A DNA stretch of 63,588 bases. It comes from a virus. The stretch covers positions 1-63,588 of IMG/VR virus record IMGVR_UViG_3300042311_000607; one strand, given 5' to 3'. The notes below the pieces were generated by a model. It saw only the letters and a list, made by a program, of their open reading frames with translations. It ran no database searches and was not told the origin of the DNA. Position numbers and translations under genes: made by a program. Positions 1 through 63,588 of this stretch are shown piece after piece; position 1 is the stretch's first letter, and every line of letters starts with the position of its first letter.

Positions 1-188
1 CACCAATCTAGCAGTGCCAGAAAGTGCTAGTAGCACTCCTGAGCACTCTTCTAGCAGTGCCCCGTCTCCGTCTCCGTCTCCGTCTCCGTCTCCGTCTCCG
101 TCTCCAAAGCAAGAGCAAGAGCTATCTTCGCTTCGCTCAGATTCGTCATCGGACGGAGCCGATGACAGCGAACGGCCGGCAGATCTGC
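1..188. repeat. Left copy of the terminal overlap
   Basis: Bases 1-188 match 63383-63588 except for the copy number of a CGTCTC hexamer (seven here, ten at the right end). The contig therefore closes on itself within one open reading frame. This is expected of an assembled circularly permuted or terminally redundant phage genome. The two copies together occupy 394 bases but represent one locus. Confidence 0.95.
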
Positions 189-568
189 CTGCAGACCCGA
201 AAGAGCGCAGGGCCCACGAGATCACGGCCGAGGCGATCGCGGCATACAACGCAGCGCTGGCGAAACCCACCGGGCTGCTGCCGGCCGTGGTGTTGCTGAC
301 GCCACAGCGCCGCAAGCAGGTGAAGCGCTGCATCGGTGTCGCGACGCTGATCTGCGAAAAGATGAACGGCAGCAAGCGCATCACGCCCGACTTCTGGGCG
401 ACCTACTTCGACGCCTGCGCCCAGGATCCGTTCTGGTCCGGCCGCGCTCCGCCTGGTCGCGGGCACGAGGGATGGACCCCCGACTTCAAGAACCTCACCC
501 ACCCCGACGTCATGACGCGCATCTTCGAGCGCACCGTGTCCGACGAGCCACTGGAGCCAGGCGCATGA
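2..568 (+). CDS. Replication organiser / helicase-loader-like protein, C-terminal part (continues from 62955)
   Basis: This is the 3' part of the gene that starts at 62955 and runs off the right end; the terminal overlap joins the two in frame. It begins in the Ser/Pro hinge, then a charged stretch, then a C-terminal domain containing ITPDFWATYFDAC and GWTPDFKNLTHPDVMTRIF. The W-x-x-YF and GW-x-PDF pattern resembles the C-terminus of phage replication proteins that recruit the helicase. The DnaB-type helicase gene lies about 3.8 kb downstream in the same operon, which fits a loader or replisome-organiser role. The stop codon overlaps the methyltransferase start (ATGA). The loader role is inferred from pattern and context; the join is seen directly. 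Confidence 0.7.
   Translation, partial: TNLAVPESASSTPEHSSSSAPSPSPSPSPSPSPSPKQEQELSSLRSDSSSDGADDSERPADLPADPKERRAHEITAEAIAAYNAALAKPTGLLPAVVLLTPQRRKQVKRCIGVATLICEKMNGSKRITPDFWATYFDACAQDPFWSGRAPPGRGHEGWTPDFKNLTHPDVMTRIFERTVSDEPLEPGA
63..104 (+). repeat. (CGTCTC)7 tandem repeat encoding Ser-Pro
   Basis: Seven perfect CGTCTC hexamers. In the reading frame of the replication gene each unit encodes Ser-Pro, so any change in copy number keeps the frame and only lengthens or shortens a flexible Ser-Pro hinge. The right-hand copy of the locus has ten units. Confidence 0.97.
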
Positions 569-1689
569 CCGTCGAGATCATCACCGGCGACTGCCTCAAC
601 ACCCTGCGCACGCTGCCGGCAGAGTCCGTGCACTGCTGCATCACGAGCCCGCCGTACTTCGGTCTGCGCGACTACGGCCTGCCGCCGACGCATTGGCCGG
701 CTGTTGAGTTCAGCCCGATGCCCGGCCTCCCAGTGATCGCGGTGCCGGCGCAGGCCTGCTGCCTCGGCCTGGAATCCGACCCGTGGGCCTTCATCGGCCA
801 CATCGTCGCGGTGTTCCGCGAAGTGCGTCGAGTACTCCGGGCCGACGGCACGCTGTGGGTAAACTTCGGGGATAGCTATGCCAACGACGGCAAGTGGGGC
901 GGCAGCAGTGGCGGTAAGCACGCACGCGCCCTGCATGGGGACACCGGAATCGGCCGCACGAAGGCGCAAACCGGCCTCAAGCCCAAGGACATGATGGGCA
1001 TCCCCTGGCGCGTCGCCTTCGCCCTGCAGGCGGACGGCTGGTATCTGCGGCAGGACATCATCTGGGCCAAGCCCAACCCGATGCCGGAGAGCGTCACCGA
1101 TCGCTGCACGAAGGCGCACGAGTACCTGTTCCTGCTGTCGAAGTCGCCGAGGTACTACTTCGACGCTGAGGCGATGCGGGAGCCTGCGGTTGCTCAGACG
1201 CCAGCGGGCAACGGATTCGCGGGCAGACAGGGCGGGGCGGCTCACATGCCCATGTCTGGCGGCGCCGGCAGCAGCGAGCCGTGGAGGCCGCGCAGCAAGC
1301 GCGACACCTTCAAGCGCGAAGGCAGCAAGCGTGCGCAGGCGATCCCTGGGCAATCGGTCGGGACGCATCGGCCTGACCGCGCTGAATCGGAGTTCGATAC
1401 CGAAACCCGCAACCGCCGCAGCGTCTGGACTGTCGCCACCCGCCCATTCAAGGGCGCCCACTTCGCCACCTTCCCGCCTGCCCTGATCGAGCCGTGCGTG
1501 CTGGCCGGCTGCCCCAAGGGCGGCAAGGTGCTCGACACGTTCGCCGGTGCTGGCACTACCGGGCTGGTGTGCCAGCGCAACGGGCGCGACGCGGTGCTGC
1601 TGGAGATCAAGCCCGAGTACTCCGCGATGGCTGACGCACGCATCCGGGCAGAGCGCCCGCACCCTGACCTGTTCGAGGCAACGCCATGA
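565..1689 (+). CDS. Site-specific DNA methyltransferase (SPPY type)
   Basis: A 374-residue amino-methyltransferase. The catalytic motif TSPPY lies at about residues 27-31, and the S-adenosylmethionine-binding motif FAGAGTTGL near residue 326. Catalytic motif first and SAM motif last is the beta-class order, and SPPY rather than DPPY favours N4-cytosine methylation, although some SPPY enzymes methylate adenine. The start at 565 overlaps the upstream stop by four bases. A longer in-frame extension exists but has no ribosome binding site and lies over the upstream gene. No restriction endonuclease is adjacent, so it is an orphan enzyme that probably protects phage DNA from host restriction or marks it. 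The target sequence cannot be read from the gene. Confidence 0.88.
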   Translation: MTVEIITGDCLNTLRTLPAESVHCCITSPPYFGLRDYGLPPTHWPAVEFSPMPGLPVIAVPAQACCLGLESDPWAFIGHIVAVFREVRRVLRADGTLWVNFGDSYANDGKWGGSSGGKHARALHGDTGIGRTKAQTGLKPKDMMGIPWRVAFALQADGWYLRQDIIWAKPNPMPESVTDRCTKAHEYLFLLSKSPRYYFDAEAMREPAVAQTPAGNGFAGRQGGAAHMPMSGGAGSSEPWRPRSKRDTFKREGSKRAQAIPGQSVGTHRPDRAESEFDTETRNRRSVWTVATRPFKGAHFATFPPALIEPCVLAGCPKGGKVLDTFAGAGTTGLVCQRNGRDAVLLEIKPEYSAMADARIRAERPHPDLFEATP

Positions 1690-2360
1690 CCCCCGAAGTG
1701 CTCGACCGCATCCACGCCGCCTATGAGCTACTGCAGGGCCGCAAGCGCTGGCACGAACCGGTGCCGGTATGGCTGACGCCGCGAAAGTGCCTGATTGTGG
1801 GCGTCCGGCCGCGCATGCCCGAAGAACGCACGCTGGTGGCGCGCTACACCCAGCCGCTGCCGTCGCTCGAAGAGTTCACCGGCGATGTGGAGTTTGAGCT
1901 GAAACAGGCGGGGTTGCTCGATGTCGGCGGCCCTATCCGCGCCCAGATCCTGCGGGTGATCACCGCATCGCCCAAGCCAGTCTCTGCGCGGCAGATCGCC
2001 GACCAGGTGCTGTGCGACATGACGACGGTGGCGAAGCATTGCCGCGAGCTCACGGCAGCAGGCGCGATTCAGCACTTCGGCGAGACTGGCCGCCGCGGTC
2101 GCCCGCACAGCTGGTGGATGCGTCCAACAACCAACACCCCCGCCGCCCTGCCCGCCGGCCGAGGCTCGCCCACACGCTGCGTCGGCCGCCGCCCTGCGGC
2201 AGATGCCAAGACCTGCGCCGTGCGCGCCTGCTGCGCCCGCTTCCGCGCGATCGACGGATGGAACGACATGTCCGACGAGCTGAGAGCCACAACCCGCATG
2301 GCTTCGCACCTGTGCGAGGACAGCGATGGATTCCCCCACTACCTGGAGCCGCAGCCATGA
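1686..2360 (+). CDS. Winged-helix-like DNA-binding protein
   Basis: A 224-residue protein starting in an ATGA overlap with the methyltransferase stop. Residues about 80-140 (IRAQILRVITASPKPVSARQ, then TTVAKHCRELTAAGAIQHF and GRRGRPHSWW) have the helix-turn-helix plus basic wing pattern of ArsR/MarR-like winged helices. The C-terminal third is basic, Cys-containing and unrecognised. It may regulate early transcription or assist replication, but no operator is evident. The fold is inferred from pattern only. Confidence 0.55.
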   Translation: MTPEVLDRIHAAYELLQGRKRWHEPVPVWLTPRKCLIVGVRPRMPEERTLVARYTQPLPSLEEFTGDVEFELKQAGLLDVGGPIRAQILRVITASPKPVSARQIADQVLCDMTTVAKHCRELTAAGAIQHFGETGRRGRPHSWWMRPTTNTPAALPAGRGSPTRCVGRRPAADAKTCAVRACCARFRAIDGWNDMSDELRATTRMASHLCEDSDGFPHYLEPQP

Positions 2361-4399
2361 GCGACATGCGAAAGCAGTGCAGCTACGACACCGGCACCCG
2401 CCCAACCACCCCACGGAGAACCGACATGCCCACAGACCCACAGCAGCCCGCCGGCCTCGGCGACGTCAACAGCAACGAGCCCGGCAGCGGCGCGCGCTTC
2501 AACGCAGGGAAACCCACCTTCGAGCTCGTGCCCCTGATCGCCTTCGAGGACTGCGCGCGCGTCTTCGACTACGGCCGAAAGAAGTACGCGGAATGGAACT
2601 GGGCCAAGGGCATGCCCTGGTCGGCCCCGCTGGGTTGCCTGCTGCGCCATATGAGCGCCTGGCAGGCCGGCGAAAACAACGATGCCGAGAGCGGCCTGCC
2701 GCACCTGGCGCACGCCATGGCGAACCTCGTGATGCTGAGCACCTACGCCCGCACCTACCCGCAGGGCGATGACCGCACGACGTGGCTGCAGCCAACCTGG
2801 GTCGGCATCGACCTGGGCAAGCCGCTGGAACCCGGTGTCAGCAACTTCGACACTGCGCTTGCCGAGCAGATCAAGGCAGCGCGGCACCAGCTCAACCGCG
2901 CCCGCGAAGATGTTCAGTTCGTCGCGATGCAGCGCGCGGACGCACAGGAGACGCCATTCTTCGACTTCGCCGGCACCAGAATCATGGAGGGCGATGAGAT
3001 CCGATGCAGAGCTAGCGGCCTGGGCGGGCGCGTATACAAGGGTCCGTTGGGTGACTGGCGGGTTGACTACGGCCCCACGTTCGGTGCGCTGCGGAGCGCG
3101 GTCGAGATCGGCGAAGCGGTGGTCGAGAAGCCAGCTTCGCCGTTCAAAAGCGCGGCAGTGTCAGAGTGGTACAAAGGCGCACGCGCCGAAATGCTGGCAG
3201 GCGCGGCGCGCGATGGGATACCGTTGCGCTGCACCGGCGACCCCGGGAACTGCCCTGAGAACAACGGCGCCGGGTGCTGCAACCCGAACCCGCAGCCCTC
3301 GCCCGCCGAAGACCCCGAGCGCGCCGCGTATCTGCGGCGGTGGGAGGGGGCGCCGGATTGGGCGATGTGGCTTGGACAGGACGATGACGGCGCGGCGGCG
3401 TGGTTTGACAGAAAGCCTCTCAACCACATCATTGTCGGCTGGCACATCGAGGAAGGCAGGTCAGAGCCAGCGCCCCAAGGCATCCTCGGCTCCGTCCGCT
3501 GCGAGCCCCGCCCACAGCCAGCAACACCGGCTAAACTGCCATGGCCCGATCGGCCGCTAGTCACGGTGGACTGCACGGCTGAAGACCTCGCCGCCGTCGA
3601 CGTGGACCTGCCCGACGACATCCGGAAACAGCGCGCAGGCCTGTTTGCCGAGCGCAACGCGCGTTTGGCGCTATGGAAGGACGCCCCTGCTGATGCGGAC
3701 TGGCTGACCGAGGACAAGGCCGGCGCATGCCACTACTGGCGCGGCAATCGGCCGCCGCTCAAGGACGGGTTGTGGTGGGCGGATCACGGGACGACGTTCC
3801 TGCGCCGCGCCATGAAGGACGGCAAGATGGGCCGTGTTGCATGCAGCCCCCGCCCGCAGGAGCTTCGGTCCGCTGATGTCCCCGCCCCAGCTCCGGCGGG
3901 CGAACACGCCAAGCGGTTTGAGCGCTGGAAGAACGCCCCGGAATGGGCTGAGTGGCTGACGCAGAATCCCAAGAACGACAGGCGGGCGTGTGCATTCCAC
4001 GAGAAGGAACCCCCCGGCCTGTTCGACTTCGGGCGTTGGACGTCCGCAGATGGCGGCAGAACTGCCCCTGCTGGGCACAACCTGCTGCCCGACGGAGTGA
4101 CCATTGAGCGCCGCCCCCAAGAGCTGCGCACCACAGCGGTTGGTCCGCAGGCCTTCACAGCGCACGTTGACCGCGACGTGAAGGCCGGGGAGGTGGTGTT
4201 CACCCACGAAGTGACGCAGCCGTCTCCGGAAGATCTCGCCGCAGCCGAAACGAAACTGCTACGCGAGGTGCTGAAGCGCGCGCGCGCAGTGGGGGCCTAC
4301 GATTGGTCGGAAAACGACGAAGACGCGGTGCACGCGGTCACGCGCTTGGCCGATGCAGTCGACCGCTACGAAGCCCGCTTCGGCAAGCAGGGGGACTGA
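2357..4399 (+). CDS. dATP/dGTP diphosphohydrolase-like N-domain fused to a triplicated Trp-rich repeat region
   Basis: A 680-residue protein. Residues about 45-130 (GARFNAGKPTFELVPLIAFE, then ARVFDYGRKKYAEWNWAKGM and LPHLAHAMANLVMLSTY) match the all-alpha dATP/dGTP diphosphohydrolase N-domain family, which includes MazZ-like enzymes that trim purine dNTP pools. A short SH3-like segment follows near residue 215. Three diverged repeats of about 75-110 residues then start near residues 320, 428 and 516, each with a W-x-x-AP-x-W/D-A-x-WL core and ending in a RPQ-like motif. The start at 2357 overlaps the upstream stop (ATGA). An upstream in-frame extension to 2012 was rejected because it covers the preceding gene. 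No PurZ-like gene was seen, so there is no evidence for diaminopurine DNA. The function of the repeats is unknown. Confidence 0.72.
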   Translation: MSDMRKQCSYDTGTRPTTPRRTDMPTDPQQPAGLGDVNSNEPGSGARFNAGKPTFELVPLIAFEDCARVFDYGRKKYAEWNWAKGMPWSAPLGCLLRHMSAWQAGENNDAESGLPHLAHAMANLVMLSTYARTYPQGDDRTTWLQPTWVGIDLGKPLEPGVSNFDTALAEQIKAARHQLNRAREDVQFVAMQRADAQETPFFDFAGTRIMEGDEIRCRASGLGGRVYKGPLGDWRVDYGPTFGALRSAVEIGEAVVEKPASPFKSAAVSEWYKGARAEMLAGAARDGIPLRCTGDPGNCPENNGAGCCNPNPQPSPAEDPERAAYLRRWEGAPDWAMWLGQDDDGAAAWFDRKPLNHIIVGWHIEEGRSEPAPQGILGSVRCEPRPQPATPAKLPWPDRPLVTVDCTAEDLAAVDVDLPDDIRKQRAGLFAERNARLALWKDAPADADWLTEDKAGACHYWRGNRPPLKDGLWWADHGTTFLRRAMKDGKMGRVACSPRPQELRSADVPAPAPAGEHAKRFERWKNAPEWAEWLTQNPKNDRRACAFHEKEPPGLFDFGRWTSADGGRTAPAGHNLLPDGVTIERRPQELRTTAVGPQAFTAHVDRDVKAGEVVFTHEVTQPSPEDLAAAETKLLREVLKRARAVGAYDWSENDEDAVHAVTRLADAVDRYEARFGKQGD

Positions 4400-5874
4400 T
4401 GGACCCCACCGAGCTACTGCGCCAGCCGCCCTTCAGCCGCGACGCCGAGGAAGCGGTACTCGGCGCGCTGCTGCTGGCGCCTACCGCGCTACCGAAGGTC
4501 GCAGAGTTCCTGCAGCCGGAAGACTTCTACAACCGCGGCCACGGACTGCTGTACGCCGCAATCCGGCAGGCCGTGGCCGAGCTTCCTGCCGACGGCAGCC
4601 AGACCATGGACTGCTGGACCCTGGGCGATCGCATCGAAGGCACCGAGCTGCACACGCAGTGGGGATGGACGCCGGTTGAGCTGGTCGACCTGATGACCCA
4701 CACGCCCAGCGCGGCCAACATCCGCGCCTACGCCGACATCATCCGCGAGCACTCAGCCAAGCGGCAGCTGATCAGCGCATACATGCAGGGGATCGAGTCG
4801 CTGTATTCCGACCGCACGCGTGGCGCCGCCGAGATCGCCGCGAAGGTGCATCAGGCCACGGTGCACATCACCGGCCGCGCGGAGCGTAGTGGCGGGCTGC
4901 GGCCCATGAAAGAGTTCGTGCGCAGCTGGTTCCACGACCTGCAGGGGCGATACGAGCGCGGCGAGACGATCACGGGCCTGTGCAGCCCCTGGGCGATCAT
5001 CGACGCGAAGACCTTCGGCTGGCAGCCCAAGCACCTGATCACAGTCGCCGGCCGGCCGGGCATGGGCAAATCCATCTTCGGCTGGGAGCAGGCGGTGCAC
5101 ACCGGCGCGCAAGGCAAGCGAGCGGCGATCTTCTCGCTTGAGATGGGCGGTGACGAGCTTGTGCAGCGCAGCGTCTCCAGCCGTGGCCGGGTGCCGTGGG
5201 ACTTCCTGCGCAGCCCGCGTGCCTGGCGCGGCGGCGACGATGAAGAGTTCTGGGCGCGCACCGCGACGATCGCCGGCGACATGGCGCAATCGAAGATCCT
5301 GATCGACGAAACCCCTAGCCTGACGATCGGGCAGATCGAATCGCGGGCCGAGCGCGCGCACATGGAAGAGCCGCTGGCGCTGATCGTGCTCGACCACCTG
5401 CACCTGACCGACATCGAGCAGAAGAGCAACCAGAACAAGGCCGACGCGCTGGGCAAGGTCAGCGGGGGCCTGAAGCGGCTTGCAAAGCGGCTGAATATCC
5501 CAGTGATGGCGCTGGCGCAGCTCAACCGCGGCAACACCCAGCGGCCCGACAAGCGCCCAACGATGGCCGATCTGCGCGACTCGGGCGCTATCGAGCAGGA
5601 TTCGGACGTGGTGTTGCTGCTGCACCGCGATGACTACTACCAGCCGCCCGGCACGCCGAAGACGCACCGCACGGAAGTGATCTGGGGCAAGGGCCGCGGC
5701 CTGCCCGCTGGTGACACCACGGTGCTCCGCGACCGCTACGACCAGATGCGGCTGGAAGAGTGGGGCGAAGACGGCCCACCCGAGCCAGCCCCCGAGCCCA
5801 CCACGCCCCGCGAGCCCGCCCGGTCATGGGGCCGGCGCGGATCCAAGGCGATAGCACGACAGGACGAAGAATGA
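4399..5874 (+). CDS. dnaB: Replicative DNA helicase, DnaB family
   Basis: A 491-residue helicase, the usual length for the family. The N-terminal domain begins with FSRDAEEAVLGALLLAP, the standard DnaB N-domain signature. The RecA-like domain has Walker A GRPGMGKS near residue 219, the SLEM motif shortly after, a Walker B-like LIVLDHLHLT near residue 328, and the DnaB motif RDSGAIEQDSDVVLLLHR. It unwinds the fork ahead of a polymerase that is not encoded here, so host DNA polymerase is presumably used. It starts one base into the upstream stop (TGATG). The C-terminal 40 residues are a Pro/Arg-rich tail. Confidence 0.96.
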   Translation: MDPTELLRQPPFSRDAEEAVLGALLLAPTALPKVAEFLQPEDFYNRGHGLLYAAIRQAVAELPADGSQTMDCWTLGDRIEGTELHTQWGWTPVELVDLMTHTPSAANIRAYADIIREHSAKRQLISAYMQGIESLYSDRTRGAAEIAAKVHQATVHITGRAERSGGLRPMKEFVRSWFHDLQGRYERGETITGLCSPWAIIDAKTFGWQPKHLITVAGRPGMGKSIFGWEQAVHTGAQGKRAAIFSLEMGGDELVQRSVSSRGRVPWDFLRSPRAWRGGDDEEFWARTATIAGDMAQSKILIDETPSLTIGQIESRAERAHMEEPLALIVLDHLHLTDIEQKSNQNKADALGKVSGGLKRLAKRLNIPVMALAQLNRGNTQRPDKRPTMADLRDSGAIEQDSDVVLLLHRDDYYQPPGTPKTHRTEVIWGKGRGLPAGDTTVLRDRYDQMRLEEWGEDGPPEPAPEPTTPREPARSWGRRGSKAIARQDEE

Positions 5875-6242
5875 TTGCCTACCTGGTCGACAAGAACCTG
5901 AGCCTGATCACCATCCGCGCGCTCACGCCGCTGATGCTGGAAGACATCCGTGGGGCCAAACGGCTGATTGCGACGATGACCCGCTTCGAGGGTGATGACG
6001 TGAAGTACGAGGACGTTGCGGTGAATCTGTTGGGACAAGTCCACCCGTGCCGCCCGGATCATCTTGTTCTGGAGATTCCTTCTCGCTGGGAATTCGAACT
6101 CGTGAATCTGTTCCCGGACTGGAATTGCCGATCCTACAATGAGTTCCAAGAGGCGGTTCAGCTGTTCGAAATGTGGCGCAGCGAGCGAGCTGGAGCAGCC
6201 CACAACGTGAGCACAGGAGCTACCGCCGATGGCAATCGCTGA
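5871..6242 (+). CDS. Hypothetical protein, 123 residues
   Basis: Starts in an ATGA overlap with the helicase stop. The sequence is a plausible small mixed alpha/beta protein (MIAYLVDKNLSLITIRALT at the start). No family is recognised. Its place between helicase and RusA-like resolvase suggests a DNA metabolism role, by context only. Confidence 0.7.
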   Translation: MIAYLVDKNLSLITIRALTPLMLEDIRGAKRLIATMTRFEGDDVKYEDVAVNLLGQVHPCRPDHLVLEIPSRWEFELVNLFPDWNCRSYNEFQEAVQLFEMWRSERAGAAHNVSTGATADGNR

Positions 6243-6588
6243 ATACCTGATCCCCTGCAAGACCAAGAACCCGCTCAACGGCAACCGCGAGCACTGGACG
6301 AAGGTGTCCGCGACGCGCAAAAAGCAGAAGAAAATGGCGTGGGCGCTGACGCCTCGGCGCATGCGCGCCCCGTGCATCGTCCACATGACGCGCCTGGGCG
6401 TGCGCGTCATGGACGACGACAACCTTGGCGCGAGCCTGAAATCCATCCGAGACGGCATTGCTCAGGCGCTCGGCATTGACGACGGCGACACCACGGCCGC
6501 GCGCTGGGAGTACGCACAGGCCCGCTGCAAGCGCGGCGAGGAAGGCGTGCGCGTGCGGATCAGCAACGGCAAGGACTTGCCGACATGA
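6229..6588 (+). CDS. RusA-like Holliday junction resolvase
   Basis: A 119-residue protein, the normal size for RusA. The acidic metal-binding pattern is visible: DDDNL at residues 62-66 and RDGIAQALGIDDGD at 74-87, corresponding to the RusA catalytic aspartates. The family cuts four-way junctions to resolve recombination or replication intermediates before packaging. It overlaps the upstream gene by 14 bases. Confidence 0.82.
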   Translation: MAIAEYLIPCKTKNPLNGNREHWTKVSATRKKQKKMAWALTPRRMRAPCIVHMTRLGVRVMDDDNLGASLKSIRDGIAQALGIDDGDTTAARWEYAQARCKRGEEGVRVRISNGKDLPT

Positions 6589-7064
6589 GCCAAGCGCCGA
6601 TCGAGCCGCAGGATTTCCTCCACGGGCCGAAGGTGGTCGATATCGGCGACCTGCGTGTCGCACGCGGCATGACACGACGCCCGCATTCTTCGTGCCGGCA
6701 TGCGCACCTGGTCTACGACGAGCGCGAGCGCCGCGTCTGGTGCACGGACTGCGAAACGGAGGTTGAGGCGTTCGACGCCTTCGTTCAGATCGTCGGGCAC
6801 TTCTCAGCCGCCCAGGGCAGCATCGAAAGGCGCAGGCAGGAGCTTGCCGAGGCCGAGGCATTCGCCCTGCGCAGCCGGGCGGCAAAGCGAATGGATGAGT
6901 ATTGGCGCAGCACCACGATGGCGCCGCTCTGCCCGCACTGCACACGCGCGATCCTTCCCGAGGACGTGGTGAACGGCCTGGCGCAGACGTCGAAGAGCTT
7001 CGAGTTTGCGGCCAGAAAGAAGCGGGAGAAGCCAGCGCGCGCCCCTCAGGATGTGCAGCCATGA
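6585..7064 (+). CDS. Putative zinc-finger protein
   Basis: A 159-residue protein with two CxxC/H clusters: CRHAHLVYDERERRVWCTDC near residues 37-56 and CPHC near 119-122. This fits one or two zinc sites. A basic tail (ARKKREKPARAP) ends the protein. It overlaps both neighbours by four bases in the replication operon. No named family is recognised. Confidence 0.6.
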   Translation: MSQAPIEPQDFLHGPKVVDIGDLRVARGMTRRPHSSCRHAHLVYDERERRVWCTDCETEVEAFDAFVQIVGHFSAAQGSIERRRQELAEAEAFALRSRAAKRMDEYWRSTTMAPLCPHCTRAILPEDVVNGLAQTSKSFEFAARKKREKPARAPQDVQP

Positions 7065-7654
7065 GCGCCGCCGAGCGGATGCTGTGCATGCTCAGCCCGC
7101 AGAGCCTCGACCCCGCGCGCTTGCTCGAAGGCGCCAGCAGCACCAGCCCGCTCCGCACGGATGCCATGCAGGTGCGCGCAGCGCTGGAGTCGATGCGGCC
7201 GCGCGTGCTGTGCACGGCCCTGCTGCTGCGGCACCTGCCTGACCTGGTGCACGAGTCGGAGAGCTCCGTCTACCACCTGCACCTGCTGACAGAGCTGCAG
7301 CAGCGCCGTCAGAAGGAACCGCACTGGACGCGCAGGCTGCTGCACCAGGCCGGCATCGTGCGCGCCGCGGTAGCCGAGACAACGAGCCCCGAGCGCGTGT
7401 GCCGCGCGTGCGTAGGAGAAGGCCGTAGCCTGCCAGCCGCCGGCGCGCTCGTACGCGTGCCGCAGCCCTGCCGGCATTGCGACGGCACAGGGCTCAGGCG
7501 GTGGACGGAGAGCAAGCGGCGCCGGGCCGCAGGCGTGCGCAGTGAAAGCACCTGGGCGCGCAGCTGCGCTGATGCCCATGCGTGGCTAGTGCGCTACATC
7601 GAGCAGCACCAGCGCGAGGGTGAGCGGGTGCTGGCAAAGACCGTCGGGGCGTAA
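7061..7654 (+). CDS. Q-like antitermination candidate with DnaJ-type zinc motif
   Basis: A 197-residue protein. A CRACVGEG motif followed about 25 residues later by CRHCDGTG forms a DnaJ-like zinc site, also seen in phage late antiterminators of the Q class. It is the last gene of the early and replication run, followed by a short gap with a large palindrome (7674-7699) and then the late genes, which is where Q would be expected. The rest of the sequence is helical and Arg-rich. The assignment is inference from motif and position; an ordinary DnaJ-like zinc protein is the alternative. Confidence 0.45.
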   Translation: MSAAERMLCMLSPQSLDPARLLEGASSTSPLRTDAMQVRAALESMRPRVLCTALLLRHLPDLVHESESSVYHLHLLTELQQRRQKEPHWTRRLLHQAGIVRAAVAETTSPERVCRACVGEGRSLPAAGALVRVPQPCRHCDGTGLRRWTESKRRRAAGVRSESTWARSCADAHAWLVRYIEQHQREGERVLAKTVGA

Positions 7655-7673
7655 ACAATTGTCGACGGCAGAG

Positions 7674-7699
7674 CAAACCGGATTGCGCAATCCGGTTTG
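7674..7699. promoter_or_regulatory. Perfect 26-bp palindrome in the early/late gap
   Basis: A perfect 26-base palindrome, CAAACCGGATTGC followed by its reverse complement. It could be a dimeric regulator's operator, or in RNA an 11-bp hairpin with a GCGC loop. No T-run follows, so it is not a typical intrinsic terminator. It lies in the 95-base gap after the Q-like gene and just before 7750. Confidence 0.7.
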
Positions 7700-7749
7700 A
7701 CGTGGGATGATGCTCTCAAGCCGGCAAGGGGCCGGGTTGGAGACGCAAA

Positions 7750-8013
7750 ATGATCACTAAGTTGTTGGAACTGCTGGCGGCATCAGAAGAAAAGCTGACG
7801 GCACACGTCCATGACTGGAATGCCTACGCCAACAATGGCAACGGTGGGCGCACCGTCGAGCTGAGGTACGTAGGCGCCTACAGCGGGCCGCTCTATTCCC
7901 GCGAGGTTCACCCAACTACGCAAAGCGCTGAAGATGCCGCTGCGCTTCTCCGAGTCCATCTGGGCGAGGCCAGCTGCCGCTGCGCTACTTGCTCCGCAGG
8001 AGTGGTGTCATGA
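7750..8013 (+). CDS. Hypothetical protein, 87 residues
   Basis: First gene after the palindrome gap, preceded by a GGAG at about 7739 with usable spacing. It ends with a CRCATCSAG motif, so it may bind metal. No family is recognised. Confidence 0.65.
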   Translation: MITKLLELLAASEEKLTAHVHDWNAYANNGNGGRTVELRYVGAYSGPLYSREVHPTTQSAEDAAALLRVHLGEASCRCATCSAGVVS

Positions 8014-8315
8014 GCGAGTTTGTGAAGTTCCTCGGCGGCTGCGCACTGGGCGGCAAGCAGGTGGCAGTCTACAAAGACGGCGACGGCTTCCGCCTCGCTG
8101 CTGAAACGGTCGGCGGCAAGCCCGTGACCTACACCTACAAAGACCGCGCGGGCATCCGGCAGGTGGCGACAGTGCGCGACAAGCACCTGTCGGCCGAAGG
8201 CATGGAGGCCTTCGAGGAAGCGGTTTCAGCCGGCTATCAGCCGCGAGACGCGAACATCGTGAACCGCGCGCTGCGTGCGATGGGGCACCCCGGCATGAAG
8301 GATTCGCGAGCATGA
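8010..8315 (+). CDS. Hypothetical protein, 101 residues
   Basis: Starts in an ATGA overlap with the previous stop and ends overlapping the next start. Lys/Gly-rich small protein without a recognised family; the tight coupling supports expression. Confidence 0.65.
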   Translation: MSEFVKFLGGCALGGKQVAVYKDGDGFRLAAETVGGKPVTYTYKDRAGIRQVATVRDKHLSAEGMEAFEEAVSAGYQPRDANIVNRALRAMGHPGMKDSRA

Positions 8316-8659
8316 GCACCGACGATTACAGCCGGCTTGAGGCGCAAGTCGCATACGAAGATGCGCGCAAGGCGCAGCGCCGGGGAAAAGATGCTGAGTT
8401 TGCAGCGCGGAAAGAAGCGCGGCAGGCCAAACGTCGCGCGCTTACCTTCGCCGAAGCACTGAAGGGATTCATCGCCACGGCCCGTCGCGAGCTACGGCTG
8501 GAAACCAGCGACCAGAGCCTGATGCTGCTGATCATGGACGGGCTGCGCACGCTGTCGCCGGACGAAGAGCAGGATGCGGTAGACGCCGAAGTGCTGGCAG
8601 GTGCGATTGAAGTGGTCGAGTACCAGATGCGGCCAATGGAGCACCAGACCCATGGATGA
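8312..8659 (+). CDS. Hypothetical helical protein, 115 residues
   Basis: The N-terminal half is a charged helix rich in Ala, Arg and Lys, followed by an acidic C-terminal helix. It overlaps both neighbours. No family is recognised. Confidence 0.65.
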   Translation: MSTDDYSRLEAQVAYEDARKAQRRGKDAEFAARKEARQAKRRALTFAEALKGFIATARRELRLETSDQSLMLLIMDGLRTLSPDEEQDAVDAEVLAGAIEVVEYQMRPMEHQTHG

Positions 8660-8897
8660 CACCGCCCGCGCCACAATGGCGGCCCAGCGCGCCGCCGCGA
8701 ACCGCGCCGCGCAGATACAGTGGGCGAAAGGCCACGCCCGCACTGGCTACCCGCTTTATCTGCGGCTGGCAGAGGCCTGCCGCCAGTGCGCTGACGCGCA
8801 AGGCGCGCTGGCGGCCTGCTACAGCCAACCCCAACAGCCCGAGCCGCGCCCGTCATTCTGGCGGCGCGTTGGCCAATTCTTCGGAGTGACCCCATGA
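8652..8897 (+). CDS. Hypothetical protein, 81 residues
   Basis: Alanine-rich N-terminal helix with two cysteines mid-protein (CRQCADAQ), and a short amphipathic end FWRRVGQFFG. Overlaps the previous gene by eight bases. Function unknown. Confidence 0.6.
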   Translation: MDDTARATMAAQRAAANRAAQIQWAKGHARTGYPLYLRLAEACRQCADAQGALAACYSQPQQPEPRPSFWRRVGQFFGVTP

Positions 8898-9118
8898 GCC
8901 TTTCAGCACAGATCGCAGCTCTGCCCACAACGCCGAGCCCGGCAAAGCCCGGCGAGGAACACCTGCAGCTGCAGCGCATGGAAGTCGCAGCGGATGCTTT
9001 GGCAAACGCGACGCTCGAATGCACCGCGGCGAGTTCGTGCCCTGCCGGGCCGTTACTCGACGTGATCAACGCCCTTGCTGATTACGTCCACGTCCGCACC
9101 AAGGGCGGCGCGGCATGA
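8894..9118 (+). CDS. Hypothetical protein, 74 residues
   Basis: Small mostly helical protein linked to both neighbours by four-base stop/start overlaps. No family is recognised. Confidence 0.6.
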   Translation: MSLSAQIAALPTTPSPAKPGEEHLQLQRMEVAADALANATLECTAASSCPAGPLLDVINALADYVHVRTKGGAA

Positions 9119-9345
9119 GCAGGAAACGCACGATCCGCAAGGCATCAGCCGTGACGCTCGCCGCCCGCGCGAAGCGAATCGACGGTGGCGCGAAGCGCAT
9201 CGAGGTGGTGTTCACCGCTGAGGATCTGGTCCGGCTTTCCGTGCTGCGCGCCTCGGGCTACGGCGTGACAGACGCCGACATGATCCGCCGAGCTGTGCAC
9301 GACGCGGCCCGGCTGCTGCCGCACATCACAACGCCCGCAAGGTGA
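9115..9345 (+). CDS. Possible ribbon-helix-helix protein, 76 residues
   Basis: Basic N-terminus, then a strand (AKRIEVVFTAEDLVRL) and two helices ending TDADMIRRAVHDAARLL, an arrangement like CopG/Arc ribbon-helix-helix DNA-binding proteins. Last gene before a strong terminator, so possibly a small regulator. The fold is inferred by eye. Confidence 0.5.
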   Translation: MSRKRTIRKASAVTLAARAKRIDGGAKRIEVVFTAEDLVRLSVLRASGYGVTDADMIRRAVHDAARLLPHITTPAR

Positions 9346-9346
9346 G

Positions 9347-9377
9347 TTGACAAATGGGGGTTTTTACCCCCTAAATT
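9347..9377 (+). promoter_or_regulatory. Possible promoter overlapping a GGGGG/CCCCC hairpin
   Basis: A perfect TTGACA at 9347-9352 is followed 19 bases later by TAAATT at 9372-9377; the spacer is long for sigma70. The spacer contains a 5-bp G/C hairpin (9356-9371). Weak candidate; the TTGACA match is the main support. Confidence 0.3.
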
Positions 9378-9403
9378 CCCCATCCTGTCCGTTCCCTGCC
9401 CTG

Positions 9404-9436
9404 AGCCCCGCGCTAACCCCGCGGGGCTTTTTCTTT
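9404..9436 (+). terminator. Rho-independent terminator
   Basis: Nine-base-pair GC stem AGCCCCGCG/CGCGGGGCT (9404-9412 with 9420-9428) around a seven-base loop, followed by a T-rich tract TTTTCTTT. Lies between the small-gene block and the lysis gene at 9447, so it separates the two transcription units unless antiterminated. Confidence 0.85.
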
Positions 9437-9446
9437 GGAGCATCCC

Positions 9447-10136
9447 ATGAGCAAGAGCCAGCCCCGTGGCATCCGCAACAACAACCCGGGCAATATCGAT
9501 CGAACCAAGCCGAAACGCACGCCGTGGCAGGGTCAAGTTCCGGCCGACCAGCTGACCGACCCACGCTTCGAACAGTTCGAGCACGCGAAATGGGGCATCC
9601 GGGCAATCTGCCGTACGCTGATCACGTACCAGGACAAGCACGAGCTGGCCAGCGTGCGCGAGATCATTGACCGCTGGGCACCGCCGGTCGAGAACAACAC
9701 CGAAGCCTACATCCAGGCAGTGGCGCGGAAGATCGGCGTGGCGCCGGATGAGGCGATCAGCGTCCACGAGTACGACGTCATGCGCGAGCTGGTGGTGGCG
9801 ATCATCACCCACGAGAACGGCCAGCAGCCGTACAGCGGCGCAGTCATTGACGAAGGCCTGCGCCTGGCTGGTGTGGTGCCAGCGAAGGCGAAGCCCGCGA
9901 GCCGCGACCCGGTGAATGTTGGTGGCGCGGTCGCGCTGGCCGGCGCCGGCGCCGAGATGGCCAGCCGTGTCGCCGGGTCGAGTGAAGCGGCTGAAGTCGC
10001 CGAGCAATCGGACCTGTTGAGCGAAGCGCTGCCGCTGATGTCCATGATCGGCGGATGGGCGCTGACGCTCACAGTGGCCGCCGCCGTAGGCCTGCTAGCC
10101 TATCGCTGGTGGCAGCGCCGGCAGGGCGTTGAGTGA
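9447..10136 (+). CDS. Peptidoglycan hydrolase-like protein with C-terminal membrane anchor
   Basis: A 229-residue protein. The N-terminal domain has RGIRNNNPGNI, W-x-GQ, FEQFEHAKWGIRAICRTLI and YIQAVARKIGV, the pattern of phage lysozyme- or transglycosylase-like proteins often labelled structural protein P5. Residues about 195-222 form one transmembrane segment (WALTLTVAAAVGLLAYRWW), so the enzyme may be membrane-tethered. The start at 9447 is chosen because GGAG lies six bases upstream; TTG at 9435 is the alternative. It leads the lysis block, which supports an endolysin role; a virion-associated role is possible. Confidence 0.65.
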   Translation: MSKSQPRGIRNNNPGNIDRTKPKRTPWQGQVPADQLTDPRFEQFEHAKWGIRAICRTLITYQDKHELASVREIIDRWAPPVENNTEAYIQAVARKIGVAPDEAISVHEYDVMRELVVAIITHENGQQPYSGAVIDEGLRLAGVVPAKAKPASRDPVNVGGAVALAGAGAEMASRVAGSSEAAEVAEQSDLLSEALPLMSMIGGWALTLTVAAAVGLLAYRWWQRRQGVE

Positions 10137-10176
10137 TGGGGCGGGGTGAGGCAAGGGGCGCCAAGGAGAGATCGGC

Positions 10177-10500
10177 ATGGAAGTGACCGCGTTCATCTCA
10201 TTGACATCAGGGCTCGTCGCGATCATCGGCACCATCGTCGGATGGGTGCTGGTCCTGCAGCGACGACTGCACGAGCTCGACAAGCGCGTGCAGCGACAGG
10301 AAGACACCAGCGTCAAGACTCCGGAGCTGGTGACCGCAATGCGCGAACTGCGCGACTACCTTGACAAACGGTTCAAGGAGATCGAGCAGGATCTGGAGCC
10401 GATCAAGCGACAGTTGGCGGTGCTTGCTGATCGGGAAGGGCTCACGGATGTTGGCTACGAGGGGCCGAACACACGAGCAAAGGCGAGATCGAATGGATGA
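10177..10500 (+). CDS. Membrane protein with coiled coil, lysis region
   Basis: A 107-residue protein with one N-terminal transmembrane segment (SGLVAIIGTIVGWVLVLQ) and a charged coiled-coil C-terminal part. GGAGAG precedes the start. In the lysis cluster this suggests a holin or pinholin-like protein, inferred from topology and position. Confidence 0.6.
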   Translation: MEVTAFISLTSGLVAIIGTIVGWVLVLQRRLHELDKRVQRQEDTSVKTPELVTAMRELRDYLDKRFKEIEQDLEPIKRQLAVLADREGLTDVGYEGPNTRAKARSNG

Positions 10501-10777
10501 TCGCGAGGACAGCCTACTGTTGCGCGCCCTGCGCGGCGGGAACAACACCACGACCGTCAACGTCAACGCCGGCGGCGTAGGCGTCTGGCTGTGCTTGACT
10601 GCATTGCTCGTGGTCTGCGTGGTGTCTGTCGTGACCGCCAGTGAACGCGCCAAAGATGTGGCTCGCCAGGACAAAGAAATCAGCGATCTACGCGACGATG
10701 TGCAGACCTTGAATGACTATCTCAGCGCCATCTACATGCAGGCCCCACACCTCAAGCCAAAGGAACCAGAGCAATGA
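10493..10777 (+). CDS. Second small membrane protein, lysis region
   Basis: A 94-residue protein with a Gly/Asn/Thr/Val-rich lead, a transmembrane helix (VWLCLTALLVVCVVSVV) near residues 31-48, then a charged helix. It overlaps the previous stop by eight bases. Holin or accessory lysis role is possible; no family is recognised. Confidence 0.6.
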   Translation: MDDREDSLLLRALRGGNNTTTVNVNAGGVGVWLCLTALLVVCVVSVVTASERAKDVARQDKEISDLRDDVQTLNDYLSAIYMQAPHLKPKEPEQ

Positions 10778-10923
10778 GCCGTCCCACTATCATCATCATC
10801 ACGCCGCCGCCCGAACAGCTGGCAGCGGTCATCTCTGCCATTGTGGCGGCGCTGAGCGATCAGCCGGCGCCTGCTGCAGCAGAAGTCGGAAACACCAACA
10901 ACAGCGACGGGAGCGAGACATGA
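10774..10923 (+). CDS. Small hypothetical protein, 49 residues
   Basis: A short ORF overlapping both neighbours by four bases, so it fills the gap in the operon. It begins MSRPTIIIITPPPEQLAAVI and has a single short hydrophobic segment. Its length and coupling fit a tiny translated gene. Function unknown. Confidence 0.55.
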   Translation: MSRPTIIIITPPPEQLAAVISAIVAALSDQPAPAAAEVGNTNNSDGSET

Positions 10924-11708
10924 AGCGGATCGGAGTGGTGGGTGTGATGCTGGTGGCGGTACTGGCGCTGGCAGGGTGTGCGACGACGAAGCTCAACGAA
11001 AACCACAAGGCGTCCACGGATGCGTTCGTGCACCAGCAGACGCAGGTGTCAACGGCCATGCAGAAGCTGGCGGACGCGACCGCGTGCGGAACCGATGCGC
11101 GGTGCGTGGAGAACACCAAGGCCTTCGCGGCGATGACGATGCTGGGCATGGGGGTCAGTGGTGGCGGCTCGGCCGTGCCGGTGCACGTACAGCAGGAGCA
11201 CCCGGCGTGGCGGTTGCTCGACATCTTCGGGATGGGCCTGCGCGATGGAATCCGCGAATACGGCGCTACCACGCGGTCTGAGCACATGCGTGATCTGTCG
11301 ATCGAGCAGGAGCGAGGGCGAACGGCGACCGGGTTGGCGTCGTTCGGGCTGGCGGCAGCCGCGGTCGAGTCTGGCGGACGGCTGGGCGAGGCGTACGCAG
11401 GCGCGCTGCCTGGGCTGGCGCCGACGCAGACCTACACGTCGGGTGGACCGATGTCGCTCGGATCCATGAACATCGGCGACCAGGCCGGACACGACAACGT
11501 GCGCGACGGCTCGCAGGTTGGCCACAGCGGGCCGATCAACACGGGCACCGTCAACACCGGTGGCGTGATCGGAGCCGGACAGATTGGCAACGGCCGGCAG
11601 AACGCGCCAGGGCCGTGGACAGGGAACAACGATGGGGCCGGCTGCGTTGGGCCTGGGTGTCAGCGCGTGCCGCTGCCGGAGTTGGAAGACGAAGAGGAAG
11701 GCGAGTGA
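10920..11708 (+). CDS. Predicted lipoprotein, 262 residues
   Basis: N-terminal lipoprotein signal: basic start, hydrophobic core, and lipobox LAGC with Cys at about residue 18. The middle is Gly/Ala-rich and helical. The C-terminal part has NIGDQAGHDN and INTGTVNTGGVIG repeats rich in Gly and Asn, resembling beta-solenoid turns. Probably exported and lipid-anchored in the host envelope; it could take part in lysis or superinfection exclusion. The signal is seen directly; the role is unknown. Confidence 0.7.
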   Translation: MKRIGVVGVMLVAVLALAGCATTKLNENHKASTDAFVHQQTQVSTAMQKLADATACGTDARCVENTKAFAAMTMLGMGVSGGGSAVPVHVQQEHPAWRLLDIFGMGLRDGIREYGATTRSEHMRDLSIEQERGRTATGLASFGLAAAAVESGGRLGEAYAGALPGLAPTQTYTSGGPMSLGSMNIGDQAGHDNVRDGSQVGHSGPINTGTVNTGGVIGAGQIGNGRQNAPGPWTGNNDGAGCVGPGCQRVPLPELEDEEEGE

Positions 11709-12145
11709 GCATCGAAGACGAGATCCAGGCCAAGAGCCTGACTGCATCGCGGGTGACGCCGGCTGATGTTGAGGCCGAGATCGTGGGCGAGCACTACTTC
11801 TCAGCTTTTCACGGCGTGCATGGGTGCTCTGGGCTGGGAGCCGCCCTTGCTCTCCCGAAGTGGCACGCGATGGACGATGTGACGTTCTGCGTCCTCGTGC
11901 TGCGCAATGGGTGCAAGGTGATCGGGATCAACTACGGCCCGGTCGATCGAACCAACTTCGATAAAGAACACGGCCGACGCGATGCACGCGCAGACGCCAT
12001 TCGGCAGGTCTGGCCGCTGGTCGGGTTCCGGCTGCGAGATCAGCTTGCAATCGGCGTGCTGACTGAGGCGGATGCTGCTGCTGATCTGGCAGGCACGCCA
12101 CGGCCGGATTGGTCTTCATTCTCGTCGCCGGAAACACCAGCATGA
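11705..12145 (+). CDS. Phage Gp49/Gp66-like family protein
   Basis: A 146-residue protein starting with GTG in an overlap with the previous stop. KSLTASRVTPADVEAEIVGE, then DVTFCVLVLRNGCKVIGINY and NFDKEHGRRDARADAIRQVW, fit the widespread phage gp49/gp66 family, typically 100-150 residues and of unknown function. It is embedded in the lysis block. Confidence 0.75.
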   Translation: MSIEDEIQAKSLTASRVTPADVEAEIVGEHYFSAFHGVHGCSGLGAALALPKWHAMDDVTFCVLVLRNGCKVIGINYGPVDRTNFDKEHGRRDARADAIRQVWPLVGFRLRDQLAIGVLTEADAAADLAGTPRPDWSSFSSPETPA

Positions 12146-12495
12146 TCACCCGCGCACTGATCACGTACGCGCTGCTAGCCGGGTCGGTCGCAGCCAATGG
12201 ATGGTTCGCGATCGACAAGCTGGGCGAGAGTGGGCGGCACAAGGCAGCGTGCGAACTGGCTGCGGCCAAGGCACAGGCCGAGGCTTACGGCGCGCGCGCG
12301 GGCATGCTGGAGTGGCTGGTGCAGCAGGGTGCGCGGGACACGGAGGCGACCTTCGCGCGGCTGGATGCGGTAGCCGAAAGAGCGCAGGAGCGGGTGACGC
12401 GCTGGCGTGACCGGCCGTTGCCCGTGCCGACGTGCGGGCCTGGGCAGGATCGGCTCGACGCTACCAACGAGATGCTGGGGCATGGCCATGAGTAG
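12142..12495 (+). CDS. Rz: Inner-membrane spanin subunit (Rz-like)
   Basis: A 117-residue protein with an N-terminal signal-anchor (ALITYALLAGSVAANGWFAI) and a long charged periplasmic helix, the usual i-spanin layout. It ends overlapping an out-of-frame lipoprotein gene at 12488, the typical Rz/Rz1 arrangement. Together they would join inner and outer membranes in the last step of lysis of a Gram-negative host. Confidence 0.8.
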   Translation: MITRALITYALLAGSVAANGWFAIDKLGESGRHKAACELAAAKAQAEAYGARAGMLEWLVQQGARDTEATFARLDAVAERAQERVTRWRDRPLPVPTCGPGQDRLDATNEMLGHGHE

Positions 12496-12820
12496 GCTGA
12501 TCGTGGGGCTGTTGGCGATGCTGCTGGCCGGGTGCGAGACGATCCAGACGGTGGTCGAAGACAAGCCGCCGACGCCGATCGTGTGCGAGGACGCGTGCAA
12601 GAAGCCTTGCGATGACGCTGCCGCGGTGGCGAAGTGGACATGCAGCAACCCTGATGCCGGCGAGTGCTGGGACCAGCAACAGGAGCAGGTCACCAACCCC
12701 CTGATTGAGCTGGCGGAGCGCTGCGAGGTGAAGCGGCAGGCGTGCTTTGCGTGCATTGAGCGCGCAGAAACTGCGGGCGCGACATGCGGGACCGTGATGG
12801 ACTGCAAAGCCAAGGAGTAG
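12488..12820 (+). CDS. Rz1: Outer-membrane spanin lipoprotein (Rz1-like)
   Basis: A 110-residue lipoprotein starting eight bases before the Rz-like gene ends. It has a signal peptide with lipobox LLAGC (Cys near residue 16), a PPTP stretch, and an unusually Cys-rich mature part. ATG at 12488 has GGGG seven bases upstream; ATG at 12482 is an alternative. It is longer than lambda Rz1 and its cysteines may form disulfides. The pairing supports an o-spanin role. Confidence 0.78.
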   Translation: MSRLIVGLLAMLLAGCETIQTVVEDKPPTPIVCEDACKKPCDDAAAVAKWTCSNPDAGECWDQQQEQVTNPLIELAERCEVKRQACFACIERAETAGATCGTVMDCKAKE

Positions 12821-12823
12821 ACC

Positions 12824-13435
12824 GTGGCACGAGGTGGGCGACCCAATCCGCATCAGAAGCTGCGCAACAGCAGTCGGCTCCAAAACGGGCTGAATCTGAA
12901 GCAAGCCGCGTTCGCCGCCGCCTATGCGGCCAATGGCGGGCAGGGCAAGGCTGCGGCGATCGCGGCCGGGTATGTGGAGAGCAACGCCGAGTCGCGGGCG
13001 TCGAAGCTGCTGACGGAGCCTGCGGTCCAGGCTGAGATCAAGCGGATTACGATGGCGGGCGCGGCACGCGCTGAGGTGACGGTCGAGCGGATCATGGACG
13101 AGCTGGCACTGGGCGGCTTCGCCGACATCACGGACTTCGTGGAGTGGGACAAGAAGGGCGTTCGGCTCAAGGATTCGGCGAAGCTGGACAAGGCCAAGCG
13201 GCGCGGGATCGTGGAAGTCAGTGAAGGCGCGCACGGGATCAGGATCAAGCTCATGAGCAAGGTCAACGCGCTGGAGCTGATGGGCAAGCAGATCGGGATG
13301 TTCAAGCAGCAGCTGGAGGTGGCCGGGGCTGGTGAGGGGCCGGTCGGATTCATCGTGGTGCCGGCAAAGGTGGCGCCGAACGACATCCCGCAGGAAGTGA
13401 AGGCGCATGTCGAAGTCGATGACGGAGACGACTAA
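12824..13435 (+). CDS. terS: Terminase small subunit
   Basis: A 203-residue protein with GTG start. LKQAAFAAAYAANGGQGKAA then AIAAGYVESNAESRASKLL match the N-terminal DNA-binding helix-turn-helix of the terminase small subunit family (TerS, Terminase_2). It recognises the packaging site and regulates the large subunit, whose gene overlaps its end by 29 bases. Confidence 0.92.
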   Translation: MARGGRPNPHQKLRNSSRLQNGLNLKQAAFAAAYAANGGQGKAAAIAAGYVESNAESRASKLLTEPAVQAEIKRITMAGAARAEVTVERIMDELALGGFADITDFVEWDKKGVRLKDSAKLDKAKRRGIVEVSEGAHGIRIKLMSKVNALELMGKQIGMFKQQLEVAGAGEGPVGFIVVPAKVAPNDIPQEVKAHVEVDDGDD

Positions 13436-14870
13436 ACCAGCGGCACCACCCATCATCTGGCAGCCGCTGCCAAAGCAAGCCGAATTCCTGGCGTGCTCAG
13501 ACTTCGAGGTGCTGTACGGCGGCGCGGCTGGCGGCGGCAAGTCAGACGCGCTGCTGATCGATGCATTGGGCATCCCGTACGGCGGCCCGCAAAACCCAAA
13601 GTGGCGCGCCATCATCTTCCGGCGCACGTCGCCCGAACTGGCCGACCTGATCGACCGCAGCCATGAGCTGTACCCGGCAGCGATGCCCGGGGCGAAGTAC
13701 AACGAGCAAAAGAGCTGTTGGACGCTGCCAGGCGGCGGCAAGGTGTTTCTGAGCCACCTTCAGCACGACACCGACCGGTACAAGCACCGCGGCCGCGCAT
13801 ACAACTGGGTCGGCTTCGATGAGCTGACGCTCTGGTCGACTGATCTTTGCTGGGAATACCTGATCACGCGCATTCGTACCACCGACCCGCGGCTGCCGCA
13901 GGTGATCAGGGGCACCACCAACCCGGACGGGCCCGGTCAGAAGTGGGTCATGGAGCGCTTCGGCATCGACGAACAGGGCGGGCCGACCCGACAGACCCGC
14001 ACAATTAATCGCGAGTTCTGGGACGAGGCGGCCGGGGAGTACGTCGAGCGGCCGGCGGTCACCGCAATCACCTTCATTCCAGCCAAGCTGGTCGACAACA
14101 AACACCTGCGCGGTACGGGCTACCGCGAGAACCTGCTCGACCGACCGCCTGAGGTGCGCGAGGCGCTGCTGCTGGGCCTGTGGCGCGGCAACGCGGTCAA
14201 GGGCGCCTACTACGCCAACCAGATGGCGAAGGTGCGCCAGGAGGACCGAATCACGCGCGTGCCTTGGCTGGTGGACGTGCCGGTGAACACCTTCTGGGAT
14301 CTGGGCATGAACGATGCGACATCAATCTGGTTTCATCAGTTCGCCGCCCTGGCGCATCGGTTCCCGCTGGCATACGAGAACAGCGGAGAGACGCTGCAGC
14401 ACTACGTGAACTTCCTGCAGGCAGTGGCCAAAGAGCACGGCATCGTCTACGGCACGCACTATCTGCCACACGACGCAGACAACCGAAGCCTACACACAGG
14501 CAAGACGGCAAAGATGGTGCTTCAAGAGGCACTGCCTGGGCATCGGTTCGAGGTGCTTCCACGGACGCCAAGTGTGACCCTAGGCATCCAGCAAACACGA
14601 GTGGCGTTCCCGCATGTGTGGATGGATCGCCAGGGCTGCGCTGACGGCATCGCAGCGCTCGATGCCTACCGCAAGAAGTGGAACCAACGCACCGAATCGT
14701 GGACCGACGAGCCCGAGCACGACCGTTTCTCCAACTATGCAGATGCGTTCAGGCAGTTCGGTGAGGGATACTTCCCCCGCCATCGGCATCGGGCGACGGT
14801 CACCAACGAAGCACGCGAGGGCCGCCCACGGCGCCGCGCCACCAAAAAAGGCAGCTGGAAATCCGCATGA
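13407..14870 (+). CDS. terL: Terminase large subunit
   Basis: A 487-residue packaging motor. Walker A GGAAGGGKS near residue 38, Walker B WVGFDELT near 134, coupling motif GTTNPDG near 170, then the nuclease domain with DLGMNDATS near 297 and an Asp-containing motif near residue 440 (DRFSNYADAFRQF). It pumps DNA into the prohead through the portal encoded at 15369 and cuts it. The first ATG overlaps terS; a second ATG at 13419 is possible. Confidence 0.96.
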   Translation: MSKSMTETTKPAAPPIIWQPLPKQAEFLACSDFEVLYGGAAGGGKSDALLIDALGIPYGGPQNPKWRAIIFRRTSPELADLIDRSHELYPAAMPGAKYNEQKSCWTLPGGGKVFLSHLQHDTDRYKHRGRAYNWVGFDELTLWSTDLCWEYLITRIRTTDPRLPQVIRGTTNPDGPGQKWVMERFGIDEQGGPTRQTRTINREFWDEAAGEYVERPAVTAITFIPAKLVDNKHLRGTGYRENLLDRPPEVREALLLGLWRGNAVKGAYYANQMAKVRQEDRITRVPWLVDVPVNTFWDLGMNDATSIWFHQFAALAHRFPLAYENSGETLQHYVNFLQAVAKEHGIVYGTHYLPHDADNRSLHTGKTAKMVLQEALPGHRFEVLPRTPSVTLGIQQTRVAFPHVWMDRQGCADGIAALDAYRKKWNQRTESWTDEPEHDRFSNYADAFRQFGEGYFPRHRHRATVTNEAREGRPRRRATKKGSWKSA

Positions 14871-15382
14871 GCACGATCTTCGTTCCAGGTTCACACCTCG
14901 CCAGCGCGTCCGCCGCGGCCGCCCGACCTGGGCAAGAGGCGCAGGCGGTGCTCGACGCCGAGGTGATGCCCACACTGGCCGCGTTGAAGCTGGACCTCAG
15001 CCAAGCCAAGGCGATCGGGAGCAAGGGCGATCTGCTGCTGTTCCGGGCCTACAAGGATTTCGGCATGGGTGCGCGGCCGGCCATGCTGCTGGCCCGCCGA
15101 CGCGACCCAGCCACCTCGCACGTATGGTTCCCGCTTGAATCGCTGTGGATCATCCGCGAGGGCGATCAGGCAGTGTCTGCAGCGATGAAAATCGCCAACC
15201 AGATCTACGGATTCGCCACCAAGGACGATGCGCACCGCGTGCTGGACTGCCTGTTCGAGTTCGCGGAAGACCTAGTGCGTACCCCGCCCGACCCGCGCAT
15301 GACGGCGCGCCAGTGGCTGGATGCGTGCGAGGAAGATGGCCTGACCGTGACGCACAGCTATGGGCCTGATGCCAATGGATAA
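14867..15382 (+). CDS. Hypothetical head-region protein, 171 residues
   Basis: Lies between terminase and portal, with a four-base overlap upstream and a small overlap with the portal gene. Mixed alpha/beta content with LWIIREGDQAVSAAMKIANQ centrally. No family is recognised; position suggests a packaging or head accessory role. Confidence 0.65.
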   Translation: MSTIFVPGSHLASASAAAARPGQEAQAVLDAEVMPTLAALKLDLSQAKAIGSKGDLLLFRAYKDFGMGARPAMLLARRRDPATSHVWFPLESLWIIREGDQAVSAAMKIANQIYGFATKDDAHRVLDCLFEFAEDLVRTPPDPRMTARQWLDACEEDGLTVTHSYGPDANG

Positions 15383-17552
15383 CGTCCGCACCGACTCAGC
15401 GTTTGACCCAGACAGCCGGTACAACCCGAAAAGCGGTGTGCGGGTCGAATCGCTGGCCGGTGAGGCCACGCCCTCGCGCAAAGCCGAGGAAGAGGCCCGC
15501 GATATCCTGCGGCTGGTCACGGACTACTGGAGCGAGGGCCGCGACATGCACGCGGACAACCGCCGCGAGCAGTTCATCGACAGCGATTTCTACGACGGCG
15601 ACCAGTTCGACCCGGAAACACGCGCTGAGCTCGAAGAACGCAACCAGGCGCCTCTGGTCTACAACATCGTGCACCCGACGATCCAGTGGGTGGTGGGCAC
15701 CGAGCGCCGGACCAGGATCGATTGGAAGGTGCTTCCCCGCGGCAGCGAGGACGTGGAAGCCGCCGGCGCCAAGACCAGCCTGCTGAAGTACGTGAGCGAT
15801 GCCAACTCGGCCGGCTGGAAGCGCAGCGCGGCGTTCAAGGACAGCGTGCGCGTGGGCGTGGGCTGGACTGAAGAGTTCCTGCGCACGGATGCGCTGGAGG
15901 AAGAGGTGGGCATCCGGCATCAGCGCTGGCAGGAAATGTGGTGGGACCCGTTCTCACGCGACCCGGACATGCGCGATTGCCGGTGGATCGACCGGAACAA
16001 GTACCTCGACCTCGACTACGCGATCGCCATGTGGCCGCAGCACGCGGATGCGCTCCGCGCGGCGGCTGTGCAGTTCGCGGAGGCCGAAGAAGACAAGGTA
16101 GACGAGTGGGATCTGCCGGGCATCTTCATGACGGCCGACCGCCGCGATGACCCGCGGCGCCGCTTCCTAGGCGTGACTGGCAACAGCAACCGCTGGCGGA
16201 CGCGGGTGCGCGTGCATGAGACGTGGTTCAAGCGGCCGAAGGTGCAGCGCCGCGTGCGCGCGCTGATTGAGGACTTCTCGGACCTCAACGGCGCCGCCTT
16301 CGACCCGGCCGAGCCGCTGCCCGACGAGATCCAGCGTGCCAAGGACCGTGGTGTGATCAGCCTGGTCGACTCGCTGACGGACACCATGTGGTGCGCGTTC
16401 TGGATTCCGGGCGTGCTGCTGCAGTCGCGGCCCAGCACGTACAGGCACAACCAGTTCCCGTTCACGCCGATCTGGTGCTACCGCCGCGAGCGCGACGGCA
16501 TGCCGTATGGCCTGATCCGCATGGTCCGCGACCCGCAAGAGGACTACAACAAGCGCCGCGGCAAGGCGCTGTTTGCGATGTCGACGCATCAAGTGCTGTA
16601 CGAGGACAGCGCATTCCACGAGGACGATGAGGACGAGATGCTGGAGCAGGCCACCATGCCCAATGGGCAGGTGCGGCTGGCTTCTGGCGGCCTCGCGAAG
16701 ATCGAAATCAAGACCATGGCTGATGTGGCCAAGGGCCATCTGGAGCTGGCGGAGCAGAGCAAGACCCAGATTCTGGAGACGTCGGGCGTCACGCGGGACA
16801 ACCTGGGGCAGGAGAGCGGCGCCACCAGCGGCCGGGCCATCCTGGCAAAGCAGCAGCAGGGCGCGGTGGTGACCGCTGAGGTGTTCGACAACTACCGCCT
16901 CGCGATCCAGCTGTCTGGACAGAAAGTGGTCAGCATCATGGAGCAGTTTGTGTCCATGCCGAAGCAGATCCGCATCCTTGGGCCCACCGGTGGCGCCGAG
17001 TTCCTGATGCTCAACGAGCCCGTGTTCGACGCGGAGACGGGGCAGGTGTGGTTCCGCAACGACGTCACCCGCGGCATCGCGGATTTCGTGGTCGACCAGC
17101 AGGACTACCGAGAAACGCAGCGCATGGCGATGGCTGAGCAGCTGTTCGAGATGATCGGCCGCCTGCCGCCGGAGATGGCCATCATGCTGATGGACCTGCC
17201 GATCGAGCTGAGCGACATCCCCAACAAGGCCGAGTTCATCCGCCGCATTCGGGCCATGAATGGCACCGATGCGCCGCCCGAAGATCCGAACGCAGCGGCC
17301 GAGCGGACAGCGCAGCAGCAGGCCGCGCAGCAGGCGCAGCAAGCGCAGGATGCGCTGCTGGCAGCCAAGACGGACAAGGAGCGCGCTGCGGCCGAGAATC
17401 TACGGGCGCAGGCCGCCCAGAAGCGTGTTGAGGGCCGTGGCAAGGCTCTCGACTTGGCAGGACTGGCAGCCGCGGCCGTGCCGCTGGTGCCCGCAGCGGA
17501 TAGGCTCTATGAGCCGCCGCAGATTCAACCGCAACCCACCTTCCAGCAGTGA
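15369..17552 (+). CDS. Portal protein, P22-like
   Basis: About 727 residues. The N-terminal part (DILRLVTDYWSEGRD, FYDGDQFDPE, LVYNIVHPTIQWVVGTERRT, WWDPFSRDPDMRDCRWI) matches the P22 gp1-like portal family of podoviruses, and the length fits. It forms the dodecameric ring through which DNA is packaged and ejected. The C-terminal 90 residues are a Gln/Ala-rich coiled coil, as in the P22 portal barrel. In-frame starts at 15360, 15369 and 15375 are all possible, none with a strong ribosome binding site; 15369 has GGG closest. Confidence 0.92.
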   Translation: MPMDNVRTDSAFDPDSRYNPKSGVRVESLAGEATPSRKAEEEARDILRLVTDYWSEGRDMHADNRREQFIDSDFYDGDQFDPETRAELEERNQAPLVYNIVHPTIQWVVGTERRTRIDWKVLPRGSEDVEAAGAKTSLLKYVSDANSAGWKRSAAFKDSVRVGVGWTEEFLRTDALEEEVGIRHQRWQEMWWDPFSRDPDMRDCRWIDRNKYLDLDYAIAMWPQHADALRAAAVQFAEAEEDKVDEWDLPGIFMTADRRDDPRRRFLGVTGNSNRWRTRVRVHETWFKRPKVQRRVRALIEDFSDLNGAAFDPAEPLPDEIQRAKDRGVISLVDSLTDTMWCAFWIPGVLLQSRPSTYRHNQFPFTPIWCYRRERDGMPYGLIRMVRDPQEDYNKRRGKALFAMSTHQVLYEDSAFHEDDEDEMLEQATMPNGQVRLASGGLAKIEIKTMADVAKGHLELAEQSKTQILETSGVTRDNLGQESGATSGRAILAKQQQGAVVTAEVFDNYRLAIQLSGQKVVSIMEQFVSMPKQIRILGPTGGAEFLMLNEPVFDAETGQVWFRNDVTRGIADFVVDQQDYRETQRMAMAEQLFEMIGRLPPEMAIMLMDLPIELSDIPNKAEFIRRIRAMNGTDAPPEDPNAAAERTAQQQAAQQAQQAQDALLAAKTDKERAAAENLRAQAAQKRVEGRGKALDLAGLAAAAVPLVPAADRLYEPPQIQPQPTFQQ

Positions 17553-17558
17553 GGCCGT

Positions 17559-18503
17559 ATGAGCACCGAACCCGAGAATGACACCAGCCGCGATGACCGA
17601 CTGGACCACGACGACTTGAGCGACGCCGAGCGCGCCGCAATCGAGGGCGATGATGACCAAGGCAACGCGACGCCAGCGCAGGCAGCAGCGCCTGCCGCGG
17701 CCAAGGCGGAGGACGTGCCCCCAGCAGCTGCTGCGGCGGTGGTCGACCGCGATGACAGCGTAAGCGAGCTGCGCGAGGCAGCGCACGCGCTGACGGAAGC
17801 AGCGCAGGCCTTGCGCACGCAGGCCCAGCCAGCAGCAGCAGAGCCCGCACAGCCCGCACAGCCCGAAGCCAAGCCCCGCGACTTCGCGGCCGAACTGGAA
17901 GCGCTGAAAGAGCGCTACGAAGGCGGCGGTTTGGAGCTAGCGGAGTATATGGAGCAGCGCGACGATATCCGCGAGGCCAAGATCGTGCAGCGGTTCGAGC
18001 AGGACCGCGCCGCACGCGAGCAGGAGCAGGCGCAACAGTCGCAGGCCCAGGCTCAGGCTGCGTTCGCGGGCGCCTACACCGAGTTCTTCTCGGGCGCCGA
18101 GGCTGCAATCAACGAGCGGCTGGCATCGCCTGCGCTCAAGCCCGGATTCGACGCGATCACGATCGATCTGGTACGGCAGGGGCGGACCTACACCGATGCG
18201 CTGGCGCAGGCGCGCGAGCAGGTGTTCCAGCAGATCGGCGTGGCGCTGCCATCAGCCGCGAACAAAGCCGAAGCCATCGCCAAGGCAACAGCGGCGCGCG
18301 CGCCCGAAGGCCGGCCCAGCCCGACGCTGGCCGACATGCCGGCCGCTGCGGCGCTGTCGACGGGCAAAACGGCCGAGCTCGACAACCTGCCGGTGGAAGA
18401 GCTGGAGCACCGCATTGCGCGGATGAACGACAAGGAGCTGGAGGAATACCTCGCCGATGCCGAAGGCGGACTCCGCGACCACCCGCGTGCTGGCCGGAAC
18501 TGA
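17559..18503 (+). CDS. Scaffold-like protein
   Basis: A 314-residue acidic protein, Ala/Gln-rich with strong coiled-coil potential (residues 100-175) and little hydrophobic core. It lies between portal and major capsid genes, the usual place for a scaffolding protein. The assignment rests on composition and position, not on sequence identity. Confidence 0.72.
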   Translation: MSTEPENDTSRDDRLDHDDLSDAERAAIEGDDDQGNATPAQAAAPAAAKAEDVPPAAAAAVVDRDDSVSELREAAHALTEAAQALRTQAQPAAAEPAQPAQPEAKPRDFAAELEALKERYEGGGLELAEYMEQRDDIREAKIVQRFEQDRAAREQEQAQQSQAQAQAAFAGAYTEFFSGAEAAINERLASPALKPGFDAITIDLVRQGRTYTDALAQAREQVFQQIGVALPSAANKAEAIAKATAARAPEGRPSPTLADMPAAAALSTGKTAELDNLPVEELEHRIARMNDKELEEYLADAEGGLRDHPRAGRN

Positions 18504-18513
18504 GTAGACCGAC

Positions 18514-18759
18514 ATGGCGATGTATCAGGATCTTCGGCCGGGTGACTCCATCCAGATCGGCGCGGCAGTCATCACCGTGGAGGCAAAGTCGGGCGCCCGC
18601 GCGCGCCTGAAGATCGACAGCCCCGACGATGTTCGGGTCATTCGAGCCGAAGATGCTGGCGCAGAGATCGCCAAGCCTGCAGCGCCATCTGCCCCCAAGC
18701 AGATGGCGACTGCGGCAAAACCCACACAGCTGGCTGTACCCGCGCTCAATTTCGGGTAA
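18514..18759 (+). CDS. CsrA-like RNA-binding protein
   Basis: An 81-residue protein whose first 55 residues align to CsrA/RsmA: LRPGDSIQIG corresponds to the first strand and G-E-x-x-x-IG, VITVEAKSGARARLKI to the central strands, and SPDDVRVIRAED to the conserved AP-x-E-V-x-V-H-R-E-E. The Arg equivalent to CsrA R44 is kept and an Arg lies near R7. A 25-residue Ala/Pro/Lys tail follows. CsrA dimers bind GGA motifs in leaders and control translation. The gene is immediately upstream of the capsid gene, whose leader has AAGGAG as its ribosome binding site. The family call is a by-eye alignment; regulation of the capsid or host mRNAs is inference. Confidence 0.7.
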   Translation: MAMYQDLRPGDSIQIGAAVITVEAKSGARARLKIDSPDDVRVIRAEDAGAEIAKPAAPSAPKQMATAAKPTQLAVPALNFG

Positions 18760-18762
18760 GCT

Positions 18763-18814
18763 GGTGCCACTCCGTGCGCATGAGCGCGCGGTGCCAATCA
18801 ATCTGGCGCATGAG
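18763..18814 (+). repeat. Imperfect direct repeat in the capsid gene leader
   Basis: Two imperfect copies, each starting GGTGCCA and ending GCGCATGAG (18763-18784 and 18790-18814), in the 87-base leader between the CsrA-like gene and the capsid gene. The purpose is unknown; it may shape leader RNA structure. Confidence 0.55.
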
Positions 18815-18846
18815 TGCCGACCCCTGTTCCCTCAAGGAGTCCATTC

Positions 18847-19959
18847 ATGGCCACGACTACACATGGCGTCAACAGCCCGCAGGCTGTCAAGCGTTTCTCT
18901 GCCACTCTCTACGTCGACCAGGTGCGCGAAAGCTACTTCGGCTCGCGCTTCGAGGGTGCCGGGCAGACCCCCAATACCCCCATTCAGGTGCTGACCGATC
19001 TGGCCAGCGAGGCGGGCGACACCATCCGCTTCGACCTGAGCAAGCAGCTCCGCGGCCGTGCCACCTACGGCGATGACCGGCTCGACGGCAAAGAGGAAGC
19101 CCTGCGCTTCGCTCAGGACTCGCTGCTGATCAATCAGGTGCGTTTCGGCGCTTCGGCCGGCGGCCGGATGAGCCGTAAGCGCGTGCTGCACGACCTGCGC
19201 CAGGTTGCCCGCGCCCGCATGTCCGAGTGGTGGGGCCGCTGGAACGACGAGCTGCACTCAATGACAGCAGCCGGTGCGCGTGGCATCAACGAGGATTTCA
19301 TCGAAGGCCTCGACTACACCGGTATTCCGGACACGCAGGTGTTCCAGGCGCCGGACGCCGCGCACACGCTGTATGGCGGCGCCGCGACCAGCAAGGCCTC
19401 GCTGGCGTCTACCGACAAGATGACCCTGCTGCTGATCGACAAGCTGCAGACGGCAGCCAAGACGCGTGGCGGTGGCAGCACCGACGAGTCGCGTATCAAG
19501 CCGATCCGCATCGATGGCGGCGATCACTTCGTGTTCCTGATCCACCCGTTTCAGGAATACGACCTGCGCACCAACACCTCGACCGGCCAGTGGCTGGATA
19601 TCCAGAAGGCGGCCGCGGGTGCCGAAGGGCGCAAGGGTCCGATCTTCAAAGGCGGCGTTGGCATGTACAACAACACCGTGATCCATGTGCACGAGACGGT
19701 GATCCGCTTCAGCGACTACGGCGCCGGCAGCAACGTCGATGCTGCGCGCTCGATCTTCATGGGCCGCCAGGCGCTTACCAAGGCGTACGGCTCGCCGGGC
19801 AACGACCTGCGCATGAAGTGGCACGAAGAGATGAAGGACCACGACAACGAGGTTGTGATGTCGTCGTCCTGCATCAAGGGTGTCAAGGCGACCCAGTTCG
19901 AGAACAAGCGCTTCGGTATGCTTGTCGCGGACACGGCCGCCGCGGACCCGAACGGCTGA
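18847..19959 (+). CDS. Major capsid protein, N4-gp56 family
   Basis: A 370-residue protein with FSATLYVDQVRESYFGSRFE at the start, GDTIRFDLSKQLRGRATYGD, GGDHFVFLIHPFQEYDLRTN and DVAARSIFMGRQALTKAYG-like segments (here DAARSIFMGRQALTKAYG), the hallmark of the N4-gp56 major capsid family. It builds the icosahedral shell. ATG at 18847 has AAGGAG seven bases upstream, a strong site for the most abundant virion protein. Confidence 0.94.
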   Translation: MATTTHGVNSPQAVKRFSATLYVDQVRESYFGSRFEGAGQTPNTPIQVLTDLASEAGDTIRFDLSKQLRGRATYGDDRLDGKEEALRFAQDSLLINQVRFGASAGGRMSRKRVLHDLRQVARARMSEWWGRWNDELHSMTAAGARGINEDFIEGLDYTGIPDTQVFQAPDAAHTLYGGAATSKASLASTDKMTLLLIDKLQTAAKTRGGGSTDESRIKPIRIDGGDHFVFLIHPFQEYDLRTNTSTGQWLDIQKAAAGAEGRKGPIFKGGVGMYNNTVIHVHETVIRFSDYGAGSNVDAARSIFMGRQALTKAYGSPGNDLRMKWHEEMKDHDNEVVMSSSCIKGVKATQFENKRFGMLVADTAAADPNG

Positions 19960-19966
19960 TCCATTG

Positions 19967-19988
19967 AGCCGCCGGCCCGCCGGCGGCT
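19967..19988 (+). terminator. GC hairpin after the major capsid gene
   Basis: Nine-base-pair stem AGCCGCCGG/CCGGCGGCT with a four-base loop, eight bases after the capsid stop. No T-run follows, so it may be a weak terminator or stabilise the 3' end of capsid mRNA. Confidence 0.55.
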
Positions 19989-20016
19989 CTCTCCGCACAC
20001 GCACGAGGACACCCCC

Positions 20017-20487
20017 ATGACTGACTTCTACAACCCCGCGACGCTGGTCGGCCCGCAGGCGGTGCCGCGTGAGGCTGGGCAGCTCACGCTGATTCCGTCC
20101 CGCTTCAACTTCGCCACGGCCTCGTATCGCCCCGCGGCGATCGTGGCCACCGACCGAATCCTGATCGGCATCGTCCCGGCCGGCTGCAAGCTGGTCGAGC
20201 ACCTGAGCCGCATTGCGATTCCGGCGCTGGACTCGGCAGGCTCGCCGACCGGTGATTACAGCGTTGGCGTGACCGGGGCCGCGGCCTCGCTCGCCGCCGC
20301 CGCCGCCGCTGAAACCGCCCGAACGCTGACCGTCGCCAACATCCTGGTGCCGGGCAACATCGGCAGCCGCGAGGTGGACACGCCGATCTATGCCGTGTTC
20401 ACCAACAACGTCGCCACCGTTCCAGTCACCGGCACGATCGTCGCCGATCTGGTGGTGCGCGCCTACGACACTTCGATCGACGGCTAA
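20017..20487 (+). CDS. Head accessory or decoration-type protein
   Basis: A 156-residue protein directly after the capsid gene, in its own hairpin-bounded segment with GAGGA upstream. Composition is beta-rich with small residues and an Ala-rich stretch. Position and size suggest a capsid decoration or head-stabilising protein; no family is recognised with certainty. Confidence 0.6.
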   Translation: MTDFYNPATLVGPQAVPREAGQLTLIPSRFNFATASYRPAAIVATDRILIGIVPAGCKLVEHLSRIAIPALDSAGSPTGDYSVGVTGAAASLAAAAAAETARTLTVANILVPGNIGSREVDTPIYAVFTNNVATVPVTGTIVADLVVRAYDTSIDG

Positions 20488-20515
20488 GGCGACCGCCAGA
20501 AGCCACCCGTGACCC

Positions 20516-20542
20516 ACACGCCCGGCTTCGTGCCGGGCGTGT
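20516..20542 (+). terminator. Strong UUCG-loop hairpin
   Basis: Eleven-base-pair stem ACACGCCCGGC/GCCGGGCGTGT around TTCGT. It is GC-rich with a stable loop but has no T-run, so possibly an attenuator or processing site between the decoration-type gene and 20560. Confidence 0.6.
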
Positions 20543-20559
20543 CATATGGAGACACCCAC

Positions 20560-21090
20560 ATGAGCACCTTCAAACCGCGTCTTGTCGAATGCCTGCTCCG
20601 CCGCGAAGGCGGCACCGTGGTTCCGTTCGACGCCTGCAGTCGCTGGCCCAAAGGCCGCTACCACTTCAAGCCTGGCGCGATGTCTGATGGCCGGCACTCC
20701 GCCGAGATCGACATCGAGGCCCATTACGAGCGCCTGATCAGCATTCCGGAGTCCTTCCGGCCGGTGCATCCCGATGACACCATCCGCGTGCCAACTCCGC
20801 CGCCACTTTCGCCGCAGGTGCCACTGCCACCGTCCACTGTGCCTGCCAGGCTGTTCGACCCGCCAAACGCGCACCCGCAGGTGCCGTTGCCCCCGTCCGC
20901 CGACGACGCCAGCGACGCTTGGGATCCGACCGCAGTGCTTGCGCTTGGCGTGAACAAGATCCTGGCCATGAGCAAGAGCTACAGCGACGAGCAGATCCGC
21001 CAGCTGATCCAGCTCGAGGGCGAGCGCGAAGACCCGCGCGAGAGCCTGACCAAGAACCTGACCGCCACCCTGCGCGGCCGCGCCGAGTAA
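20560..21090 (+). CDS. Hypothetical virion protein with Pro-rich linker
   Basis: A 176-residue protein. ATG at 20560 has GGAG eight bases upstream; a GTG at 20509 would place the hairpin inside the gene and is rejected. The N-terminal globular part is followed by a Pro-rich linker with a repeated PQVPLPPS motif, then a helical C-terminus. Virion role by position. Confidence 0.6.
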   Translation: MSTFKPRLVECLLRREGGTVVPFDACSRWPKGRYHFKPGAMSDGRHSAEIDIEAHYERLISIPESFRPVHPDDTIRVPTPPPLSPQVPLPPSTVPARLFDPPNAHPQVPLPPSADDASDAWDPTAVLALGVNKILAMSKSYSDEQIRQLIQLEGEREDPRESLTKNLTATLRGRAE

Positions 21091-21093
21091 GCC

Positions 21094-21792
21094 ATGGAAC
21101 GCCGCACACTTCGCGACAGGCTCCGCAACCGGCTGGCCGACCAGAACGTCCCGCCGCTCTGGAGCGATGCCGAGCTCAACGGCTTCCTGTCGGAGGCCGT
21201 GCAGCAGGCGTGCATTCGTGCGCGCCTGCTGCAGGAGTCCGCCGACCCGGAGCTGACGCGGATCGAGCTGATCGAAGGTCAGTCGCTCTACACCCTGCAT
21301 CCGCAAGTGCTGGCCGTGCGATCAGCCTCGCTGCTGGTCGCGCGGCGCCTGTGCGAGCTGACCACCATGCGGCAGCTCCAGCGGCAGTACCCGGACTATC
21401 AGGTGCGCGGCACGGAGCACACCGGCCGCGACACCTACCTGGTGCTGGACGAGCAGCACGGGCACATCCGCGTGTGGCCCACGCCGCAGGCACCCGCTGA
21501 CGAGGACGCACCGGAAACCCTGGTGCTGACCGTGTGGCGGCTGCCGACCGAGTTTGAGGCCATGGAATCGGACTCTGACGAGCCAGCCATTCCGCCGCAC
21601 ATGCACGAGGATCTGCTCGACTGGGCGGAGCATCTGGCCTACCTCAAGGCGGACGCGGAGACGCGCGATTTGGGGCGCTCCGGTGAATCGGCCGGGCGCT
21701 TCGCGGCCAAGTTCGGCGACTTGCCGAGCTGGCGGCAGATCCAGCTGTGGGGCTTCTCGCCGCGCCGCGGCGCTGCCGCGAGGTTCAACTGA
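21094..21792 (+). CDS. Putative head-tail adaptor protein
   Basis: A 232-residue protein (MERRTLRDRLRNRLADQNVP, then WSDAELNGFLSEAVQQACIR) with the helical start typical of gp4/gp6-like phage adaptor proteins that sit on the portal ring. It follows the head genes and ends in a TGATG overlap with the next gene. The role is inferred from position and helical pattern. Confidence 0.6.
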   Translation: MERRTLRDRLRNRLADQNVPPLWSDAELNGFLSEAVQQACIRARLLQESADPELTRIELIEGQSLYTLHPQVLAVRSASLLVARRLCELTTMRQLQRQYPDYQVRGTEHTGRDTYLVLDEQHGHIRVWPTPQAPADEDAPETLVLTVWRLPTEFEAMESDSDEPAIPPHMHEDLLDWAEHLAYLKADAETRDLGRSGESAGRFAAKFGDLPSWRQIQLWGFSPRRGAAARFN

Positions 21793-22202
21793 TGGCCCGC
21801 ACCTTCGGTGAGTACAGCACAGACGTCCCGCTGGGCACGACCTGGGAGGAATCCTTTGTGCTGGCCGATGAGGACGGGGTTGCGCTCGACCTGACCGGAT
21901 ACAAAGCCCGGGCCCAGTTGCGCACGAGCAAGGCCGCACTGGGCGCACCGGTGTTTGAACTGACTAGCGAGGGCGCTACACCGTCGATGTTCGTGCAGCC
22001 TGGCGCCGTCGCTGGGCTGCTGACCATTCTGGTGCCGAGCTCGCAAGTCAGCGCACTGTCGCCGAACAACGCCAAGCTCAAGCTGGTCTGGGACATCGAG
22101 CTGTATATCCCCGGCACCGGCGGCGAGGACGATTACGTGATCCCCTGCATTCAAGGCAAGGTCAACCTGCTGCCGCGCGCAACCCGGGCTGACCTGACAT
22201 GA
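21792..22202 (+). CDS. Small structural protein, 136 residues
   Basis: Beta-rich small protein (MARTFGEYSTDVPLGTTWEE) resembling immunoglobulin-like or BppU-type N-terminal domains of phage tail proteins. Overlaps both neighbours. No precise function assigned. Confidence 0.55.
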   Translation: MARTFGEYSTDVPLGTTWEESFVLADEDGVALDLTGYKARAQLRTSKAALGAPVFELTSEGATPSMFVQPGAVAGLLTILVPSSQVSALSPNNAKLKLVWDIELYIPGTGGEDDYVIPCIQGKVNLLPRATRADLT

Positions 22203-22678
22203 GCATCACCGTTCGCCGCACTGTGGTGACCGTCCGCGGCGGCAGACAGACCGTGGTGCGCGTGGACCGGAACACCTCGACCCGGATCGCTGCAGGTGTG
22301 GGCCCGCGCGGCCCAGCCGGGCAGGATGCTGCTGGCGCCACCCTGGTGTTGCCAACGGCCACGAGCATCCACGCTGGCCGCGCCGTGCGGCTGGTAAGCG
22401 GCGAGCTGAGCCACCCAAGCACCAGCAACCCCGACCATGCCGGCCAGGTGGCAGGCGTGGCCGAGACGGCAGCAGCAAGCGGCGCAACGGCCCGAATTCG
22501 CACTGCTGGCGTGACCGAGAATGACGCGTGGACCTGGGTCGAAGGGCCTGTATTCGTCGGGAACGACGGGGTGCTGACCCAGGCCACACTGAGCAGTGGC
22601 TGGCTGCTGTCTATCGGTCGCGCACTGGGCGCCACCACCCTGCTGGTCGACATCGAAACACCCATCTACCGGAGCTGA
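22199..22678 (+). CDS. Fibre-type structural protein, 159 residues
   Basis: Contains a short collagen-like GPRGPAGQD near residue 35 and then a beta-rich domain. The collagen-like collar and position suggest a trimeric fibre or capsid-fibre component. Confidence 0.5.
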   Translation: MSITVRRTVVTVRGGRQTVVRVDRNTSTRIAAGVGPRGPAGQDAAGATLVLPTATSIHAGRAVRLVSGELSHPSTSNPDHAGQVAGVAETAAASGATARIRTAGVTENDAWTWVEGPVFVGNDGVLTQATLSSGWLLSIGRALGATTLLVDIETPIYRS

Positions 22679-22682
22679 CCCC

Positions 22683-23207
22683 ATGGCACAGAAAACCCTA
22701 CAGCTGGTCGGAAACCTTCGGACTGAGGTGGAAGCCATCACTACCAGCGCCGGCTCAGGCGACGCAGGGAAAATCCCCGCCCTCGACTCAACTGGCCGGT
22801 TCGACAGCAGCATGATGCCGGTCGGTATCGGCGCTGACACTGGCACGTACGAGTCCAGCGAAAACCTCACCGCCGGCGATTTCGTGAACGTCTACAACGA
22901 TGCAGGCACAACCAAGGTGCGTAAGGCCGACGCCAGCACCGCATCGGCCGCGCGACGCGCCAACGGCTTCGTGCTCGCGAACGTCACCTCACCGGCGAAC
23001 GCCACGGTCTATTTCGAGGGGCAGAACACGCAGCTCAGCGGCCTGACCGCAGGCACCACATACGCGCTTAGCCACACGACGCCGGGCGGCGTCGTAGCGT
23101 TGGCATCTGCCACTGCTACGGCCGGCCACATCCTGCAGGTGTTGGGCGACGCCGTGGGCACCACCGTGATCAGCACCGAGATCGCACAACCCATCGTGAG
23201 GGGCTAA
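22683..23207 (+). CDS. Structural protein, 174 residues
   Basis: Beta-rich protein with a D-S-T-G-R-F-D-S-S-M-M-P segment that the next gene echoes as LNADGVLNPSMLP, a motif common near the start of tail-fibre domains. Its C-terminal domain resembles that of the preceding protein (both carry GQVAGVAE/HILQVLG-like ends), so the fibre genes may have arisen by duplication. Confidence 0.5.
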   Translation: MAQKTLQLVGNLRTEVEAITTSAGSGDAGKIPALDSTGRFDSSMMPVGIGADTGTYESSENLTAGDFVNVYNDAGTTKVRKADASTASAARRANGFVLANVTSPANATVYFEGQNTQLSGLTAGTTYALSHTTPGGVVALASATATAGHILQVLGDAVGTTVISTEIAQPIVRG

Positions 23208-23209
23208 GC

Positions 23210-24208
23210 ATGGCAACGACTATCTTCGGGCTCAACAGCAGCAACCAGGTGGTCGCTGAGCCCACTGTCGAGGTGTCGGCCGGTGCGGCCAATGCAGGTG
23301 GAGTGCCGCGCCTGAATGCGGACGGTGTGCTCAACCCATCCATGCTGCCTGCTGAGATCGTCATGGAGTGGGACACGCCAGGCACCTACAGCGGCATCGC
23401 CCGGCCTGATCCGGCGGCATATCCATGGTGCGATTTTGTGGTGATCGCAGCCGGCGCCGGCGGCGGATCAGGGCGCGTCAGTGACCCAACAGTCGCGGCT
23501 CGCGCAGGATCTGGCGGCGGCGGTGGCCGCCTGATTGGCGGGCGCAGGCGTACGCAGGATTTCCCGACAGCTTTCGATGTGGTTGTTGGGGCGGGGGGAG
23601 CTGGCGGCGCAGCTGTTGGGACTGGCAGCACAAATGGCAACGCAGGCAGTGCAGGCGGGGATTCGTCGCTTGAGCTGAGCGCCGCAACGATTGTGTGTGC
23701 TGGGGGGCTTGGCGGGTCGGGTGGAGCTACATCAGGAGGCTCCGGAGGAACTGGCTCTTCTTTGACGCGCCCAAACATTTTCTCGGATGTTCCGGGGAGC
23801 CAATCAACCAACGGTGGTGGCGCGGTAAACACGACCCCGGGGGAGCTTTCAGTGCCCGACGTTGGGCCCTCGGGTGGCGCGGCTGGTGGGTCGCTGGCGG
23901 CAAACAACACGACCGAGAACTCAGGTGGCAGCTGTGCAAGCCGCATGTTTAGCTCGGCCGCAGCGACTGGCGGCTCCCCAAGCAGCAAAAACGGCAACAA
24001 CGCGTCCGCGCCGTACTCAATCACCCCTCCGATTGCCTCTGTCGGCGGTGCAGGTGGCGCATCCAAAGTAGCAGAGAGCGCCGGAGATGGCGGTGATGGA
24101 ATTTATGGGTCAGGTGGCGGCGGTGGCGGCGCTGCGCGTGACGGCTTTTCATCCGGCGCAGGCGGCGATGGTGGGGACGGCTACGTTTGGTTGAGGTTCC
24201 ACGCATGA
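23210..24208 (+). CDS. Glycine-rich tail-fibre tip or adhesin candidate
   Basis: A 332-residue protein. The first 75 residues carry the fibre-type LNADGVLNPSMLPAEI segment. The rest is extremely Gly-rich, with runs such as AAGAGGGSG, GSGGGGG and YGSGGGGGGA separated by variable segments. This resembles polyglycine-II receptor-binding tips such as gp38-type adhesins, where Gly helices form the core and the loops between them bind the receptor. Base usage (GGC/GGT/GGG mix, more AT) differs from neighbours. The adhesin role is inferred. Confidence 0.6.
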   Translation: MATTIFGLNSSNQVVAEPTVEVSAGAANAGGVPRLNADGVLNPSMLPAEIVMEWDTPGTYSGIARPDPAAYPWCDFVVIAAGAGGGSGRVSDPTVAARAGSGGGGGRLIGGRRRTQDFPTAFDVVVGAGGAGGAAVGTGSTNGNAGSAGGDSSLELSAATIVCAGGLGGSGGATSGGSGGTGSSLTRPNIFSDVPGSQSTNGGGAVNTTPGELSVPDVGPSGGAAGGSLAANNTTENSGGSCASRMFSSAAATGGSPSSKNGNNASAPYSITPPIASVGGAGGASKVAESAGDGGDGIYGSGGGGGGAARDGFSSGAGGDGGDGYVWLRFHA

Positions 24209-24810
24209 GCATGCTCGCACTGTTCCTCGCCGCGGCTGGCAGTTTCTCTGACCTCCCCTGGCCGCTTGAGCAGGCGGGCTACTCCGTCGAGTACCACGTT
24301 CACCCCACCATTCCGCCTGACCCGTCTGGTGGCTGGTATTGCATCGTGGACGAGAAGCCGAAGGGCGCAATCTGCTACGAAGTGCGAGCGCTGAGAGGTG
24401 GCAGCTTCTGCCCTGCCGAGCGGAACCTCGGCCCGAATGAGCACCCGATTGTGGAACTGCGGTGGGAAGAGCCGAACACGCAGGGGTACTTCTGGGTGGA
24501 AGGCAACCCGGTCATCCCGCCTGGGCAACAGCCGGATTTCTTCTGGACGCCGACGGTCTGGTTCACGTTCGACCGCTTCGAGATCATCCCAGTCGACCCG
24601 CAATGCCAATCGGGCGCGGGCTGTTCTCGCCTCGCGCACCTGTTCATCAAGAACGCCACCAATGAGATCCTGTTCAGAAACGGGTTTTCCTACCGGTGGA
24701 ACCCCAGTTGGGCGGCCCACACCAGCGCATACCCAAGAGCTTGGGGGGTGCCCTACGGCACCGAAACGCCTTGTCGCGGGTTTTGGGTGTTCGCGCAGAT
24801 CGGTACGTGA
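24205..24810 (+). CDS. Hypothetical protein downstream of the Gly-rich fibre
   Basis: A 201-residue protein rich in Trp, Phe and Pro, with a hydrophobic first 13 residues (MSMLALFLAAAGS). It starts in an ATGA overlap with the Gly-rich gene, so could be a fibre partner or assembly factor. No family is recognised. Confidence 0.6.
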   Translation: MSMLALFLAAAGSFSDLPWPLEQAGYSVEYHVHPTIPPDPSGGWYCIVDEKPKGAICYEVRALRGGSFCPAERNLGPNEHPIVELRWEEPNTQGYFWVEGNPVIPPGQQPDFFWTPTVWFTFDRFEIIPVDPQCQSGAGCSRLAHLFIKNATNEILFRNGFSYRWNPSWAAHTSAYPRAWGVPYGTETPCRGFWVFAQIGT

Positions 24811-24831
24811 GGGGCTGCACAGGAGCAAAGC

Positions 24832-26157
24832 ATGCCCAAGGTTGCTGACGACGAGCTGATCCAGATCGCCGGGTTCTCCGGCCTCAACAACGTCGACCGC
24901 GAGATGGCAGCGGTGCTGGGCGGTGAGGCGGGCGGCCCGCGCGTGTCGCAGCTGCGGACGGCTGAAAACGTCGACATCGACAACGCGGCCAAGCTCCGCA
25001 CGCGGCAGGGGTGGTCGCGGCTGCTCGCTGCTACGGCCGCGCGCGGGCTCTGGTCGGCGGATGGGCTGGGCTGGGGGCTAGTCGCCTTCGGGAGCGAGCT
25101 GCACCAGGTGCAGGAAGACGGCAGCACTGCAGTGGTGGTCACCGGCATCGATCCGAACGCCACACCCTGCTATGCCGAGATCGGCGGCGTCGCGTTCTGG
25201 TCGGATGGCTCCCGCATCGGCCGCGTGTTCGCCGACGGCACCACCGCGCCGGTGGCGTGCGAGCAGCCGGCCGGGCAGCCGCTGGTGAGCCCATCCGCCG
25301 CGGGTGGGCTGCCGGCAGGCACCTATCAGGTGTGCATCACCTACCAGGACGCCAGCGGGCAGGAGTCCGGCGCCGGCCTGGCCGTGGAGCTCGACCTGCA
25401 GGACGGGCAGGGCATCCAGCTCGACGCCATCCCCCAGCCAGCGGTCAACACCACGCGCATCAACCTGTATGCGTCGTCCGCCAACGGCGAAGAGCTGTAT
25501 CTGCGCGGGCAGATCCCCGCCGGCGCCACTGGCGTGGTGATCGGCTACGGCCCAGAGGGTCGGCGGCTCGAAACGCAGTTCCTGACGCCCATGCCCGCTG
25601 GCCAGATGATGGCTGCGGCCAACGGCCGGCTGTACGTCTTCAGCGGGCATGCGCTCTGGTACTCGCAACCGCCCTACTACGGTCTGACGCGCGCCGCGGC
25701 GAACTGGGTGCAGTACGCCGGCCGACCCAGCCTGCTGCTGGCTGTGGGCTCCGCTGATGCGGGCAGCGGCCTGTACGTCACCGCTGGCGCGCGCACCTAC
25801 TGGCAGTCTGGCGCTGACCCGCGGGCCTGGCAGCGCGTAATCGCCTACCCGCACGGCGCGATCGTCGGCACGGGCATGACTGCGCCGGGCAGCTACTTCG
25901 GGCTGGAGACGACGCAGCCGGTCGCGTACTGGCTGGCCGACAACGGAGTGTTCTGCATCGGCTCGCCCGGCGGCGCGGTGTCGCCCTTCTCGGAGCGCGT
26001 CTTTGTCGCGGATCCGGCCGAGCAGGGCGCAAGCCTGCTGCGCGAGGTGGACGGTATTCGGCAAGCAATCACTGTCACTCGGAACCCGATCCGGTCAAAC
26101 TTCGGCCTGCGGGATTCGGCCTCGGCCCGCGTGTTCCGGAACGGAGTGGAAATCTGA
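24832..26157 (+). CDS. Putative beta-propeller tail hub or stopper protein (P22 gp10-like)
   Basis: A 441-residue protein. Its start (GFSGLNNVDREMA, then RTAENVDIDNAAKLRTRQGW) and repeated strands (LVAFGSELHQV, VAFWSDGSRIG, LYVFSGHALWYSQP) look like propeller blades, as in packaged-DNA stabilisation proteins of the P22 gp10 type, which have similar length. AGGAG precedes the start. Assigned by pattern and podovirus context. Confidence 0.55.
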   Translation: MPKVADDELIQIAGFSGLNNVDREMAAVLGGEAGGPRVSQLRTAENVDIDNAAKLRTRQGWSRLLAATAARGLWSADGLGWGLVAFGSELHQVQEDGSTAVVVTGIDPNATPCYAEIGGVAFWSDGSRIGRVFADGTTAPVACEQPAGQPLVSPSAAGGLPAGTYQVCITYQDASGQESGAGLAVELDLQDGQGIQLDAIPQPAVNTTRINLYASSANGEELYLRGQIPAGATGVVIGYGPEGRRLETQFLTPMPAGQMMAAANGRLYVFSGHALWYSQPPYYGLTRAAANWVQYAGRPSLLLAVGSADAGSGLYVTAGARTYWQSGADPRAWQRVIAYPHGAIVGTGMTAPGSYFGLETTQPVAYWLADNGVFCIGSPGGAVSPFSERVFVADPAEQGASLLREVDGIRQAITVTRNPIRSNFGLRDSASARVFRNGVEI

Positions 26158-26351
26158 TGGCGATCAAGGCCGCCCAAAGCGACATTGATCGTCGCCGGGC
26201 CATCTGCAGCGGTGGCAAGGATTCGAAGCCCTGCGACCAGTTCAAACCCGCGACACCACTCAAGCCCTGGGCGCACTGCGGCAGCTGCGGCTGCATGATC
26301 GCCGCCAAGACCGCGCTCGCCAACCAGTCCTGCCCACTCAAGAAATGGTGA
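26157..26351 (+). CDS. Small Cys-rich protein, 64 residues
   Basis: Six cysteines in two clusters (CSGGKDSKPC and CGSCGCMIAAK ... C), compatible with a zinc knuckle. Starts one base into the previous stop. Similar tiny zinc-binding proteins occur in phage tail regions; function unknown. Confidence 0.6.
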   Translation: MAIKAAQSDIDRRRAICSGGKDSKPCDQFKPATPLKPWAHCGSCGCMIAAKTALANQSCPLKKW

Positions 26352-26355
26352 CCAC

Positions 26356-26946
26356 ATGAACGCCCTGACCAACCGCCTGATCCGCGACCACACCTTCATC
26401 GACCGCGCGCTGCGCAACCACCACTACGAGCGCGCACCCGGCGGCCTGCGGCTGCGCAATGGCCTGTTCATCGGTGGGCATGCCGAGGTGAGCGTCAACG
26501 GCGGCCCGGCGCTGATCGCGCCCAACCTCGTGGTCGACCAGGGCATCAACTACCTGCTCGGCGCCGGCATTCTGGCGGTGACGCAGGACGGCCAGTGGCA
26601 TCTGGCGCCGTACTCCGGCACCACCAGCGTGGCCGCCTCGCTGACCGCCGCATCGTTTGCCGGCACGCAGACCGAGTTCACCAACTACTCCGAGTCCGCC
26701 CGGCCGAACTGGACTGCCGTAGCCGGCACGAAGTCGTTGACCAACTCGGCCGCGCCGGCGGTGATCACGATCAACGCCGACAACCAGACCATTCGCGGAC
26801 TGGGCGTCATCAGCGTGGGCACGAAGAGCGCATCCAGCGGAATTCTGCTGGCCGCTGTGCCGTTCGGCGCAGCGAAGACCGGGATGAACACCAACGAAAC
26901 CCTGAGCCTGACTTACACCCTCACCGGTGACGACGACGGCGCGTGA
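26356..26946 (+). CDS. Structural protein, 196 residues
   Basis: Beta-rich protein with APNLVVDQGINYLLGAGI centrally and a C-terminal beta domain. Tail-block location supports a virion role. No family is recognised. Confidence 0.6.
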   Translation: MNALTNRLIRDHTFIDRALRNHHYERAPGGLRLRNGLFIGGHAEVSVNGGPALIAPNLVVDQGINYLLGAGILAVTQDGQWHLAPYSGTTSVAASLTAASFAGTQTEFTNYSESARPNWTAVAGTKSLTNSAAPAVITINADNQTIRGLGVISVGTKSASSGILLAAVPFGAAKTGMNTNETLSLTYTLTGDDDGA

Positions 26947-26949
26947 TGC

Positions 26950-29900
26950 GTGCGCTACGAAGGCGAAATCGTTTGGCGGTTCAAGGGTGACCGCCCGCTT
27001 GCCCAGCAGTACCGGCAACTCGGCCGGTTGCTGCTGGGCGAGCTGCTGAGCACGCTCAGCCCTGGCGTTGAGACGCTGGGCAAGGAGTACCGCCGCGGCG
27101 GTCTGCGCGTGCATGTGCAGATCGTTGCCGGGTCGCTGCCGATTGTGGAGATTGATGTCAGCGGGCTGGAAGGCGAGCAGGTGCTGCGTGGCGTGCAGCT
27201 GTGGATCCCCGAGGGCTTCGTCATCTACCCCGCGTCGGACACCTCGCCCAACGGATGGGGCCTGCCGATCAACTACGTCGAAGACGCGATGCTGCCGGCG
27301 GAGCTGCAGGAGTTCGCGCCTGGCAACCTGCGGCCCGGGCTGGACGTGACCCGTTGGACTCCGGCCGGCCTGCTTGGGCAGGTGCTGCTCAGCCAGGCTC
27401 AGAACGCCGGATACCCCGACCCGATCGTGCGCCGCGCGGGCGTCGTGATCACGCCGCACTATCACCCGCAGTTCGGCCCCGTGCCGACCAGTGCCGCGCG
27501 GCCTGAGCCCACGGGCTGGCAGGCCTATCGGCTGGAGTTCGCCGACTACACGGCGCAGGCGCTCGGGCTCGACGCCAATGCGCGCGCTGCGCTGGTGAGC
27601 TGGAAGCGCGAGACGTTCGAGCGGATCAACGCCTACCGCGAGGGGCTGGGGCGCGATCGCATCTACCCGCAGTTCCGTGGCGTGTTCGATATCTCGCAGG
27701 CCTGCGCCGAGATGGCTTGGGCGACCGGGTGGAGCGGCCACATGGTCGAGGCCTTCCCCATCACCTACCGCACCTACAACGACCGCGGCGGCAAGAACGG
27801 CAGTGCCAGCGAGGAAGCCAACTGCTACGTCAGCACGCTGACCATGGCTGAGGCAGCCTTCTGGTACAGCGGTGAAATCCTGGTGACCTTCGCGCAGTCG
27901 CTGGTGCCGGGCTACAACGATGCGAACGGCTGGCCAGTAGAGCAGGTGGTCGGACTGCGCTTTGATATCAGCCCTGAACAGGCGCTCGACGCCTGGGCCG
28001 CGTCCTCACGACATGCCGCCTACCTGTCCAGCACCAGTTGGGACTTGGGCGAGCACCAGTCGTGCGCATCGACCATGAGCTTGGGCTACCGACAGGGTAC
28101 CGCCGTCGCGCTGTTCTCGCACGATGGTCAGTGGATTCAGTGTGGGAACCGCTTCTGGCACTCGCAGCACGCCGAGGTGCCGGCGCTGTCGTGGCGCGGC
28201 TTCGAGACGGAAAACCTGCTGTGGGAAACCTGGCCGGTGAAATTCACGATGCTGCGCGAGGGCACGGACCCGGCGTACACCTACCGCACCGCGATCGACG
28301 TGCAAGCGCCTTTCATCGCTGAGAGCACCGTCAGCGCGGAGCCCGGCGGCGCATCCTACCCGGCTGCCTTCAGCAATCAGTTCCTGTACGGCATCGCCAC
28401 CGATTACACCGCAGCACCTGCAGGCGTGACGCGGCGCAATGTGCTGGGGGGCGAGATCTTTGCCCGCGGGCGCGCCATTGCGATCGCCCCGGACATGGGG
28501 CTGGTGCTGGGAGCGGGCATTCACCGCATCGGCGCCGGCGACAGCGCGACCTATCGGCTGATCGCGATCTGTCACCACGAGGATGACCAGGGCAGCGATC
28601 AGGTGGCCGACGGCATGACCCGCTACCTGCGCGTGTGGTGGGCCGACATGGTGCCCGATGATCCGCTGCTGGCTGACCGCGACGGCGGCATCGCCTCGCT
28701 GAGGTGCCACCCGCGCACGCTGATCCGCAAGAAGTTCGGCGAAGAAGACGCGCAGGACGACGGCCCATGGACTGAGTTGAACGGGGTGAACAACTGGCGC
28801 GGCGGGCAGCTGATCGATGTGGGGACCACCGAGCAGTTCGAGGTGCCGGACCTGCTCAAGTACGACTGCCTGTGGCGGTTCAACGCGTCCGGAACCAAGG
28901 CCATCTGCATCCGCAGCAGCTTCGACCCGGCATGGTTCGAGGCGCGGGAAAGCTGGACCGCGGAGGATCCGGGCTTTGTGCCCGCCATGTTCGGGGAAGA
29001 GCGCTGGCTGTTCCCCGGCCATTCGGACGTTGGCGGGCTGCTGCGCACCCCTGGCGTGGTTTCGTATGCCTCGCACGCCTACTGCGAGGGCGGCGAGCCC
29101 TGGTTTCTCGAGCTCGAGTTCCAACACGGCGAATCGTCCATGACCGCCGAGCTGACGCTTTTCCCGCACGGCGCCGGCGCAGGCGGCCGCATCGAAGAAG
29201 GCGGCTGGTGGTTCGAGACGGTGCTGGCCGACTACTACGGCAAGTGGATCGAGACGCCCAGCGCCGACCCGCAGTTCCCGGCGCCGATCCATTTCCGGCC
29301 GATCGTCGCCTACTACGCCGAGGACGGAAGCGCCCGGGCCGTGTATGACGTCACTGCCAGCGCGTTCCGCCAGTTTGCATTCGACACCACCAGCGCGCTG
29401 ATCCCGCGCTGGTGGGTCGGCTGGGACCGCGGCGTGCACTTCCGCGGGCTGGTGCGTGGCGCGGCCCCAATCACTGTCTCGCAGGCGCGCGCGGCGCTGC
29501 CGGACGTGCAGCGGTATTCATCCGAGATCGCGCTGAGCGCCGACGACTTCATGGCTTCGCATCCGGCTGTCTTCTTCGCCGACGATGAGCACATGGCCTA
29601 TGCTGCAGCGGGCTGTGCTCCCGGCGTTGCAACGGTCGAGCCGAGCGATTTCAGCCCCTTTGTGGAGCGGCGCGCGTATGCGCTGGAGCTCGACAACCCT
29701 GACGAGGCCGCCGCGTTGGCAGCGGCGATCACTGCGGATGCCAACGCGGCGTGGCCCGGGTACTGCGGCATCGCCCCGACCGAGGCCCTGATCTGGCGGT
29801 ACGCCGCCTGGGTCAACGGCGAGCGCGTGCACTACTCAGAGGCCGCCAACCCGCAGAAAGACTACCCGCATGCGGCGCTGACCACGTACTACGGTGTGCT

Positions 29901-30309
29901 GCCCGGGCCGATTATCGGGACGGTGTGGGAAGGAGGGCCGTGGACGATCGGCTGGGTCAACCAGCGGCTGACTGGCGCGCACTGGCAGGGCGGTTTCGCC
30001 AAGGACCGGGCCGGCGCGTGGGTGTTCGGCGCCTCGCTCTGTCGGCAGCCGGCAGGCACACTACGTCGCAGTCGCGACGATTCCCCGATCCCCGACAACC
30101 CGGCGGTGAATCAATGGGTTTACGATTGTGGGGGCGGCGCGGCCGCATACTTCCTGCATCAGAACCTCATGGCGTCCTTCTCGCACGCGGGCAGGCCTGA
30201 GAACTTCGGGGGTTTCATGGTGGCCTCGTTTGCCGACCAATCTGAGCTTGCAACGCTCACCGGAACGCCCGGCGCCGCGCCGCGCACGCTGTACGCGAGG
30301 GTGGTCTGA
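26950..30309 (+). CDS. Large virion protein, 1119 residues
   Basis: GTG start four bases after the previous stop. A long Trp/Tyr-rich, beta-heavy protein without a recognised family. Residues about 195-330 contain a helical segment (LVSWKRETFERINAYREGLG) and later GHMVEAF and EEANCYV, faintly like CAP/SCP domains, but the match is weak. By size and position it is likely a major tail or receptor-binding component. Confidence 0.65.
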   Translation: MRYEGEIVWRFKGDRPLAQQYRQLGRLLLGELLSTLSPGVETLGKEYRRGGLRVHVQIVAGSLPIVEIDVSGLEGEQVLRGVQLWIPEGFVIYPASDTSPNGWGLPINYVEDAMLPAELQEFAPGNLRPGLDVTRWTPAGLLGQVLLSQAQNAGYPDPIVRRAGVVITPHYHPQFGPVPTSAARPEPTGWQAYRLEFADYTAQALGLDANARAALVSWKRETFERINAYREGLGRDRIYPQFRGVFDISQACAEMAWATGWSGHMVEAFPITYRTYNDRGGKNGSASEEANCYVSTLTMAEAAFWYSGEILVTFAQSLVPGYNDANGWPVEQVVGLRFDISPEQALDAWAASSRHAAYLSSTSWDLGEHQSCASTMSLGYRQGTAVALFSHDGQWIQCGNRFWHSQHAEVPALSWRGFETENLLWETWPVKFTMLREGTDPAYTYRTAIDVQAPFIAESTVSAEPGGASYPAAFSNQFLYGIATDYTAAPAGVTRRNVLGGEIFARGRAIAIAPDMGLVLGAGIHRIGAGDSATYRLIAICHHEDDQGSDQVADGMTRYLRVWWADMVPDDPLLADRDGGIASLRCHPRTLIRKKFGEEDAQDDGPWTELNGVNNWRGGQLIDVGTTEQFEVPDLLKYDCLWRFNASGTKAICIRSSFDPAWFEARESWTAEDPGFVPAMFGEERWLFPGHSDVGGLLRTPGVVSYASHAYCEGGEPWFLELEFQHGESSMTAELTLFPHGAGAGGRIEEGGWWFETVLADYYGKWIETPSADPQFPAPIHFRPIVAYYAEDGSARAVYDVTASAFRQFAFDTTSALIPRWWVGWDRGVHFRGLVRGAAPITVSQARAALPDVQRYSSEIALSADDFMASHPAVFFADDEHMAYAAAGCAPGVATVEPSDFSPFVERRAYALELDNPDEAAALAAAITADANAAWPGYCGIAPTEALIWRYAAWVNGERVHYSEAANPQKDYPHAALTTYYGVLPGPIIGTVWEGGPWTIGWVNQRLTGAHWQGGFAKDRAGAWVFGASLCRQPAGTLRRSRDDSPIPDNPAVNQWVYDCGGGAAAYFLHQNLMASFSHAGRPENFGGFMVASFADQSELATLTGTPGAAPRTLYARVV

Positions 30310-30620
30310 TGCCGTGCTTCTGGGCCGGATTCATCGGCAGCCGGGAACCCGGATGCTCCGGCGACACGCCGCCCCCGGACCCATGCGATGGCATTGGCGA
30401 TCCGCCGACGCAGCTGGACATTGAGGGGTCTACTGGCTGCATCCCTGGCGGAGTATCGTGGGCGCCGGTCGAGGGCGGGCTTCCTGCAGGGTACAACGTG
30501 GTTTCAGGACTGGGGTGCATTGCAGGAACGACTCCACCTACCAGCGTTGTCCTGGTGCGCAAGTGCGACGCCACAGAGTTTGTTGTCCCCGTCGGCGATG
30601 CCGACATCATTTGCTGCTGA
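30309..30620 (+). CDS. Small Cys/Gly/Pro-rich protein, 103 residues
   Basis: Starts one base into the previous stop. Eight cysteines spread along a Pro/Gly-rich chain, ending DIICC. Probably a small virion component; no family is recognised. Confidence 0.55.
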   Translation: MPCFWAGFIGSREPGCSGDTPPPDPCDGIGDPPTQLDIEGSTGCIPGGVSWAPVEGGLPAGYNVVSGLGCIAGTTPPTSVVLVRKCDATEFVVPVGDADIICC

Positions 30621-30628
30621 GGTTCCCC

Positions 30629-31099
30629 ATGCTTCAGGTGTCGACCGGATTCAAATCGCGCATCCTCGGGCCGGCGAGCTTCGAGTCCATCTTCAACGGT
30701 GGATGCATTGAGATCCGCAGCGGCGGCCGGCCGGAGTTTGCAGACGATGCCGCCGGCGGAGTGCTGCTCGGCCGGTTTACAGTCAACGGCGCGGCCTGGT
30801 CGACGTCCAACACCACCAACGGCATCAACTGGTTCCGCGTCGACAGCTTCGTCTACAAGCCCGAGGACGAGGTGTGGGCCATCAACCCTATCGCCACCGG
30901 GCTGGCCACCTGGTTCCGTATCGTGGGCCCTCGCACCGACAGCGGCGGCTTCTCAGTGACCGCGCCGCGCATCGACGGCGACATCAGCAGCGTGCCGCAG
31001 GCTGCCGAGATGCGGCTCGTGAATGCGGTGCTGCAGGTCGGCGTGCTCAAAACGCTGGATCAGTTCGTCTACACCATTCCCCCAATCCCTGGAGCTTGA
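30629..31099 (+). CDS. Structural protein, 156 residues
   Basis: ATG at 30629 follows the previous stop by eight bases, with a GAGG just upstream. Beta-rich (SRILGPASFESIFNGGCIEI), resembling small phage tail proteins; overlapping longer forms are not supported. Confidence 0.6.
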   Translation: MLQVSTGFKSRILGPASFESIFNGGCIEIRSGGRPEFADDAAGGVLLGRFTVNGAAWSTSNTTNGINWFRVDSFVYKPEDEVWAINPIATGLATWFRIVGPRTDSGGFSVTAPRIDGDISSVPQAAEMRLVNAVLQVGVLKTLDQFVYTIPPIPGA

Positions 31100-31102
31100 C
31101 CC

Positions 31103-31618
31103 ATGACCATCCTGACCACCACCGCCGCCAAGAACGCCATGCTCGCCGCCCTGCGCACTGCGCTGGAAGCCGAGAACGCCACCCCGGACGGCCTGTATCT
31201 GTACCTGTTCAATGGCGCTGTGCCCGAGACGGCTGATGAAGCGCTCGACATGGCAACCGAGCACACTCAGCTCGTGCAGTACGCCGCAGATGACCCTGCT
31301 GAAGAGGCGGGTGTCGAGCCGCTGGAGTTCGATGCGCCCACCGGCGGCGTGCTGTCGAAGGACGCCACCCAGACCTGGCAGGGCGTGGCCGCATTCGATG
31401 GCGCGAACGATGGCGAGGCGACCCTGCCTGCGACCTTCTTCCGCCTGTGCGCCGGCACCGACGACGGCCGCGGCGCAGGCGATGCCACTACCTACCGACT
31501 GCAGGGCACGGTCGGCCCGACGGTGGGGGCTGACCTGCTGATGCCCAACACCACGATCACCAACGGTGGCACTGAGACGCGCGGGCTGTCGGTCGCGCAG
31601 TTCAACGTGTTCAACTGA
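31103..31618 (+). CDS. Structural protein, 171 residues
   Basis: Begins MTILTTTAAKNAMLAALRTA with a helix, then a beta domain with LYLYLFNG and ATTYRLQGTVGP. This looks like small tail-terminator or fibre-attachment proteins seen in other phages. Gap of three bases upstream. Confidence 0.6.
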   Translation: MTILTTTAAKNAMLAALRTALEAENATPDGLYLYLFNGAVPETADEALDMATEHTQLVQYAADDPAEEAGVEPLEFDAPTGGVLSKDATQTWQGVAAFDGANDGEATLPATFFRLCAGTDDGRGAGDATTYRLQGTVGPTVGADLLMPNTTITNGGTETRGLSVAQFNVFN

Positions 31619-31643
31619 TCAATCGCCAAGTAAGGGGGCAGGC

Positions 31644-31823
31644 ATGAAGAACTGCGAAGCATTGGGCATGATCCGCGAGGCTCGCGCCTTGCTACGTGAT
31701 GAATCCAAGACCGCGAACAGCCGTGAGCTCGCGATGGTGCTCACAAAGCTGGACGAGGCCGAGCTGTGGCGACAGCGCGACATGCAGCTCAAGGCACCGC
31801 CGGAAAATGGAAGTTGTAGCTGA
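31644..31823 (+). CDS. Acb2/Tad1-hairpin-like protein, putative anti-CBASS/anti-Thoeris
   Basis: A 59-residue, mostly helical protein with AGGGGG upstream. The segment NSRELAMVLTKLDEAELW has the SRE-x-(S/A)-(L/M)-x-LTKLEEA-x-xW signature of the Acb2/Tad1 hairpin domain. Acb2 proteins are small helical hexamers that bind cyclic oligonucleotides and blunt CBASS or Thoeris signalling. This copy is short and its N-terminal helix is brief. It lies alone among tail genes, as anti-defence genes often do. The signature is read by eye; activity is inference. Confidence 0.58.
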   Translation: MKNCEALGMIREARALLRDESKTANSRELAMVLTKLDEAELWRQRDMQLKAPPENGSCS

Positions 31824-31825
31824 TC

Positions 31826-32095
31826 ATGGCGCTGCGCAAGCTCACCCAGTACGCATTGCTGACGCCGTTTCAGCCGGGCGTGCTTGCGCAGCCGGCGCGC
31901 GCCTACTGCGTGCCGAAGTTCCGGCCAATCGGTGGCGGTGCAGTATCCCCAGGCAACCCGAACCCGCCACCGCCCAACAGCGGCACCAACCCACCCTGCC
32001 CCATCACCATCTCGGTTCCTCCTTGCGTGCCGAGTGGATCCATTGAGATTGGCGCCCCGCAGTCCTGCGCTACGCGCACGATTTCCTGCCCGTGA
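31826..32095 (+). CDS. Small Pro-rich protein, 89 residues
   Basis: Two bases after the Acb2-like stop. It has a globular start, a Pro/Gly/Asn linker (PGNPNPPPPNSG) and a Cys-containing end. Possibly a small virion connector; no family is recognised. Confidence 0.5.
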   Translation: MALRKLTQYALLTPFQPGVLAQPARAYCVPKFRPIGGGAVSPGNPNPPPPNSGTNPPCPITISVPPCVPSGSIEIGAPQSCATRTISCP

Positions 32096-32103
32096 GGTGA
32101 GCC

Positions 32104-32631
32104 GTGTCACAGCCGTGCGTGGAAATCAGCGATTCGCCGTACTACACCTGCTACAGCTGCCCGGCCGTGGCGGGCGTGCAGGCGCAGCCGCCTGTGTACG
32201 GACCGGTGGCCACCTTCGGGTGGGATGCCGCCGCGCGCAGCGATGATCTGCTGAGCGGGAATGTCTACACGCAGTTCGTGGTGCAGCTGGCGGCCGGGAT
32301 TGCCTGCGGGCTGTCGCCGGCGCCATTCGGCGTGCGCGGCGACGATCTGTTGCGCACGTCCTCGCCCAGCGAGATCGCCCACGGCTTCCTGTTCGAGGTG
32401 GTGAACGGCTTCGGCTTCTGGTCGCCGATCGAGTACGGCGCCCGCGTGGCCGCCCCGCAGCCGGCACCGCCGGGCGCGTCCTGGCGCGTGCAGCGCTGGC
32501 GGGGCGCCATCACCTGGCTGATCAATGGCGTGCCGCAGCTGACACGGCCCGCGCTCGAGCTTGGCCGCCTGATGGTGGTGGGCACGCTCTACAGCAGCTT
32601 CGATGTGATCGGCACGGAGGATCCGGCGTGA
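32104..32631 (+). CDS. Structural protein, 175 residues
   Basis: GTG start with GTGAG context. A Cys-rich beginning (CVEISDSPYYTCYSC) leads into a beta domain (SWRVQRWRGAITWLINGVPQ) resembling lectin- or laminin-G-like folds common in tail proteins. Overlaps the next GTG start by four bases. Confidence 0.55.
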   Translation: MSQPCVEISDSPYYTCYSCPAVAGVQAQPPVYGPVATFGWDAAARSDDLLSGNVYTQFVVQLAAGIACGLSPAPFGVRGDDLLRTSSPSEIAHGFLFEVVNGFGFWSPIEYGARVAAPQPAPPGASWRVQRWRGAITWLINGVPQLTRPALELGRLMVVGTLYSSFDVIGTEDPA

Positions 32632-34202
32632 CGGGGATCGTCTTCGAGCCGCTGGCCGGCCTGACTGCTTTCGATGAGCTGCGCGGCCGGCTGGAGTTGC
32701 GCGGGCGCCTGCTCGACGCTGAGGCCGGCACGGATATCGTCATCGGCCACATCGAGCTGCGCGGCACGCTCACCAGCGTGACCCGGCACGACGACAGCCT
32801 GGAGGGCGCGCTGCGCTTCGGTGGGCTGGTCATCGAGCCGGCCGGCGACTACGTGTTGGGCACGCTGTCCGCGCTGGTGTTCCGCGGAATCGAATCAGAG
32901 CCGACGCCCGAGTACAGCATGCTGGTCGGTACGCTGCAGGGCCTGGGCTTCACTGGCACCAGCACCGTGCGGTGGATGGACACGCTGGAGGGCACGCTGG
33001 CGGGTGTGTCTGGGCTCATCATTGAGCCCGAAGGCGACTACGTGCTGGGCACGCTGCCTGCCGTCAAGAGCGTGCTGCGCGAGCAACAGCCGCCGCTGGT
33101 GAACTACGCGATCGCCACCCAGAGCGCAGGCTACGTCTGGAGCTACGGCGCCTATGAGGTTGTGCAGGCAACGGATGTGCTGCGCTTCTCCGAGTCGCTG
33201 GCCAGCTCCATCGGCGTGATCATCGCGGATCAGCTCACCTTCGGCGAAGTCGGCCGCAGCCTGCTCGCCGCGCGGCAGGTGGCGTCCGATGGCTTGCGGC
33301 TGGCCGAGGTGCTGGGCTTCGGCTTCCGGCTGGTGCTGACCGACGGTTTCACGCTGGGCGAGAGCCTGACCTTCTCCGCCGGCGCCGTTGAGGATCTGGT
33401 CGACTACCTGATGTTCAACGACGTGGTGGAGACGCGCGCCGCGGCGTTGGCCATCATCACGTCGGCCTTGGCGTTCGCGGATCTTGCGGCCATCGGTGAT
33501 GCCGTGGTGCTTGAGGACGAGCTGGCGCTGGGCGACGCACTGGCCGAGCGGCTGAACGCCGCCGCGGTGGCGCTGGATACGCTGCTGCTGAGCGAGGCCG
33601 TCACCCACTCGGCCGGCTTCACAGTGCTGGTGGCGGATGGCTTGGCGCTGGGGGACAGCGTGGCGAGCGCCGCAGCGCTGATTGAGGCTCTGGTCGACGG
33701 CTTCCGCGTGATCGGCCGGATTCGCCTGAGCGGCGAGGAATACGTGGGCTACGTGTGCAACACCGCGAACAGGGCTTTCTCCACCTACGCGAACTTCCCC
33801 TTCAACAGCATGGCGCGGATCGGCGGGACGTACTTCGGCGCGGCCGACGATGGGCTGTATGCGCTGGGCGGCGCGGATGACGATGGTGCGCAGATCCGCG
33901 CGCGCGCGCGCATCGCGGTCACCAACCTGGGCACCGGCAAACAAAAGCGCATGCCGTCGGCCTACATCGGCCACCAGGGCGGCCGGATCGTGCTGAAGAC
34001 GATCACCACCAGCGACACCGGCGACAAGGAAGAAAACTGGTACGCGATCGAACCACGGCCAGCCGCTGCAACCCGCGAAAGCCGCATTCCCATTGGCAAG
34101 GGTCTGCGGTCGGTCTACTGGGGCTTCGAGATCGAGGCCGTTGAGCCGTTCGAACTGGACAGCCTGCAGCTGTTCCCGATGATTCTGGAGCGCCGCCTAT
34201 GA
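32628..34202 (+). CDS. Repeat-containing tail protein, 524 residues
   Basis: Starts with GTG in a GTGA overlap. Two repeat systems are visible. The N-terminal third has blocks containing EPAGDYVLGTLSALVF and EPEGDYVLGTLPAV. The middle has a run of about 20-25-residue units with L-x-F/L-x-(E/D)-x-L cores (LRFSESLAS, LTFGEVGRS, LRLAEVLGF, FTLGESLTF, LALGDALAE). The C-terminal domain is globular. Repeated short strand-turn units suggest an elongated tail fibre or shaft. Confidence 0.65.
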   Translation: MTGIVFEPLAGLTAFDELRGRLELRGRLLDAEAGTDIVIGHIELRGTLTSVTRHDDSLEGALRFGGLVIEPAGDYVLGTLSALVFRGIESEPTPEYSMLVGTLQGLGFTGTSTVRWMDTLEGTLAGVSGLIIEPEGDYVLGTLPAVKSVLREQQPPLVNYAIATQSAGYVWSYGAYEVVQATDVLRFSESLASSIGVIIADQLTFGEVGRSLLAARQVASDGLRLAEVLGFGFRLVLTDGFTLGESLTFSAGAVEDLVDYLMFNDVVETRAAALAIITSALAFADLAAIGDAVVLEDELALGDALAERLNAAAVALDTLLLSEAVTHSAGFTVLVADGLALGDSVASAAALIEALVDGFRVIGRIRLSGEEYVGYVCNTANRAFSTYANFPFNSMARIGGTYFGAADDGLYALGGADDDGAQIRARARIAVTNLGTGKQKRMPSAYIGHQGGRIVLKTITTSDTGDKEENWYAIEPRPAAATRESRIPIGKGLRSVYWGFEIEAVEPFELDSLQLFPMILERRL

Positions 34203-36067
34203 GCACCCCCAATCCCGTGACCGAGTTCGACCTGGTAAGCGGGAACTTCGACAGCTTCCGGGGGTTCGCGAGCAACAGCATCGCCAACGCGCAAGCCGCA
34301 CTGGCGTCGCTGGGCGGCGTGGCGATCAGCAACATCAATGCCGCGCACGGATTCGGCACCCCCAACATCGGCACCGGGGCCATTCCTAGCGTCACTGAGG
34401 GTGGCGCGGCCGCCCCCGACGACTCCATCGACATCCCTGACCCGACCACCACCATGCCCAGCGGCGTGGCACTGTCGGCGCCGGGGATCGATATCCCGCT
34501 GCCGCCGACCCTGGGTCTGACGGTCCGGCCGCCCACGATCAACCTTGGCGTGGAGCCCAGCCCGTTCAACGAGCCGCGACCAGGCCCGCGCCCTGCGCTG
34601 ATCCCGATCACGCTGCCGGATGAGCCCGAGCTGCGCGATATCGCCATCCCGGTGCTGATCGAGCTCGACGTGCCCGAGTACGTGCCGGTCACCGTGCCGA
34701 CCTTCGAGGGCGTGCGGCCGGTGCGCGACTTCACCGCGCCCGACAACACGTTCAGCTTTGTGCCCACCGTCTTCAGCGACGCGCTGCTCGACTCGACCAA
34801 GGCCCGGCTGCAGCAGATGCAGCAGGGCGGCACGGGCCTGCCGGCAGCAGTGGAACAGGCGCTGTTCGCGCGCGGGCGCGATCGCGACGAAGCCGAAACT
34901 GCCAGAGCGATTCAGGAGGCGTGGGCCGACTCTGGCAACCGCGGTTTTGATATCCCGACCGGCGCCACGCTGGCGCGTGTGGCCGAGGTGCGCCAGCAGG
35001 CCGCCAACCGCCGCGCCGGCTTCAATCGCGACGTCTACATCCGCGGGCACGAGGAAGAGCTGGTCAACCTGCGCTTCTCCGTGACCCAGGGTGTGGCGCT
35101 GGTGCAGGTGCTCACCGGCCTGCACATCCAGTACCAGGAGCTGCTGCTGCGCACCGAACAGGCCGCGATTCAGGCTGCCATCGATGTGCTCAACGCGCGA
35201 ATCGCCATCTTCAACGCCGACCAGCAGGCCTACAGCGTCGACGCGCAGGTGTTCCGCGATCGCGTGGCCGCCGCGCGCGATCAGGTGGACATGTACCGCA
35301 CCCGGGTCGAGGCGGAGATTGCCAAGAACCAGATCAACCGCGACACGGTGCAGCTGTACGCCGAGAGCATCCGCGCCGAGAACCTGCTGGTGGAGCGCTA
35401 CCGGGCGTTCGTGGATGCCCGCCGGGTGCAGTCCGAAATCAACGAACAGGCGCTGCGCGCGTACACGGCCGAGGTAGGCGCGTTCGCGGAGCTGGCGCGC
35501 GTGCACGGTATTGAGTGGGAGGCCTACGCCTCGCGCATCCGCGGACAGGAGTCGAAGGTGACCCTGTTCGATTCGCAGGTGCGGGCCTATGCCACCAACG
35601 TGGGCGCCTGGGCTCAGGTCGCGCAGGTGCGCATTGAGGAAGCCCGGCAGAAGACGGCGATTGAGGAAGCCCGGCTCCGCGAGTTCGAGGCCAAGATCAG
35701 CGGCGCGCGCGCGCTGCTCGACAAAGAGCGCGCCGTCATCGAGGCGCGGCTGGGCGCGTATCAGGCCACGTCGCAGCGGCTGGAGGCCCGGAGCCGCATC
35801 CGGCAGTCGGAAGAAGGCACCCGCACGGCGCGGCTCGGCCTGCAGCTGCAGGAAGAAACCACGAAGGCGCAGCTCACGCTGGAGCAGGGCCGTGTCAACA
35901 TTGCGCAGATGCAGGAGTCTGCGCGGATCGCCATCGGCCAGTTCGAAGGCATTGCGCGCACGCAGGCTCAGCTGGCCGCTGCGTCCTTGTCCGCGATCAA
36001 CGTGAGTGCGTCCGTCAGCGCCGGCAGCAGCTTTGGCGTGTCCTACAACTACAGCGGGGAGATTTGA
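34199..36067 (+). CDS. Long coiled-coil virion protein, 622 residues
   Basis: The first 190 residues are Pro/Ile-rich and extended (DIPLPPTLGLTV, PALIPITLPDEPELRDIAIP). Residues 200-590 are near-continuous charged helix with regular heptads. The end is Ser-rich. This is the shape of ejected internal or tail-needle-type proteins of podoviruses; it sits just before the giant polyvalent gene. Role by architecture. Confidence 0.65.
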   Translation: MSTPNPVTEFDLVSGNFDSFRGFASNSIANAQAALASLGGVAISNINAAHGFGTPNIGTGAIPSVTEGGAAAPDDSIDIPDPTTTMPSGVALSAPGIDIPLPPTLGLTVRPPTINLGVEPSPFNEPRPGPRPALIPITLPDEPELRDIAIPVLIELDVPEYVPVTVPTFEGVRPVRDFTAPDNTFSFVPTVFSDALLDSTKARLQQMQQGGTGLPAAVEQALFARGRDRDEAETARAIQEAWADSGNRGFDIPTGATLARVAEVRQQAANRRAGFNRDVYIRGHEEELVNLRFSVTQGVALVQVLTGLHIQYQELLLRTEQAAIQAAIDVLNARIAIFNADQQAYSVDAQVFRDRVAAARDQVDMYRTRVEAEIAKNQINRDTVQLYAESIRAENLLVERYRAFVDARRVQSEINEQALRAYTAEVGAFAELARVHGIEWEAYASRIRGQESKVTLFDSQVRAYATNVGAWAQVAQVRIEEARQKTAIEEARLREFEAKISGARALLDKERAVIEARLGAYQATSQRLEARSRIRQSEEGTRTARLGLQLQEETTKAQLTLEQGRVNIAQMQESARIAIGQFEGIARTQAQLAAASLSAINVSASVSAGSSFGVSYNYSGEI

Positions 36068-36069
36068 CT

Positions 36070-37473
36070 ATGGCCATCGGTCCCAGCGACACGCTCATGC
36101 CGCAGCGCCGCGACCCGCGCCCACGGCTGGAAAACCTGCCGATCGCGACCAGCGCGCCGGCGCCGCCGAGCCCCGCCAACCGCCCTCGAGGTGCTGGTGC
36201 GGTGGTGCCTGGCGTTCCATCGCTGCCGAGTGTGATGCCCGCCGAGCAGGCAACAGCTCGACCGCGCACAGAAGCGACCGCGGCAGCGCGACCGCCGCAG
36301 CCGCCCAGCGTGTTGGCGCCTGGGTTGGCGCCAGCGGAGCGCGGCGCCGCCTTCCGTGATGTGGTGGCGGGCCAAGTCGACAAGGCAAAGACGTTCTATG
36401 GCGGCGTTGCCGCTGGCGCGGGCGCGGTGAGCGATGTCGCACTGGCGCCGGTGCGTGCGGTGGGAGAATTCGCCCAGGGCGCGCTGGGCGTGCCGCCCCC
36501 GGTTGCCCCCGGGCTGCGCGAGAAGATGCTGCAGGCTCAAGCCGCGCGCGCGGAGAGCGGTGGACCCGGAAGTAATCCGCAGGTATCAATGCTTGGCGCG
36601 CCCACCGCTGCGGCGCCGTCGGCAGCTCAGGCAGCAGCGGGGGCGCCCGCCGCGCCGCAACCGCCAGCGGCGCCTGCCTTCGACCCTCGCACGGACAATC
36701 GAAACTTCATCATCGGCCCGGATGGGCAGCCGCGCTTCATCTCCGCTGGCGCGCCAAGTGCGGCCCAGACGCCCGCTCAGGTACAGACGCCGCCAGCGGC
36801 AGCACAGAACGCCCCGCCGCCGCTGCCAAGCGTGAACGTGCCGTCCAGCGTGCCGCGCGCCGACCCGAGCCGAACCGCTGCCGGCGACGAGGCGACGCGC
36901 AGCGCAATGCAGGAGATCCAGTCGCAGCTGTTCCGCAACAGCTTCGCGGCCGGCCGTGGCTCGCGATCCGCGCGCGCGCTGCAGGGGACGCTCACGCAGT
37001 CGCTGGCCAGCCTGGCGCCAACGCTGGGCGCGTCTGCCGATGCGGCTGACGCCCGCAATGCTCAGACACGTGCGGCGCTGGCGCAGCAGCAGGTTCAGCA
37101 GCGGCTTGGCGAACAGCAGGCGCAGACTGCTGCTAGCATCAACGACCGGAGATCGCAGTCGGCGGAGCTGGTCGCCCAGATCGGCGCCGGCGCGCGGGCT
37201 CCGACCCTGATCACCGGAGAGCAGGGGGCGTTTTCGGTGGGGCCGAACGGCCAGGCCGCGCCGGTGCTGGCGCCGGACGGCCAGCAGGTAAGACCCGCTG
37301 GCGCCGCTGCAAACCAGCAGGTGCGACCGGATACCCTGTTCAAGGAGTTCAACGGCAGGCTCACTGCAATCCAGGGCGATGTGACGCTGAGCCCCGAAGT
37401 CAAAGCGCAGCAGATTCAGCAGCTCTATTCCGACCCACTGTTCCAAGGCCTCGCGCAGTACCTGCCCCAGTAA
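36070..37473 (+). CDS. Low-complexity virion protein, 467 residues
   Basis: ATG at 36070 has GGGGAG nine bases upstream; TTG at 36064 is rejected. The first 290 residues are Pro/Ala-rich linker with short helices. The C-terminal 180 residues are helical and Gln/Ala/Arg-rich. It is likely co-ejected with or attached to the giant protein encoded next, inferred from position and composition. Unlike the giant gene, alternative frames here show no gene-like ORF with a ribosome binding site. Confidence 0.6.
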   Translation: MAIGPSDTLMPQRRDPRPRLENLPIATSAPAPPSPANRPRGAGAVVPGVPSLPSVMPAEQATARPRTEATAAARPPQPPSVLAPGLAPAERGAAFRDVVAGQVDKAKTFYGGVAAGAGAVSDVALAPVRAVGEFAQGALGVPPPVAPGLREKMLQAQAARAESGGPGSNPQVSMLGAPTAAAPSAAQAAAGAPAAPQPPAAPAFDPRTDNRNFIIGPDGQPRFISAGAPSAAQTPAQVQTPPAAAQNAPPPLPSVNVPSSVPRADPSRTAAGDEATRSAMQEIQSQLFRNSFAAGRGSRSARALQGTLTQSLASLAPTLGASADAADARNAQTRAALAQQQVQQRLGEQQAQTAASINDRRSQSAELVAQIGAGARAPTLITGEQGAFSVGPNGQAAPVLAPDGQQVRPAGAAANQQVRPDTLFKEFNGRLTAIQGDVTLSPEVKAQQIQQLYSDPLFQGLAQYLPQ

Positions 37474-37485
37474 AGGACACCAGCA

Positions 37486-40400
37486 ATGCCAACCGACCAG
37501 AACCCTCGCCCGCGGACGAAGCTCGCCGACTTCGCGCCGCCTCAGCTGCAAGGGACTCTGGCGCCACCATTGCCCAAGCGCCGAACCGGTGGGGAGATCG
37601 TGGCCGACACCGCGCGCGGCGTGGCGCAGGGCGGCCAGACACTGGCGACAGGGCTGGCGCAGGTGCCGAATCTGCTGACAGGTGGCGCGCTGGACGACTA
37701 CGTGGTGAAGCCGGCCCAGCGTGCACTCGACCGTGCGCTGGGTGGACCTGGCACTGCGGGAGGCATCGCAGGCGGCAGCCAACAGATTTCCGAGGGCATT
37801 GCCGCGGGCTACAGCCCGGTGCTGAAGGCCGAACAGCAGAAGCTGCAGGACGCCCAGGGTTTTTTCGGGAAAGCGGCGACCGTGGCCACCAACCCGACCC
37901 TGCTGGGCCAGTTCGCCGCCGAGCAGGTGCCGAACCTGTTCACCCTCGGCGCGGGCGCGGCTGGGTCAGCCAGCGCCAAGACGGCGCAGGTGCTGGCGCG
38001 TGGAGGCACAGAAGCTGCGGCAGGTGCGGCCGGCCGTACCGCCGCCGAGCGCGCGCTGGTCGGCGCCAATGCGGCCATGGGTGGCGGCTTCGCCGGCAAC
38101 GCAGCGATGCAAGACGCGCTCAGCCAGCCGCAGGAGACGTGGGACGCGAACCCGGAGTATCAGGCGCTGGTGCGCGCGGGCACAGCGCCCGACCAGGCCA
38201 AACAGCAGCTGGCGCTGCGCGCTGGCCAGATCGCCGGCGCCGTGGCCGCGCCGATCAGCGCGGCGGCCGGCGCGATCACTGCACCGCTCGAGGCCCAGAT
38301 CTTTACCCGCGCGCTGGGCACCGAAGTCCCGCGGCTGTTCTCGCGCGAGGCGGGCGGCATCGTGGCGCGTGGCACCGCGAAGGAAGCCGCCGAGGAGGCG
38401 ATTCAGGAGGGTGGCGAGCAGTTCGGCCAGAACGTGGGCATCCAGCAAGCCGCCGACCCGACACGCGCGCTGTCGCAGGACGTGGCCGAGAACGCGGCCG
38501 TGGGCGGTGTGTTGGGTGGCATCCTGGGCGGCGGGCTCACCGCTGGCGGCCTGGCCGCCTCGCGCCCCCGCGCGCAACCGCAGGTGCCGAGCCTCGCGCC
38601 CGAGACGGCGCCGCAGCAGGCCGCCCCGGAAGCCGCACAGCCATTGGCGCCGGAGCCTGTAGCCGCCACCGAGCAGGCCGCCCCTGCCGCGCCGGTGCAG
38701 CCATTCCCAGGCGCCGCGCCCGGCACGCTGCAGGATGCCGTCAACGCGATCAGCGAGAACCAGCCGGCTGCGTCCACCGCGCCTATTGCGCCGCTGCTGC
38801 AGCCGGGGGAAACTCTGGATGCCGCGACGGGCGAGGTGCAGCCGCGCCAGCCCACGGAAGCCGAGAAGCGCCAGCGCGAAATGCAGGCCCTGCTCGACGC
38901 CAGCCCGCAGCCCGATCTATTCACCCCGGCCGCGCAACGCGGCAAGGAGCAAGGCCGTGACACGCAAGACAAACCCGCACGCCGGGGAACGACTCTTCAA
39001 CAAACTCCGCCAGAAAGCGCAGCAGATCGGCCTACAACCGACGCGTCTGCACTGGCTCAAGAGCCTGTCGCATCGCCGGAAGGTGCAGCTCAAGCGCGAG
39101 TTCAAGGCCCGGCCGCCGGGCTACAGCCAGATCCTGGCGCAGAGTTTGGCAGCGCTCAAAGCGCGCAACCGGCCGCCGGCGGAGCCACTGTTAGCGCCTC
39201 TGAAAACCCTGGTGCAACAGCCGCTGATGGCGGTGGTGTCACCGGCGGAGCACGACCACTGGAAGGACAAGGTGGGGCTGACGCTCGTGCCGGTGAAGAC
39301 GCTGAACCAGCCACGCGGGCCAGAAGCCCCCGAGCTGCGGATGGAGATTCGGCGCTTGACGCGGATAGCAGCCCACCCGCTGGCGGAGCGCTGACCGATG
39401 GCCAGCAACCTGATCAGCGAGCGGTCAATACGCGACGACTGGAACAACCTGTCGCTGGCGCAGAAGGTGTTCCGCAAGCGGCGGACGGCCCAATGGCGGA
39501 GGGAGACGCTTCGCCATCAGATGATGGCGCGCTACGTAATGCGGAACCGGCTGGCAGAGCTGTTCAACAGGATGCGGTTCAAAACGCTGACCCTGCCGCC
39601 GTAACCCAGCCCGAGAGCACCCCCAATGCACGAGAAGCAACTGCGCCACCTGCTGAATCAGGCGGAGCTGAGGGCGTACCACTTGGCGGGATTGGTGGCG
39701 AGGGAGCGACTGCTGCGCGTGATGCTGGTGGTGAACCTGCAGCACCGCCGGCCGCTGGCGCCACTGCCCCCGCCGCTGCAGCGCCTGGAACCGCCGAAGT
39801 AGATGCCGCCGCGGCCGGCCCTGCCGCGAACACCCTGGAGAGCACTGATGTACGGACGAATCCCGAACAAGGGGCCGGCCCCGGCCAAAGCCCCGCCCAA
39901 GCAGTCGAAGGCACCGCCGGCCAAGAAGAAGGCCAAGCTCGAGGCCTGACGCCCGAGCAACTGACGAGTGAGCGGAAACGCATCGGCCTACCCCGCGTGG
40001 TGCGGAAGGCCGATGCAATCATTGCGCTGCGGCGCAGTGGGATGAAGGTGCCGGAAGCCGAGGCGGCGTTCAACACGCTGGGGCGGAAGGGGCTGAAAGA
40101 AGGCACCCGAATGGGTGACGACGTGGCCGCGCTGATCGTGGCGCGAACGCAGCCGGCGGCGCCAACGCCGGCAACCGAGGGGGTGATCCAGAATGCCGAC
40201 GATCGACAACAGTCGGTTACTGTAGAGCCACCCGCCGCGGCATCCCCAGCCGCGGCGGGTGCAACCCCCAAGGCCCCGAAGCGTCGCACCGGAGAATCCA
40301 ATGCAGAACCCACAGCAGAAGACGCCGCAGGCTTGCCGGAACCAGGCCCTGCTGCGGTATCAGGCGATGGAGACACAGGCCAGGCGGTTGGCAAGCCTGT

Positions 40401-43400
40401 TCGTCAAACGGTTCCGCGCCGCGGTCCGGCCGACCGCCAAGCGATTGCAGAGCGCGGCATCGTGCCGGGCATGCGTGTCAGCTACGAGAAGCCCGACGGA
40501 ACGCGCGTAGAAGGCGCAGTTCGGGCGATCGAGAAATCAGGCGTTGAGGTTGACGTCGATGGCGTGTGGGTGCGCGGACTGAAGCTTGAGCCGGTGGCTG
40601 CCGCTCAGTCAGCAGACGCGCCTGCGGCTGTGCTGCAAGGCCCGGCGGAGCAGGTGCGCGCAGCCGTAGTGGGCGCGCCGGCTGGGCTGGCCAAGACCTT
40701 CACCAAGCTGGCCGACGCGATTGAGGCGAAGAACGAAGGCGCTTTGAACAACATCCTGGCGTCTGTCAGCAACGCGAAGTCCCGCGAGCTGTTCCAAGCC
40801 GCCACTGGCGTCAAGCTGCCCCGCACCGTCAGCGGCACAAAAGCCGCAATCAGCGCATGGGCGCAGCAACCGCCGCCGACCGAAACCCCGCGCGTTGAGG
40901 CCGCCGCAGCCGATACTCCAACTGGAGAAAGCAATGCAGTACGAGCAGTGGAAGACACAGGCCCGGCAGCACTGGAAGGAGCACCGGCCACAGATGTTCA
41001 AGCACCTGCAGGAGGGGAGCCAACTGCAGAAGGCGCTGACGAGGGCAGTCGAGCAGACCGCCGCGGACCTGGAAGAGCTTCAGGCCGAGGGGATGAACTG
41101 GCACCAGGCGTGGGAGATGGTGCGCGAACGCTACCTGTTCCTGCCGCCGGAGCAGAGCAAGAGAGCGGAACCGATGGGAAGCCAGGGCTATCCGGCAATG
41201 CGGGAGATGCAAAGACTGCGCCGAAATCTCGCCGAAGCAAGCGACTAAGCGCCGAGGCAAAAACAGACGGACAACCCGGGCTGACAGCGCCGGAGCCGCC
41301 CCAGATCCCCGCGCAGGACTTCGCGATCACCGACGAGATCGAGCTTGGCGAGGGCGGACAGAAGACCAAGTACCGCCGAAACGTCGACGCCATCCGTTTG
41401 CTGAACACCCTACAGGCCGAGGGTCGCAACGCCACGCCGGAAGAGCAGCGCACCCTGGCGCTGTACGTCGGCTGGGGCGGCTTGGCGCAAGCCTTTGATG
41501 CCGACAACGCGCAGTGGTCTCGTGAGTTCGCCGAGCTCAAGGAATTGCTGACCGAGGACGAGTACGAAACCGCGCGGCAGTCCACGCAGTACGCGCACTA
41601 CACCAGCCGCGAGATCATCAACGGCATCTACGCCGGCATGCAGCGCATGGGCTTTACCGGCGGCAACGTGCTGGAGGCGGGCGGCGGCGTGGGCAACTTC
41701 ATCGGCCTCATGCCCGATAGCATGCGCTCCGCTGGGCGCTTCACTCTGGTCGAGCGTGAGCGCATCGCCGCAGGCATCGCCAAGGCGCTGTACCCAAGGC
41801 AGAACGTGCAGCTGGGCGACTTCCGCGCCTTCGGCAAGGGTGACGACGGGTATTTCGATGCCGTGATCGGCAACCCGCCTTTCGGCCGTGTCGACATGAC
41901 CGACCTGTCCGGCCGCAAGCACCTGAGCGGCCTGCGCATCCACAACTACTTCATCGCCAAGAGCATAGACCTGCTGCGCGAGGGCGGCCTACTGGTGAAC
42001 GTGGTGTCGCATGGATTCATGGATGCTGGCGACCAGCGCGCGCGCCAGTACATCGCCGAGCGTGCCGAGCTGGTGGCCGCAATCCGCCTGCCCAACGATG
42101 CCTTCAAGGGCAACGCGCACACGGAGGTAACCACGGACATCGTGATCTTCCGTAAGCGGCCTGAATCCGAATGGCGCAGCCGCAAGGCGGCCGAAGAGGC
42201 GAAGGCCTGGCTCGAATCCACGACCGTGCCGGACCCGGACGGCGGCGACCCGATCCCGACCAACGCCTACTTCGTGCGCAACCCCGACAAGATGCTGGGC
42301 GAGTGGGGGCGATACGGAACCATGCGCACCGGCAACATGCCGGCGCTCCGTGCGCGCGCTGGGCAGGACACTGGCGCACTGCTGCGGCAGGTGGCCAAGC
42401 AGCTGCCGCAGGGGCTGTTCGAGGCGCGCTCAATCGCGCGCACGGAAGCCATGGTGCAGCGGCAGGCCGTGAAGTTGCTGAATCCACCGGTGTCTGAGGG
42501 CGGGCACTTCATTCAGGACGGCAAGCTGATTCAGCGCACGCAGAACATCGCGGGCGAAGCCGTGGGGCGTGAGCTGACGCCTGACACCCCGTGGACCGAG
42601 AAAACCACGCTTGGCGCCAAGGGCTTTGAGCGACTGCGCCAGCTGGCAGGGCTACGCCAGACCGTGCGCGAACTGCTGGCTGCGGAGCTCTCCGACTCGC
42701 TCAGCATCGAGACACTGCGCGCGCGGCTCAACACCGAGTACGACGCCTATGCGAAGGACGGTCTGTTGAACGACGCTGGCACGGCACGCCTGTTCGGGGA
42801 CGACCCGGACTACCCGCTGCTGGCTTCGCTGGAGCTGGATTACAAGCCTGGCATGGGTGCGGCTGCGGCGAAGACAGCTGGCGTCAAGCCGTTCAAGAGC
42901 TCCGCCAAGAAAGCCGCTATCTTCGAGCGCCGCGTGATTCCGGTGCGCAAGGAGGTTGAGCGCGCCAGCAGCCCGCAGGACGCTCTGAATGTGAGCCTGG
43001 CCGAGCGCGGCCGGCTCGATGCCGAATACATCGGCAAGTTGCTGGGCCGCGATTCGGCCGAAGCGCTGCGCGAGCTGTCGACCGGCTCAAACCCGCTGCT
43101 GTATCTGGATCCCGCATCGGGGGAATATGCCCTGCGCGATGCCTACCTGTCTGGTAACGTCCGCAAGAAGCTGGCGCAGGCGCGGGAGTCCGGCATGATG
43201 AACAACGCGGCTGCGCTCGAATCCGTGCTTCCCAAGGATGTGGGCGCCGCCGAGATTTCCGTGCGCATTGGCGCGCCCTGGGTTCCGCCAGCCGTCTACG
43301 AGGACTTCGCGAAATCGCTTCTCGGCGATGGGACAAAGGCCCGGCTGCGCTACATCGCGTTCGATTCGAGCTTTTCGGGGGAAATCGTTGCGGGCTCGGC

Positions 43401-46400
43401 AGTCGCAAGCGCCAACACCTACGGAACGCAGAGCTACCCAGCGGGCGACCTGATGTTGGCCATGCTCAACAATCGGGAAATCAAGGTCACTCGCCGCGAC
43501 AGCGACGGCAAGACCTGGGTCGACAAGGATGCTACCGAGGAAGCGAAGGACAAGGCCAAGGAGATCCGGGCCAAGTTCCAAGATTGGGCGTTCGCCGATC
43601 CCGATCGCGCCGAGGTGCTGGTGCGCACCTACAACGACGCCAACAACAACTACGTCACCCGCGCTTACGATGGCAGCTGGCTGACCTTCCCGGGCAAGGT
43701 GCCCGACGAGATCATCAAGTTCCGTCGGCACCAGCGGAATTTCATCGCGCGCGTGGTTCAGGACCGCACGGCGCTGGCCGATCATGTCGTTGGCGCCGGC
43801 AAGACCTACAGCGCTATCTCTGCCGCCATGGAGCTCAAGCGCACCGGCTTGGCCAACAAGCCCATGATCGTGGTGCCAAATCATCTGGTGAAACAGTGGG
43901 CCGCTGACTTCTACCGCCTGTACCCAGGCGCCAACATCCTGACCGCGAGCAAAAAGGACTTCGAGCGCTCCAGCCGTCGCCGCTTCCTGGCCAAGATCGC
44001 GCAGAACGATTGGGACGCGGTGATCATCGCGCATAGCAGTTTTGGCTTCGTGCGGCCGTCTCCTGAGTTCGAAGAGTCGTTCATTGCCGGTGAAACGACC
44101 GAACTTCGCAAGCTATTGACCGAGCTGAAAGGCAGCGAAGACAAAAGCGACAAGCGCAAGGTGAAGCAAATTGAGGCCTCGCTGGAGCGGCTGGACAACC
44201 GGCTCAAGTCTCTGCGCGACAAGCCCATGGACGATCTGCTGGATCTTGAGCAGCTGGGCGTGGATCAGCTTTTCGTGGACGAGGCGCACCTGTTCAAGAA
44301 CCTGATGTTCAGCACCAAGATGCAGAACATTCGCGGCCTGGGCGACTCCGCAGGCAGCCAGCGTGCCTACGACATGTTGATCAAGACGCGCCAGATCATG
44401 GGCAAGAACGGCCGCGATCAAGGCGTGGTCTTCCTCACCGGCACGCCGGTCAGCAACTCGCTGGCCGAGATGTACCACATGATGCGATACCTGATGCCAA
44501 CCGCCATGAAGGAGGGCGGCTTCGACAACTTCGACGCCTGGGCCAACACCTTTGCGGACATCGAAGAGACGCTTAAGCCCACGACCGCGGGCGGCTACAA
44601 GACCATCACCGCATTCGAGCGTTTCTTCAACGTGATCGAGCTGCTGCAGATGTTCGATCAGGTGTCGGACACCGTGACCATGGACGATATCAAGGCCGCG
44701 TATCGAGAAGAAAACGACGGCCGCGAGTTCCCGCTACCCAAGCTCAAGGGCGGCCGCCGGCAGCCGGTGGCCATGGAAATGAGCGAGCGCCAGCGGGCCT
44801 ACATGGAAGAGGTGGGCAAGCGCGCTGAGGCGTTGGAGGCACGCAAGGGCCCGCCCAAGAAGGGCGAAGACAACCACCTGAGCCTGATGAGCGACGCCCG
44901 AAAGGCGGCGATGGACATCCGGCTGGTAGACCTTGACGTGACCGAGCGCGAGGCCGGCGCGCGTATTGATCGCGCCGCGTCCAATGTCTTCGAGCGCTGG
45001 CAGAAGTGGGACAAGCAAAAGGGCGTGCAGCTGGTGTTCTCGGACCTGGGAACGCCGCTGAGCGGGGTCAAGAAAGAGCTGGCGGAGTATCAGGAGATCA
45101 AGGCCGCCGCCGCCCCGCTGGAAGATGCAGACGTGCAGCGCCGCGCCGAGTTGGGCGACGAGCAGGCCTTGGCTGCGCTGGAGGATGCTGAGGAAGCACA
45201 GGCGAAGCTGGACGCGGCCGGGCCTGATTGGCTTGACGCGATCCGCGCCGCTGAGCGTGGATTCTCCGTGTACGACGACATGCGCGCAGCGCTGGTTGAG
45301 CGCGGCGTGCCGGCCGAGCAAATCGCTTTCATCCACGACTACAACAGCGACAACGCCAAGGCCGCGCTCTTCCGCAAGGTCAACGATGGCGAGATCCGCG
45401 TGCTGCTGGGCTCCACCCCGAAGATGGGCGCCGGCACTAACGTGCAGAAGCGCCTCGTGGCTCTGCACCACCTGGACATCCCGTGGAAGCCGTCGGACGT
45501 GGAGCAGCGCGAGGGCCGCATCATCCGGCAGGGCAACCTGCTGGCGGACACGCTGCCCGACTTTGAGGCGGAAATCCTGGCCTACGTGACCAAGGACACG
45601 CTCGACAAGAACATGTGGGACATTCAGGAGCGCAAGATCCGCGGCATCAACCAGCTGCGCAGCCGGCAGATCAGCCGCGAGATCGAGAACAGCTTCGATG
45701 AAATGGAGATGTCGGCCAGCGAGATGCAGGCCGCGGCCACTGGAAACACCGACTTGCTGCGCGAGATCCAGCTGCGCAACGACATCACCAAGTTGGAGCG
45801 CAAGGGCCGCTCTTACCAGGCCCAGCAGTCTGAGGTGGTGCAGGCAAAGCGCCGCGCCGAGGCTGCTGTTCAGACGCTTCCGGCACAAATCAAGCGCGAA
45901 GAGCAATGGAACTCACTGGCCGCCAAGTACGACCAATCTACCGACCTGCCTGCGAACTGGAAGGTAGAGATCGGCGGCAAGACGTTCAAAGAACCCCGCG
46001 CTGCACGCGCCGAGGCGCTTCGTATCGAGAATGAGCGGGTCACCGACAAGGACGGAAAGGAGAAAGCCAAGCCGCTCGACGTGACCGTCGATGGCGAGCG
46101 TTTCACCGGGCGCGTGGCGTTCAGCGAGGCGGTGCTGGATAAGGTGGGTGACCAAGAGCCGATCCGCTGGGATTTCCCCGGCGGGCCGCTGACGCGGCGT
46201 GCCCGCGTTGCTGCTGAAGTGCAGAAGAGGATTGCGGATGCGCTCGCCGAAAGGCAGGACGAGGTAGAACTTGGTCGACTTGGCGATTTTGCCGTTCGGC
46301 TGGACCTCGGCGCGCGCCGCTGGGTGCTGACTGTTGAGGGCGATCAGGTGGGCGATCGCCAGACGGATTACTACGTCGACATCTCGCCCGATGGCGGGGT

Positions 46401-49400
46401 GTCGGACCAGGATCTTCTGCGCGTCGCCAAGGGCATCGCCGGAGCGGCGCCCAACATGGTCGGCGGCTCCCGCGTCGAAATGCTTCGCCGTGACCTGGCC
46501 AGCGCCGAGCGCACTCTGAAGGATCTGGCAGACAAGGACATGACCGCCCCATGGGCTGACCAGGGTGCGCTCGACGCTTTGCGTGCAGAGCAGCGGGAAA
46601 TCATCAAGCGGATTCAGGCTGCCAAAGCGGAGGCCGCTGCGGCGCGCGCCGCCGAAGCGCCTGCACAGAAGGAACCGGAAACGCCCGTCAGCCCCACGCG
46701 CGGCAAGCCGCAGACGCGCCGGGTCTACAACCCAGATGGAAGCTACTACGACGCGCCCGCGAGCGCGCCCCAGTCGACTCCGGAAGGCGGCCCACTGTTC
46801 TCCAACATCCCCGGCCGGCCGCCTGCTGTCCCAGGCGCTGATGCCGCCAAGCTCCGCACCGCCGTCGCGCGCATCACCCGCGGCTGGGCCGCAGACACCG
46901 CCCCAACTGTGCGCGTGATCGCCACGCCGGCAGATCTGCCGGCCGCCGCGCGCCGCGACCGCCGCCACACGGACGCGGAGGGCTTCTTCGAGCCCAGCAC
47001 CAGCACGATCTACCTGGTGGCATCGAACCTGCCCACCGAGCAGCGCGCACTGCAGGTGCTGGCACACGAGGCGGTTGGCCACTACGGCATGGAGGCGATC
47101 ACCGGGCCGGAGCTGTGGGGCGAGCTGGAAACAGCGATTGAGCGGCTGGAGACGAGCGCCCAGGGCCGCACGCGTGAGGCGTTGGCCAGCGCGCGCCGTC
47201 GATACGCCGGCGCCGACCGCACCACCTTCACCCGCGAGGCGATCGCGATCATGGCCGAGCTGGGTGTGCAGAACAGTGTCATCGCGCGCGTCACCGCGGC
47301 CCTGCGCCGCTTCCTGCGCACGCTGGGCTTCGATCTGAAGCTGAGCGAGGCGGACGTGCTGGCCATGCTGCGCGACAGCGAGCGCTACCTGCAGCGTGGT
47401 GGCGCCGGCCAGCAGCAGGCCGCGGAGGGCGCCTTCAGCTTCGCGGGTATGCGCTCACGCACGGCAGACCGCTACGCCAAGCTCACCGCCATGAAGCGCC
47501 TGGCCGCCGGCGAAGACGCCGAGACGATCCGGCAGGAAACCGGCTGGCACAAGGGCAAGGACGGCCAGTGGCGCTACGAGATCAGCGACGATACGGCGCG
47601 GATGCTGGTCGACGGGGAGACGATCGGCCAGGCCATGAACGGCGACGCCAGCACAGTCGGGCAGGTGCTCGACCACCCAAGCCTGTTCGCCGCCTACCCG
47701 GACCTTGCGCGCCTGCCGTTGGACCTGCTGCCCGCCGAAGGCCGCAGCCGTGGCTCCATGGGCCCGGCCGGCGCAAGCCTGCGCGAGAACCTGGACATGG
47801 GCACCGCGCGCAGCGTGCTGCTGCACGAGCTGCAGCACGCCATCCAGAACATCGAGCAGTTCGCGCGCGGCGGCAACCTCGACACGGTGAAGGGGACTTC
47901 CGAGTACCGCCAGCTGGATGCGACGTTCCAGCGGCGCGGCCAGCCCACGCCTGTGTCTGTCGCCACTGAGGTGTACCGCCGTTTGGCCGGCGAGGTGGAA
48001 GCGCGGAACACGCAGGCGCGCCTGAACATGACGACCGAAGAGCGCCGCCTGATGGAGCCCGAGCTGACCGCAGACGTGCCGGTAGAGCGCACCATCGTGG
48101 TGTTCAACGGCAAGGAGGCGAAGGACGTCCCGGCGCCAGCGAACGCAGAGCCCGACGGCGCCTTCAGCCTGCGTGAGCCCGGCGGCCTGGGTGCTGCTGC
48201 CGCATCTGACCCGCCCGGCTTCCTCGCCCGTCTGGGCGCGCTGATGAAGCCCGACAACCTGACCCTGATGGAGGCGATCAAGGCCAAGGGACAGGACTTG
48301 GCGCCGGCCGCACTCGGCGCGCTGACGCTCCGCCACATCGCGGACCTAGGCAAGAAGTACCTGCCGCAGCTGCCGCGCTACATCGACTACCTCAACCGCA
48401 TGCAGACCGACCGGAACCTGCTGCAGGAGGAAGGCAACGCGCTGGCCGAGAAATGGCGCGGCATGCAACGCAAGCGCTCCGAGCGGCCGCATGCCAGTGC
48501 GATGGCGGACCTGATGCACGACGCCACGATCGAGGGGGTCGACCCGGCCGAGGAATACCAGCCCCTGACCTTCAAGAACCTGCAGCGCGAGACGGTGCCG
48601 CTCACGGACAAGACGCTCCGCGACCACATCAAGGCCCTGCGCGCGCAGATGCTCAGCCGGCCCGGTGATAGCAAGGTCGAGAAGATGGCCGAGGTGCGCG
48701 ACCTGCGCAAGAAGCTGGCACAGGAGAAGCGCCGCCGCCGCGCGTACCCGCAGATGGTGGCCCGCTGGAATCAGCTTCCGCCGCAGTGGCAGGCGCTGTA
48801 CCGCGAGGCCCGCGACATGTACGCCAAGCGGTCCGACGAGACGCTGCAGGCGCTGATCGCGCGCGTGGGCGAGCTCGACATGCCGGACGAGCAGCGGCGC
48901 AAGACCAACGCCGAGATCCGGCTGATGTTCGAGCAGGCTCGCGTGGCCGGGCCGTACTTCCCGCTGCAGCGCTTCGGCAACTACTGGATCGCCGCGAAGA
49001 ACCCGGACACGGGCAAGCGGGATTTCTTCATGTTCGAGTCCGCGGCCGACCAGCTGGCGGCACAGCGCGACCTGAAGCTGCAGGGGTACACCGACCAGTC
49101 ATCGGGCAAAAAGCTCGAGCAGGCCCGCGATGCGTTCGGCGCCGGCGAGGGATTCATCACCGAGGTGCAGCGCAAGCTGACCGCCAGCGGTGCGCCGTCA
49201 GATCTGCAGGATGAGATCTGGCAGCTGTACCTGCGCACCCTGCCGGACCTGAGCCAGCGGAAGCACATGATTCACCGCAAGAAGGTGGCCGGCTACAACC
49301 CGGACGCGCTGCGTGCATTCGCGGCCAACGCCAACCATGCGGCCTACCAGATCGCCCGGCTGCGCTTCGGCCACAAAATGCAGCGGCTGGTGATGGAGGC

Positions 49401-51027
49401 GAAGGGCTGGGCGGACTCGAGCTCGAAGACCGAGGGCGGCAACGCGGCGAGCATCTACTACAACGAGTTGATCAAGCGGCACGAATGGGTCATGAACCCA
49501 AGCGACAACGCGCTGGTCAACAAGATCAGCGGGCTGGGCTTCGCGTGGTATCTGGGCGTGACGCCTGGCGCGGCGATGGTCAACCTGACGCAGACCGCCA
49601 TCGTGGCCGGCCCGGTGCTGGCCTCAAGGTTCGGCGCGGCGAAGTCGATGAACGCGCTGACCGCCGGCATGCGCGATTCAATCCGCACCGGTGGCAATAT
49701 CGAGCGCACGCTGCGAGATGACGAGCTGCGCGCCTACCAGGCCATGCGCGCATCGGGCGCGATCGACAAGACACAGGCGCACAACCTGGCCGGCATGGCC
49801 GAGACGGACAGCGCGCAGTACAACGACAGCTGGCACCGGGTGATGTCGGGGATCAGCTTCCTGTTCCACAAGGCCGAGGTGGTGAACCGCGAAGCCACCG
49901 GCATGGCCGCGTACCGGCTGGGTCGCGAGAGCGGCATGAGCTTCGATGCGGCCGTCCAGTACGCTGAGGACATCATCTGGGAGAGCCACTTCGACTACAG
50001 CAACGCGAACCGAGCCCGCTTCATGCAGTCCGGCGCGGCCAAGGTGCTGCTGATGTTCCGGCAGTACAGCCTGAGCATGAGCTACTTCCTGTGGCGCAAC
50101 TTCTACCAGTCGCTGAAGGGTGAGACCCCGCGGATCCGCACTGAGGCCCGCCGCAAGCTGGTTGGCGTGCTGGGCATGACCGCGGTGTTCTCCGGCACCC
50201 TAGGCCTACCAGCGATGAGCATGCTGTTCGGCGTGGCCAACGCCATGGCGGATGCCTTTGGCGAGGACGATGACCCGCCGTTCGACGCTGAGGCCGAGTT
50301 CCGGAACTTCCTGACCGACTTCATGGGCGCCGACGTCGCGCGCCTGATTGCCCGCGGTCCGGTGAACTTCGCCACCGGCGCCGACATCGCCAGCCGCGTG
50401 ACCCTGGATGGGCTGTGGCTGCGCGAGCCTGAGCGCGAGCTCGAGGGCAAGGCGTTGGCCAGCTACTGGCTGGAGCAGGCGGCCGGCCCGATCGGCGGCA
50501 TCTTCGTCAACGGAATGCAGGGCCTGAGCCTGATGCACGAGGGCGAGTGGTGGCGCGGCGTGGAGGCGATGACCCCAAAGGCGATCAAGGACGGCATGCG
50601 CTCTGTGCGGTACACCACAGAAGGCGTGAACACCCTGCGCGGGGATGCCCTGATCGAAGATCTGAGCCCGCTGCAGGCAGTGCTTCAGCTGTCGGGCCTG
50701 ACGCCGGCGCAGATCAACGAGCGGTACGACGCCAACAACGCGATCAAGCGCTACGAGGAAAGCATCCTGCGCAATCGATCGCGCCTGCTCGACGGCATCG
50801 CCCTGGCGGTGCGCATGGGCGACGACACCATGCGCGAGCTCGCTTTGCAGCGGATCCGATCATTCAACGCCGCCAACCCGGAGATTCCCATCGACAGCCG
50901 CACGATCATGACCAGCCTGAAGGCCCGCCAGCGCTTCACGGAGCGCAGCCTGGGCGGCATTGCCGTCAACCCGAAACTGGAAGGCCGCGCGCGCGAGCAG
51001 GGTCGGTTCGCCGAGGAAAACCCATGA
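37486..51027 (+). CDS. Giant polyvalent DarB-like protein: methyltransferase, SNF2-type helicase, zincin motifs, LPD38-like region
   Basis: A 4513-residue open frame with AAGGA eight bases upstream. In order: hydrophobic Ala/Gly-rich N-terminus (1-350); Ala/Pro/Gly linkers containing two domain-like blocks (about 820-910 and 980-1130); an N6-adenine methyltransferase (VLEAGGGVGNF near 1395, NPPF at 1463); an SNF2-type helicase (VVGAGKTYS near 2101, VDEAH near 2264, QREGRIIRQGN near 2674); HEAVGHYG at 3194; HELQHAIQ with LAGEVEARNTQ at 3447, resembling LPD23; and a C-terminal LPD38-like region with a hydrophobic stretch near 4230-4255. This is the architecture of polyvalent proteins ejected with phage DNA for anti-restriction and genome establishment. 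Six +1-frame ORFs overlap 38957-41248. Domain names come from motifs read by eye. Confidence 0.9.
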   Translation: MPTDQNPRPRTKLADFAPPQLQGTLAPPLPKRRTGGEIVADTARGVAQGGQTLATGLAQVPNLLTGGALDDYVVKPAQRALDRALGGPGTAGGIAGGSQQISEGIAAGYSPVLKAEQQKLQDAQGFFGKAATVATNPTLLGQFAAEQVPNLFTLGAGAAGSASAKTAQVLARGGTEAAAGAAGRTAAERALVGANAAMGGGFAGNAAMQDALSQPQETWDANPEYQALVRAGTAPDQAKQQLALRAGQIAGAVAAPISAAAGAITAPLEAQIFTRALGTEVPRLFSREAGGIVARGTAKEAAEEAIQEGGEQFGQNVGIQQAADPTRALSQDVAENAAVGGVLGGILGGGLTAGGLAASRPRAQPQVPSLAPETAPQQAAPEAAQPLAPEPVAATEQAAPAAPVQPFPGAAPGTLQDAVNAISENQPAASTAPIAPLLQPGETLDAATGEVQPRQPTEAEKRQREMQALLDASPQPDLFTPAAQRGKEQGRDTQDKPARRGTTLQQTPPESAADRPTTDASALAQEPVASPEGAAQARVQGPAAGLQPDPGAEFGSAQSAQPAAGGATVSASENPGATAADGGGVTGGARPLEGQGGADARAGEDAEPATRARSPRAADGDSALDADSSPPAGGALTDGQQPDQRAVNTRRLEQPVAGAEGVPQAADGPMAEGDASPSDDGALRNAEPAGRAVQQDAVQNADPAAVTQPESTPNAREATAPPAESGGAEGVPLGGIGGEGATAARDAGGEPAAPPAAGATAPAAAAPGTAEVDAAAAGPAANTLESTDVRTNPEQGAGPGQSPAQAVEGTAGQEEGQARGLTPEQLTSERKRIGLPRVVRKADAIIALRRSGMKVPEAEAAFNTLGRKGLKEGTRMGDDVAALIVARTQPAAPTPATEGVIQNADDRQQSVTVEPPAAASPAAAGATPKAPKRRTGESNAEPTAEDAAGLPEPGPAAVSGDGDTGQAVGKPVRQTVPRRGPADRQAIAERGIVPGMRVSYEKPDGTRVEGAVRAIEKSGVEVDVDGVWVRGLKLEPVAAAQSADAPAAVLQGPAEQVRAAVVGAPAGLAKTFTKLADAIEAKNEGALNNILASVSNAKSRELFQAATGVKLPRTVSGTKAAISAWAQQPPPTETPRVEAAAADTPTGESNAVRAVEDTGPAALEGAPATDVQAPAGGEPTAEGADEGSRADRRGPGRASGRGDELAPGVGDGARTLPVPAAGAEQESGTDGKPGLSGNAGDAKTAPKSRRSKRLSAEAKTDGQPGLTAPEPPQIPAQDFAITDEIELGEGGQKTKYRRNVDAIRLLNTLQAEGRNATPEEQRTLALYVGWGGLAQAFDADNAQWSREFAELKELLTEDEYETARQSTQYAHYTSREIINGIYAGMQRMGFTGGNVLEAGGGVGNFIGLMPDSMRSAGRFTLVERERIAAGIAKALYPRQNVQLGDFRAFGKGDDGYFDAVIGNPPFGRVDMTDLSGRKHLSGLRIHNYFIAKSIDLLREGGLLVNVVSHGFMDAGDQRARQYIAERAELVAAIRLPNDAFKGNAHTEVTTDIVIFRKRPESEWRSRKAAEEAKAWLESTTVPDPDGGDPIPTNAYFVRNPDKMLGEWGRYGTMRTGNMPALRARAGQDTGALLRQVAKQLPQGLFEARSIARTEAMVQRQAVKLLNPPVSEGGHFIQDGKLIQRTQNIAGEAVGRELTPDTPWTEKTTLGAKGFERLRQLAGLRQTVRELLAAELSDSLSIETLRARLNTEYDAYAKDGLLNDAGTARLFGDDPDYPLLASLELDYKPGMGAAAAKTAGVKPFKSSAKKAAIFERRVIPVRKEVERASSPQDALNVSLAERGRLDAEYIGKLLGRDSAEALRELSTGSNPLLYLDPASGEYALRDAYLSGNVRKKLAQARESGMMNNAAALESVLPKDVGAAEISVRIGAPWVPPAVYEDFAKSLLGDGTKARLRYIAFDSSFSGEIVAGSAVASANTYGTQSYPAGDLMLAMLNNREIKVTRRDSDGKTWVDKDATEEAKDKAKEIRAKFQDWAFADPDRAEVLVRTYNDANNNYVTRAYDGSWLTFPGKVPDEIIKFRRHQRNFIARVVQDRTALADHVVGAGKTYSAISAAMELKRTGLANKPMIVVPNHLVKQWAADFYRLYPGANILTASKKDFERSSRRRFLAKIAQNDWDAVIIAHSSFGFVRPSPEFEESFIAGETTELRKLLTELKGSEDKSDKRKVKQIEASLERLDNRLKSLRDKPMDDLLDLEQLGVDQLFVDEAHLFKNLMFSTKMQNIRGLGDSAGSQRAYDMLIKTRQIMGKNGRDQGVVFLTGTPVSNSLAEMYHMMRYLMPTAMKEGGFDNFDAWANTFADIEETLKPTTAGGYKTITAFERFFNVIELLQMFDQVSDTVTMDDIKAAYREENDGREFPLPKLKGGRRQPVAMEMSERQRAYMEEVGKRAEALEARKGPPKKGEDNHLSLMSDARKAAMDIRLVDLDVTEREAGARIDRAASNVFERWQKWDKQKGVQLVFSDLGTPLSGVKKELAEYQEIKAAAAPLEDADVQRRAELGDEQALAALEDAEEAQAKLDAAGPDWLDAIRAAERGFSVYDDMRAALVERGVPAEQIAFIHDYNSDNAKAALFRKVNDGEIRVLLGSTPKMGAGTNVQKRLVALHHLDIPWKPSDVEQREGRIIRQGNLLADTLPDFEAEILAYVTKDTLDKNMWDIQERKIRGINQLRSRQISREIENSFDEMEMSASEMQAAATGNTDLLREIQLRNDITKLERKGRSYQAQQSEVVQAKRRAEAAVQTLPAQIKREEQWNSLAAKYDQSTDLPANWKVEIGGKTFKEPRAARAEALRIENERVTDKDGKEKAKPLDVTVDGERFTGRVAFSEAVLDKVGDQEPIRWDFPGGPLTRRARVAAEVQKRIADALAERQDEVELGRLGDFAVRLDLGARRWVLTVEGDQVGDRQTDYYVDISPDGGVSDQDLLRVAKGIAGAAPNMVGGSRVEMLRRDLASAERTLKDLADKDMTAPWADQGALDALRAEQREIIKRIQAAKAEAAAARAAEAPAQKEPETPVSPTRGKPQTRRVYNPDGSYYDAPASAPQSTPEGGPLFSNIPGRPPAVPGADAAKLRTAVARITRGWAADTAPTVRVIATPADLPAAARRDRRHTDAEGFFEPSTSTIYLVASNLPTEQRALQVLAHEAVGHYGMEAITGPELWGELETAIERLETSAQGRTREALASARRRYAGADRTTFTREAIAIMAELGVQNSVIARVTAALRRFLRTLGFDLKLSEADVLAMLRDSERYLQRGGAGQQQAAEGAFSFAGMRSRTADRYAKLTAMKRLAAGEDAETIRQETGWHKGKDGQWRYEISDDTARMLVDGETIGQAMNGDASTVGQVLDHPSLFAAYPDLARLPLDLLPAEGRSRGSMGPAGASLRENLDMGTARSVLLHELQHAIQNIEQFARGGNLDTVKGTSEYRQLDATFQRRGQPTPVSVATEVYRRLAGEVEARNTQARLNMTTEERRLMEPELTADVPVERTIVVFNGKEAKDVPAPANAEPDGAFSLREPGGLGAAAASDPPGFLARLGALMKPDNLTLMEAIKAKGQDLAPAALGALTLRHIADLGKKYLPQLPRYIDYLNRMQTDRNLLQEEGNALAEKWRGMQRKRSERPHASAMADLMHDATIEGVDPAEEYQPLTFKNLQRETVPLTDKTLRDHIKALRAQMLSRPGDSKVEKMAEVRDLRKKLAQEKRRRRAYPQMVARWNQLPPQWQALYREARDMYAKRSDETLQALIARVGELDMPDEQRRKTNAEIRLMFEQARVAGPYFPLQRFGNYWIAAKNPDTGKRDFFMFESAADQLAAQRDLKLQGYTDQSSGKKLEQARDAFGAGEGFITEVQRKLTASGAPSDLQDEIWQLYLRTLPDLSQRKHMIHRKKVAGYNPDALRAFAANANHAAYQIARLRFGHKMQRLVMEAKGWADSSSKTEGGNAASIYYNELIKRHEWVMNPSDNALVNKISGLGFAWYLGVTPGAAMVNLTQTAIVAGPVLASRFGAAKSMNALTAGMRDSIRTGGNIERTLRDDELRAYQAMRASGAIDKTQAHNLAGMAETDSAQYNDSWHRVMSGISFLFHKAEVVNREATGMAAYRLGRESGMSFDAAVQYAEDIIWESHFDYSNANRARFMQSGAAKVLLMFRQYSLSMSYFLWRNFYQSLKGETPRIRTEARRKLVGVLGMTAVFSGTLGLPAMSMLFGVANAMADAFGEDDDPPFDAEAEFRNFLTDFMGADVARLIARGPVNFATGADIASRVTLDGLWLREPERELEGKALASYWLEQAAGPIGGIFVNGMQGLSLMHEGEWWRGVEAMTPKAIKDGMRSVRYTTEGVNTLRGDALIEDLSPLQAVLQLSGLTPAQINERYDANNAIKRYEESILRNRSRLLDGIALAVRMGDDTMRELALQRIRSFNAANPEIPIDSRTIMTSLKARQRFTERSLGGIAVNPKLEGRAREQGRFAEENP
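38957..39394 (+). CDS. Nested +1-frame ORF 1 in the giant gene, 145 residues
   Basis: GTG start with AAGGAG seven bases upstream. The product is basic and helical with ordinary composition (RLFNKLRQKAQQIGLQPTRL, HWLKSLSHRRKVQLKREF, HDHWKDKVGLTLVPVKTLNQ). In the giant frame the same DNA gives low-complexity Ala/Gly/Asp/Pro sequence. Its stop is three bases before the next nested start. No family is named. Expression is inferred from start signal, composition and spacing. Confidence 0.6.
   Translation: MTRKTNPHAGERLFNKLRQKAQQIGLQPTRLHWLKSLSHRRKVQLKREFKARPPGYSQILAQSLAALKARNRPPAEPLLAPLKTLVQQPLMAVVSPAEHDHWKDKVGLTLVPVKTLNQPRGPEAPELRMEIRRLTRIAAHPLAER
39398..39604 (+). CDS. Nested +1-frame ORF 2, 68 residues
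   Basis: ATG with GGAG nine bases upstream (39385-39388). Strongly basic, helical product (MASNLISERSIRDDWNNLSL, VFRKRRTAQWRRETLRHQMM) with Trp, Phe and Tyr absent from the giant-frame linker. Same frame as its neighbours. Possibly nucleic-acid binding. Confidence 0.6.
   Translation: MASNLISERSIRDDWNNLSLAQKVFRKRRTAQWRRETLRHQMMARYVMRNRLAELFNRMRFKTLTLPP
39626..39802 (+). CDS. Nested +1-frame ORF 3, 58 residues
   Basis: ATG 21 bases after ORF 2, with only a weak GAG upstream. Encodes an amphipathic helix (MHEKQLRHLLNQAELRAYHL, ARERLLRVMLVVNLQHRR) ending in a Pro/Leu tail. The weak ribosome binding site suggests translational coupling to ORF 2. Confidence 0.5.
   Translation: MHEKQLRHLLNQAELRAYHLAGLVARERLLRVMLVVNLQHRRPLAPLPPPLQRLEPPK
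39848..39949 (+). CDS. Nested +1-frame ORF 4, 33 residues
   Basis: ATG with GGAG seven bases upstream. A tiny Lys/Pro/Ala peptide (MYGRIPNKGPAPAKAPPKQS, then Lys-rich end KKKAKLEA), like small nucleic-acid-condensing tails. Short enough to be chance, but spacing, start signal and frame match the other nested ORFs. Confidence 0.42.
   Translation: MYGRIPNKGPAPAKAPPKQSKAPPAKKKAKLEA
40301..40510 (+). CDS. Nested +1-frame ORF 5, 69 residues
   Basis: ATG with GGAG six bases upstream. The first 50 residues form a basic helix (ACRNQALLRYQAMETQARRL, then FVKRFRAAVRPTAKRLQ). The last 20 residues look weaker, and this is where the giant frame re-enters a domain-like block (AIAERGIVPGMRVSYEKPDG), so the overlap is partly shared. 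Confidence 0.5.
   Translation: MQNPQQKTPQACRNQALLRYQAMETQARRLASLFVKRFRAAVRPTAKRLQSAASCRACVSATRSPTERA
40934..41248 (+). CDS. Nested +1-frame ORF 6, 104 residues (strongest candidate)
   Basis: ATG with GGAG six bases upstream. The product is clearly protein-like: QYEQWKTQARQHWKEHRPQM, ALTRAVEQTAADLEELQAEG and NWHQAWEMVRERYLFLPPEQ, with four Trp and many charged residues. By hand count about 83% of third codon positions are G or C in this frame, the pattern of real genes here. The giant frame gives Ala/Gly/Asp/Glu linker over the same bases. The W-x-x-x-A-R-x-HW and AWE-x-VRERYLFLPPE pattern looks like a conserved small phage family, but I cannot name it securely. Confidence 0.68.
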   Translation: MQYEQWKTQARQHWKEHRPQMFKHLQEGSQLQKALTRAVEQTAADLEELQAEGMNWHQAWEMVRERYLFLPPEQSKRAEPMGSQGYPAMREMQRLRRNLAEASD

Positions 51028-51248
51028 GCACGGTGATTGAGGCCTTCGGGCCGCACGCGAGGATGACCACGGAGCAGGCCCTATGCGAGGCGCAGGCAGC
51101 GGCCGGGGAGCTGGCCGAGGTGATCGTGGTGGGGATCTACAAGGGCGGCGAGCTGTACGTGCGGTCTGGCAGCCCCGAGGGTGGCATCAGCTGTCGGGAT
51201 GCTCTGTGGCTGCTGGAGAAGGCAAAGCAGTGGGCGCTCGACGGGTAG
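51024..51248 (+). CDS. Small hypothetical protein, 74 residues
   Basis: Starts in an ATGA overlap with the giant gene stop. The sequence TEQALCEAQAAAGELAEVIV then GELYVRSG and DALWLLEKAKQWALDG fits a common family of 60-80-residue phage proteins of unknown function. It is the last gene of the rightward late operon and overlaps a convergent gene by 62 bases. Confidence 0.7.
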   Translation: MSTVIEAFGPHARMTTEQALCEAQAAAGELAEVIVVGIYKGGELYVRSGSPEGGISCRDALWLLEKAKQWALDG

Positions 51249-51462
51249 CGCTGCCGTCGCCTGAAGTCAGCTCAGCATGCCGCCGGAACAGCAGCTCCAG
51301 CGCCAGAAGGTGATCAGCGGCAGGCTTCCCGTCGAGCCCTTCGCAGATGGCCCTTTCCACGGGCGCCAGCGTGAGCATCACCGCCCGTAACTCCGCTGCC
51401 GAGATTGATCCGATGAAGGTCACCAGCCCGGCGTTGTCCCATCTTTCCATGTGGAAATACAT
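51187..51462 (-). CDS. Hypothetical protein, 91 residues
   Basis: Last gene of the leftward early operon. GGGGAAG precedes the start, which shares one base with the upstream stop. It ends inside the convergent gene 51024-51248 in a 62-base tail-to-tail overlap. No family is recognised. Confidence 0.6.
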   Translation of the reverse strand: MYFHMERWDNAGLVTFIGSISAAELRAVMLTLAPVERAICEGLDGKPAADHLLALELLFRRHAELTSGDGSATRRAPTALPSPAATEHPDS

Positions 51463-51833
51463 CAGTCTTCCCCTTCGCCATGCGCCGAGCGCAGCATGAG
51501 GTTCAGCATCTCAAGGGCGCCCCTGCCGCGGCCACGGTTGAACACCTCGTTGACCGCCGGCTGCTGCCCAGCCAGGAACGTCGCCTGCAGCGTGAGCGCG
51601 TCCACCTCGTCATCCGTCTGCAGGATGGTCAGCTGCCGGACCAGAGGCCGCAGCCGGACCGTGCGCATTCTGAAATCAAACGGGGTTGCCAGCGGGTCGT
51701 GAACTGTGCGCGGCGGGTCCATGCAGGCAAGCACCAGCACGCCGCGTGGCTCACGCAGCACTTCAACCATGAACGGCGTCAGCTCGACGATGGTGACCGG
51801 CTCCATGTCGCGGTTGACGATGACCGCCTTCAT
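51462..51833 (-). CDS. Hypothetical protein, 123 residues
   Basis: Beta-rich N-terminus (MKAVIVNRDMEPVTIVELTP) and helical C-terminus. GGAGGCGGGGC lies just upstream and also encodes the Gly-rich end of the preceding protein. No family is recognised. Confidence 0.65.
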   Translation of the reverse strand: MKAVIVNRDMEPVTIVELTPFMVEVLREPRGVLVLACMDPPRTVHDPLATPFDFRMRTVRLRPLVRQLTILQTDDEVDALTLQATFLAGQQPAVNEVFNRGRGRGALEMLNLMLRSAHGEGED

Positions 51834-52045
51834 GCCCCGCCTCCCCTGCCACGCTCCACGTAATCAATCATCTCCTGCCGCTGCTCCGGCGTGCCCTTGC
51901 GGATCAGGGTGCAGTCAGCCAGCAGGCTCTGTGATCGCGGCCAGCCAGCCGGCTCCAGATACTCGCCGATCACGCGAAGCACAACCCAGTCTTCGCCGCT
52001 CGGCGCGTGGTGTACGTGGTCGCCTGGTTCGATTTCAGTCGACAT
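51830..52045 (-). CDS. Hypothetical protein, 71 residues
   Basis: MSTEIEPGDHVHHAPSGEDW start with a small SH3/PH-like beta pattern (WVVLRVIGEYLEPAGWPRS). GGGAGG five bases upstream decides the start; a longer form is rejected. Ends in RGRGGGA, whose codons form the next ribosome binding site. Confidence 0.65.
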   Translation of the reverse strand: MSTEIEPGDHVHHAPSGEDWVVLRVIGEYLEPAGWPRSQSLLADCTLIRKGTPEQRQEMIDYVERGRGGGA

Positions 52046-52316
52046 GCCCGCCTCCCTTGTCGCGCAGGGCGGCCGCCTGAGGGCGAAGACCGATGCTATT
52101 GAGCGTGCCAACGGCTTCGCTGTTCACCGGTGAGTGCAGGCCGGTTGGCTCGGATAGCCGAACCTCCGCGATTGCAAAGCGACGCCCATCGGCGAATCCA
52201 AGCTGATTGAACAGGGTCATTGCTTTCTCGGCGCCAGACCTATCGCCGTGCGGGCCGTCTGCGAGCCTGGCATTTCCGTACCGATCGAGCTCTGCAAGCC
52301 ACCATTGGTCACGCAT
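52035..52316 (-). CDS. Small phage protein, 93 residues
   Basis: WWLAELDRYGNARLADGPHG, then KAMTLFNQLGFADGRRFAIA and EVRLSEPTG, a pattern typical of small early phage proteins of unknown function. GGGGGAG precedes the start. The C-terminus ALRDKGGG is shared with two other proteins here and overlaps the next start. Confidence 0.65.
   Translation of the reverse strand: MRDQWWLAELDRYGNARLADGPHGDRSGAEKAMTLFNQLGFADGRRFAIAEVRLSEPTGLHSPVNSEAVGTLNSIGLRPQAAALRDKGGGHVD
52048..52073 (-). repeat. Gene-junction repeat, class 1 copy A
   Basis: Twenty-six bases identical to 52850-52875, with a 19-base core also at 52515-52533. On the coding strand it encodes ALRDKGGG at the end of one gene and supplies the GGGAGG ribosome binding site for the next. 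Confidence 0.85.
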
Positions 52317-52319
52317 GAT

Positions 52320-52511
52320 CTACTCCCCCTCGCCCTTGCGGGCCTGCTGCGCTGACTCGTTGCGAGTGTCTACTTCGATGGTCATGTGCATGAAGTAGAT
52401 GAAGACCACCGGGCCAGTTACCGGGCCGTGGTTGATGTAGTTCAGACTGGCGATGAAGGCAGCCGTGACCGGTCCCAAGCCCATCCACCGGAGAACCTTG
52501 TATCTGCCCAT
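52320..52511 (-). CDS. Small membrane protein, 63 residues
   Basis: MGRYKVLRWMGLGPVTAAFI followed by hydrophobic residues, giving one or two transmembrane segments up to VVFIYFMHMTIEV. The class 1 junction provides its ribosome binding site. It ends SAQQARKGEGE, encoded by the class 2 junction repeat. Confidence 0.6.
   Translation of the reverse strand: MGRYKVLRWMGLGPVTAAFIASLNYINHGPVTGPVVFIYFMHMTIEVDTRNESAQQARKGEGE
52321..52354 (-). repeat. Gene-junction repeat, class 2 copy D
   Basis: Thirty-four bases matching 53050-53083 at 32 positions. On the coding strand it encodes AQQARKGEGE and then GGGGGAG, the ribosome binding site of the following gene. Confidence 0.85.
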
Positions 52512-52846
52512 CACCCGCCTCCCTTGTCGCGCATTCCGGATACCACGCGCATCAGGCGCGCTTGGCCGCGCAGGGTTGACGCCACGCCTTGGGTAACCGC
52601 GCGATCCAGCGACTTGCGCGCGACCAATTCGGCTGCGACCCATTCCAAGAATTCAGAGCCTCCGCTCGGCGGCGATAGAGCACCCCCTGCTTCCCAAGCC
52701 CGATGCAGCAGTCTGGATTCCTCGGCCAAGAATGATCCGTCCTTGGCCTGGCCCCATGCGCGCTTGACGTGCGGCTGTGCTGCCTGCCAAAACTCACGGC
52801 ATGCGGTCTGCGTCGGCGTTTCGGGTGGTGCGTCCTTGTGGCTCAC
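52511..52846 (-). CDS. Hypothetical protein, 111 residues
   Basis: GTG start with GGGAGG six bases upstream. Helical protein (CREFWQAAQPHVKRAWGQAK, FLEWVAAELVARKSLDRAV) ending GMRDKGGG. Longer upstream forms overlap the preceding gene and are rejected. No family is named. Confidence 0.6.
   Translation of the reverse strand: MSHKDAPPETPTQTACREFWQAAQPHVKRAWGQAKDGSFLAEESRLLHRAWEAGGALSPPSGGSEFLEWVAAELVARKSLDRAVTQGVASTLRGQARLMRVVSGMRDKGGG
52515..52533 (-). repeat. Gene-junction repeat, class 1 copy B
   Basis: Nineteen-base core CCGCCTCCCTTGTCGCGCA (plus-strand reading) shared with copies A and C. Encodes the RDKGG end and the next ribosome binding site. Confidence 0.85.
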
Positions 52847-53049
52847 TGACCGCCTCCCTTGTCGCGCAGGGCGGCGTTCAGACCATCTGCATGCGCTTGG
52901 GCGCCATTTCGAGTCCAGAACCGAAGCGCAGTGCCGCGCTTCGACTTTGCCCACGCATAGCCTATGCCGGCGAAATCAGCGTAGACGATCCGGGCGACCA
53001 CGTACCTGAATCCAGCCCGCTGCGGCTTCCACTCGTATTCCTCGTACAC
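52843..53049 (-). CDS. Hypothetical protein, 68 residues
   Basis: GTG start one base into the upstream stop (TAGTG) after GGGGGAG. Aromatic and basic small protein (YEEYEWKPQRAGFRYVVARI) ending AALRDKGGGQ. Start choice is moderately secure. Confidence 0.55.
   Translation of the reverse strand: MYEEYEWKPQRAGFRYVVARIVYADFAGIGYAWAKSKRGTALRFWTRNGAQAHADGLNAALRDKGGGQ
52850..52875 (-). repeat. Gene-junction repeat, class 1 copy C
   Basis: Identical over 26 bases to copy A at 52048-52073. Encodes ALRDKGGG and the GGGAGG site for the gene starting at 52846. Confidence 0.85.
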
Positions 53050-53270
53050 TACTCCCCCTCGCCCTTTCGGGCCTGCTGTGCTGTGCGGTCGCGCGGACCG
53101 CCCTTGGCTACCCACTCGTACACCGGGCGGCCGTTGCTGAACACGTAGGCCCCTGAGTACGGGCCGACGCTGACACGCTCCTGCTGCCGGATCATCAGCA
53201 CGCCGCGCACCATCTTCGTGTCGCCGGCCTGGGGCTTTGGGCGCTGCGTCGAAACCAGTGTGATTTTCAC
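53049..53270 (-). CDS. Hypothetical protein, 73 residues
   Basis: GTG start overlapping the upstream stop (GTGA) after a G-rich site. Beta-type small protein (VKITLVSTQRPKPQAGDTKM) ending AQQARKGEGE from the class 2 junction. Confidence 0.55.
   Translation of the reverse strand: MKITLVSTQRPKPQAGDTKMVRGVLMIRQQERVSVGPYSGAYVFSNGRPVYEWVAKGGPRDRTAQQARKGEGE
53050..53083 (-). repeat. Gene-junction repeat, class 2 copy E
   Basis: Matches 52321-52354 with two mismatches in 34 bases. Same role at a gene end. Confidence 0.85.
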
Positions 53271-53854
53271 GCCCCACCCCCTCGCGATCCGTCGCCCAGA
53301 AGCAGCGCCGTCTTTCGGAAGCACTCAAACGGGAAATCGACCCCGTATTCGACGCATCGGCAGCCTTCGCCGCACCACTCGCTTACCGTCACCGGAGCCA
53401 GCAGGCCGCACTCGACAGCGATATCCTGCAGGTCGCCGCCGTCTATACCGCCTTCCGGCCACGACTCCATCACCCGCTGGGCAAACCGGCGCAGCCCCGC
53501 AATCGTCGCCTCGGCGTTATCCAACAGCTCGCGTATGCTTTCGACCCAACCGCACAGAGAGCGCGATTCACCGGCTGGATAGATCGGGGCTAGGCCCTTC
53601 TCGACGCGGTCGGCGTCCCATTGCTCAGTGAGTTCGCACGCGTGGTTGTAGGCGTCCGCTCCCCGGGCGACGTAGGTCGATTCGCAAAGGCGTTCGAGTT
53701 CTGCGTTCTTCGCCTCCAGCTCGATCACCCGCTCCCGCAGCGCGGCGTAATCGTCGTATTTGACGTACTCTCCATCGCTGTCCTCTTGCATTTGGTAGCA
53801 GCCGTAGCAATAACTGGCATTCCCATTCCCGCATTCGTATCTCTTTGCGCTCAC
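53267..53854 (-). CDS. Hypothetical Cys-rich coiled-coil protein, 195 residues
   Basis: N-terminal cysteines (CGNGNASYCYGCYQM), a coiled coil (YAALRERVIELEAKNAELER), a helical middle, and further cysteines near the end (CGEGCRCVEYG). Ends SRGGGA. Possibly metal-binding. No family is recognised. Confidence 0.65.
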   Translation of the reverse strand: MSAKRYECGNGNASYCYGCYQMQEDSDGEYVKYDDYAALRERVIELEAKNAELERLCESTYVARGADAYNHACELTEQWDADRVEKGLAPIYPAGESRSLCGWVESIRELLDNAEATIAGLRRFAQRVMESWPEGGIDGGDLQDIAVECGLLAPVTVSEWCGEGCRCVEYGVDFPFECFRKTALLLGDGSRGGGA

Positions 53855-54204
53855 AACTCTTCTCCTGCTGCGCGGAGGGCGGAATCAATTCTGCTGGCCT
53901 CGAATCCGGACGCAAGGCACCAATCGCCGTAATCGTCAACATGCATTGATTCTCTCACGTACTTCAACGCACTGACCAATGGCGCCACCTTCGCCCGCTC
54001 CTTAGCCTCTCCGGCGGCGAAGCACTGGCGGCCATAGTGGTGAAGATTCTCCTGCATCCAAGGGCTATACCGCCCATATAGAGCCGGCATCTCCCCCGCG
54101 TCGGGCTGGGTCACCAGAGTGGCGATCCGAAAAGCCTCGTCGTAGTCAAAGCCCGCATCGCGGAGGGCGAATTCGATTTTGTCGCGCGTGGTTTGGTCAC
54201 TCAT
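53851..54204 (-). CDS. Hypothetical protein, 117 residues
   Basis: MSDQTTRDKIEFALRDAGFD start, then a helical body with HHYGRQCFAAGEAKERAKVA, common in small phage proteins. The start at 54204 is preferred over an extension across the preceding gene. Confidence 0.65.
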   Translation of the reverse strand: MSDQTTRDKIEFALRDAGFDYDEAFRIATLVTQPDAGEMPALYGRYSPWMQENLHHYGRQCFAAGEAKERAKVAPLVSALKYVRESMHVDDYGDWCLASGFEASRIDSALRAAGEEL

Positions 54205-54475
54205 GGCTTGCGCTCCCGTAGACCTTGGCGATGGCGGAAGCCGAAGCGGACTCGGCTTGCTCCCAGTCCTCGGGCGCTTCGGCCTTGCCGAATTTCTCCA
54301 ACGCCTCCAAACACTCCAGCGCCCCGCAGGCGGTGAGGGCGGCTTGGGCCTCACAGGTCAGTGCCGGCAGCTCGGCCATCCAGTCGGGGTCATCATGCGG
54401 GCCGTCGCCAAAGCGCGAGACGAACAGCGCCCGCGCCGCCTTCATCACCATCGGATGAACTTCCTGTGCGCTCAC
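54197..54475 (-). CDS. Hypothetical protein, 92 residues
   Basis: GTG start with GGAGG seven bases upstream. Helical acidic protein (WMAELPALTCEAQAALTACG). Overlaps neighbours slightly. No family is recognised. Confidence 0.6.
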   Translation of the reverse strand: MSAQEVHPMVMKAARALFVSRFGDGPHDDPDWMAELPALTCEAQAALTACGALECLEALEKFGKAEAPEDWEQAESASASAIAKVYGSASHE

Positions 54476-54795
54476 TGGCTTGCCTCCAGTGCGGCGAGAA
54501 GGGCGTCGGCGGCCCGTAGTGCGTGCTCTGTCATACCGGTTACACACCACGCCTGCCATTGATCGACTGTAAGGGCCTTGTCTGCCCTGTCTCCATACCG
54601 CTGATCGTCCGGAACTGAAAGCATCCCCTGCACAAATCTCCCCGCCAGCTCCCGCCGCACAGCCTCGCGTATCATTGCGTCGAGAACCGCGTCACCGGAC
54701 TGCGGGATGCGTAGCGCTATGCACTCTTCGCGGTGCCGGTGCATGTCTTCATCGCTGAAGTGGATCGGCGCCGGCTTGCCGAGGTTGGTGGTCAT
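54472..54795 (-). CDS. Hypothetical protein, 107 residues
   Basis: Helical protein with LDAMIREAVRRELAGRFVQG centrally and Trp-containing VDQWQAWCVTGM near the end. Four-base overlap at both ends supports the operon. No family is recognised. Confidence 0.6.
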   Translation of the reverse strand: MTTNLGKPAPIHFSDEDMHRHREECIALRIPQSGDAVLDAMIREAVRRELAGRFVQGMLSVPDDQRYGDRADKALTVDQWQAWCVTGMTEHALRAADALLAALEASQ

Positions 54796-55007
54796 GGCGT
54801 GGTGTCCTGGGCTGGGTTTGGCGGAAGTGGCATGAAGTGCGTTGGCTGCACCGGATCGGGGTCAACATCCGCCAGCAGTTCGTCAGCCCATATCCAAAGC
54901 GCCCAATCCTCGCCTTGGCTCCACTTCATGCGGGCCTGTTCACCGTTGTAGGCCCAAATCTCGGAGCCATCTTTCGGCGCATCTTCAATCGGCAGCCACT
55001 GGCTCAT
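54792..55007 (-). CDS. DUF551-like protein, 71 residues
   Basis: WLPIEDAPKDGSEIWAYNG at the start and PTHFMPLPPNP at the end are the hallmark ends of the DUF551 family, small phage and prophage proteins of unknown function. First gene downstream of the tRNA in transcription order. Confidence 0.75.
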   Translation of the reverse strand: MSQWLPIEDAPKDGSEIWAYNGEQARMKWSQGEDWALWIWADELLADVDPDPVQPTHFMPLPPNPAQDTTP

Positions 55008-55025
55008 TGCATCCTCCGCGTAGGT

Positions 55026-55102
55026 TGGCGCGCCCGGCAGGATTCGAACCTGCGGCTCCCGGATTAGAACTCCGGTGCTCTATCCGGCTGAGCTACGGGC
55101 GC
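55026..55102 (-). tRNA. tRNA-Arg, anticodon UCU
   Basis: A complete cloverleaf on the minus strand: acceptor GCGCCCG/CGGGCGC, D-arm with AGCCGGATA loop, anticodon stem CCGGA/TCCGG with loop GTTCTAA giving anticodon TCT, T-arm GCAGG-TTCGAAT-CCTGC, discriminator G and an encoded CCA. It decodes AGA, a rare codon in GC-rich hosts. It lies within the leftward early operon between 54792-55007 and 55120-55449. Confidence 0.95.
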
Positions 55103-55119
55103 TTTGGTGTGCGGCCGTG

Positions 55120-55449
55120 TCAGAGAGTGCAGCCGCCTTCCCGATACCCGTCATGATTCATTGCTGGCTCTTTCCGACGTCTTGACGGGACGCCGTGCTG
55201 CTCGAAGCACGCGACCCCGACAGCTACGACCTTGCGCAACTCGTCAAGCGCAGACTCGTCGCCCCGGCTCTCGGCGAACGCTAGCTCTGCGTCAGCAAGC
55301 AGCTTTCGCATTAGGGTTAGGTAGGTGCCGACCTCTCGCGGCCGCGACGTAATAGGCCCCCACTTCTGGTCCTGAAAGCTGCGCTCGCCGATGACTGCGG
55401 CCAGCGCATCCGCCTGGCGCGCGCTTGTGCAATTCAGTTCTGTGCTCAT
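55120..55449 (-). CDS. Hypothetical protein, 109 residues
   Basis: ATG with GGAG six bases upstream. ADALAAVIGERSFQDQKWGP and YLTLMRKLLADAELAFAESR then LDELRKVVAVGVACFEQHGV fit a frequent small phage family of unknown function. A longer upstream reading would run through the tRNA-like element and is rejected. Confidence 0.7.
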   Translation of the reverse strand: MSTELNCTSARQADALAAVIGERSFQDQKWGPITSRPREVGTYLTLMRKLLADAELAFAESRGDESALDELRKVVAVGVACFEQHGVPSRRRKEPAMNHDGYREGGCTL

Positions 55450-55482
55450 GGTGTTCTCCGTTATTGGGTGTGCGGTGCGTTC

Positions 55483-55652
55483 AGTGCTGGCGGCTGCCGG
55501 GACTCGAACCCGGATTGCCGCAGTTTCGTCGCGCTGATCTGCGACACGTGGGTTTAACCTTGAGCGCGGAAGCGGGCCTCTCGGCTTGCGCCCCATCCGT
55601 ATTGGCTTAGTCCACACGCCTGTATGCCAGTTCCAGTACAACCGCCAGCACT
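55483..55652 (-). ncRNA. tRNA-like element with long variable insert, or tRNA remnant
   Basis: The minus-strand 3' end has a perfect T-arm (CCGGG-TTCGAGT-CCCGG, 55497-55513) followed by CAGCCGC. Its possible 5' partner GCGGTTG is about 150 bases upstream, within a 14-bp inverted repeat (55639-55652 with 55483-55496, one mismatch forming G-U). After it come a 3-bp CTG/CAG D-stem with AACTGG and a CGTGT/ATACG stem, but the anticodon-type loop is 11 bases and about 80 extra bases precede the T-arm. It fills a 210-base gap without a well-supported gene. It may be a degenerate tRNA, an interrupted tRNA or another structured RNA. Confidence 0.45.
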
Positions 55653-55659
55653 CAAAGCA

Positions 55660-55974
55660 CTAAACCTTTGGCCGCTTCGGTTCCAGCTTCACCCAGTGCC
55701 GGAACGAAAGATCCCAATCGACATCTTCGCCCTCATTGCGCCATGTCGGATTGCCGGATGTCCGGCTCCATACGTTCCAGATGCAGCACTCCCGCGTGCG
55801 GGCCAGCAGCTTGAGCTTGGTTTCACCCCAGCGCACAGACGTCCCTTCCCGGCCGACGATGACATCGCCGATCTCAAGCCCGAGCTGTCTGGACTGTGCC
55901 GCAGGCGTTCCGGGCCGCGGCCTTTTGCCCAGTTTCTTTGCTGCTGCGGCCGCCTGTTTCACGAAGGCGCTCAC
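55660..55974 (-). CDS. Hypothetical protein, 104 residues
   Basis: Lys/Ala-rich start (AFVKQAAAAAKKLGKRPRPG), then a beta domain (LGLEIGDVIVGREGTSVRWG) ending in basic residues. The gap downstream in transcription order holds the tRNA-like element. No family is recognised. Confidence 0.6.
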   Translation of the reverse strand: MSAFVKQAAAAAKKLGKRPRPGTPAAQSRQLGLEIGDVIVGREGTSVRWGETKLKLLARTRECCIWNVWSRTSGNPTWRNEGEDVDWDLSFRHWVKLEPKRPKV

Positions 55975-56294
55975 GACCGCACCGCCCGTATCGCACGCCG
56001 CGCGTTGCTGATCGCGCGCTCCAGCCGCAGGCGTGAGTGTTCAAGGTCCGCCCACTGCTCCGGGTGCGTGCTCGACAGGATCGGCACCTGCTGCTTGGTC
56101 ATCGTCTTCATGGCCTGGCTGCTTTCAGCGAGGTGCCGGTTGGCGGCACAGATCAGCTGGCTGGCTTCGCGCACCCACTGCGCGTTGGCGCTCTCACGGC
56201 CGGCGATCAGGCCAGCGTGGTAGCCGTGCATCTCGCTCATCGGCCGCGCGCCCAGGTATCGGACCCACAGCAGGAAATTTCGGATCAGTCGCAT
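55971..56294 (-). CDS. Hypothetical helical protein, 107 residues
   Basis: ATG at 56294 with GGAGG four bases upstream. N-terminal hydrophobic segment (LIRNFLLWVRYLG), then long helix. Possibly peripheral membrane protein. No family is recognised. Confidence 0.6.
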   Translation of the reverse strand: MRLIRNFLLWVRYLGARPMSEMHGYHAGLIAGRESANAQWVREASQLICAANRHLAESSQAMKTMTKQQVPILSSTHPEQWADLEHSRLRLERAISNARRAIRAVRS

Positions 56295-56306
56295 GTCGCC
56301 TCCAAG

Positions 56307-56331
56307 ACCCGGCCGCACGCGGCGGCCGGGT
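56307..56331 (-). terminator. GC hairpin after the DUF2303 gene
   Basis: Ten-base-pair stem ACCCGGCCGC/GCGGCCGGGT with a five-base loop, between the DUF2303 stop and the next start in the leftward operon. No T-run, so more likely attenuator or mRNA stabiliser. Confidence 0.55.
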
Positions 56332-56357
56332 GGTAGAACCGTAGTCAGCCGCCCGGA

Positions 56358-57302
56358 TCAGGGCGCGAAGGTGCCGATAAAGCTCGGAACGTCCAGGCGC
56401 TCCTTCAGCAGGGTCTGGAACTCGTCCGCCATCTCCTTGTTCAGGGCTTCGAGCCCGGTCACGCGGAGCGACATGCGCATCGCCTTGCCCTCAGTCGGCG
56501 GGTAGACCGTCAGCACCGCATCGACCGCGCGCAACTTCAGATCCTCGTACGGGTGCAGGCTGAAACGGAAACCGGCCGGCAGCTCCAGACCGTCGCCGCT
56601 GCGCATCTGCAGGGCTTCGAAGCTCGACAGCTCGGCCCCGTGGGCCTGCAGCTTGCTCGACGCGCTCTGCGAGGCCTCGGTCTTGACATGCAGCACCGCC
56701 TGAATTGCCGCCGTGACGGTATCGCGGGGCAGGGCTTCAGTGATCAGGCCCGGGTCGCCGTAGAGCGGGGTGAAGATGCCACGCCAGTCCTGCAGCCAGT
56801 CAGCCATCTGGCGCTGGGTGAGCTGCGTCTGGTTCACTTCCATCAGCGCCTTCCACTCGGCCGACTGCACCAGCTTCAGCTTGGCCAGGTCATCGCAGTG
56901 CCCGGGCGCGGACAGGTCGCCGAGGTTGTGGATGCCGACGGCCGTGAAGGTTTCCGGATCGACAAACAGGGTGGTGCTGTCGGGCCCGCGGCCGGCCTCC
57001 CGATAGCTCATGACATCGCTGATGTCACCGCCTTCGCCTGTTTCCGGCGACTCGCCAGCGTCCGCGCGCCCGCCCTGGGCTTCCATCGAGCGGATCGCCA
57101 CATACTGCACAAAGGCCGACAGCGAGCGGGTAGCGAAGGTGCCGCGGAAGCGATCGCGGAGCGGGCGCAGCTTTTCGAGGTTGTGGACCTGGCCGCCAAG
57201 CACGAGGGCGTGCGGCAAGGTGCCGAGGTGGCTGAATTGCGTCGACTGACTGGCCTGAACGGCCAGATCAGCGACAGCATTAACAGCGGATGCGTCTTGC
57301 AT
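56358..57302 (-). CDS. DUF2303 (YfdQ-like) family protein
   Basis: A 314-residue protein. FVDPETFTAVGIHNLGD, then LTQRQMADWLQDW and GLELPAGFRFSLHPYEDLKL fit the DUF2303 family, about 270-310 residues, found in phages and as E. coli YfdQ. The family's function is unknown; it is usually an abundant early product. It is followed in transcription order by a hairpin. Confidence 0.8.
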   Translation of the reverse strand: MQDASAVNAVADLAVQASQSTQFSHLGTLPHALVLGGQVHNLEKLRPLRDRFRGTFATRSLSAFVQYVAIRSMEAQGGRADAGESPETGEGGDISDVMSYREAGRGPDSTTLFVDPETFTAVGIHNLGDLSAPGHCDDLAKLKLVQSAEWKALMEVNQTQLTQRQMADWLQDWRGIFTPLYGDPGLITEALPRDTVTAAIQAVLHVKTEASQSASSKLQAHGAELSSFEALQMRSGDGLELPAGFRFSLHPYEDLKLRAVDAVLTVYPPTEGKAMRMSLRVTGLEALNKEMADEFQTLLKERLDVPSFIGTFAP

Positions 57303-57344
57303 GTGGGTGTTCCTTGCGTGGTGAGTGGTGTCGCGCCCGGCATG

Positions 57345-57358
57345 CCCTGCCGGCAGGG
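57345..57358. promoter_or_regulatory. 14-bp perfect palindrome between early genes
   Basis: CCCTGCCGGCAGGG, a perfect palindrome in the 57-base gap between the genes at 57770 and 57302 on the minus strand. Could be an operator or the base of an RNA hairpin. Confidence 0.4.
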
Positions 57359-57359
57359 G

Positions 57360-57770
57360 TTACTTGTTGCGGCCGCCCTTCTGCGGCAGTTCCAGCTCCA
57401 GCTGGTCCGGGCCCTGGAAGGGTGTAACGCCGCCGCCCTTCTGGACAAACATGACGGCCTCGCCGCCCGTTTCCTCGGACTTCTTGCCGCGCGCAGTCGG
57501 GCACTTGAAGGTCAGCGTGTGGGTCAGCTCGACCTGGCTGGTGCCCTTGATCGGCTTCGTGGAGACCTTGAACAGCAGCTCGCCCTTGCCCTGATGCAGC
57601 GCAGACGACAGCGAGATGTTGTTCAGGGCCACAGAGAGCGCGTCCTTGACCGCGCCGCCGTCCAAGTCGTCCAGCAGCTGCGGGAAGGTGTGCAGCCGCG
57701 TATTGGGCGTCTGCATGGTGGGAACGCCGCTGATCGGCGCGACATTGGCGGGTTTCTCGTCGTTGCTCAT
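57360..57770 (-). CDS. Hypothetical early protein, 136 residues
   Basis: VKDALSVALNNISLSSALHQ and LTHTLTFKCPTARGKKSEET are visible. Genes of this type often sit directly upstream of DUF2303 genes in phages, suggesting a functional pair. Function unknown. Confidence 0.65.
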   Translation of the reverse strand: MSNDEKPANVAPISGVPTMQTPNTRLHTFPQLLDDLDGGAVKDALSVALNNISLSSALHQGKGELLFKVSTKPIKGTSQVELTHTLTFKCPTARGKKSEETGGEAVMFVQKGGGVTPFQGPDQLELELPQKGGRNK

Positions 57771-57806
57771 TGCGTGGTGCCTCCGTGATAGGCCCGGATG
57801 GGTCGG

Positions 57807-58142
57807 TTAGTTGGGTTTGGTGGTGGTGTCGACGCCATCCAGAAGGTCGGCAGCCATGTGCTTGCGCGCCTGTGCCGCCAGATCCTCCAAGGCCGCTAGC
57901 AAAGCCTCAGAACCGAACAGCTCGTAAATTTGTCCGGCGAGAGCCGCCGCTAGCCCACCGAGCAGTTCACCGGTGCGCTGCGGATCAGGCTCTGTGCTTC
58001 CCTTGCCTGTTGCCAGGGTGCAAACCATCGGCCAGATCACTGCCTCGAACAGGCTATGCGCCTGCTCGCTGGGCTCGTCTGCGAGGCGGATTTCAACCGA
58101 CAGTCCGTGCACGACGGGAGCGGATTCAGATTTGTCGGACAT
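57807..58142 (-). CDS. Hypothetical protein, 111 residues
   Basis: ATG at 58142 with AAGGA six bases upstream. Helical Ala/Leu-rich protein (FEAVIWPMVCTLATGKGSTE). No family is recognised. Confidence 0.6.
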   Translation of the reverse strand: MSDKSESAPVVHGLSVEIRLADEPSEQAHSLFEAVIWPMVCTLATGKGSTEPDPQRTGELLGGLAAALAGQIYELFGSEALLAALEDLAAQARKHMAADLLDGVDTTTKPN

Positions 58143-58241
58143 GTCAGATCCTTTCGGCAAGGGACCGCAGCCAGCGCCGGAACCGCGCGCGCAGCCGCTG
58201 AATCAGGGTGGGTGCGCCAAGGCGCGTGATGGTTGGCGGGA

Positions 58242-58688
58242 TCACGGCTTTTCGGCCAATGGCAGCTCGCCCGACGGGTAAATCTCCACAACCTCGGACC
58301 CGCCAGACGGCGTAGTGAAGGTGGCCACCACGGACGGCGCCGTACCGGCCGCAGCCGCATCCAATCGGGACACGACCTGCTGCAGGTACGGATCGGCATC
58401 AGTGCCACCCAGCACCGTCGAGGGGTCGACAGCATCGCCCTCCAGCGGCAGCGCCGCCGTCGGCGACGTCTCGGCCTGCACCGCCCGCTCGATGACATGG
58501 CCATCGATCACAGCCTGGGCGCCGGCCAGCCCGTCGCACAGCTCGACATCGAACGTGCTGCGGCTGACGAAGTTCAATGCCTGCTCCTGTCGGTGGGCGA
58601 CGACAAAGCGAACGGCCGGCTTCGCGTCGGGCTCAGCTGCCGAAAGCCCTCGGCGAACAATGACGCGGTACAGATATTCCTTGGGCAT
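58242..58688 (-). CDS. Hypothetical protein, 148 residues
   Basis: ATG at 58688 with GGAGG five bases upstream. Starts MPKEYLYRVIVRRGLSAAEP, a beta-rich small domain, with an acidic/Ala linker and a beta C-terminus. No family is recognised. A 99-base gap without a gene follows it in transcription order. Confidence 0.6.
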   Translation of the reverse strand: MPKEYLYRVIVRRGLSAAEPDAKPAVRFVVAHRQEQALNFVSRSTFDVELCDGLAGAQAVIDGHVIERAVQAETSPTAALPLEGDAVDPSTVLGGTDADPYLQQVVSRLDAAAAGTAPSVVATFTTPSGGSEVVEIYPSGELPLAEKP

Positions 58689-58717
58689 GATTGCCTCCAT
58701 GGGGTGTTGCGGTGGGA

Positions 58718-58930
58718 TCAGAGAAGCGGGCGGCTGACTTCGAAGCGATCGCGGCAGCCGGCCGGGTAGAACAGATGGCGGGTTTCGCCGCCTTCGGTGT
58801 AGGTGTGCCGCGTGGTGTTGTCCGCCATGATTTCGACAGCCGTCGCCACGTACTCGAACGGCTCACCCACGGCCACCTGGGTGCGCTTGACGGTATCTCC
58901 GGGCCGGCACTCGACCGCGCGCAGGGTCAT
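58718..58930 (-). CDS. Hypothetical protein, 70 residues
   Basis: MTLRAVECRPGDTVKRTQVA then TAVEIMADNTTRHTYTEGGE, a small beta protein of common phage type. The longer upstream reading is rejected because it crosses the next gene. Confidence 0.6.
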   Translation of the reverse strand: MTLRAVECRPGDTVKRTQVAVGEPFEYVATAVEIMADNTTRHTYTEGGETRHLFYPAGCRDRFEVSRPLL

Positions 58931-58946
58931 CGGCCAGCGGCCGCCC

Positions 58947-59186
58947 CTACCGCGCACGGTTGCGCCGGGCCTTTGCTGCTCGCCGGATCGCCCGCACGCC
59001 GCTGTGACGCTTCGCGGCGCGCCACGGCTTGTTCGGGAGCCAGCGGCAGCCGATGCGCCATGTCGAGCGCGGCCCGCTCCAGCCCTCAAAGCCAGCGCCG
59101 AGACGCGCGCCGCCGTGTGCATGCAGCGCCGCGCCAGCGGCCAATCCGAGCAGCATCCGTTCAATGAGTGGTCCCAAGATGCCCAT
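58947..59186 (-). CDS. Basic hypothetical protein, 79 residues
   Basis: Hydrophobic start (GILGPLIERMLLGLAAGAAL) followed by a strongly basic C-terminus (RAAKRHSGVRAIRRAAKARR). Possibly membrane- or nucleic-acid-associated. No family is recognised. Confidence 0.55.
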   Translation of the reverse strand: MGILGPLIERMLLGLAAGAALHAHGGARLGAGFEGWSGPRSTWRIGCRWLPNKPWRAAKRHSGVRAIRRAAKARRNRAR

Positions 59187-59187
59187 G

Positions 59188-59445
59188 TCAGCGCTCCCGA
59201 GCTTTGAGCTGATTCGCCCGCGCCTGACCGATGCGCACTGCCTGCGTCGTGTTGAGGCCGTTGCGCTGCGCCCAGGCGACGGCCGCATCGGTGGTGGAGT
59301 CGCTGGCGCCGATCGTGCCGCAGTACGTGCGCACAACACGCTCAACGGCGGGGCGGTCCAGCAGCTCCGGTGGGCGATCGGTCACCGGCAGGACCGGGCG
59401 GAAGTCCAGCCCGGCAACGAGGGAAGGTGTAGCGGCGTGGTGCAT
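59188..59445 (-). CDS. First gene of the leftward early operon, 85 residues
   Basis: ATG at 59445 with GGAG six bases upstream. DFRPVLPVTDRPPELLDRPA then TTDAAVAWAQRNGLNTTQAV; small soluble protein without an obvious DNA-binding motif. It is the most promoter-proximal leftward gene and so probably strongly expressed early. Confidence 0.6.
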   Translation of the reverse strand: MHHAATPSLVAGLDFRPVLPVTDRPPELLDRPAVERVVRTYCGTIGASDSTTDAAVAWAQRNGLNTTQAVRIGQARANQLKARER

Positions 59446-59485
59446 GGCGTGCTCCGGCTGTGATGACGGTGCCACGATAGCAACA

Positions 59486-59498
59486 GGAATTACATTCC
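59486..59498. promoter_or_regulatory. Operator-like dyad GGAAT-TAC-ATTCC
   Basis: A 13-base inverted repeat with a three-base centre in the only divergent intergenic region. It lies just before the rightward promoter candidate and overlaps possible leftward promoter elements, so it is a good candidate site for the Cro/YdaS-like regulator encoded at 59567. Confidence 0.5.
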
Positions 59499-59508
59499 GC
59501 AAGGGGGG

Positions 59509-59537
59509 TTGACAAAATAATCAAAAAAAAAGATGAT
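59509..59537 (+). promoter_or_regulatory. Rightward early promoter candidate
   Basis: TTGACA (59509-59514), a 17-base spacer containing an A-tract, then GATGAT (59532-59537). The -35 is consensus and the spacing ideal; the -10 matches at four of six positions. It would transcribe the early operon from 59567. On the opposite strand TTGCGG, 17 bases, TATCGT offers a weaker leftward promoter. Confidence 0.6.
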
Positions 59538-59566
59538 GGCCCCAACGCCGAAAGCTGGAGCACTGA

Positions 59567-59968
59567 GTGAACGACTTTGACCTTGCTGTGCTGATCGTCG
59601 GCAAGCCCGCCGAGCTGGCGCGGCGCCTGGGCTGCAGCCGGCAAAACCTGATAGAGAGATCGAAGGGCAGCGTGCTGAACCCTGACCTGGCGGGCCGGAT
59701 TGAGCTCGCCGTCCGCGCTGCAGTCGCCGAAGACCCCGAAGCCGCCGCGCGCGCCGATATGGTTGGGCGCCTGCCGACTGCTGAGGCGATGTCCCCCGGC
59801 CGAGTGTTCCTGCGCGAGCCGGACGGCGGCCTGCACCTGACGATTGGCCGCGTACCGAACCCGGTGCTGAGCCGCCGCAAGGCGTCACGCCCCGCCGCGC
59901 GCGTGCTGACGCATGGCCGGATGTCGTCGCCGATCGTCACCGGCCGCCGCAGGCCCGACCCCGCATGA
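59567..59968 (+). CDS. Cro/YdaS-like transcriptional regulator
   Basis: GTG start with GGAG six bases upstream. A 133-residue protein whose first 55 residues contain AELARRLGCSRQNLIERSKG, a helix-turn-helix like Cro/YdaS proteins (LA-x-x-LG-x-SRQ-x-(V/L)). The tail is basic and extended. It is the first gene rightward from the divergent promoter region, the usual place of cro. No CI-like repressor was seen on the other side, so this may tune early transcription rather than a lysogeny switch. Confidence 0.68.
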   Translation: MNDFDLAVLIVGKPAELARRLGCSRQNLIERSKGSVLNPDLAGRIELAVRAAVAEDPEAAARADMVGRLPTAEAMSPGRVFLREPDGGLHLTIGRVPNPVLSRRKASRPAARVLTHGRMSSPIVTGRRRPDPA

Positions 59969-60375
59969 ACGTCGACACCGCATGGATTGCCCTCCCGCTG
60001 GAGCCGTGCCGCGTGTACGCCAAGCGTGCGGACCACGGCACCGAAGTCGAGCTCGGCGCACGCCCTGGGAAGGATTGGCAGTTCGTGGGCTGGGCCAGCC
60101 GCGGCACCCTGCTCGAAACCTTCCGCCGCGACTGCGCGGCCGCACTGGGTCACGTCGAAATGGCAGTGACGGCCGCTCTGCAGGAGGGCTACGACAGCCC
60201 ATACGGCCTCGCCACCAGCGGGATTTCGTCAACGCGGCGCGTGTACGAGGCCTGCGCAGCGATGCGTCAGCGGCGCAAGGTGGTCGAGATCCCCATGTTC
60301 GAGCCCGCTGTCCGCGTGCATCGGCACCTGGTGATGGAGCCGAAGGTGGTGCTGGCACTCGCTGAGGCCATGTGA
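59965..60375 (+). CDS. Hypothetical early protein, 136 residues
   Basis: MNVDTAWIALPLEPCRVYAK start, overlapping the regulator stop (ATGA). Contains GKDWQFVGWASRGTLLETFR. No family is recognised. Confidence 0.65.
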   Translation: MNVDTAWIALPLEPCRVYAKRADHGTEVELGARPGKDWQFVGWASRGTLLETFRRDCAAALGHVEMAVTAALQEGYDSPYGLATSGISSTRRVYEACAAMRQRRKVVEIPMFEPAVRVHRHLVMEPKVVLALAEAM

Positions 60376-60731
60376 TGCAAAGCTCCCTACCCGCCGCAAC
60401 CGAGGCCCAGAAATGGCGCTTCGTGCTGATGAAGGAAATCGGCTGCGTGTGCTGCATCCTGCGCGGCTGGCACAACGTGCCGCCGGAGATCCACCACCTG
60501 AAGTCGGGAAACATGCGGATCAGCCACGACCACACCGTGGCGCTGTGCCAGTGGCACCACAAGGCGTGGCCGCATGAAGGCCGATCGCACGCATGGTGCC
60601 GCAAGAACCTCGGCGGCAGCCTCCTGGAATCGCCGCGCGATCTACACGCAGAATTCGGCAGCGACACCGAGCTGCTGATCATCCAAAACGCATTCATCGC
60701 TGCAGCCACCGGAGAACCCCATGGCACGTAA
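60375..60731 (+). CDS. Ref-like HNH nuclease (RecA-dependent type)
   Basis: A 118-residue protein. CVCC at residues 24-27, EIHHLKSG at 39-45, RISHDHTVALCQWHHKAWP around 48-66 form the zinc and HNH pattern of the P1 Ref / RecA-dependent nuclease family in phage recombination regions. It may nick or cut DNA during recombination. ATG at 60375 shares a base with the previous stop; GTG at 60372 is possible. Confidence 0.75.
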   Translation: MQSSLPAATEAQKWRFVLMKEIGCVCCILRGWHNVPPEIHHLKSGNMRISHDHTVALCQWHHKAWPHEGRSHAWCRKNLGGSLLESPRDLHAEFGSDTELLIIQNAFIAAATGEPHGT

Positions 60732-61023
60732 CCCCAGAGCACTGCCGCAGACCCTGCCGGAGATCAGCGACTTCCGCGCCCGGCTGGACAAGGCCCAGCA
60801 CGCGAAGGCGATGAGCTGGCTGTACGAGCGCAAGAGCTGGACGGTGGGCGACATGTGCCGTCACCTGATCGACGCGAAGATCATCCACACCGAGCGGAAG
60901 CTTCTGATCGAGGCATACCACGCCGTTGACCGCCTGCTGCGCGAGCTGATCAAGGCAGGCAAGGTCCGCGTCATCCCGTCCGAGCACCTGCTGATGTACG
61001 CCTGGGTGCGCAACGATGGCTGA
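60721..61023 (+). CDS. Possible winged-helix protein, 100 residues
   Basis: SWTVGDMCRHLIDAKIIHTE then LLRELIKAGKVRVIPSE fits a winged helix. It overlaps the nuclease gene by 11 bases. DNA-binding is inferred. Confidence 0.55.
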   Translation: MARNPRALPQTLPEISDFRARLDKAQHAKAMSWLYERKSWTVGDMCRHLIDAKIIHTERKLLIEAYHAVDRLLRELIKAGKVRVIPSEHLLMYAWVRNDG

Positions 61024-61198
61024 GCGCGCTGTCTACGTCCCCGAGCTGCAGCTGCTGCACGCCATTCGGGGCGCCCTACGGGTCGAGCGCGAGAGCGAGC
61101 GGCCTTTGATCCTGGCCGGAGTCAGCGATTGGCTGGCACGGACCGGGCACACGATGCCGCGGATGACCGCGGCGATCAACCTGGACGAAACCACATGA
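61016..61198 (+). CDS. Hypothetical protein, 60 residues
   Basis: Small helical protein (LHAIRGALRVERESERPLIL) overlapping both neighbours by eight and four bases. No family is recognised. Confidence 0.6.
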   Translation: MAERAVYVPELQLLHAIRGALRVERESERPLILAGVSDWLARTGHTMPRMTAAINLDETT

Positions 61199-62073
61199 AT
61201 GACACAGCCAACAACACCATCGGCAACATCCGTCGCGCGGACCTTGGCCCAGTCAACGACGACGATGTTGAACGCGCAATCGTCACTGAGATCTACACTT
61301 GCGTGTATGACGAGCCGCTGGTGCTCTCCGGGCAATTGGGGCAGCTCAGCGTTGTCCGGTGCACCCTGCACGCAGGCCCTATCACCGCGAGTTGGATGGC
61401 ATCTGTCGGGCCATTCTCCGTTTCAGCGGAAGATTGGGATACCGGCCGCCGGCAAGCTCGCGCTGGGGCCATTGAGGTGCTGCGCAAACAGCTGGGCGAA
61501 GAGATGGTAAAGGTTGACCTTACCGAGCCTTCGGCCCTTGCCCAGAGCGCTGAAGCCGCCACGGCCTTGGGCGCCGCATGCAGCAGCGGTGCGGGGCGCC
61601 CCACTCCAGCGCACGAGGGCGCAGGCGTTGCCTGGAACACCCCCCAGCGGACAACCCTCGTAAGCGGCGGCGCCAGCAGTTCGTTCGGCTACGCCAACGC
61701 AGGCGAGACACCCGAAGCCAGCTGCCGCGCCGTTGACCCAGGCCCGCCTGTGCTGGTGCCGCGTGGGAGCATTGAGCAGGTGCTGGACGGCGAGGTGCGC
61801 CGCGAGATCATTGAACAAACGGACAGCACCCGGATCACGCACTATCCGCGAATTCGACCCTATGAAGAAGACGGCCGCGCGGAGGCGTTCACTGCTCGGA
61901 CCGAGGTCCGTTCACGTTTCGGATTGCACGCTTTCGAGGTTACGGTGGATGACCCAGACAAAGTGCGTGCAGATGCTGCGGTGCTCAGTGCCAAGATGGC
62001 GGCCCGGCAACAGCTCCGCGACGCCCTGAACGACGAGCTGATCGAGAAGCCCGAGGGGAGCCCGCCGCAGTGA
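61195..62073 (+). CDS. Hypothetical early protein, 292 residues
   Basis: ATG at 61195 overlaps the previous stop. Three parts are visible: an N-terminal domain to about residue 115, a low-complexity Ser/Gly/Ala linker to about 175, and a C-terminal domain with RREIIEQTDSTRITHYPRIR and a helical end. No family is recognised. Confidence 0.6.
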   Translation: MNDTANNTIGNIRRADLGPVNDDDVERAIVTEIYTCVYDEPLVLSGQLGQLSVVRCTLHAGPITASWMASVGPFSVSAEDWDTGRRQARAGAIEVLRKQLGEEMVKVDLTEPSALAQSAEAATALGAACSSGAGRPTPAHEGAGVAWNTPQRTTLVSGGASSSFGYANAGETPEASCRAVDPGPPVLVPRGSIEQVLDGEVRREIIEQTDSTRITHYPRIRPYEEDGRAEAFTARTEVRSRFGLHAFEVTVDDPDKVRADAAVLSAKMAARQQLRDALNDELIEKPEGSPPQ

Positions 62074-62537
62074 GCGCCGCGCCGCCAATCCCACCAGAGC
62101 TGTTCGCGATCGGCCAGAGCCTGCTGGCTGATCGCAAGGACAACACGCACTGCACCGCGGACCCGATTTACACGGTGCAGAAAGAGCACCGGGTGTATTG
62201 GGTCGAGGATGGCGAAGACGGGGCAGTGTGGATTGAGGATGGCGAAGAGTGCGACGCTGCGCTGTCGGCCAGGCTGGAGCGCCGGCACCGCCGAGGGTGG
62301 GAGATCCCTGAGCGCTACAAGCGGTGCGGGTTCCTGGTCACCTGGGAGTTCGTTGACGTCTTCCTGTCGATTGAGGCAGCCAAGGCGATGGTCGAGAACA
62401 TGAATCGGCGCCACGGAGAGAGGCACCGCCTGTACGTGGAGAGCGGCTACCGAAACCACGAGTGGCAGCTGCTGCAGACGTTCCTGATGGACCTTGCCAA
62501 GCACCACAACGCGACCGCCGGAGCGCCCAATGGCTGA
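62070..62537 (+). CDS. Hypothetical early protein, 155 residues
   Basis: GTG start in a GTGA overlap. TADPIYTVQKEHRVYWVEDG then KRCGFLVTWEFVDVFLSIEA and KAMVENMNRRHGERHRLYVE match a recurrent small phage family of unknown function. Confidence 0.65.
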   Translation: MSAAPPIPPELFAIGQSLLADRKDNTHCTADPIYTVQKEHRVYWVEDGEDGAVWIEDGEECDAALSARLERRHRRGWEIPERYKRCGFLVTWEFVDVFLSIEAAKAMVENMNRRHGERHRLYVESGYRNHEWQLLQTFLMDLAKHHNATAGAPNG

Positions 62538-62760
62538 GCCCACCCACACCATCGGCTTCGCCCGATCTGATATTCCCCTGCTACACGAAGCGTTGACGCT
62601 GAAGGTGGCGCAGATTGACCAGGGTCTGGCCAGCATTCGCCGCACAGAGCGGATGACCAGCGCAGATGCTCGGGCGATCTTCCCGGGCTACCGACTGGAC
62701 GAGCAGCGGCGGCTGCGGTGCCAGGAGCTGATCGCCCATCTGAAGTCGCTGCCGCTGTAG
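62530..62760 (+). CDS. Hypothetical protein, 76 residues
   Basis: Helical small protein (LLHEALTLKVAQIDQGLASI). Start overlaps the previous gene by eight bases. No family is recognised. Confidence 0.6.
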   Translation: MAEPTHTIGFARSDIPLLHEALTLKVAQIDQGLASIRRTERMTSADARAIFPGYRLDEQRRLRCQELIAHLKSLPL

Positions 62761-62763
62761 CAC

Positions 62764-62934
62764 ATGTACCGCTTGACGCCCACTGACCTGCGGCACCTGG
62801 CTTGGATGGCTAGGTGCCAGCAGATCGCGGACATCGAGCACACAGACGACGAGATCCGCGCCGCCGCGCGCGCGCTCGACCGAGAGCACCACCTACCCGA
62901 CCCTGAGCAGCTGGAGCTGCTGCCGGCCGAGTAA
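62764..62934 (+). CDS. Small hypothetical protein, 56 residues
   Basis: ATG three bases after the previous stop. MYRLTPTDLRHLAWMARCQQ followed by a helical acidic end. Compact spacing and protein-like composition support translation. Confidence 0.55.
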   Translation: MYRLTPTDLRHLAWMARCQQIADIEHTDDEIRAAARALDREHHLPDPEQLELLPAE

Positions 62935-62954
62935 CCACCGGGGACCGTGACACC

Positions 62955-63588
62955 GTGAATGACGACGCCCGTATCGCAGTGGGCCTGCCGGGGCACCACA
63001 AGACGAAGAAGTTGAAGCGCCGGCTGGGGGATTCGGGTGTTCTCGCCCTGGTCTGGCTGTTCTTGTACGCCGCGCAGCACCGCCCAGACGGCGACTTGGC
63101 CGGCATGGAAGACGAGGACATCGAGGACGCCGTTGACTGGAAAGGCGAGCCCGGAACGCTGGTAAAAACCCTGGTCGAGGTCCGCTTTCTTGAAGGCGAT
63201 ATCGGCGAGCGCCGGCTGCACGACTGGGCCGAGCACAACCCGTGGGCGGCCGGCTCTGAGGCGCGATCCGAAAAGGCCAGGTGGGCTGCTCTGTGCAAGC
63301 AACGAGGACGCCGCGAGGCTGCTCGACTGATGCCGGAGTATGCCGCGCGCTTGCTCGAAGGAAGCGACACGCACCCTCCTGGCACCAATCTAGCAGTGCC
63401 AGAAAGTGCTAGTAGCACTCCTGAGCACTCTTCTAGCAGTGCCCCGTCTCCGTCTCCGTCTCCGTCTCCGTCTCCGTCTCCGTCTCCGTCTCCGTCTCCG
63501 TCTCCAAAGCAAGAGCAAGAGCTATCTTCGCTTCGCTCAGATTCGTCATCGGACGGAGCCGATGACAGCGAACGGCCGGCAGATCTGC
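62955..63588 (+). CDS. Replication organiser-like protein, N-terminal part (continues at 2-568)
   Basis: GTG start. The N-terminal domain reads VGLPGHHKTKKLKRRLGDSG, then ALVWLFLYAAQHRPDGDLAG and DIEDAVDWKGEPGTLVKTLV, the pattern of phage replisome-organiser N-domains. A Ser-rich hinge and (Ser-Pro)n follow, running off the contig and rejoining at base 2. The full protein is about 400 residues depending on hexamer copy number. It heads the replication operon that continues at 565. Confidence 0.7.
   Translation, partial: MNDDARIAVGLPGHHKTKKLKRRLGDSGVLALVWLFLYAAQHRPDGDLAGMEDEDIEDAVDWKGEPGTLVKTLVEVRFLEGDIGERRLHDWAEHNPWAAGSEARSEKARWAALCKQRGRREAARLMPEYAARLLEGSDTHPPGTNLAVPESASSTPEHSSSSAPSPSPSPSPSPSPSPSPSPSPKQEQELSSLRSDSSSDGADDSERPADL
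63383..63588. repeat. Right copy of the terminal overlap
   Basis: Repeats bases 1-188 with an extra 18 bases (three more CGTCTC units). Represents the same locus as the left end. Confidence 0.95.
63445..63504 (+). repeat. (CGTCTC)10 tandem repeat
   Basis: Ten perfect hexamers, three more than at the left end; the difference of 18 bases is in frame. Confidence 0.97.

What the first reader, a model, noticed from the sequence alone, without database searches (positions are those of the whole stretch)
38957..41248. Six nested +1-frame genes inside the linkers of the giant polyvalent gene
Six ORFs (38957-39394, 39398-39604, 39626-39802, 39848-39949, 40301-40510, 40934-41248) run in one frame, +1 to the 4513-residue frame. 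Five have a GGAG or AAGGAG 6-9 bases upstream; gaps between the first four are 3, 21 and 45 bases, like an operon. Products have ordinary composition, mostly basic and helical with Trp and Phe. The giant frame over the same DNA is Ala/Gly/Pro/Asp linker, and where the giant frame looks domain-like (about 39950-40200 and 40510-40860) the nested frame is empty. This complementary alternation suggests two interleaved coding layers: a virion protein plus a hidden set of small, perhaps host-takeover, proteins. Alternatively the giant frame across this region is the passive one and the locus is really separate genes.
Basis: partly seen in the sequence, partly recalled or inferred. Interest (0 to 1): 0.93.

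Follow-up and report, generated by a model that had tools for sequence, protein, structure and literature searches.

The report
Hidden genes inside a giant gene
A giant phage gene, thought to make one huge DNA-protection protein, carries several small unannotated genes in a second reading frame; one of them is conserved in the same hidden position across many phages and in Verrucomicrobia, so sequence databases are missing a whole layer of phage proteins.

Summary
The six ORFs exist as described, and five are very probably real nested genes. Over ORF1, ORF2, ORF3 and ORF6 the coding signal leaves the giant frame and moves to the +1 frame: giant GC3 falls from 0.83 to 0.36-0.45 (z -9 to -12). 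ORF length alone proves nothing.

ORF6 is decisive. Homologues lie in the same +1 register inside the giant, just before its methylase-helicase part, in over 70 phages or prophages and inside about 1,720-residue methylase-helicase genes of Verrucomicrobia. Inside ORF6 the giant's first codon position, which is the nested wobble, evolves fastest in 25/28 phage and 14/14 Verrucomicrobial independent pairs. Before and after it, the giant wobble does. 84 of 90 phage copies have a Shine-Dalgarno match against 24% expected. Free-standing copies exist.

ORF3 and ORF4 (start 39848) are conserved in one relative, and ORF1's start and SD are too. ORF5 fails the tests and is probably spurious.

The giant frame is also kept open, so this is dual coding, not separate genes. 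'Host takeover' is unsupported. ORF6 is a helical, TnpV-like protein, probably a partner of the DNA-protection machinery (inferred). No report of these genes was found.

The parts
37486..51027 (+). Giant polyvalent (DarB-like) gene, 4,513 codons: N-terminal linker-rich part, Eco57I/N6 methylase (about 41830-42090), SNF2/DEAD helicase (about 43774-44301; Helicase_C about 45319-45534), LPD23 (about 47434-47601), LPD39 (about 48265-48960)
   Evidence: ORF; Pfam; DarB/PLxRFG annotation of relatives
38944..38949 (+). AAGGAG Shine-Dalgarno of nested ORF1, conserved in L203 (GGAAGGAG)
38957..39394 (+). Nested ORF1 (GTG start, 145 aa, pI 11.6); coding phase switches to +1 at this start; L203 has an ORF with the same start and SD (VTRKT...)
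39398..39604 (+). Nested ORF2 (68 aa, pI 11.9); supported by codon phase only; its WNNLS motif also occurs in the L203 ORF1 counterpart
39626..39802 (+). Nested ORF3 (58 aa); L203 has a homologue of the same length, start and stop; no clear SD in the window
39848..39949 (+). Nested ORF4 (33 aa, MYGRIPNKG...), SD GGAG at 39837-39840; start, SD and N-terminus conserved in L203
40301..40510 (+). ORF5 of the finding: probably spurious (negative nested codon score, giant-type substitution pattern, stop not conserved in L203, no homologue)
40924..40927 (+). GGAG Shine-Dalgarno of nested ORF6
40934..41248 (+). Nested ORF6 (104 aa): deeply conserved helical TnpV-like protein (HWK..P...L..G.L..AL..A...T....L...G...AW...RE.YLF.P.E)

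Best explanation
The linkers of the giant polyvalent (DarB-like) gene are dual-coding. Small genes lie in the +1 frame inside them: ORF1, ORF2, ORF3, ORF4 (39848) and ORF6 in this phage. ORF6 is the conserved core case: it makes a roughly 100-residue helical protein, distantly like TnpV, encoded immediately upstream of the DNA methylase-SNF2 helicase part of the giant. Shown by sequence: the nested frame is under protein-level purifying selection, it has its own start and ribosome-binding site, and the giant frame is kept open through it. Inferred: both products come from the same late mRNA, the giant by initiation at 37486 and the small proteins by internal initiation at their own SD sites. 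Inferred: the ORF6 protein assists or regulates the methylase-helicase DNA-protection (antirestriction) module next to which it is nearly always encoded; the basic ORF1-4 proteins are lineage-specific accessories of unknown role. The giant-frame amino acids over the nested genes are probably passive Ala/Gly/Pro/Asp spacer. A +1 overlap suits this: the nested second codon position falls on the giant's wobble, and the nested wobble falls on the giant's first position. The confidence given is for the dual-coding claim; the antirestriction-partner role alone I put at about 0.5.
For: Same +1 register in 9 annotated phage giants and the unannotated Itty13 giant. 73 viral and 80 genome loci, nearly all nested in a long -1 frame. 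Fastest giant codon position by independent pairs: phages before G3 26/27, nested G1 25/28, after G3 28/28; Verrucomicrobia 11/13, 14/14, 14/14. Nested amino-acid identity exceeds giant identity at every divergence (0.94 vs 0.85 at 90-99.9% nt identity). SD match in 84/90 phage copies vs 24% background. Giant frame open although a mean of 3.7 stops per nested gene is expected in phages and 1.9 in Verrucomicrobia; window product P = 7.5e-4. Free-standing copies in Corticibacter (SD GAAGGAG), Variovorax and Pseudidiomarina. AlphaFold pLDDT 92-97 over residues 1-70. TnpV profile match P = 2e-6, and 4e-7 for the Verrucomicrobial form. Window codon phase. ORF3 and ORF4 conserved in L203 with a nested-type substitution pattern. 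Other nested +1 candidates in giants, none in +2 (29 vs 0). The JC1 homologue gp69 (4,515 aa) is found in virions with 51 unique peptides (PMC9144972).
Against: No expression data for any nested product. Function is inferred from position only. Orphan ORF6 copies without a DarB-like gene within about 8 kb on each side (L092, L097) show it can act apart from the giant. ORF1-4 have only one relative, and ORF1/ORF2 diverge from it strongly; the L203 ORF1 counterpart itself has a negative nested codon score (-18 bits). ORF3 lacks an SD in the window. The open-giant-frame test uses loci partly chosen for a long giant frame, although only 8 of 164 loci are interrupted. Verrucomicrobial copies often lack a clear SD (23/52 have one).
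Confidence: 0.9

Rival explanations
1. Separate genes: the giant frame over this region is an accident, and the true proteins are the small ORFs plus a shorter methylase-helicase gene starting downstream.
For: Over the nested genes the giant frame has negative codon scores and evolves like a passive frame.
Against: The giant frame stays open against 1.9-3.7 expected stops per nested gene. It shows normal giant-type substitution immediately before and after ORF6 in phages, and in Verrucomicrobia from a conserved ATG and QLDLF motif upstream of the nested gene. No start codon lies near the nested stop in most loci. The JC1 giant is a virion protein with 51 peptides (PMC9144972).
Confidence: 0.05
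2. Programmed frameshifting: ribosomes on the giant slip into +1 and make an N-terminal half carrying ORF6 as a C-terminal domain, as the PBC5 record (orf33) would suggest.
For: In PBC5 the upstream half is open in the nested frame and ends with ORF6.
Against: Conserved start codon and SD. In Pavtok, PEp14, Stean, SopranoGao and LASTA the nested frame is closed two codons before the ATG. Free-standing copies exist. The PBC5 layout is unique among the loci seen and may be a one-base sequencing error.
Confidence: 0.03
3. Constraint on RNA or DNA structure, or a composition island, mimics a second coding frame.
For: GC composition changes sharply in these stretches.
Against: Variation concentrates at nested wobble positions and the amino-acid sequence is conserved between this phage and Verrucomicrobia at about 40% identity. 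SDs are enriched, stand-alone copies exist and a confident fold is predicted.
Confidence: 0.02

Closest known systems
TnpV (Pfam PF14198), small protein of Firmicutes mobile elements
   Same: Similar N-terminal half (YGRM...HRP...G.LH..L); hhalign probability 89-93% (P 2e-6 and 4e-7); 8 of 12 phage members give weak Pfam hits (best 1.8e-4). TnpV is also a small protein of mobile elements, and no function for it was found here.
   Different: Below the Pfam cut-off; C-terminal halves do not align. The Firmicutes TnpV genes examined here are annotated or appear as free-standing ORFs, not nested in a methylase-helicase gene.
DarB-like polyvalent proteins (Iyer et al. 2017, PMC5512222; phage JC1 gp69, PMC9144972)
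   Same: The giant itself: methylase-SNF2 helicase dyad with LPD domains.
   Different: Searching those texts for overlapping or nested genes gave none, and the retrieved GenBank records annotate no separate CDS at ORF6.
Classical nested or overprinted phage genes (phiX174 B, E and K; Rz1 within Rz) - from general knowledge
   Same: A complete gene in another frame of a longer gene, started at its own ribosome-binding site.
   Different: Here several lie in the linkers of one giant gene, always in +1 in the detected cases, and one is conserved across bacterial phyla.

Membership tests
Overlapping (nested) protein-coding gene | Purifying selection on the nested frame that the outer frame cannot explain | tested here: met
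   Substitution phase, for ORF6; ORF3 and ORF4 against one relative
Overlapping (nested) protein-coding gene | Outer frame also maintained | tested here: met
Overlapping (nested) protein-coding gene | Translation signals at the nested start | tested here: met
   SD in 84/90 phage ORF6 copies against 24% background
Overlapping (nested) protein-coding gene | Protein product detected | not testable with these tools
   Needs Ribo-seq or proteomics
TnpV (PF14198) | Score above the Pfam gathering cut-off (27 bits) | tested here: not met
   Window 13.3 bits, 16.8 bits in the six-frame genome search
TnpV (PF14198) | Profile similarity over the conserved N-terminal core | tested here: met
   hhalign 89% and 93%
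TnpV (PF14198) | Conserved C-terminal motif (W...MN.IR.RAEEI...E) | tested here: not met
   Absent from A3; alignment stops at about residue 57
DarB-like polyvalent protein (the giant) | Methylase fused to SNF2/SF2 helicase plus LPD domains | tested here: met
DarB-like polyvalent protein (the giant) | Packaged in the virion and acts in antirestriction | not testable with these tools
   Known only for relatives (JC1 gp69, P1 DarB)

The most novel reading that the evidence does not exclude
The low-complexity linkers of polyvalent giants are not just spacers but hosts for a second, cassette-like genome layer: small genes are captured in the +1 frame when giants form or grow, kept under selection, exchanged between lineages, and are invisible to annotation. 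This would hold across DarB-like giants in general (three further nested families already seen) and reach back to the common ancestor of the phage and Verrucomicrobial methylase-helicases.
Probability: 0.45. Interest if true: 0.9.

Novelty: new variant of a known kind. Interest (0 to 1): 0.82.

Why it matters
Nested genes are known in phages, but a deeply conserved, unannotated gene hidden in the same frame of a giant DNA-protection gene from proteobacterial and other phages to Verrucomicrobia is unexpected. It means genome annotation misses genes in one of the largest phage genes, suggests an explanation for part of its long Ala/Gly/Pro linkers, and names a specific partner to test in phage antirestriction. 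It is directly testable in cultured phages (JC1, BcepMigl, LASTA, Pavtok, Itty13).

Tried and rejected
ORF length or openness as evidence: rejected, not significant. ORF1 start at ATG 38735: rejected, phase switches at 38957. ORF4 start at ATG 39803: disfavoured, no SD; the 39848 start is conserved with its SD. Homologues of ORF1, 2, 3 and 5 in phage records, and of ORF1, 2 and 5 in IMG/VR by peptide search: none; L203 was found only through the giant N-terminus. ORF6 in plasmids: none. Burkholderiales genomes by DNA: nothing closer than Xenophilus. L203 and L204 records have no match to the methylase part or ORF6, so could not be used for ORF6. PDB fold search: no match; BFVD: one strong match, Q8W6J4_2, unnamed. 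NCBIfam and PADLOC: nothing useful.
Full report
The observation. The window is a podovirus-like genome: large terminase, portal, major head protein and head-closure families are present. Its largest gene (37486-51027, 4,513 codons) encodes an Eco57I/N6 methylase, an SNF2-type helicase, LPD23 and LPD39, that is, a DarB-like polyvalent protein. The six ORFs in the finding are all there, in the +1 frame, with the stated gaps and Shine-Dalgarno (SD) matches.

Is it more than chance? Openness is not: when synonymous codons of the giant are resampled, a single +1 frame stays open with P 0.07-0.96, although five ATG ORFs of 50 aa or more is rare (P 0.002-0.005). Codon phase is far more telling. The giant has GC3 0.83-0.86 elsewhere. 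It drops to 0.45, 0.43, 0.36 and 0.39 over ORF1, ORF2, ORF3 and ORF6, while giant position 1 (the nested wobble) rises to 0.81-0.88. Against resampled codons this is z -9 to -12. A codon model trained on the phage's own genes turns negative for the giant and positive for the nested frame over ORF1, 2, 3, 4 (39848) and 6, and the reverse in the two domain-like gaps. ORF5 is negative in both frames.

ORF6 is a conserved gene. tblastn finds it in 22 phage records, 11 distinct phages plus one weak hit. In all nine where the giant is annotated whole on that strand, and in the unannotated Itty13 giant, it lies in the same +1 register just upstream of the methylase part. A profile search adds 73 viral and 80 bacterial-genome loci. 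Most sit inside giants of 2,500-5,000 codons. The Verrucomicrobial group sits inside genes of about 1,720 codons encoding a methylase-helicase (Pfam on L122), typically about 70-80 nt after the first ATG of that gene.

Selection. Using independent pairs, giant position 3 is the fastest-changing before the nested gene (26/27 pairs) and after it (28/28), as expected for a gene read in the giant frame. Inside the nested gene it is giant position 1 in 25/28 phage pairs and 14/14 Verrucomicrobial pairs (binomial P 1e-9 and 2e-7). Nested amino-acid identity exceeds giant identity at every level of divergence. The giant frame is nevertheless protected: given the nested protein and normal codon usage, 3.7 (phages) or 1.9 (Verrucomicrobia) giant-frame stops are expected per nested gene, yet only 8 of 164 loci have any. 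Several of those (L092, L095, L097, L099, L105) have no detectable giant similarity around them, so the giant is absent or decayed there. Part of this set was chosen for a long giant frame, which inflates the joint probability but not the count of 8 in 164.

Translation. 84 of 90 phage copies have an SD match of at least 4 nt at the proper distance, against 24% of control positions. In Pavtok-like and Lasta-like phages the nested frame is closed two codons upstream of the ATG, which argues against frameshifting. In Corticibacter the gene stands alone with SD GAAGGAG; Variovorax and Pseudidiomarina have further stand-alone copies.

ORF1-ORF5. Peptide searches failed, but the giant's N-terminus retrieved one close relative, L203. 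It has ORF3 at the same length with the same start and stop, ORF4 with the same MYGRIPNKG start and SD, and an ORF1-like gene with the same SD, GTG and VTRKT beginning. ORF3 and ORF4 change fastest at giant position 1; the neighbouring domain and ORF5 change fastest at position 3. L203 has one nested gene of 147 aa where the window has ORF1 plus ORF2, so content varies while the giant stays in frame. The L203 ORF1 counterpart scores poorly with the window's codon model, so ORF1 and ORF2 rest mainly on the window's own codon phase. ORF5's stop is not conserved and its scores are negative, so I reject it.

A wider layer. A codon-model scan of 77 giants detected ORF6 in 66 and found 29 other nested candidates, all +1 and none +2. 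At least three recurrent families exist: a 57-69 aa protein in rhizobial phages about 6 kb downstream of ORF6, a 76-aa protein in Pavtok-like phages about 2.3 kb upstream, and a roughly 107-aa protein with a perfect AGGAGG in Burkholderia Lessieviruses at the ORF6 position. Most informative pairs in these families show the nested substitution pattern. The Lessievirus protein may be a far-diverged ORF6 (hhalign 58%). Among the phages found by DNA similarity of the methylase region, every one I examined has a nested +1 candidate there.

What ORF6 is and does. AlphaFold gives a confident helical protein (pLDDT 92-97 over residues 1-70) with no PDB match. Its N-terminal half aligns with TnpV of Firmicutes mobile elements but fails the Pfam cut-off and lacks the TnpV C-terminus, so I call it TnpV-like, not a TnpV. 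Its constant place beside the methylase-helicase makes a role with that DNA-protection module most likely (about 50%); stand-alone copies, one beside a type I HsdM-like methylase gene, show it can also act apart from the giant. Host takeover is not supported by anything found.

Prior knowledge. Six text searches and targeted look-ups in the polyvalent-protein and JC1 papers found no report of these genes. The library lacks most subscription papers; the original Bcep22 paper did not turn up. I rate this a new variant of a known kind (overprinted genes), with an unusual depth of conservation and an unusual host: the linkers of a polyvalent giant.

Noticed in passing
L113-L165 (Verrucomicrobia), just upstream of the nested gene (e.g. 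L122 7916-7985): The large methylase-helicase starts with a conserved QL[DSEN]LF motif, mostly 5-6 codons before the nested gene; it resembles the sliding-clamp binding motif (from general knowledge). Strict QL[DS]LF in 34 of 47 Verrucomicrobial loci and 0 of 84 phage loci.
   Followed up: partly
L010/L014 (Sinorhizobium phage PBC5 orf33): PBC5 orf33 (2,185 aa) is in the nested frame and ends with ORF6; the downstream giant half is in another frame. PHROG family phrog_938 ('endolysin', profile length 2,185) appears to be built on this, so its label for ORF6-like proteins is misleading. Real split or one-base error unknown.
   Followed up: partly
L002 (Pseudomonas phage Itty13): The GenBank and RefSeq records annotate three opposite-strand ORFs (QRE00577-QRE00579) over a single unannotated giant frame (2996-15322).
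   Followed up: partly
L009 14589-14798, L033 14502-14687, L041 14496-14687, L096 14619-14819, L100, L103: Second conserved nested +1 gene in rhizobial phage giants (IDPPSPFDTLQ.WK.W...WP..DP.R...LK.AR..I..K).
   Followed up: partly
L003 5529-5759, L005 5763-5993, L007 5748-5978; possibly L028 5736-5897: Third nested +1 family in Pavtok-like phages (EVWEKMHLLRRP..SL.LH), SD GGAGG.
   Followed up: partly
L193 5904-6242, L194 9399-9722, L195 9422-9745: Burkholderia Lessieviruses (JC1, BcepMigl, DC1) carry a nested +1 gene at the ORF6 position (perfect AGGAGG in BcepMigl and DC1), unannotated although the virion proteome of JC1 is published.
   Followed up: partly
L196 9723-9899 (Pseudomonas phage 8P): A different 58-aa nested +1 candidate directly upstream of the methylase region.
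   Followed up: no
L095 and L099 7974 onward (Pseudidiomarina): Stand-alone ORF6 relative; in L099 it is fused to a probable transmembrane tail and lies near an AAA ATPase gene.
   Followed up: no
L092 8001-8321 (Variovorax): Stand-alone ORF6 copy near an AlpA-type regulator and a type I HsdM-like methylase gene.
   Followed up: partly
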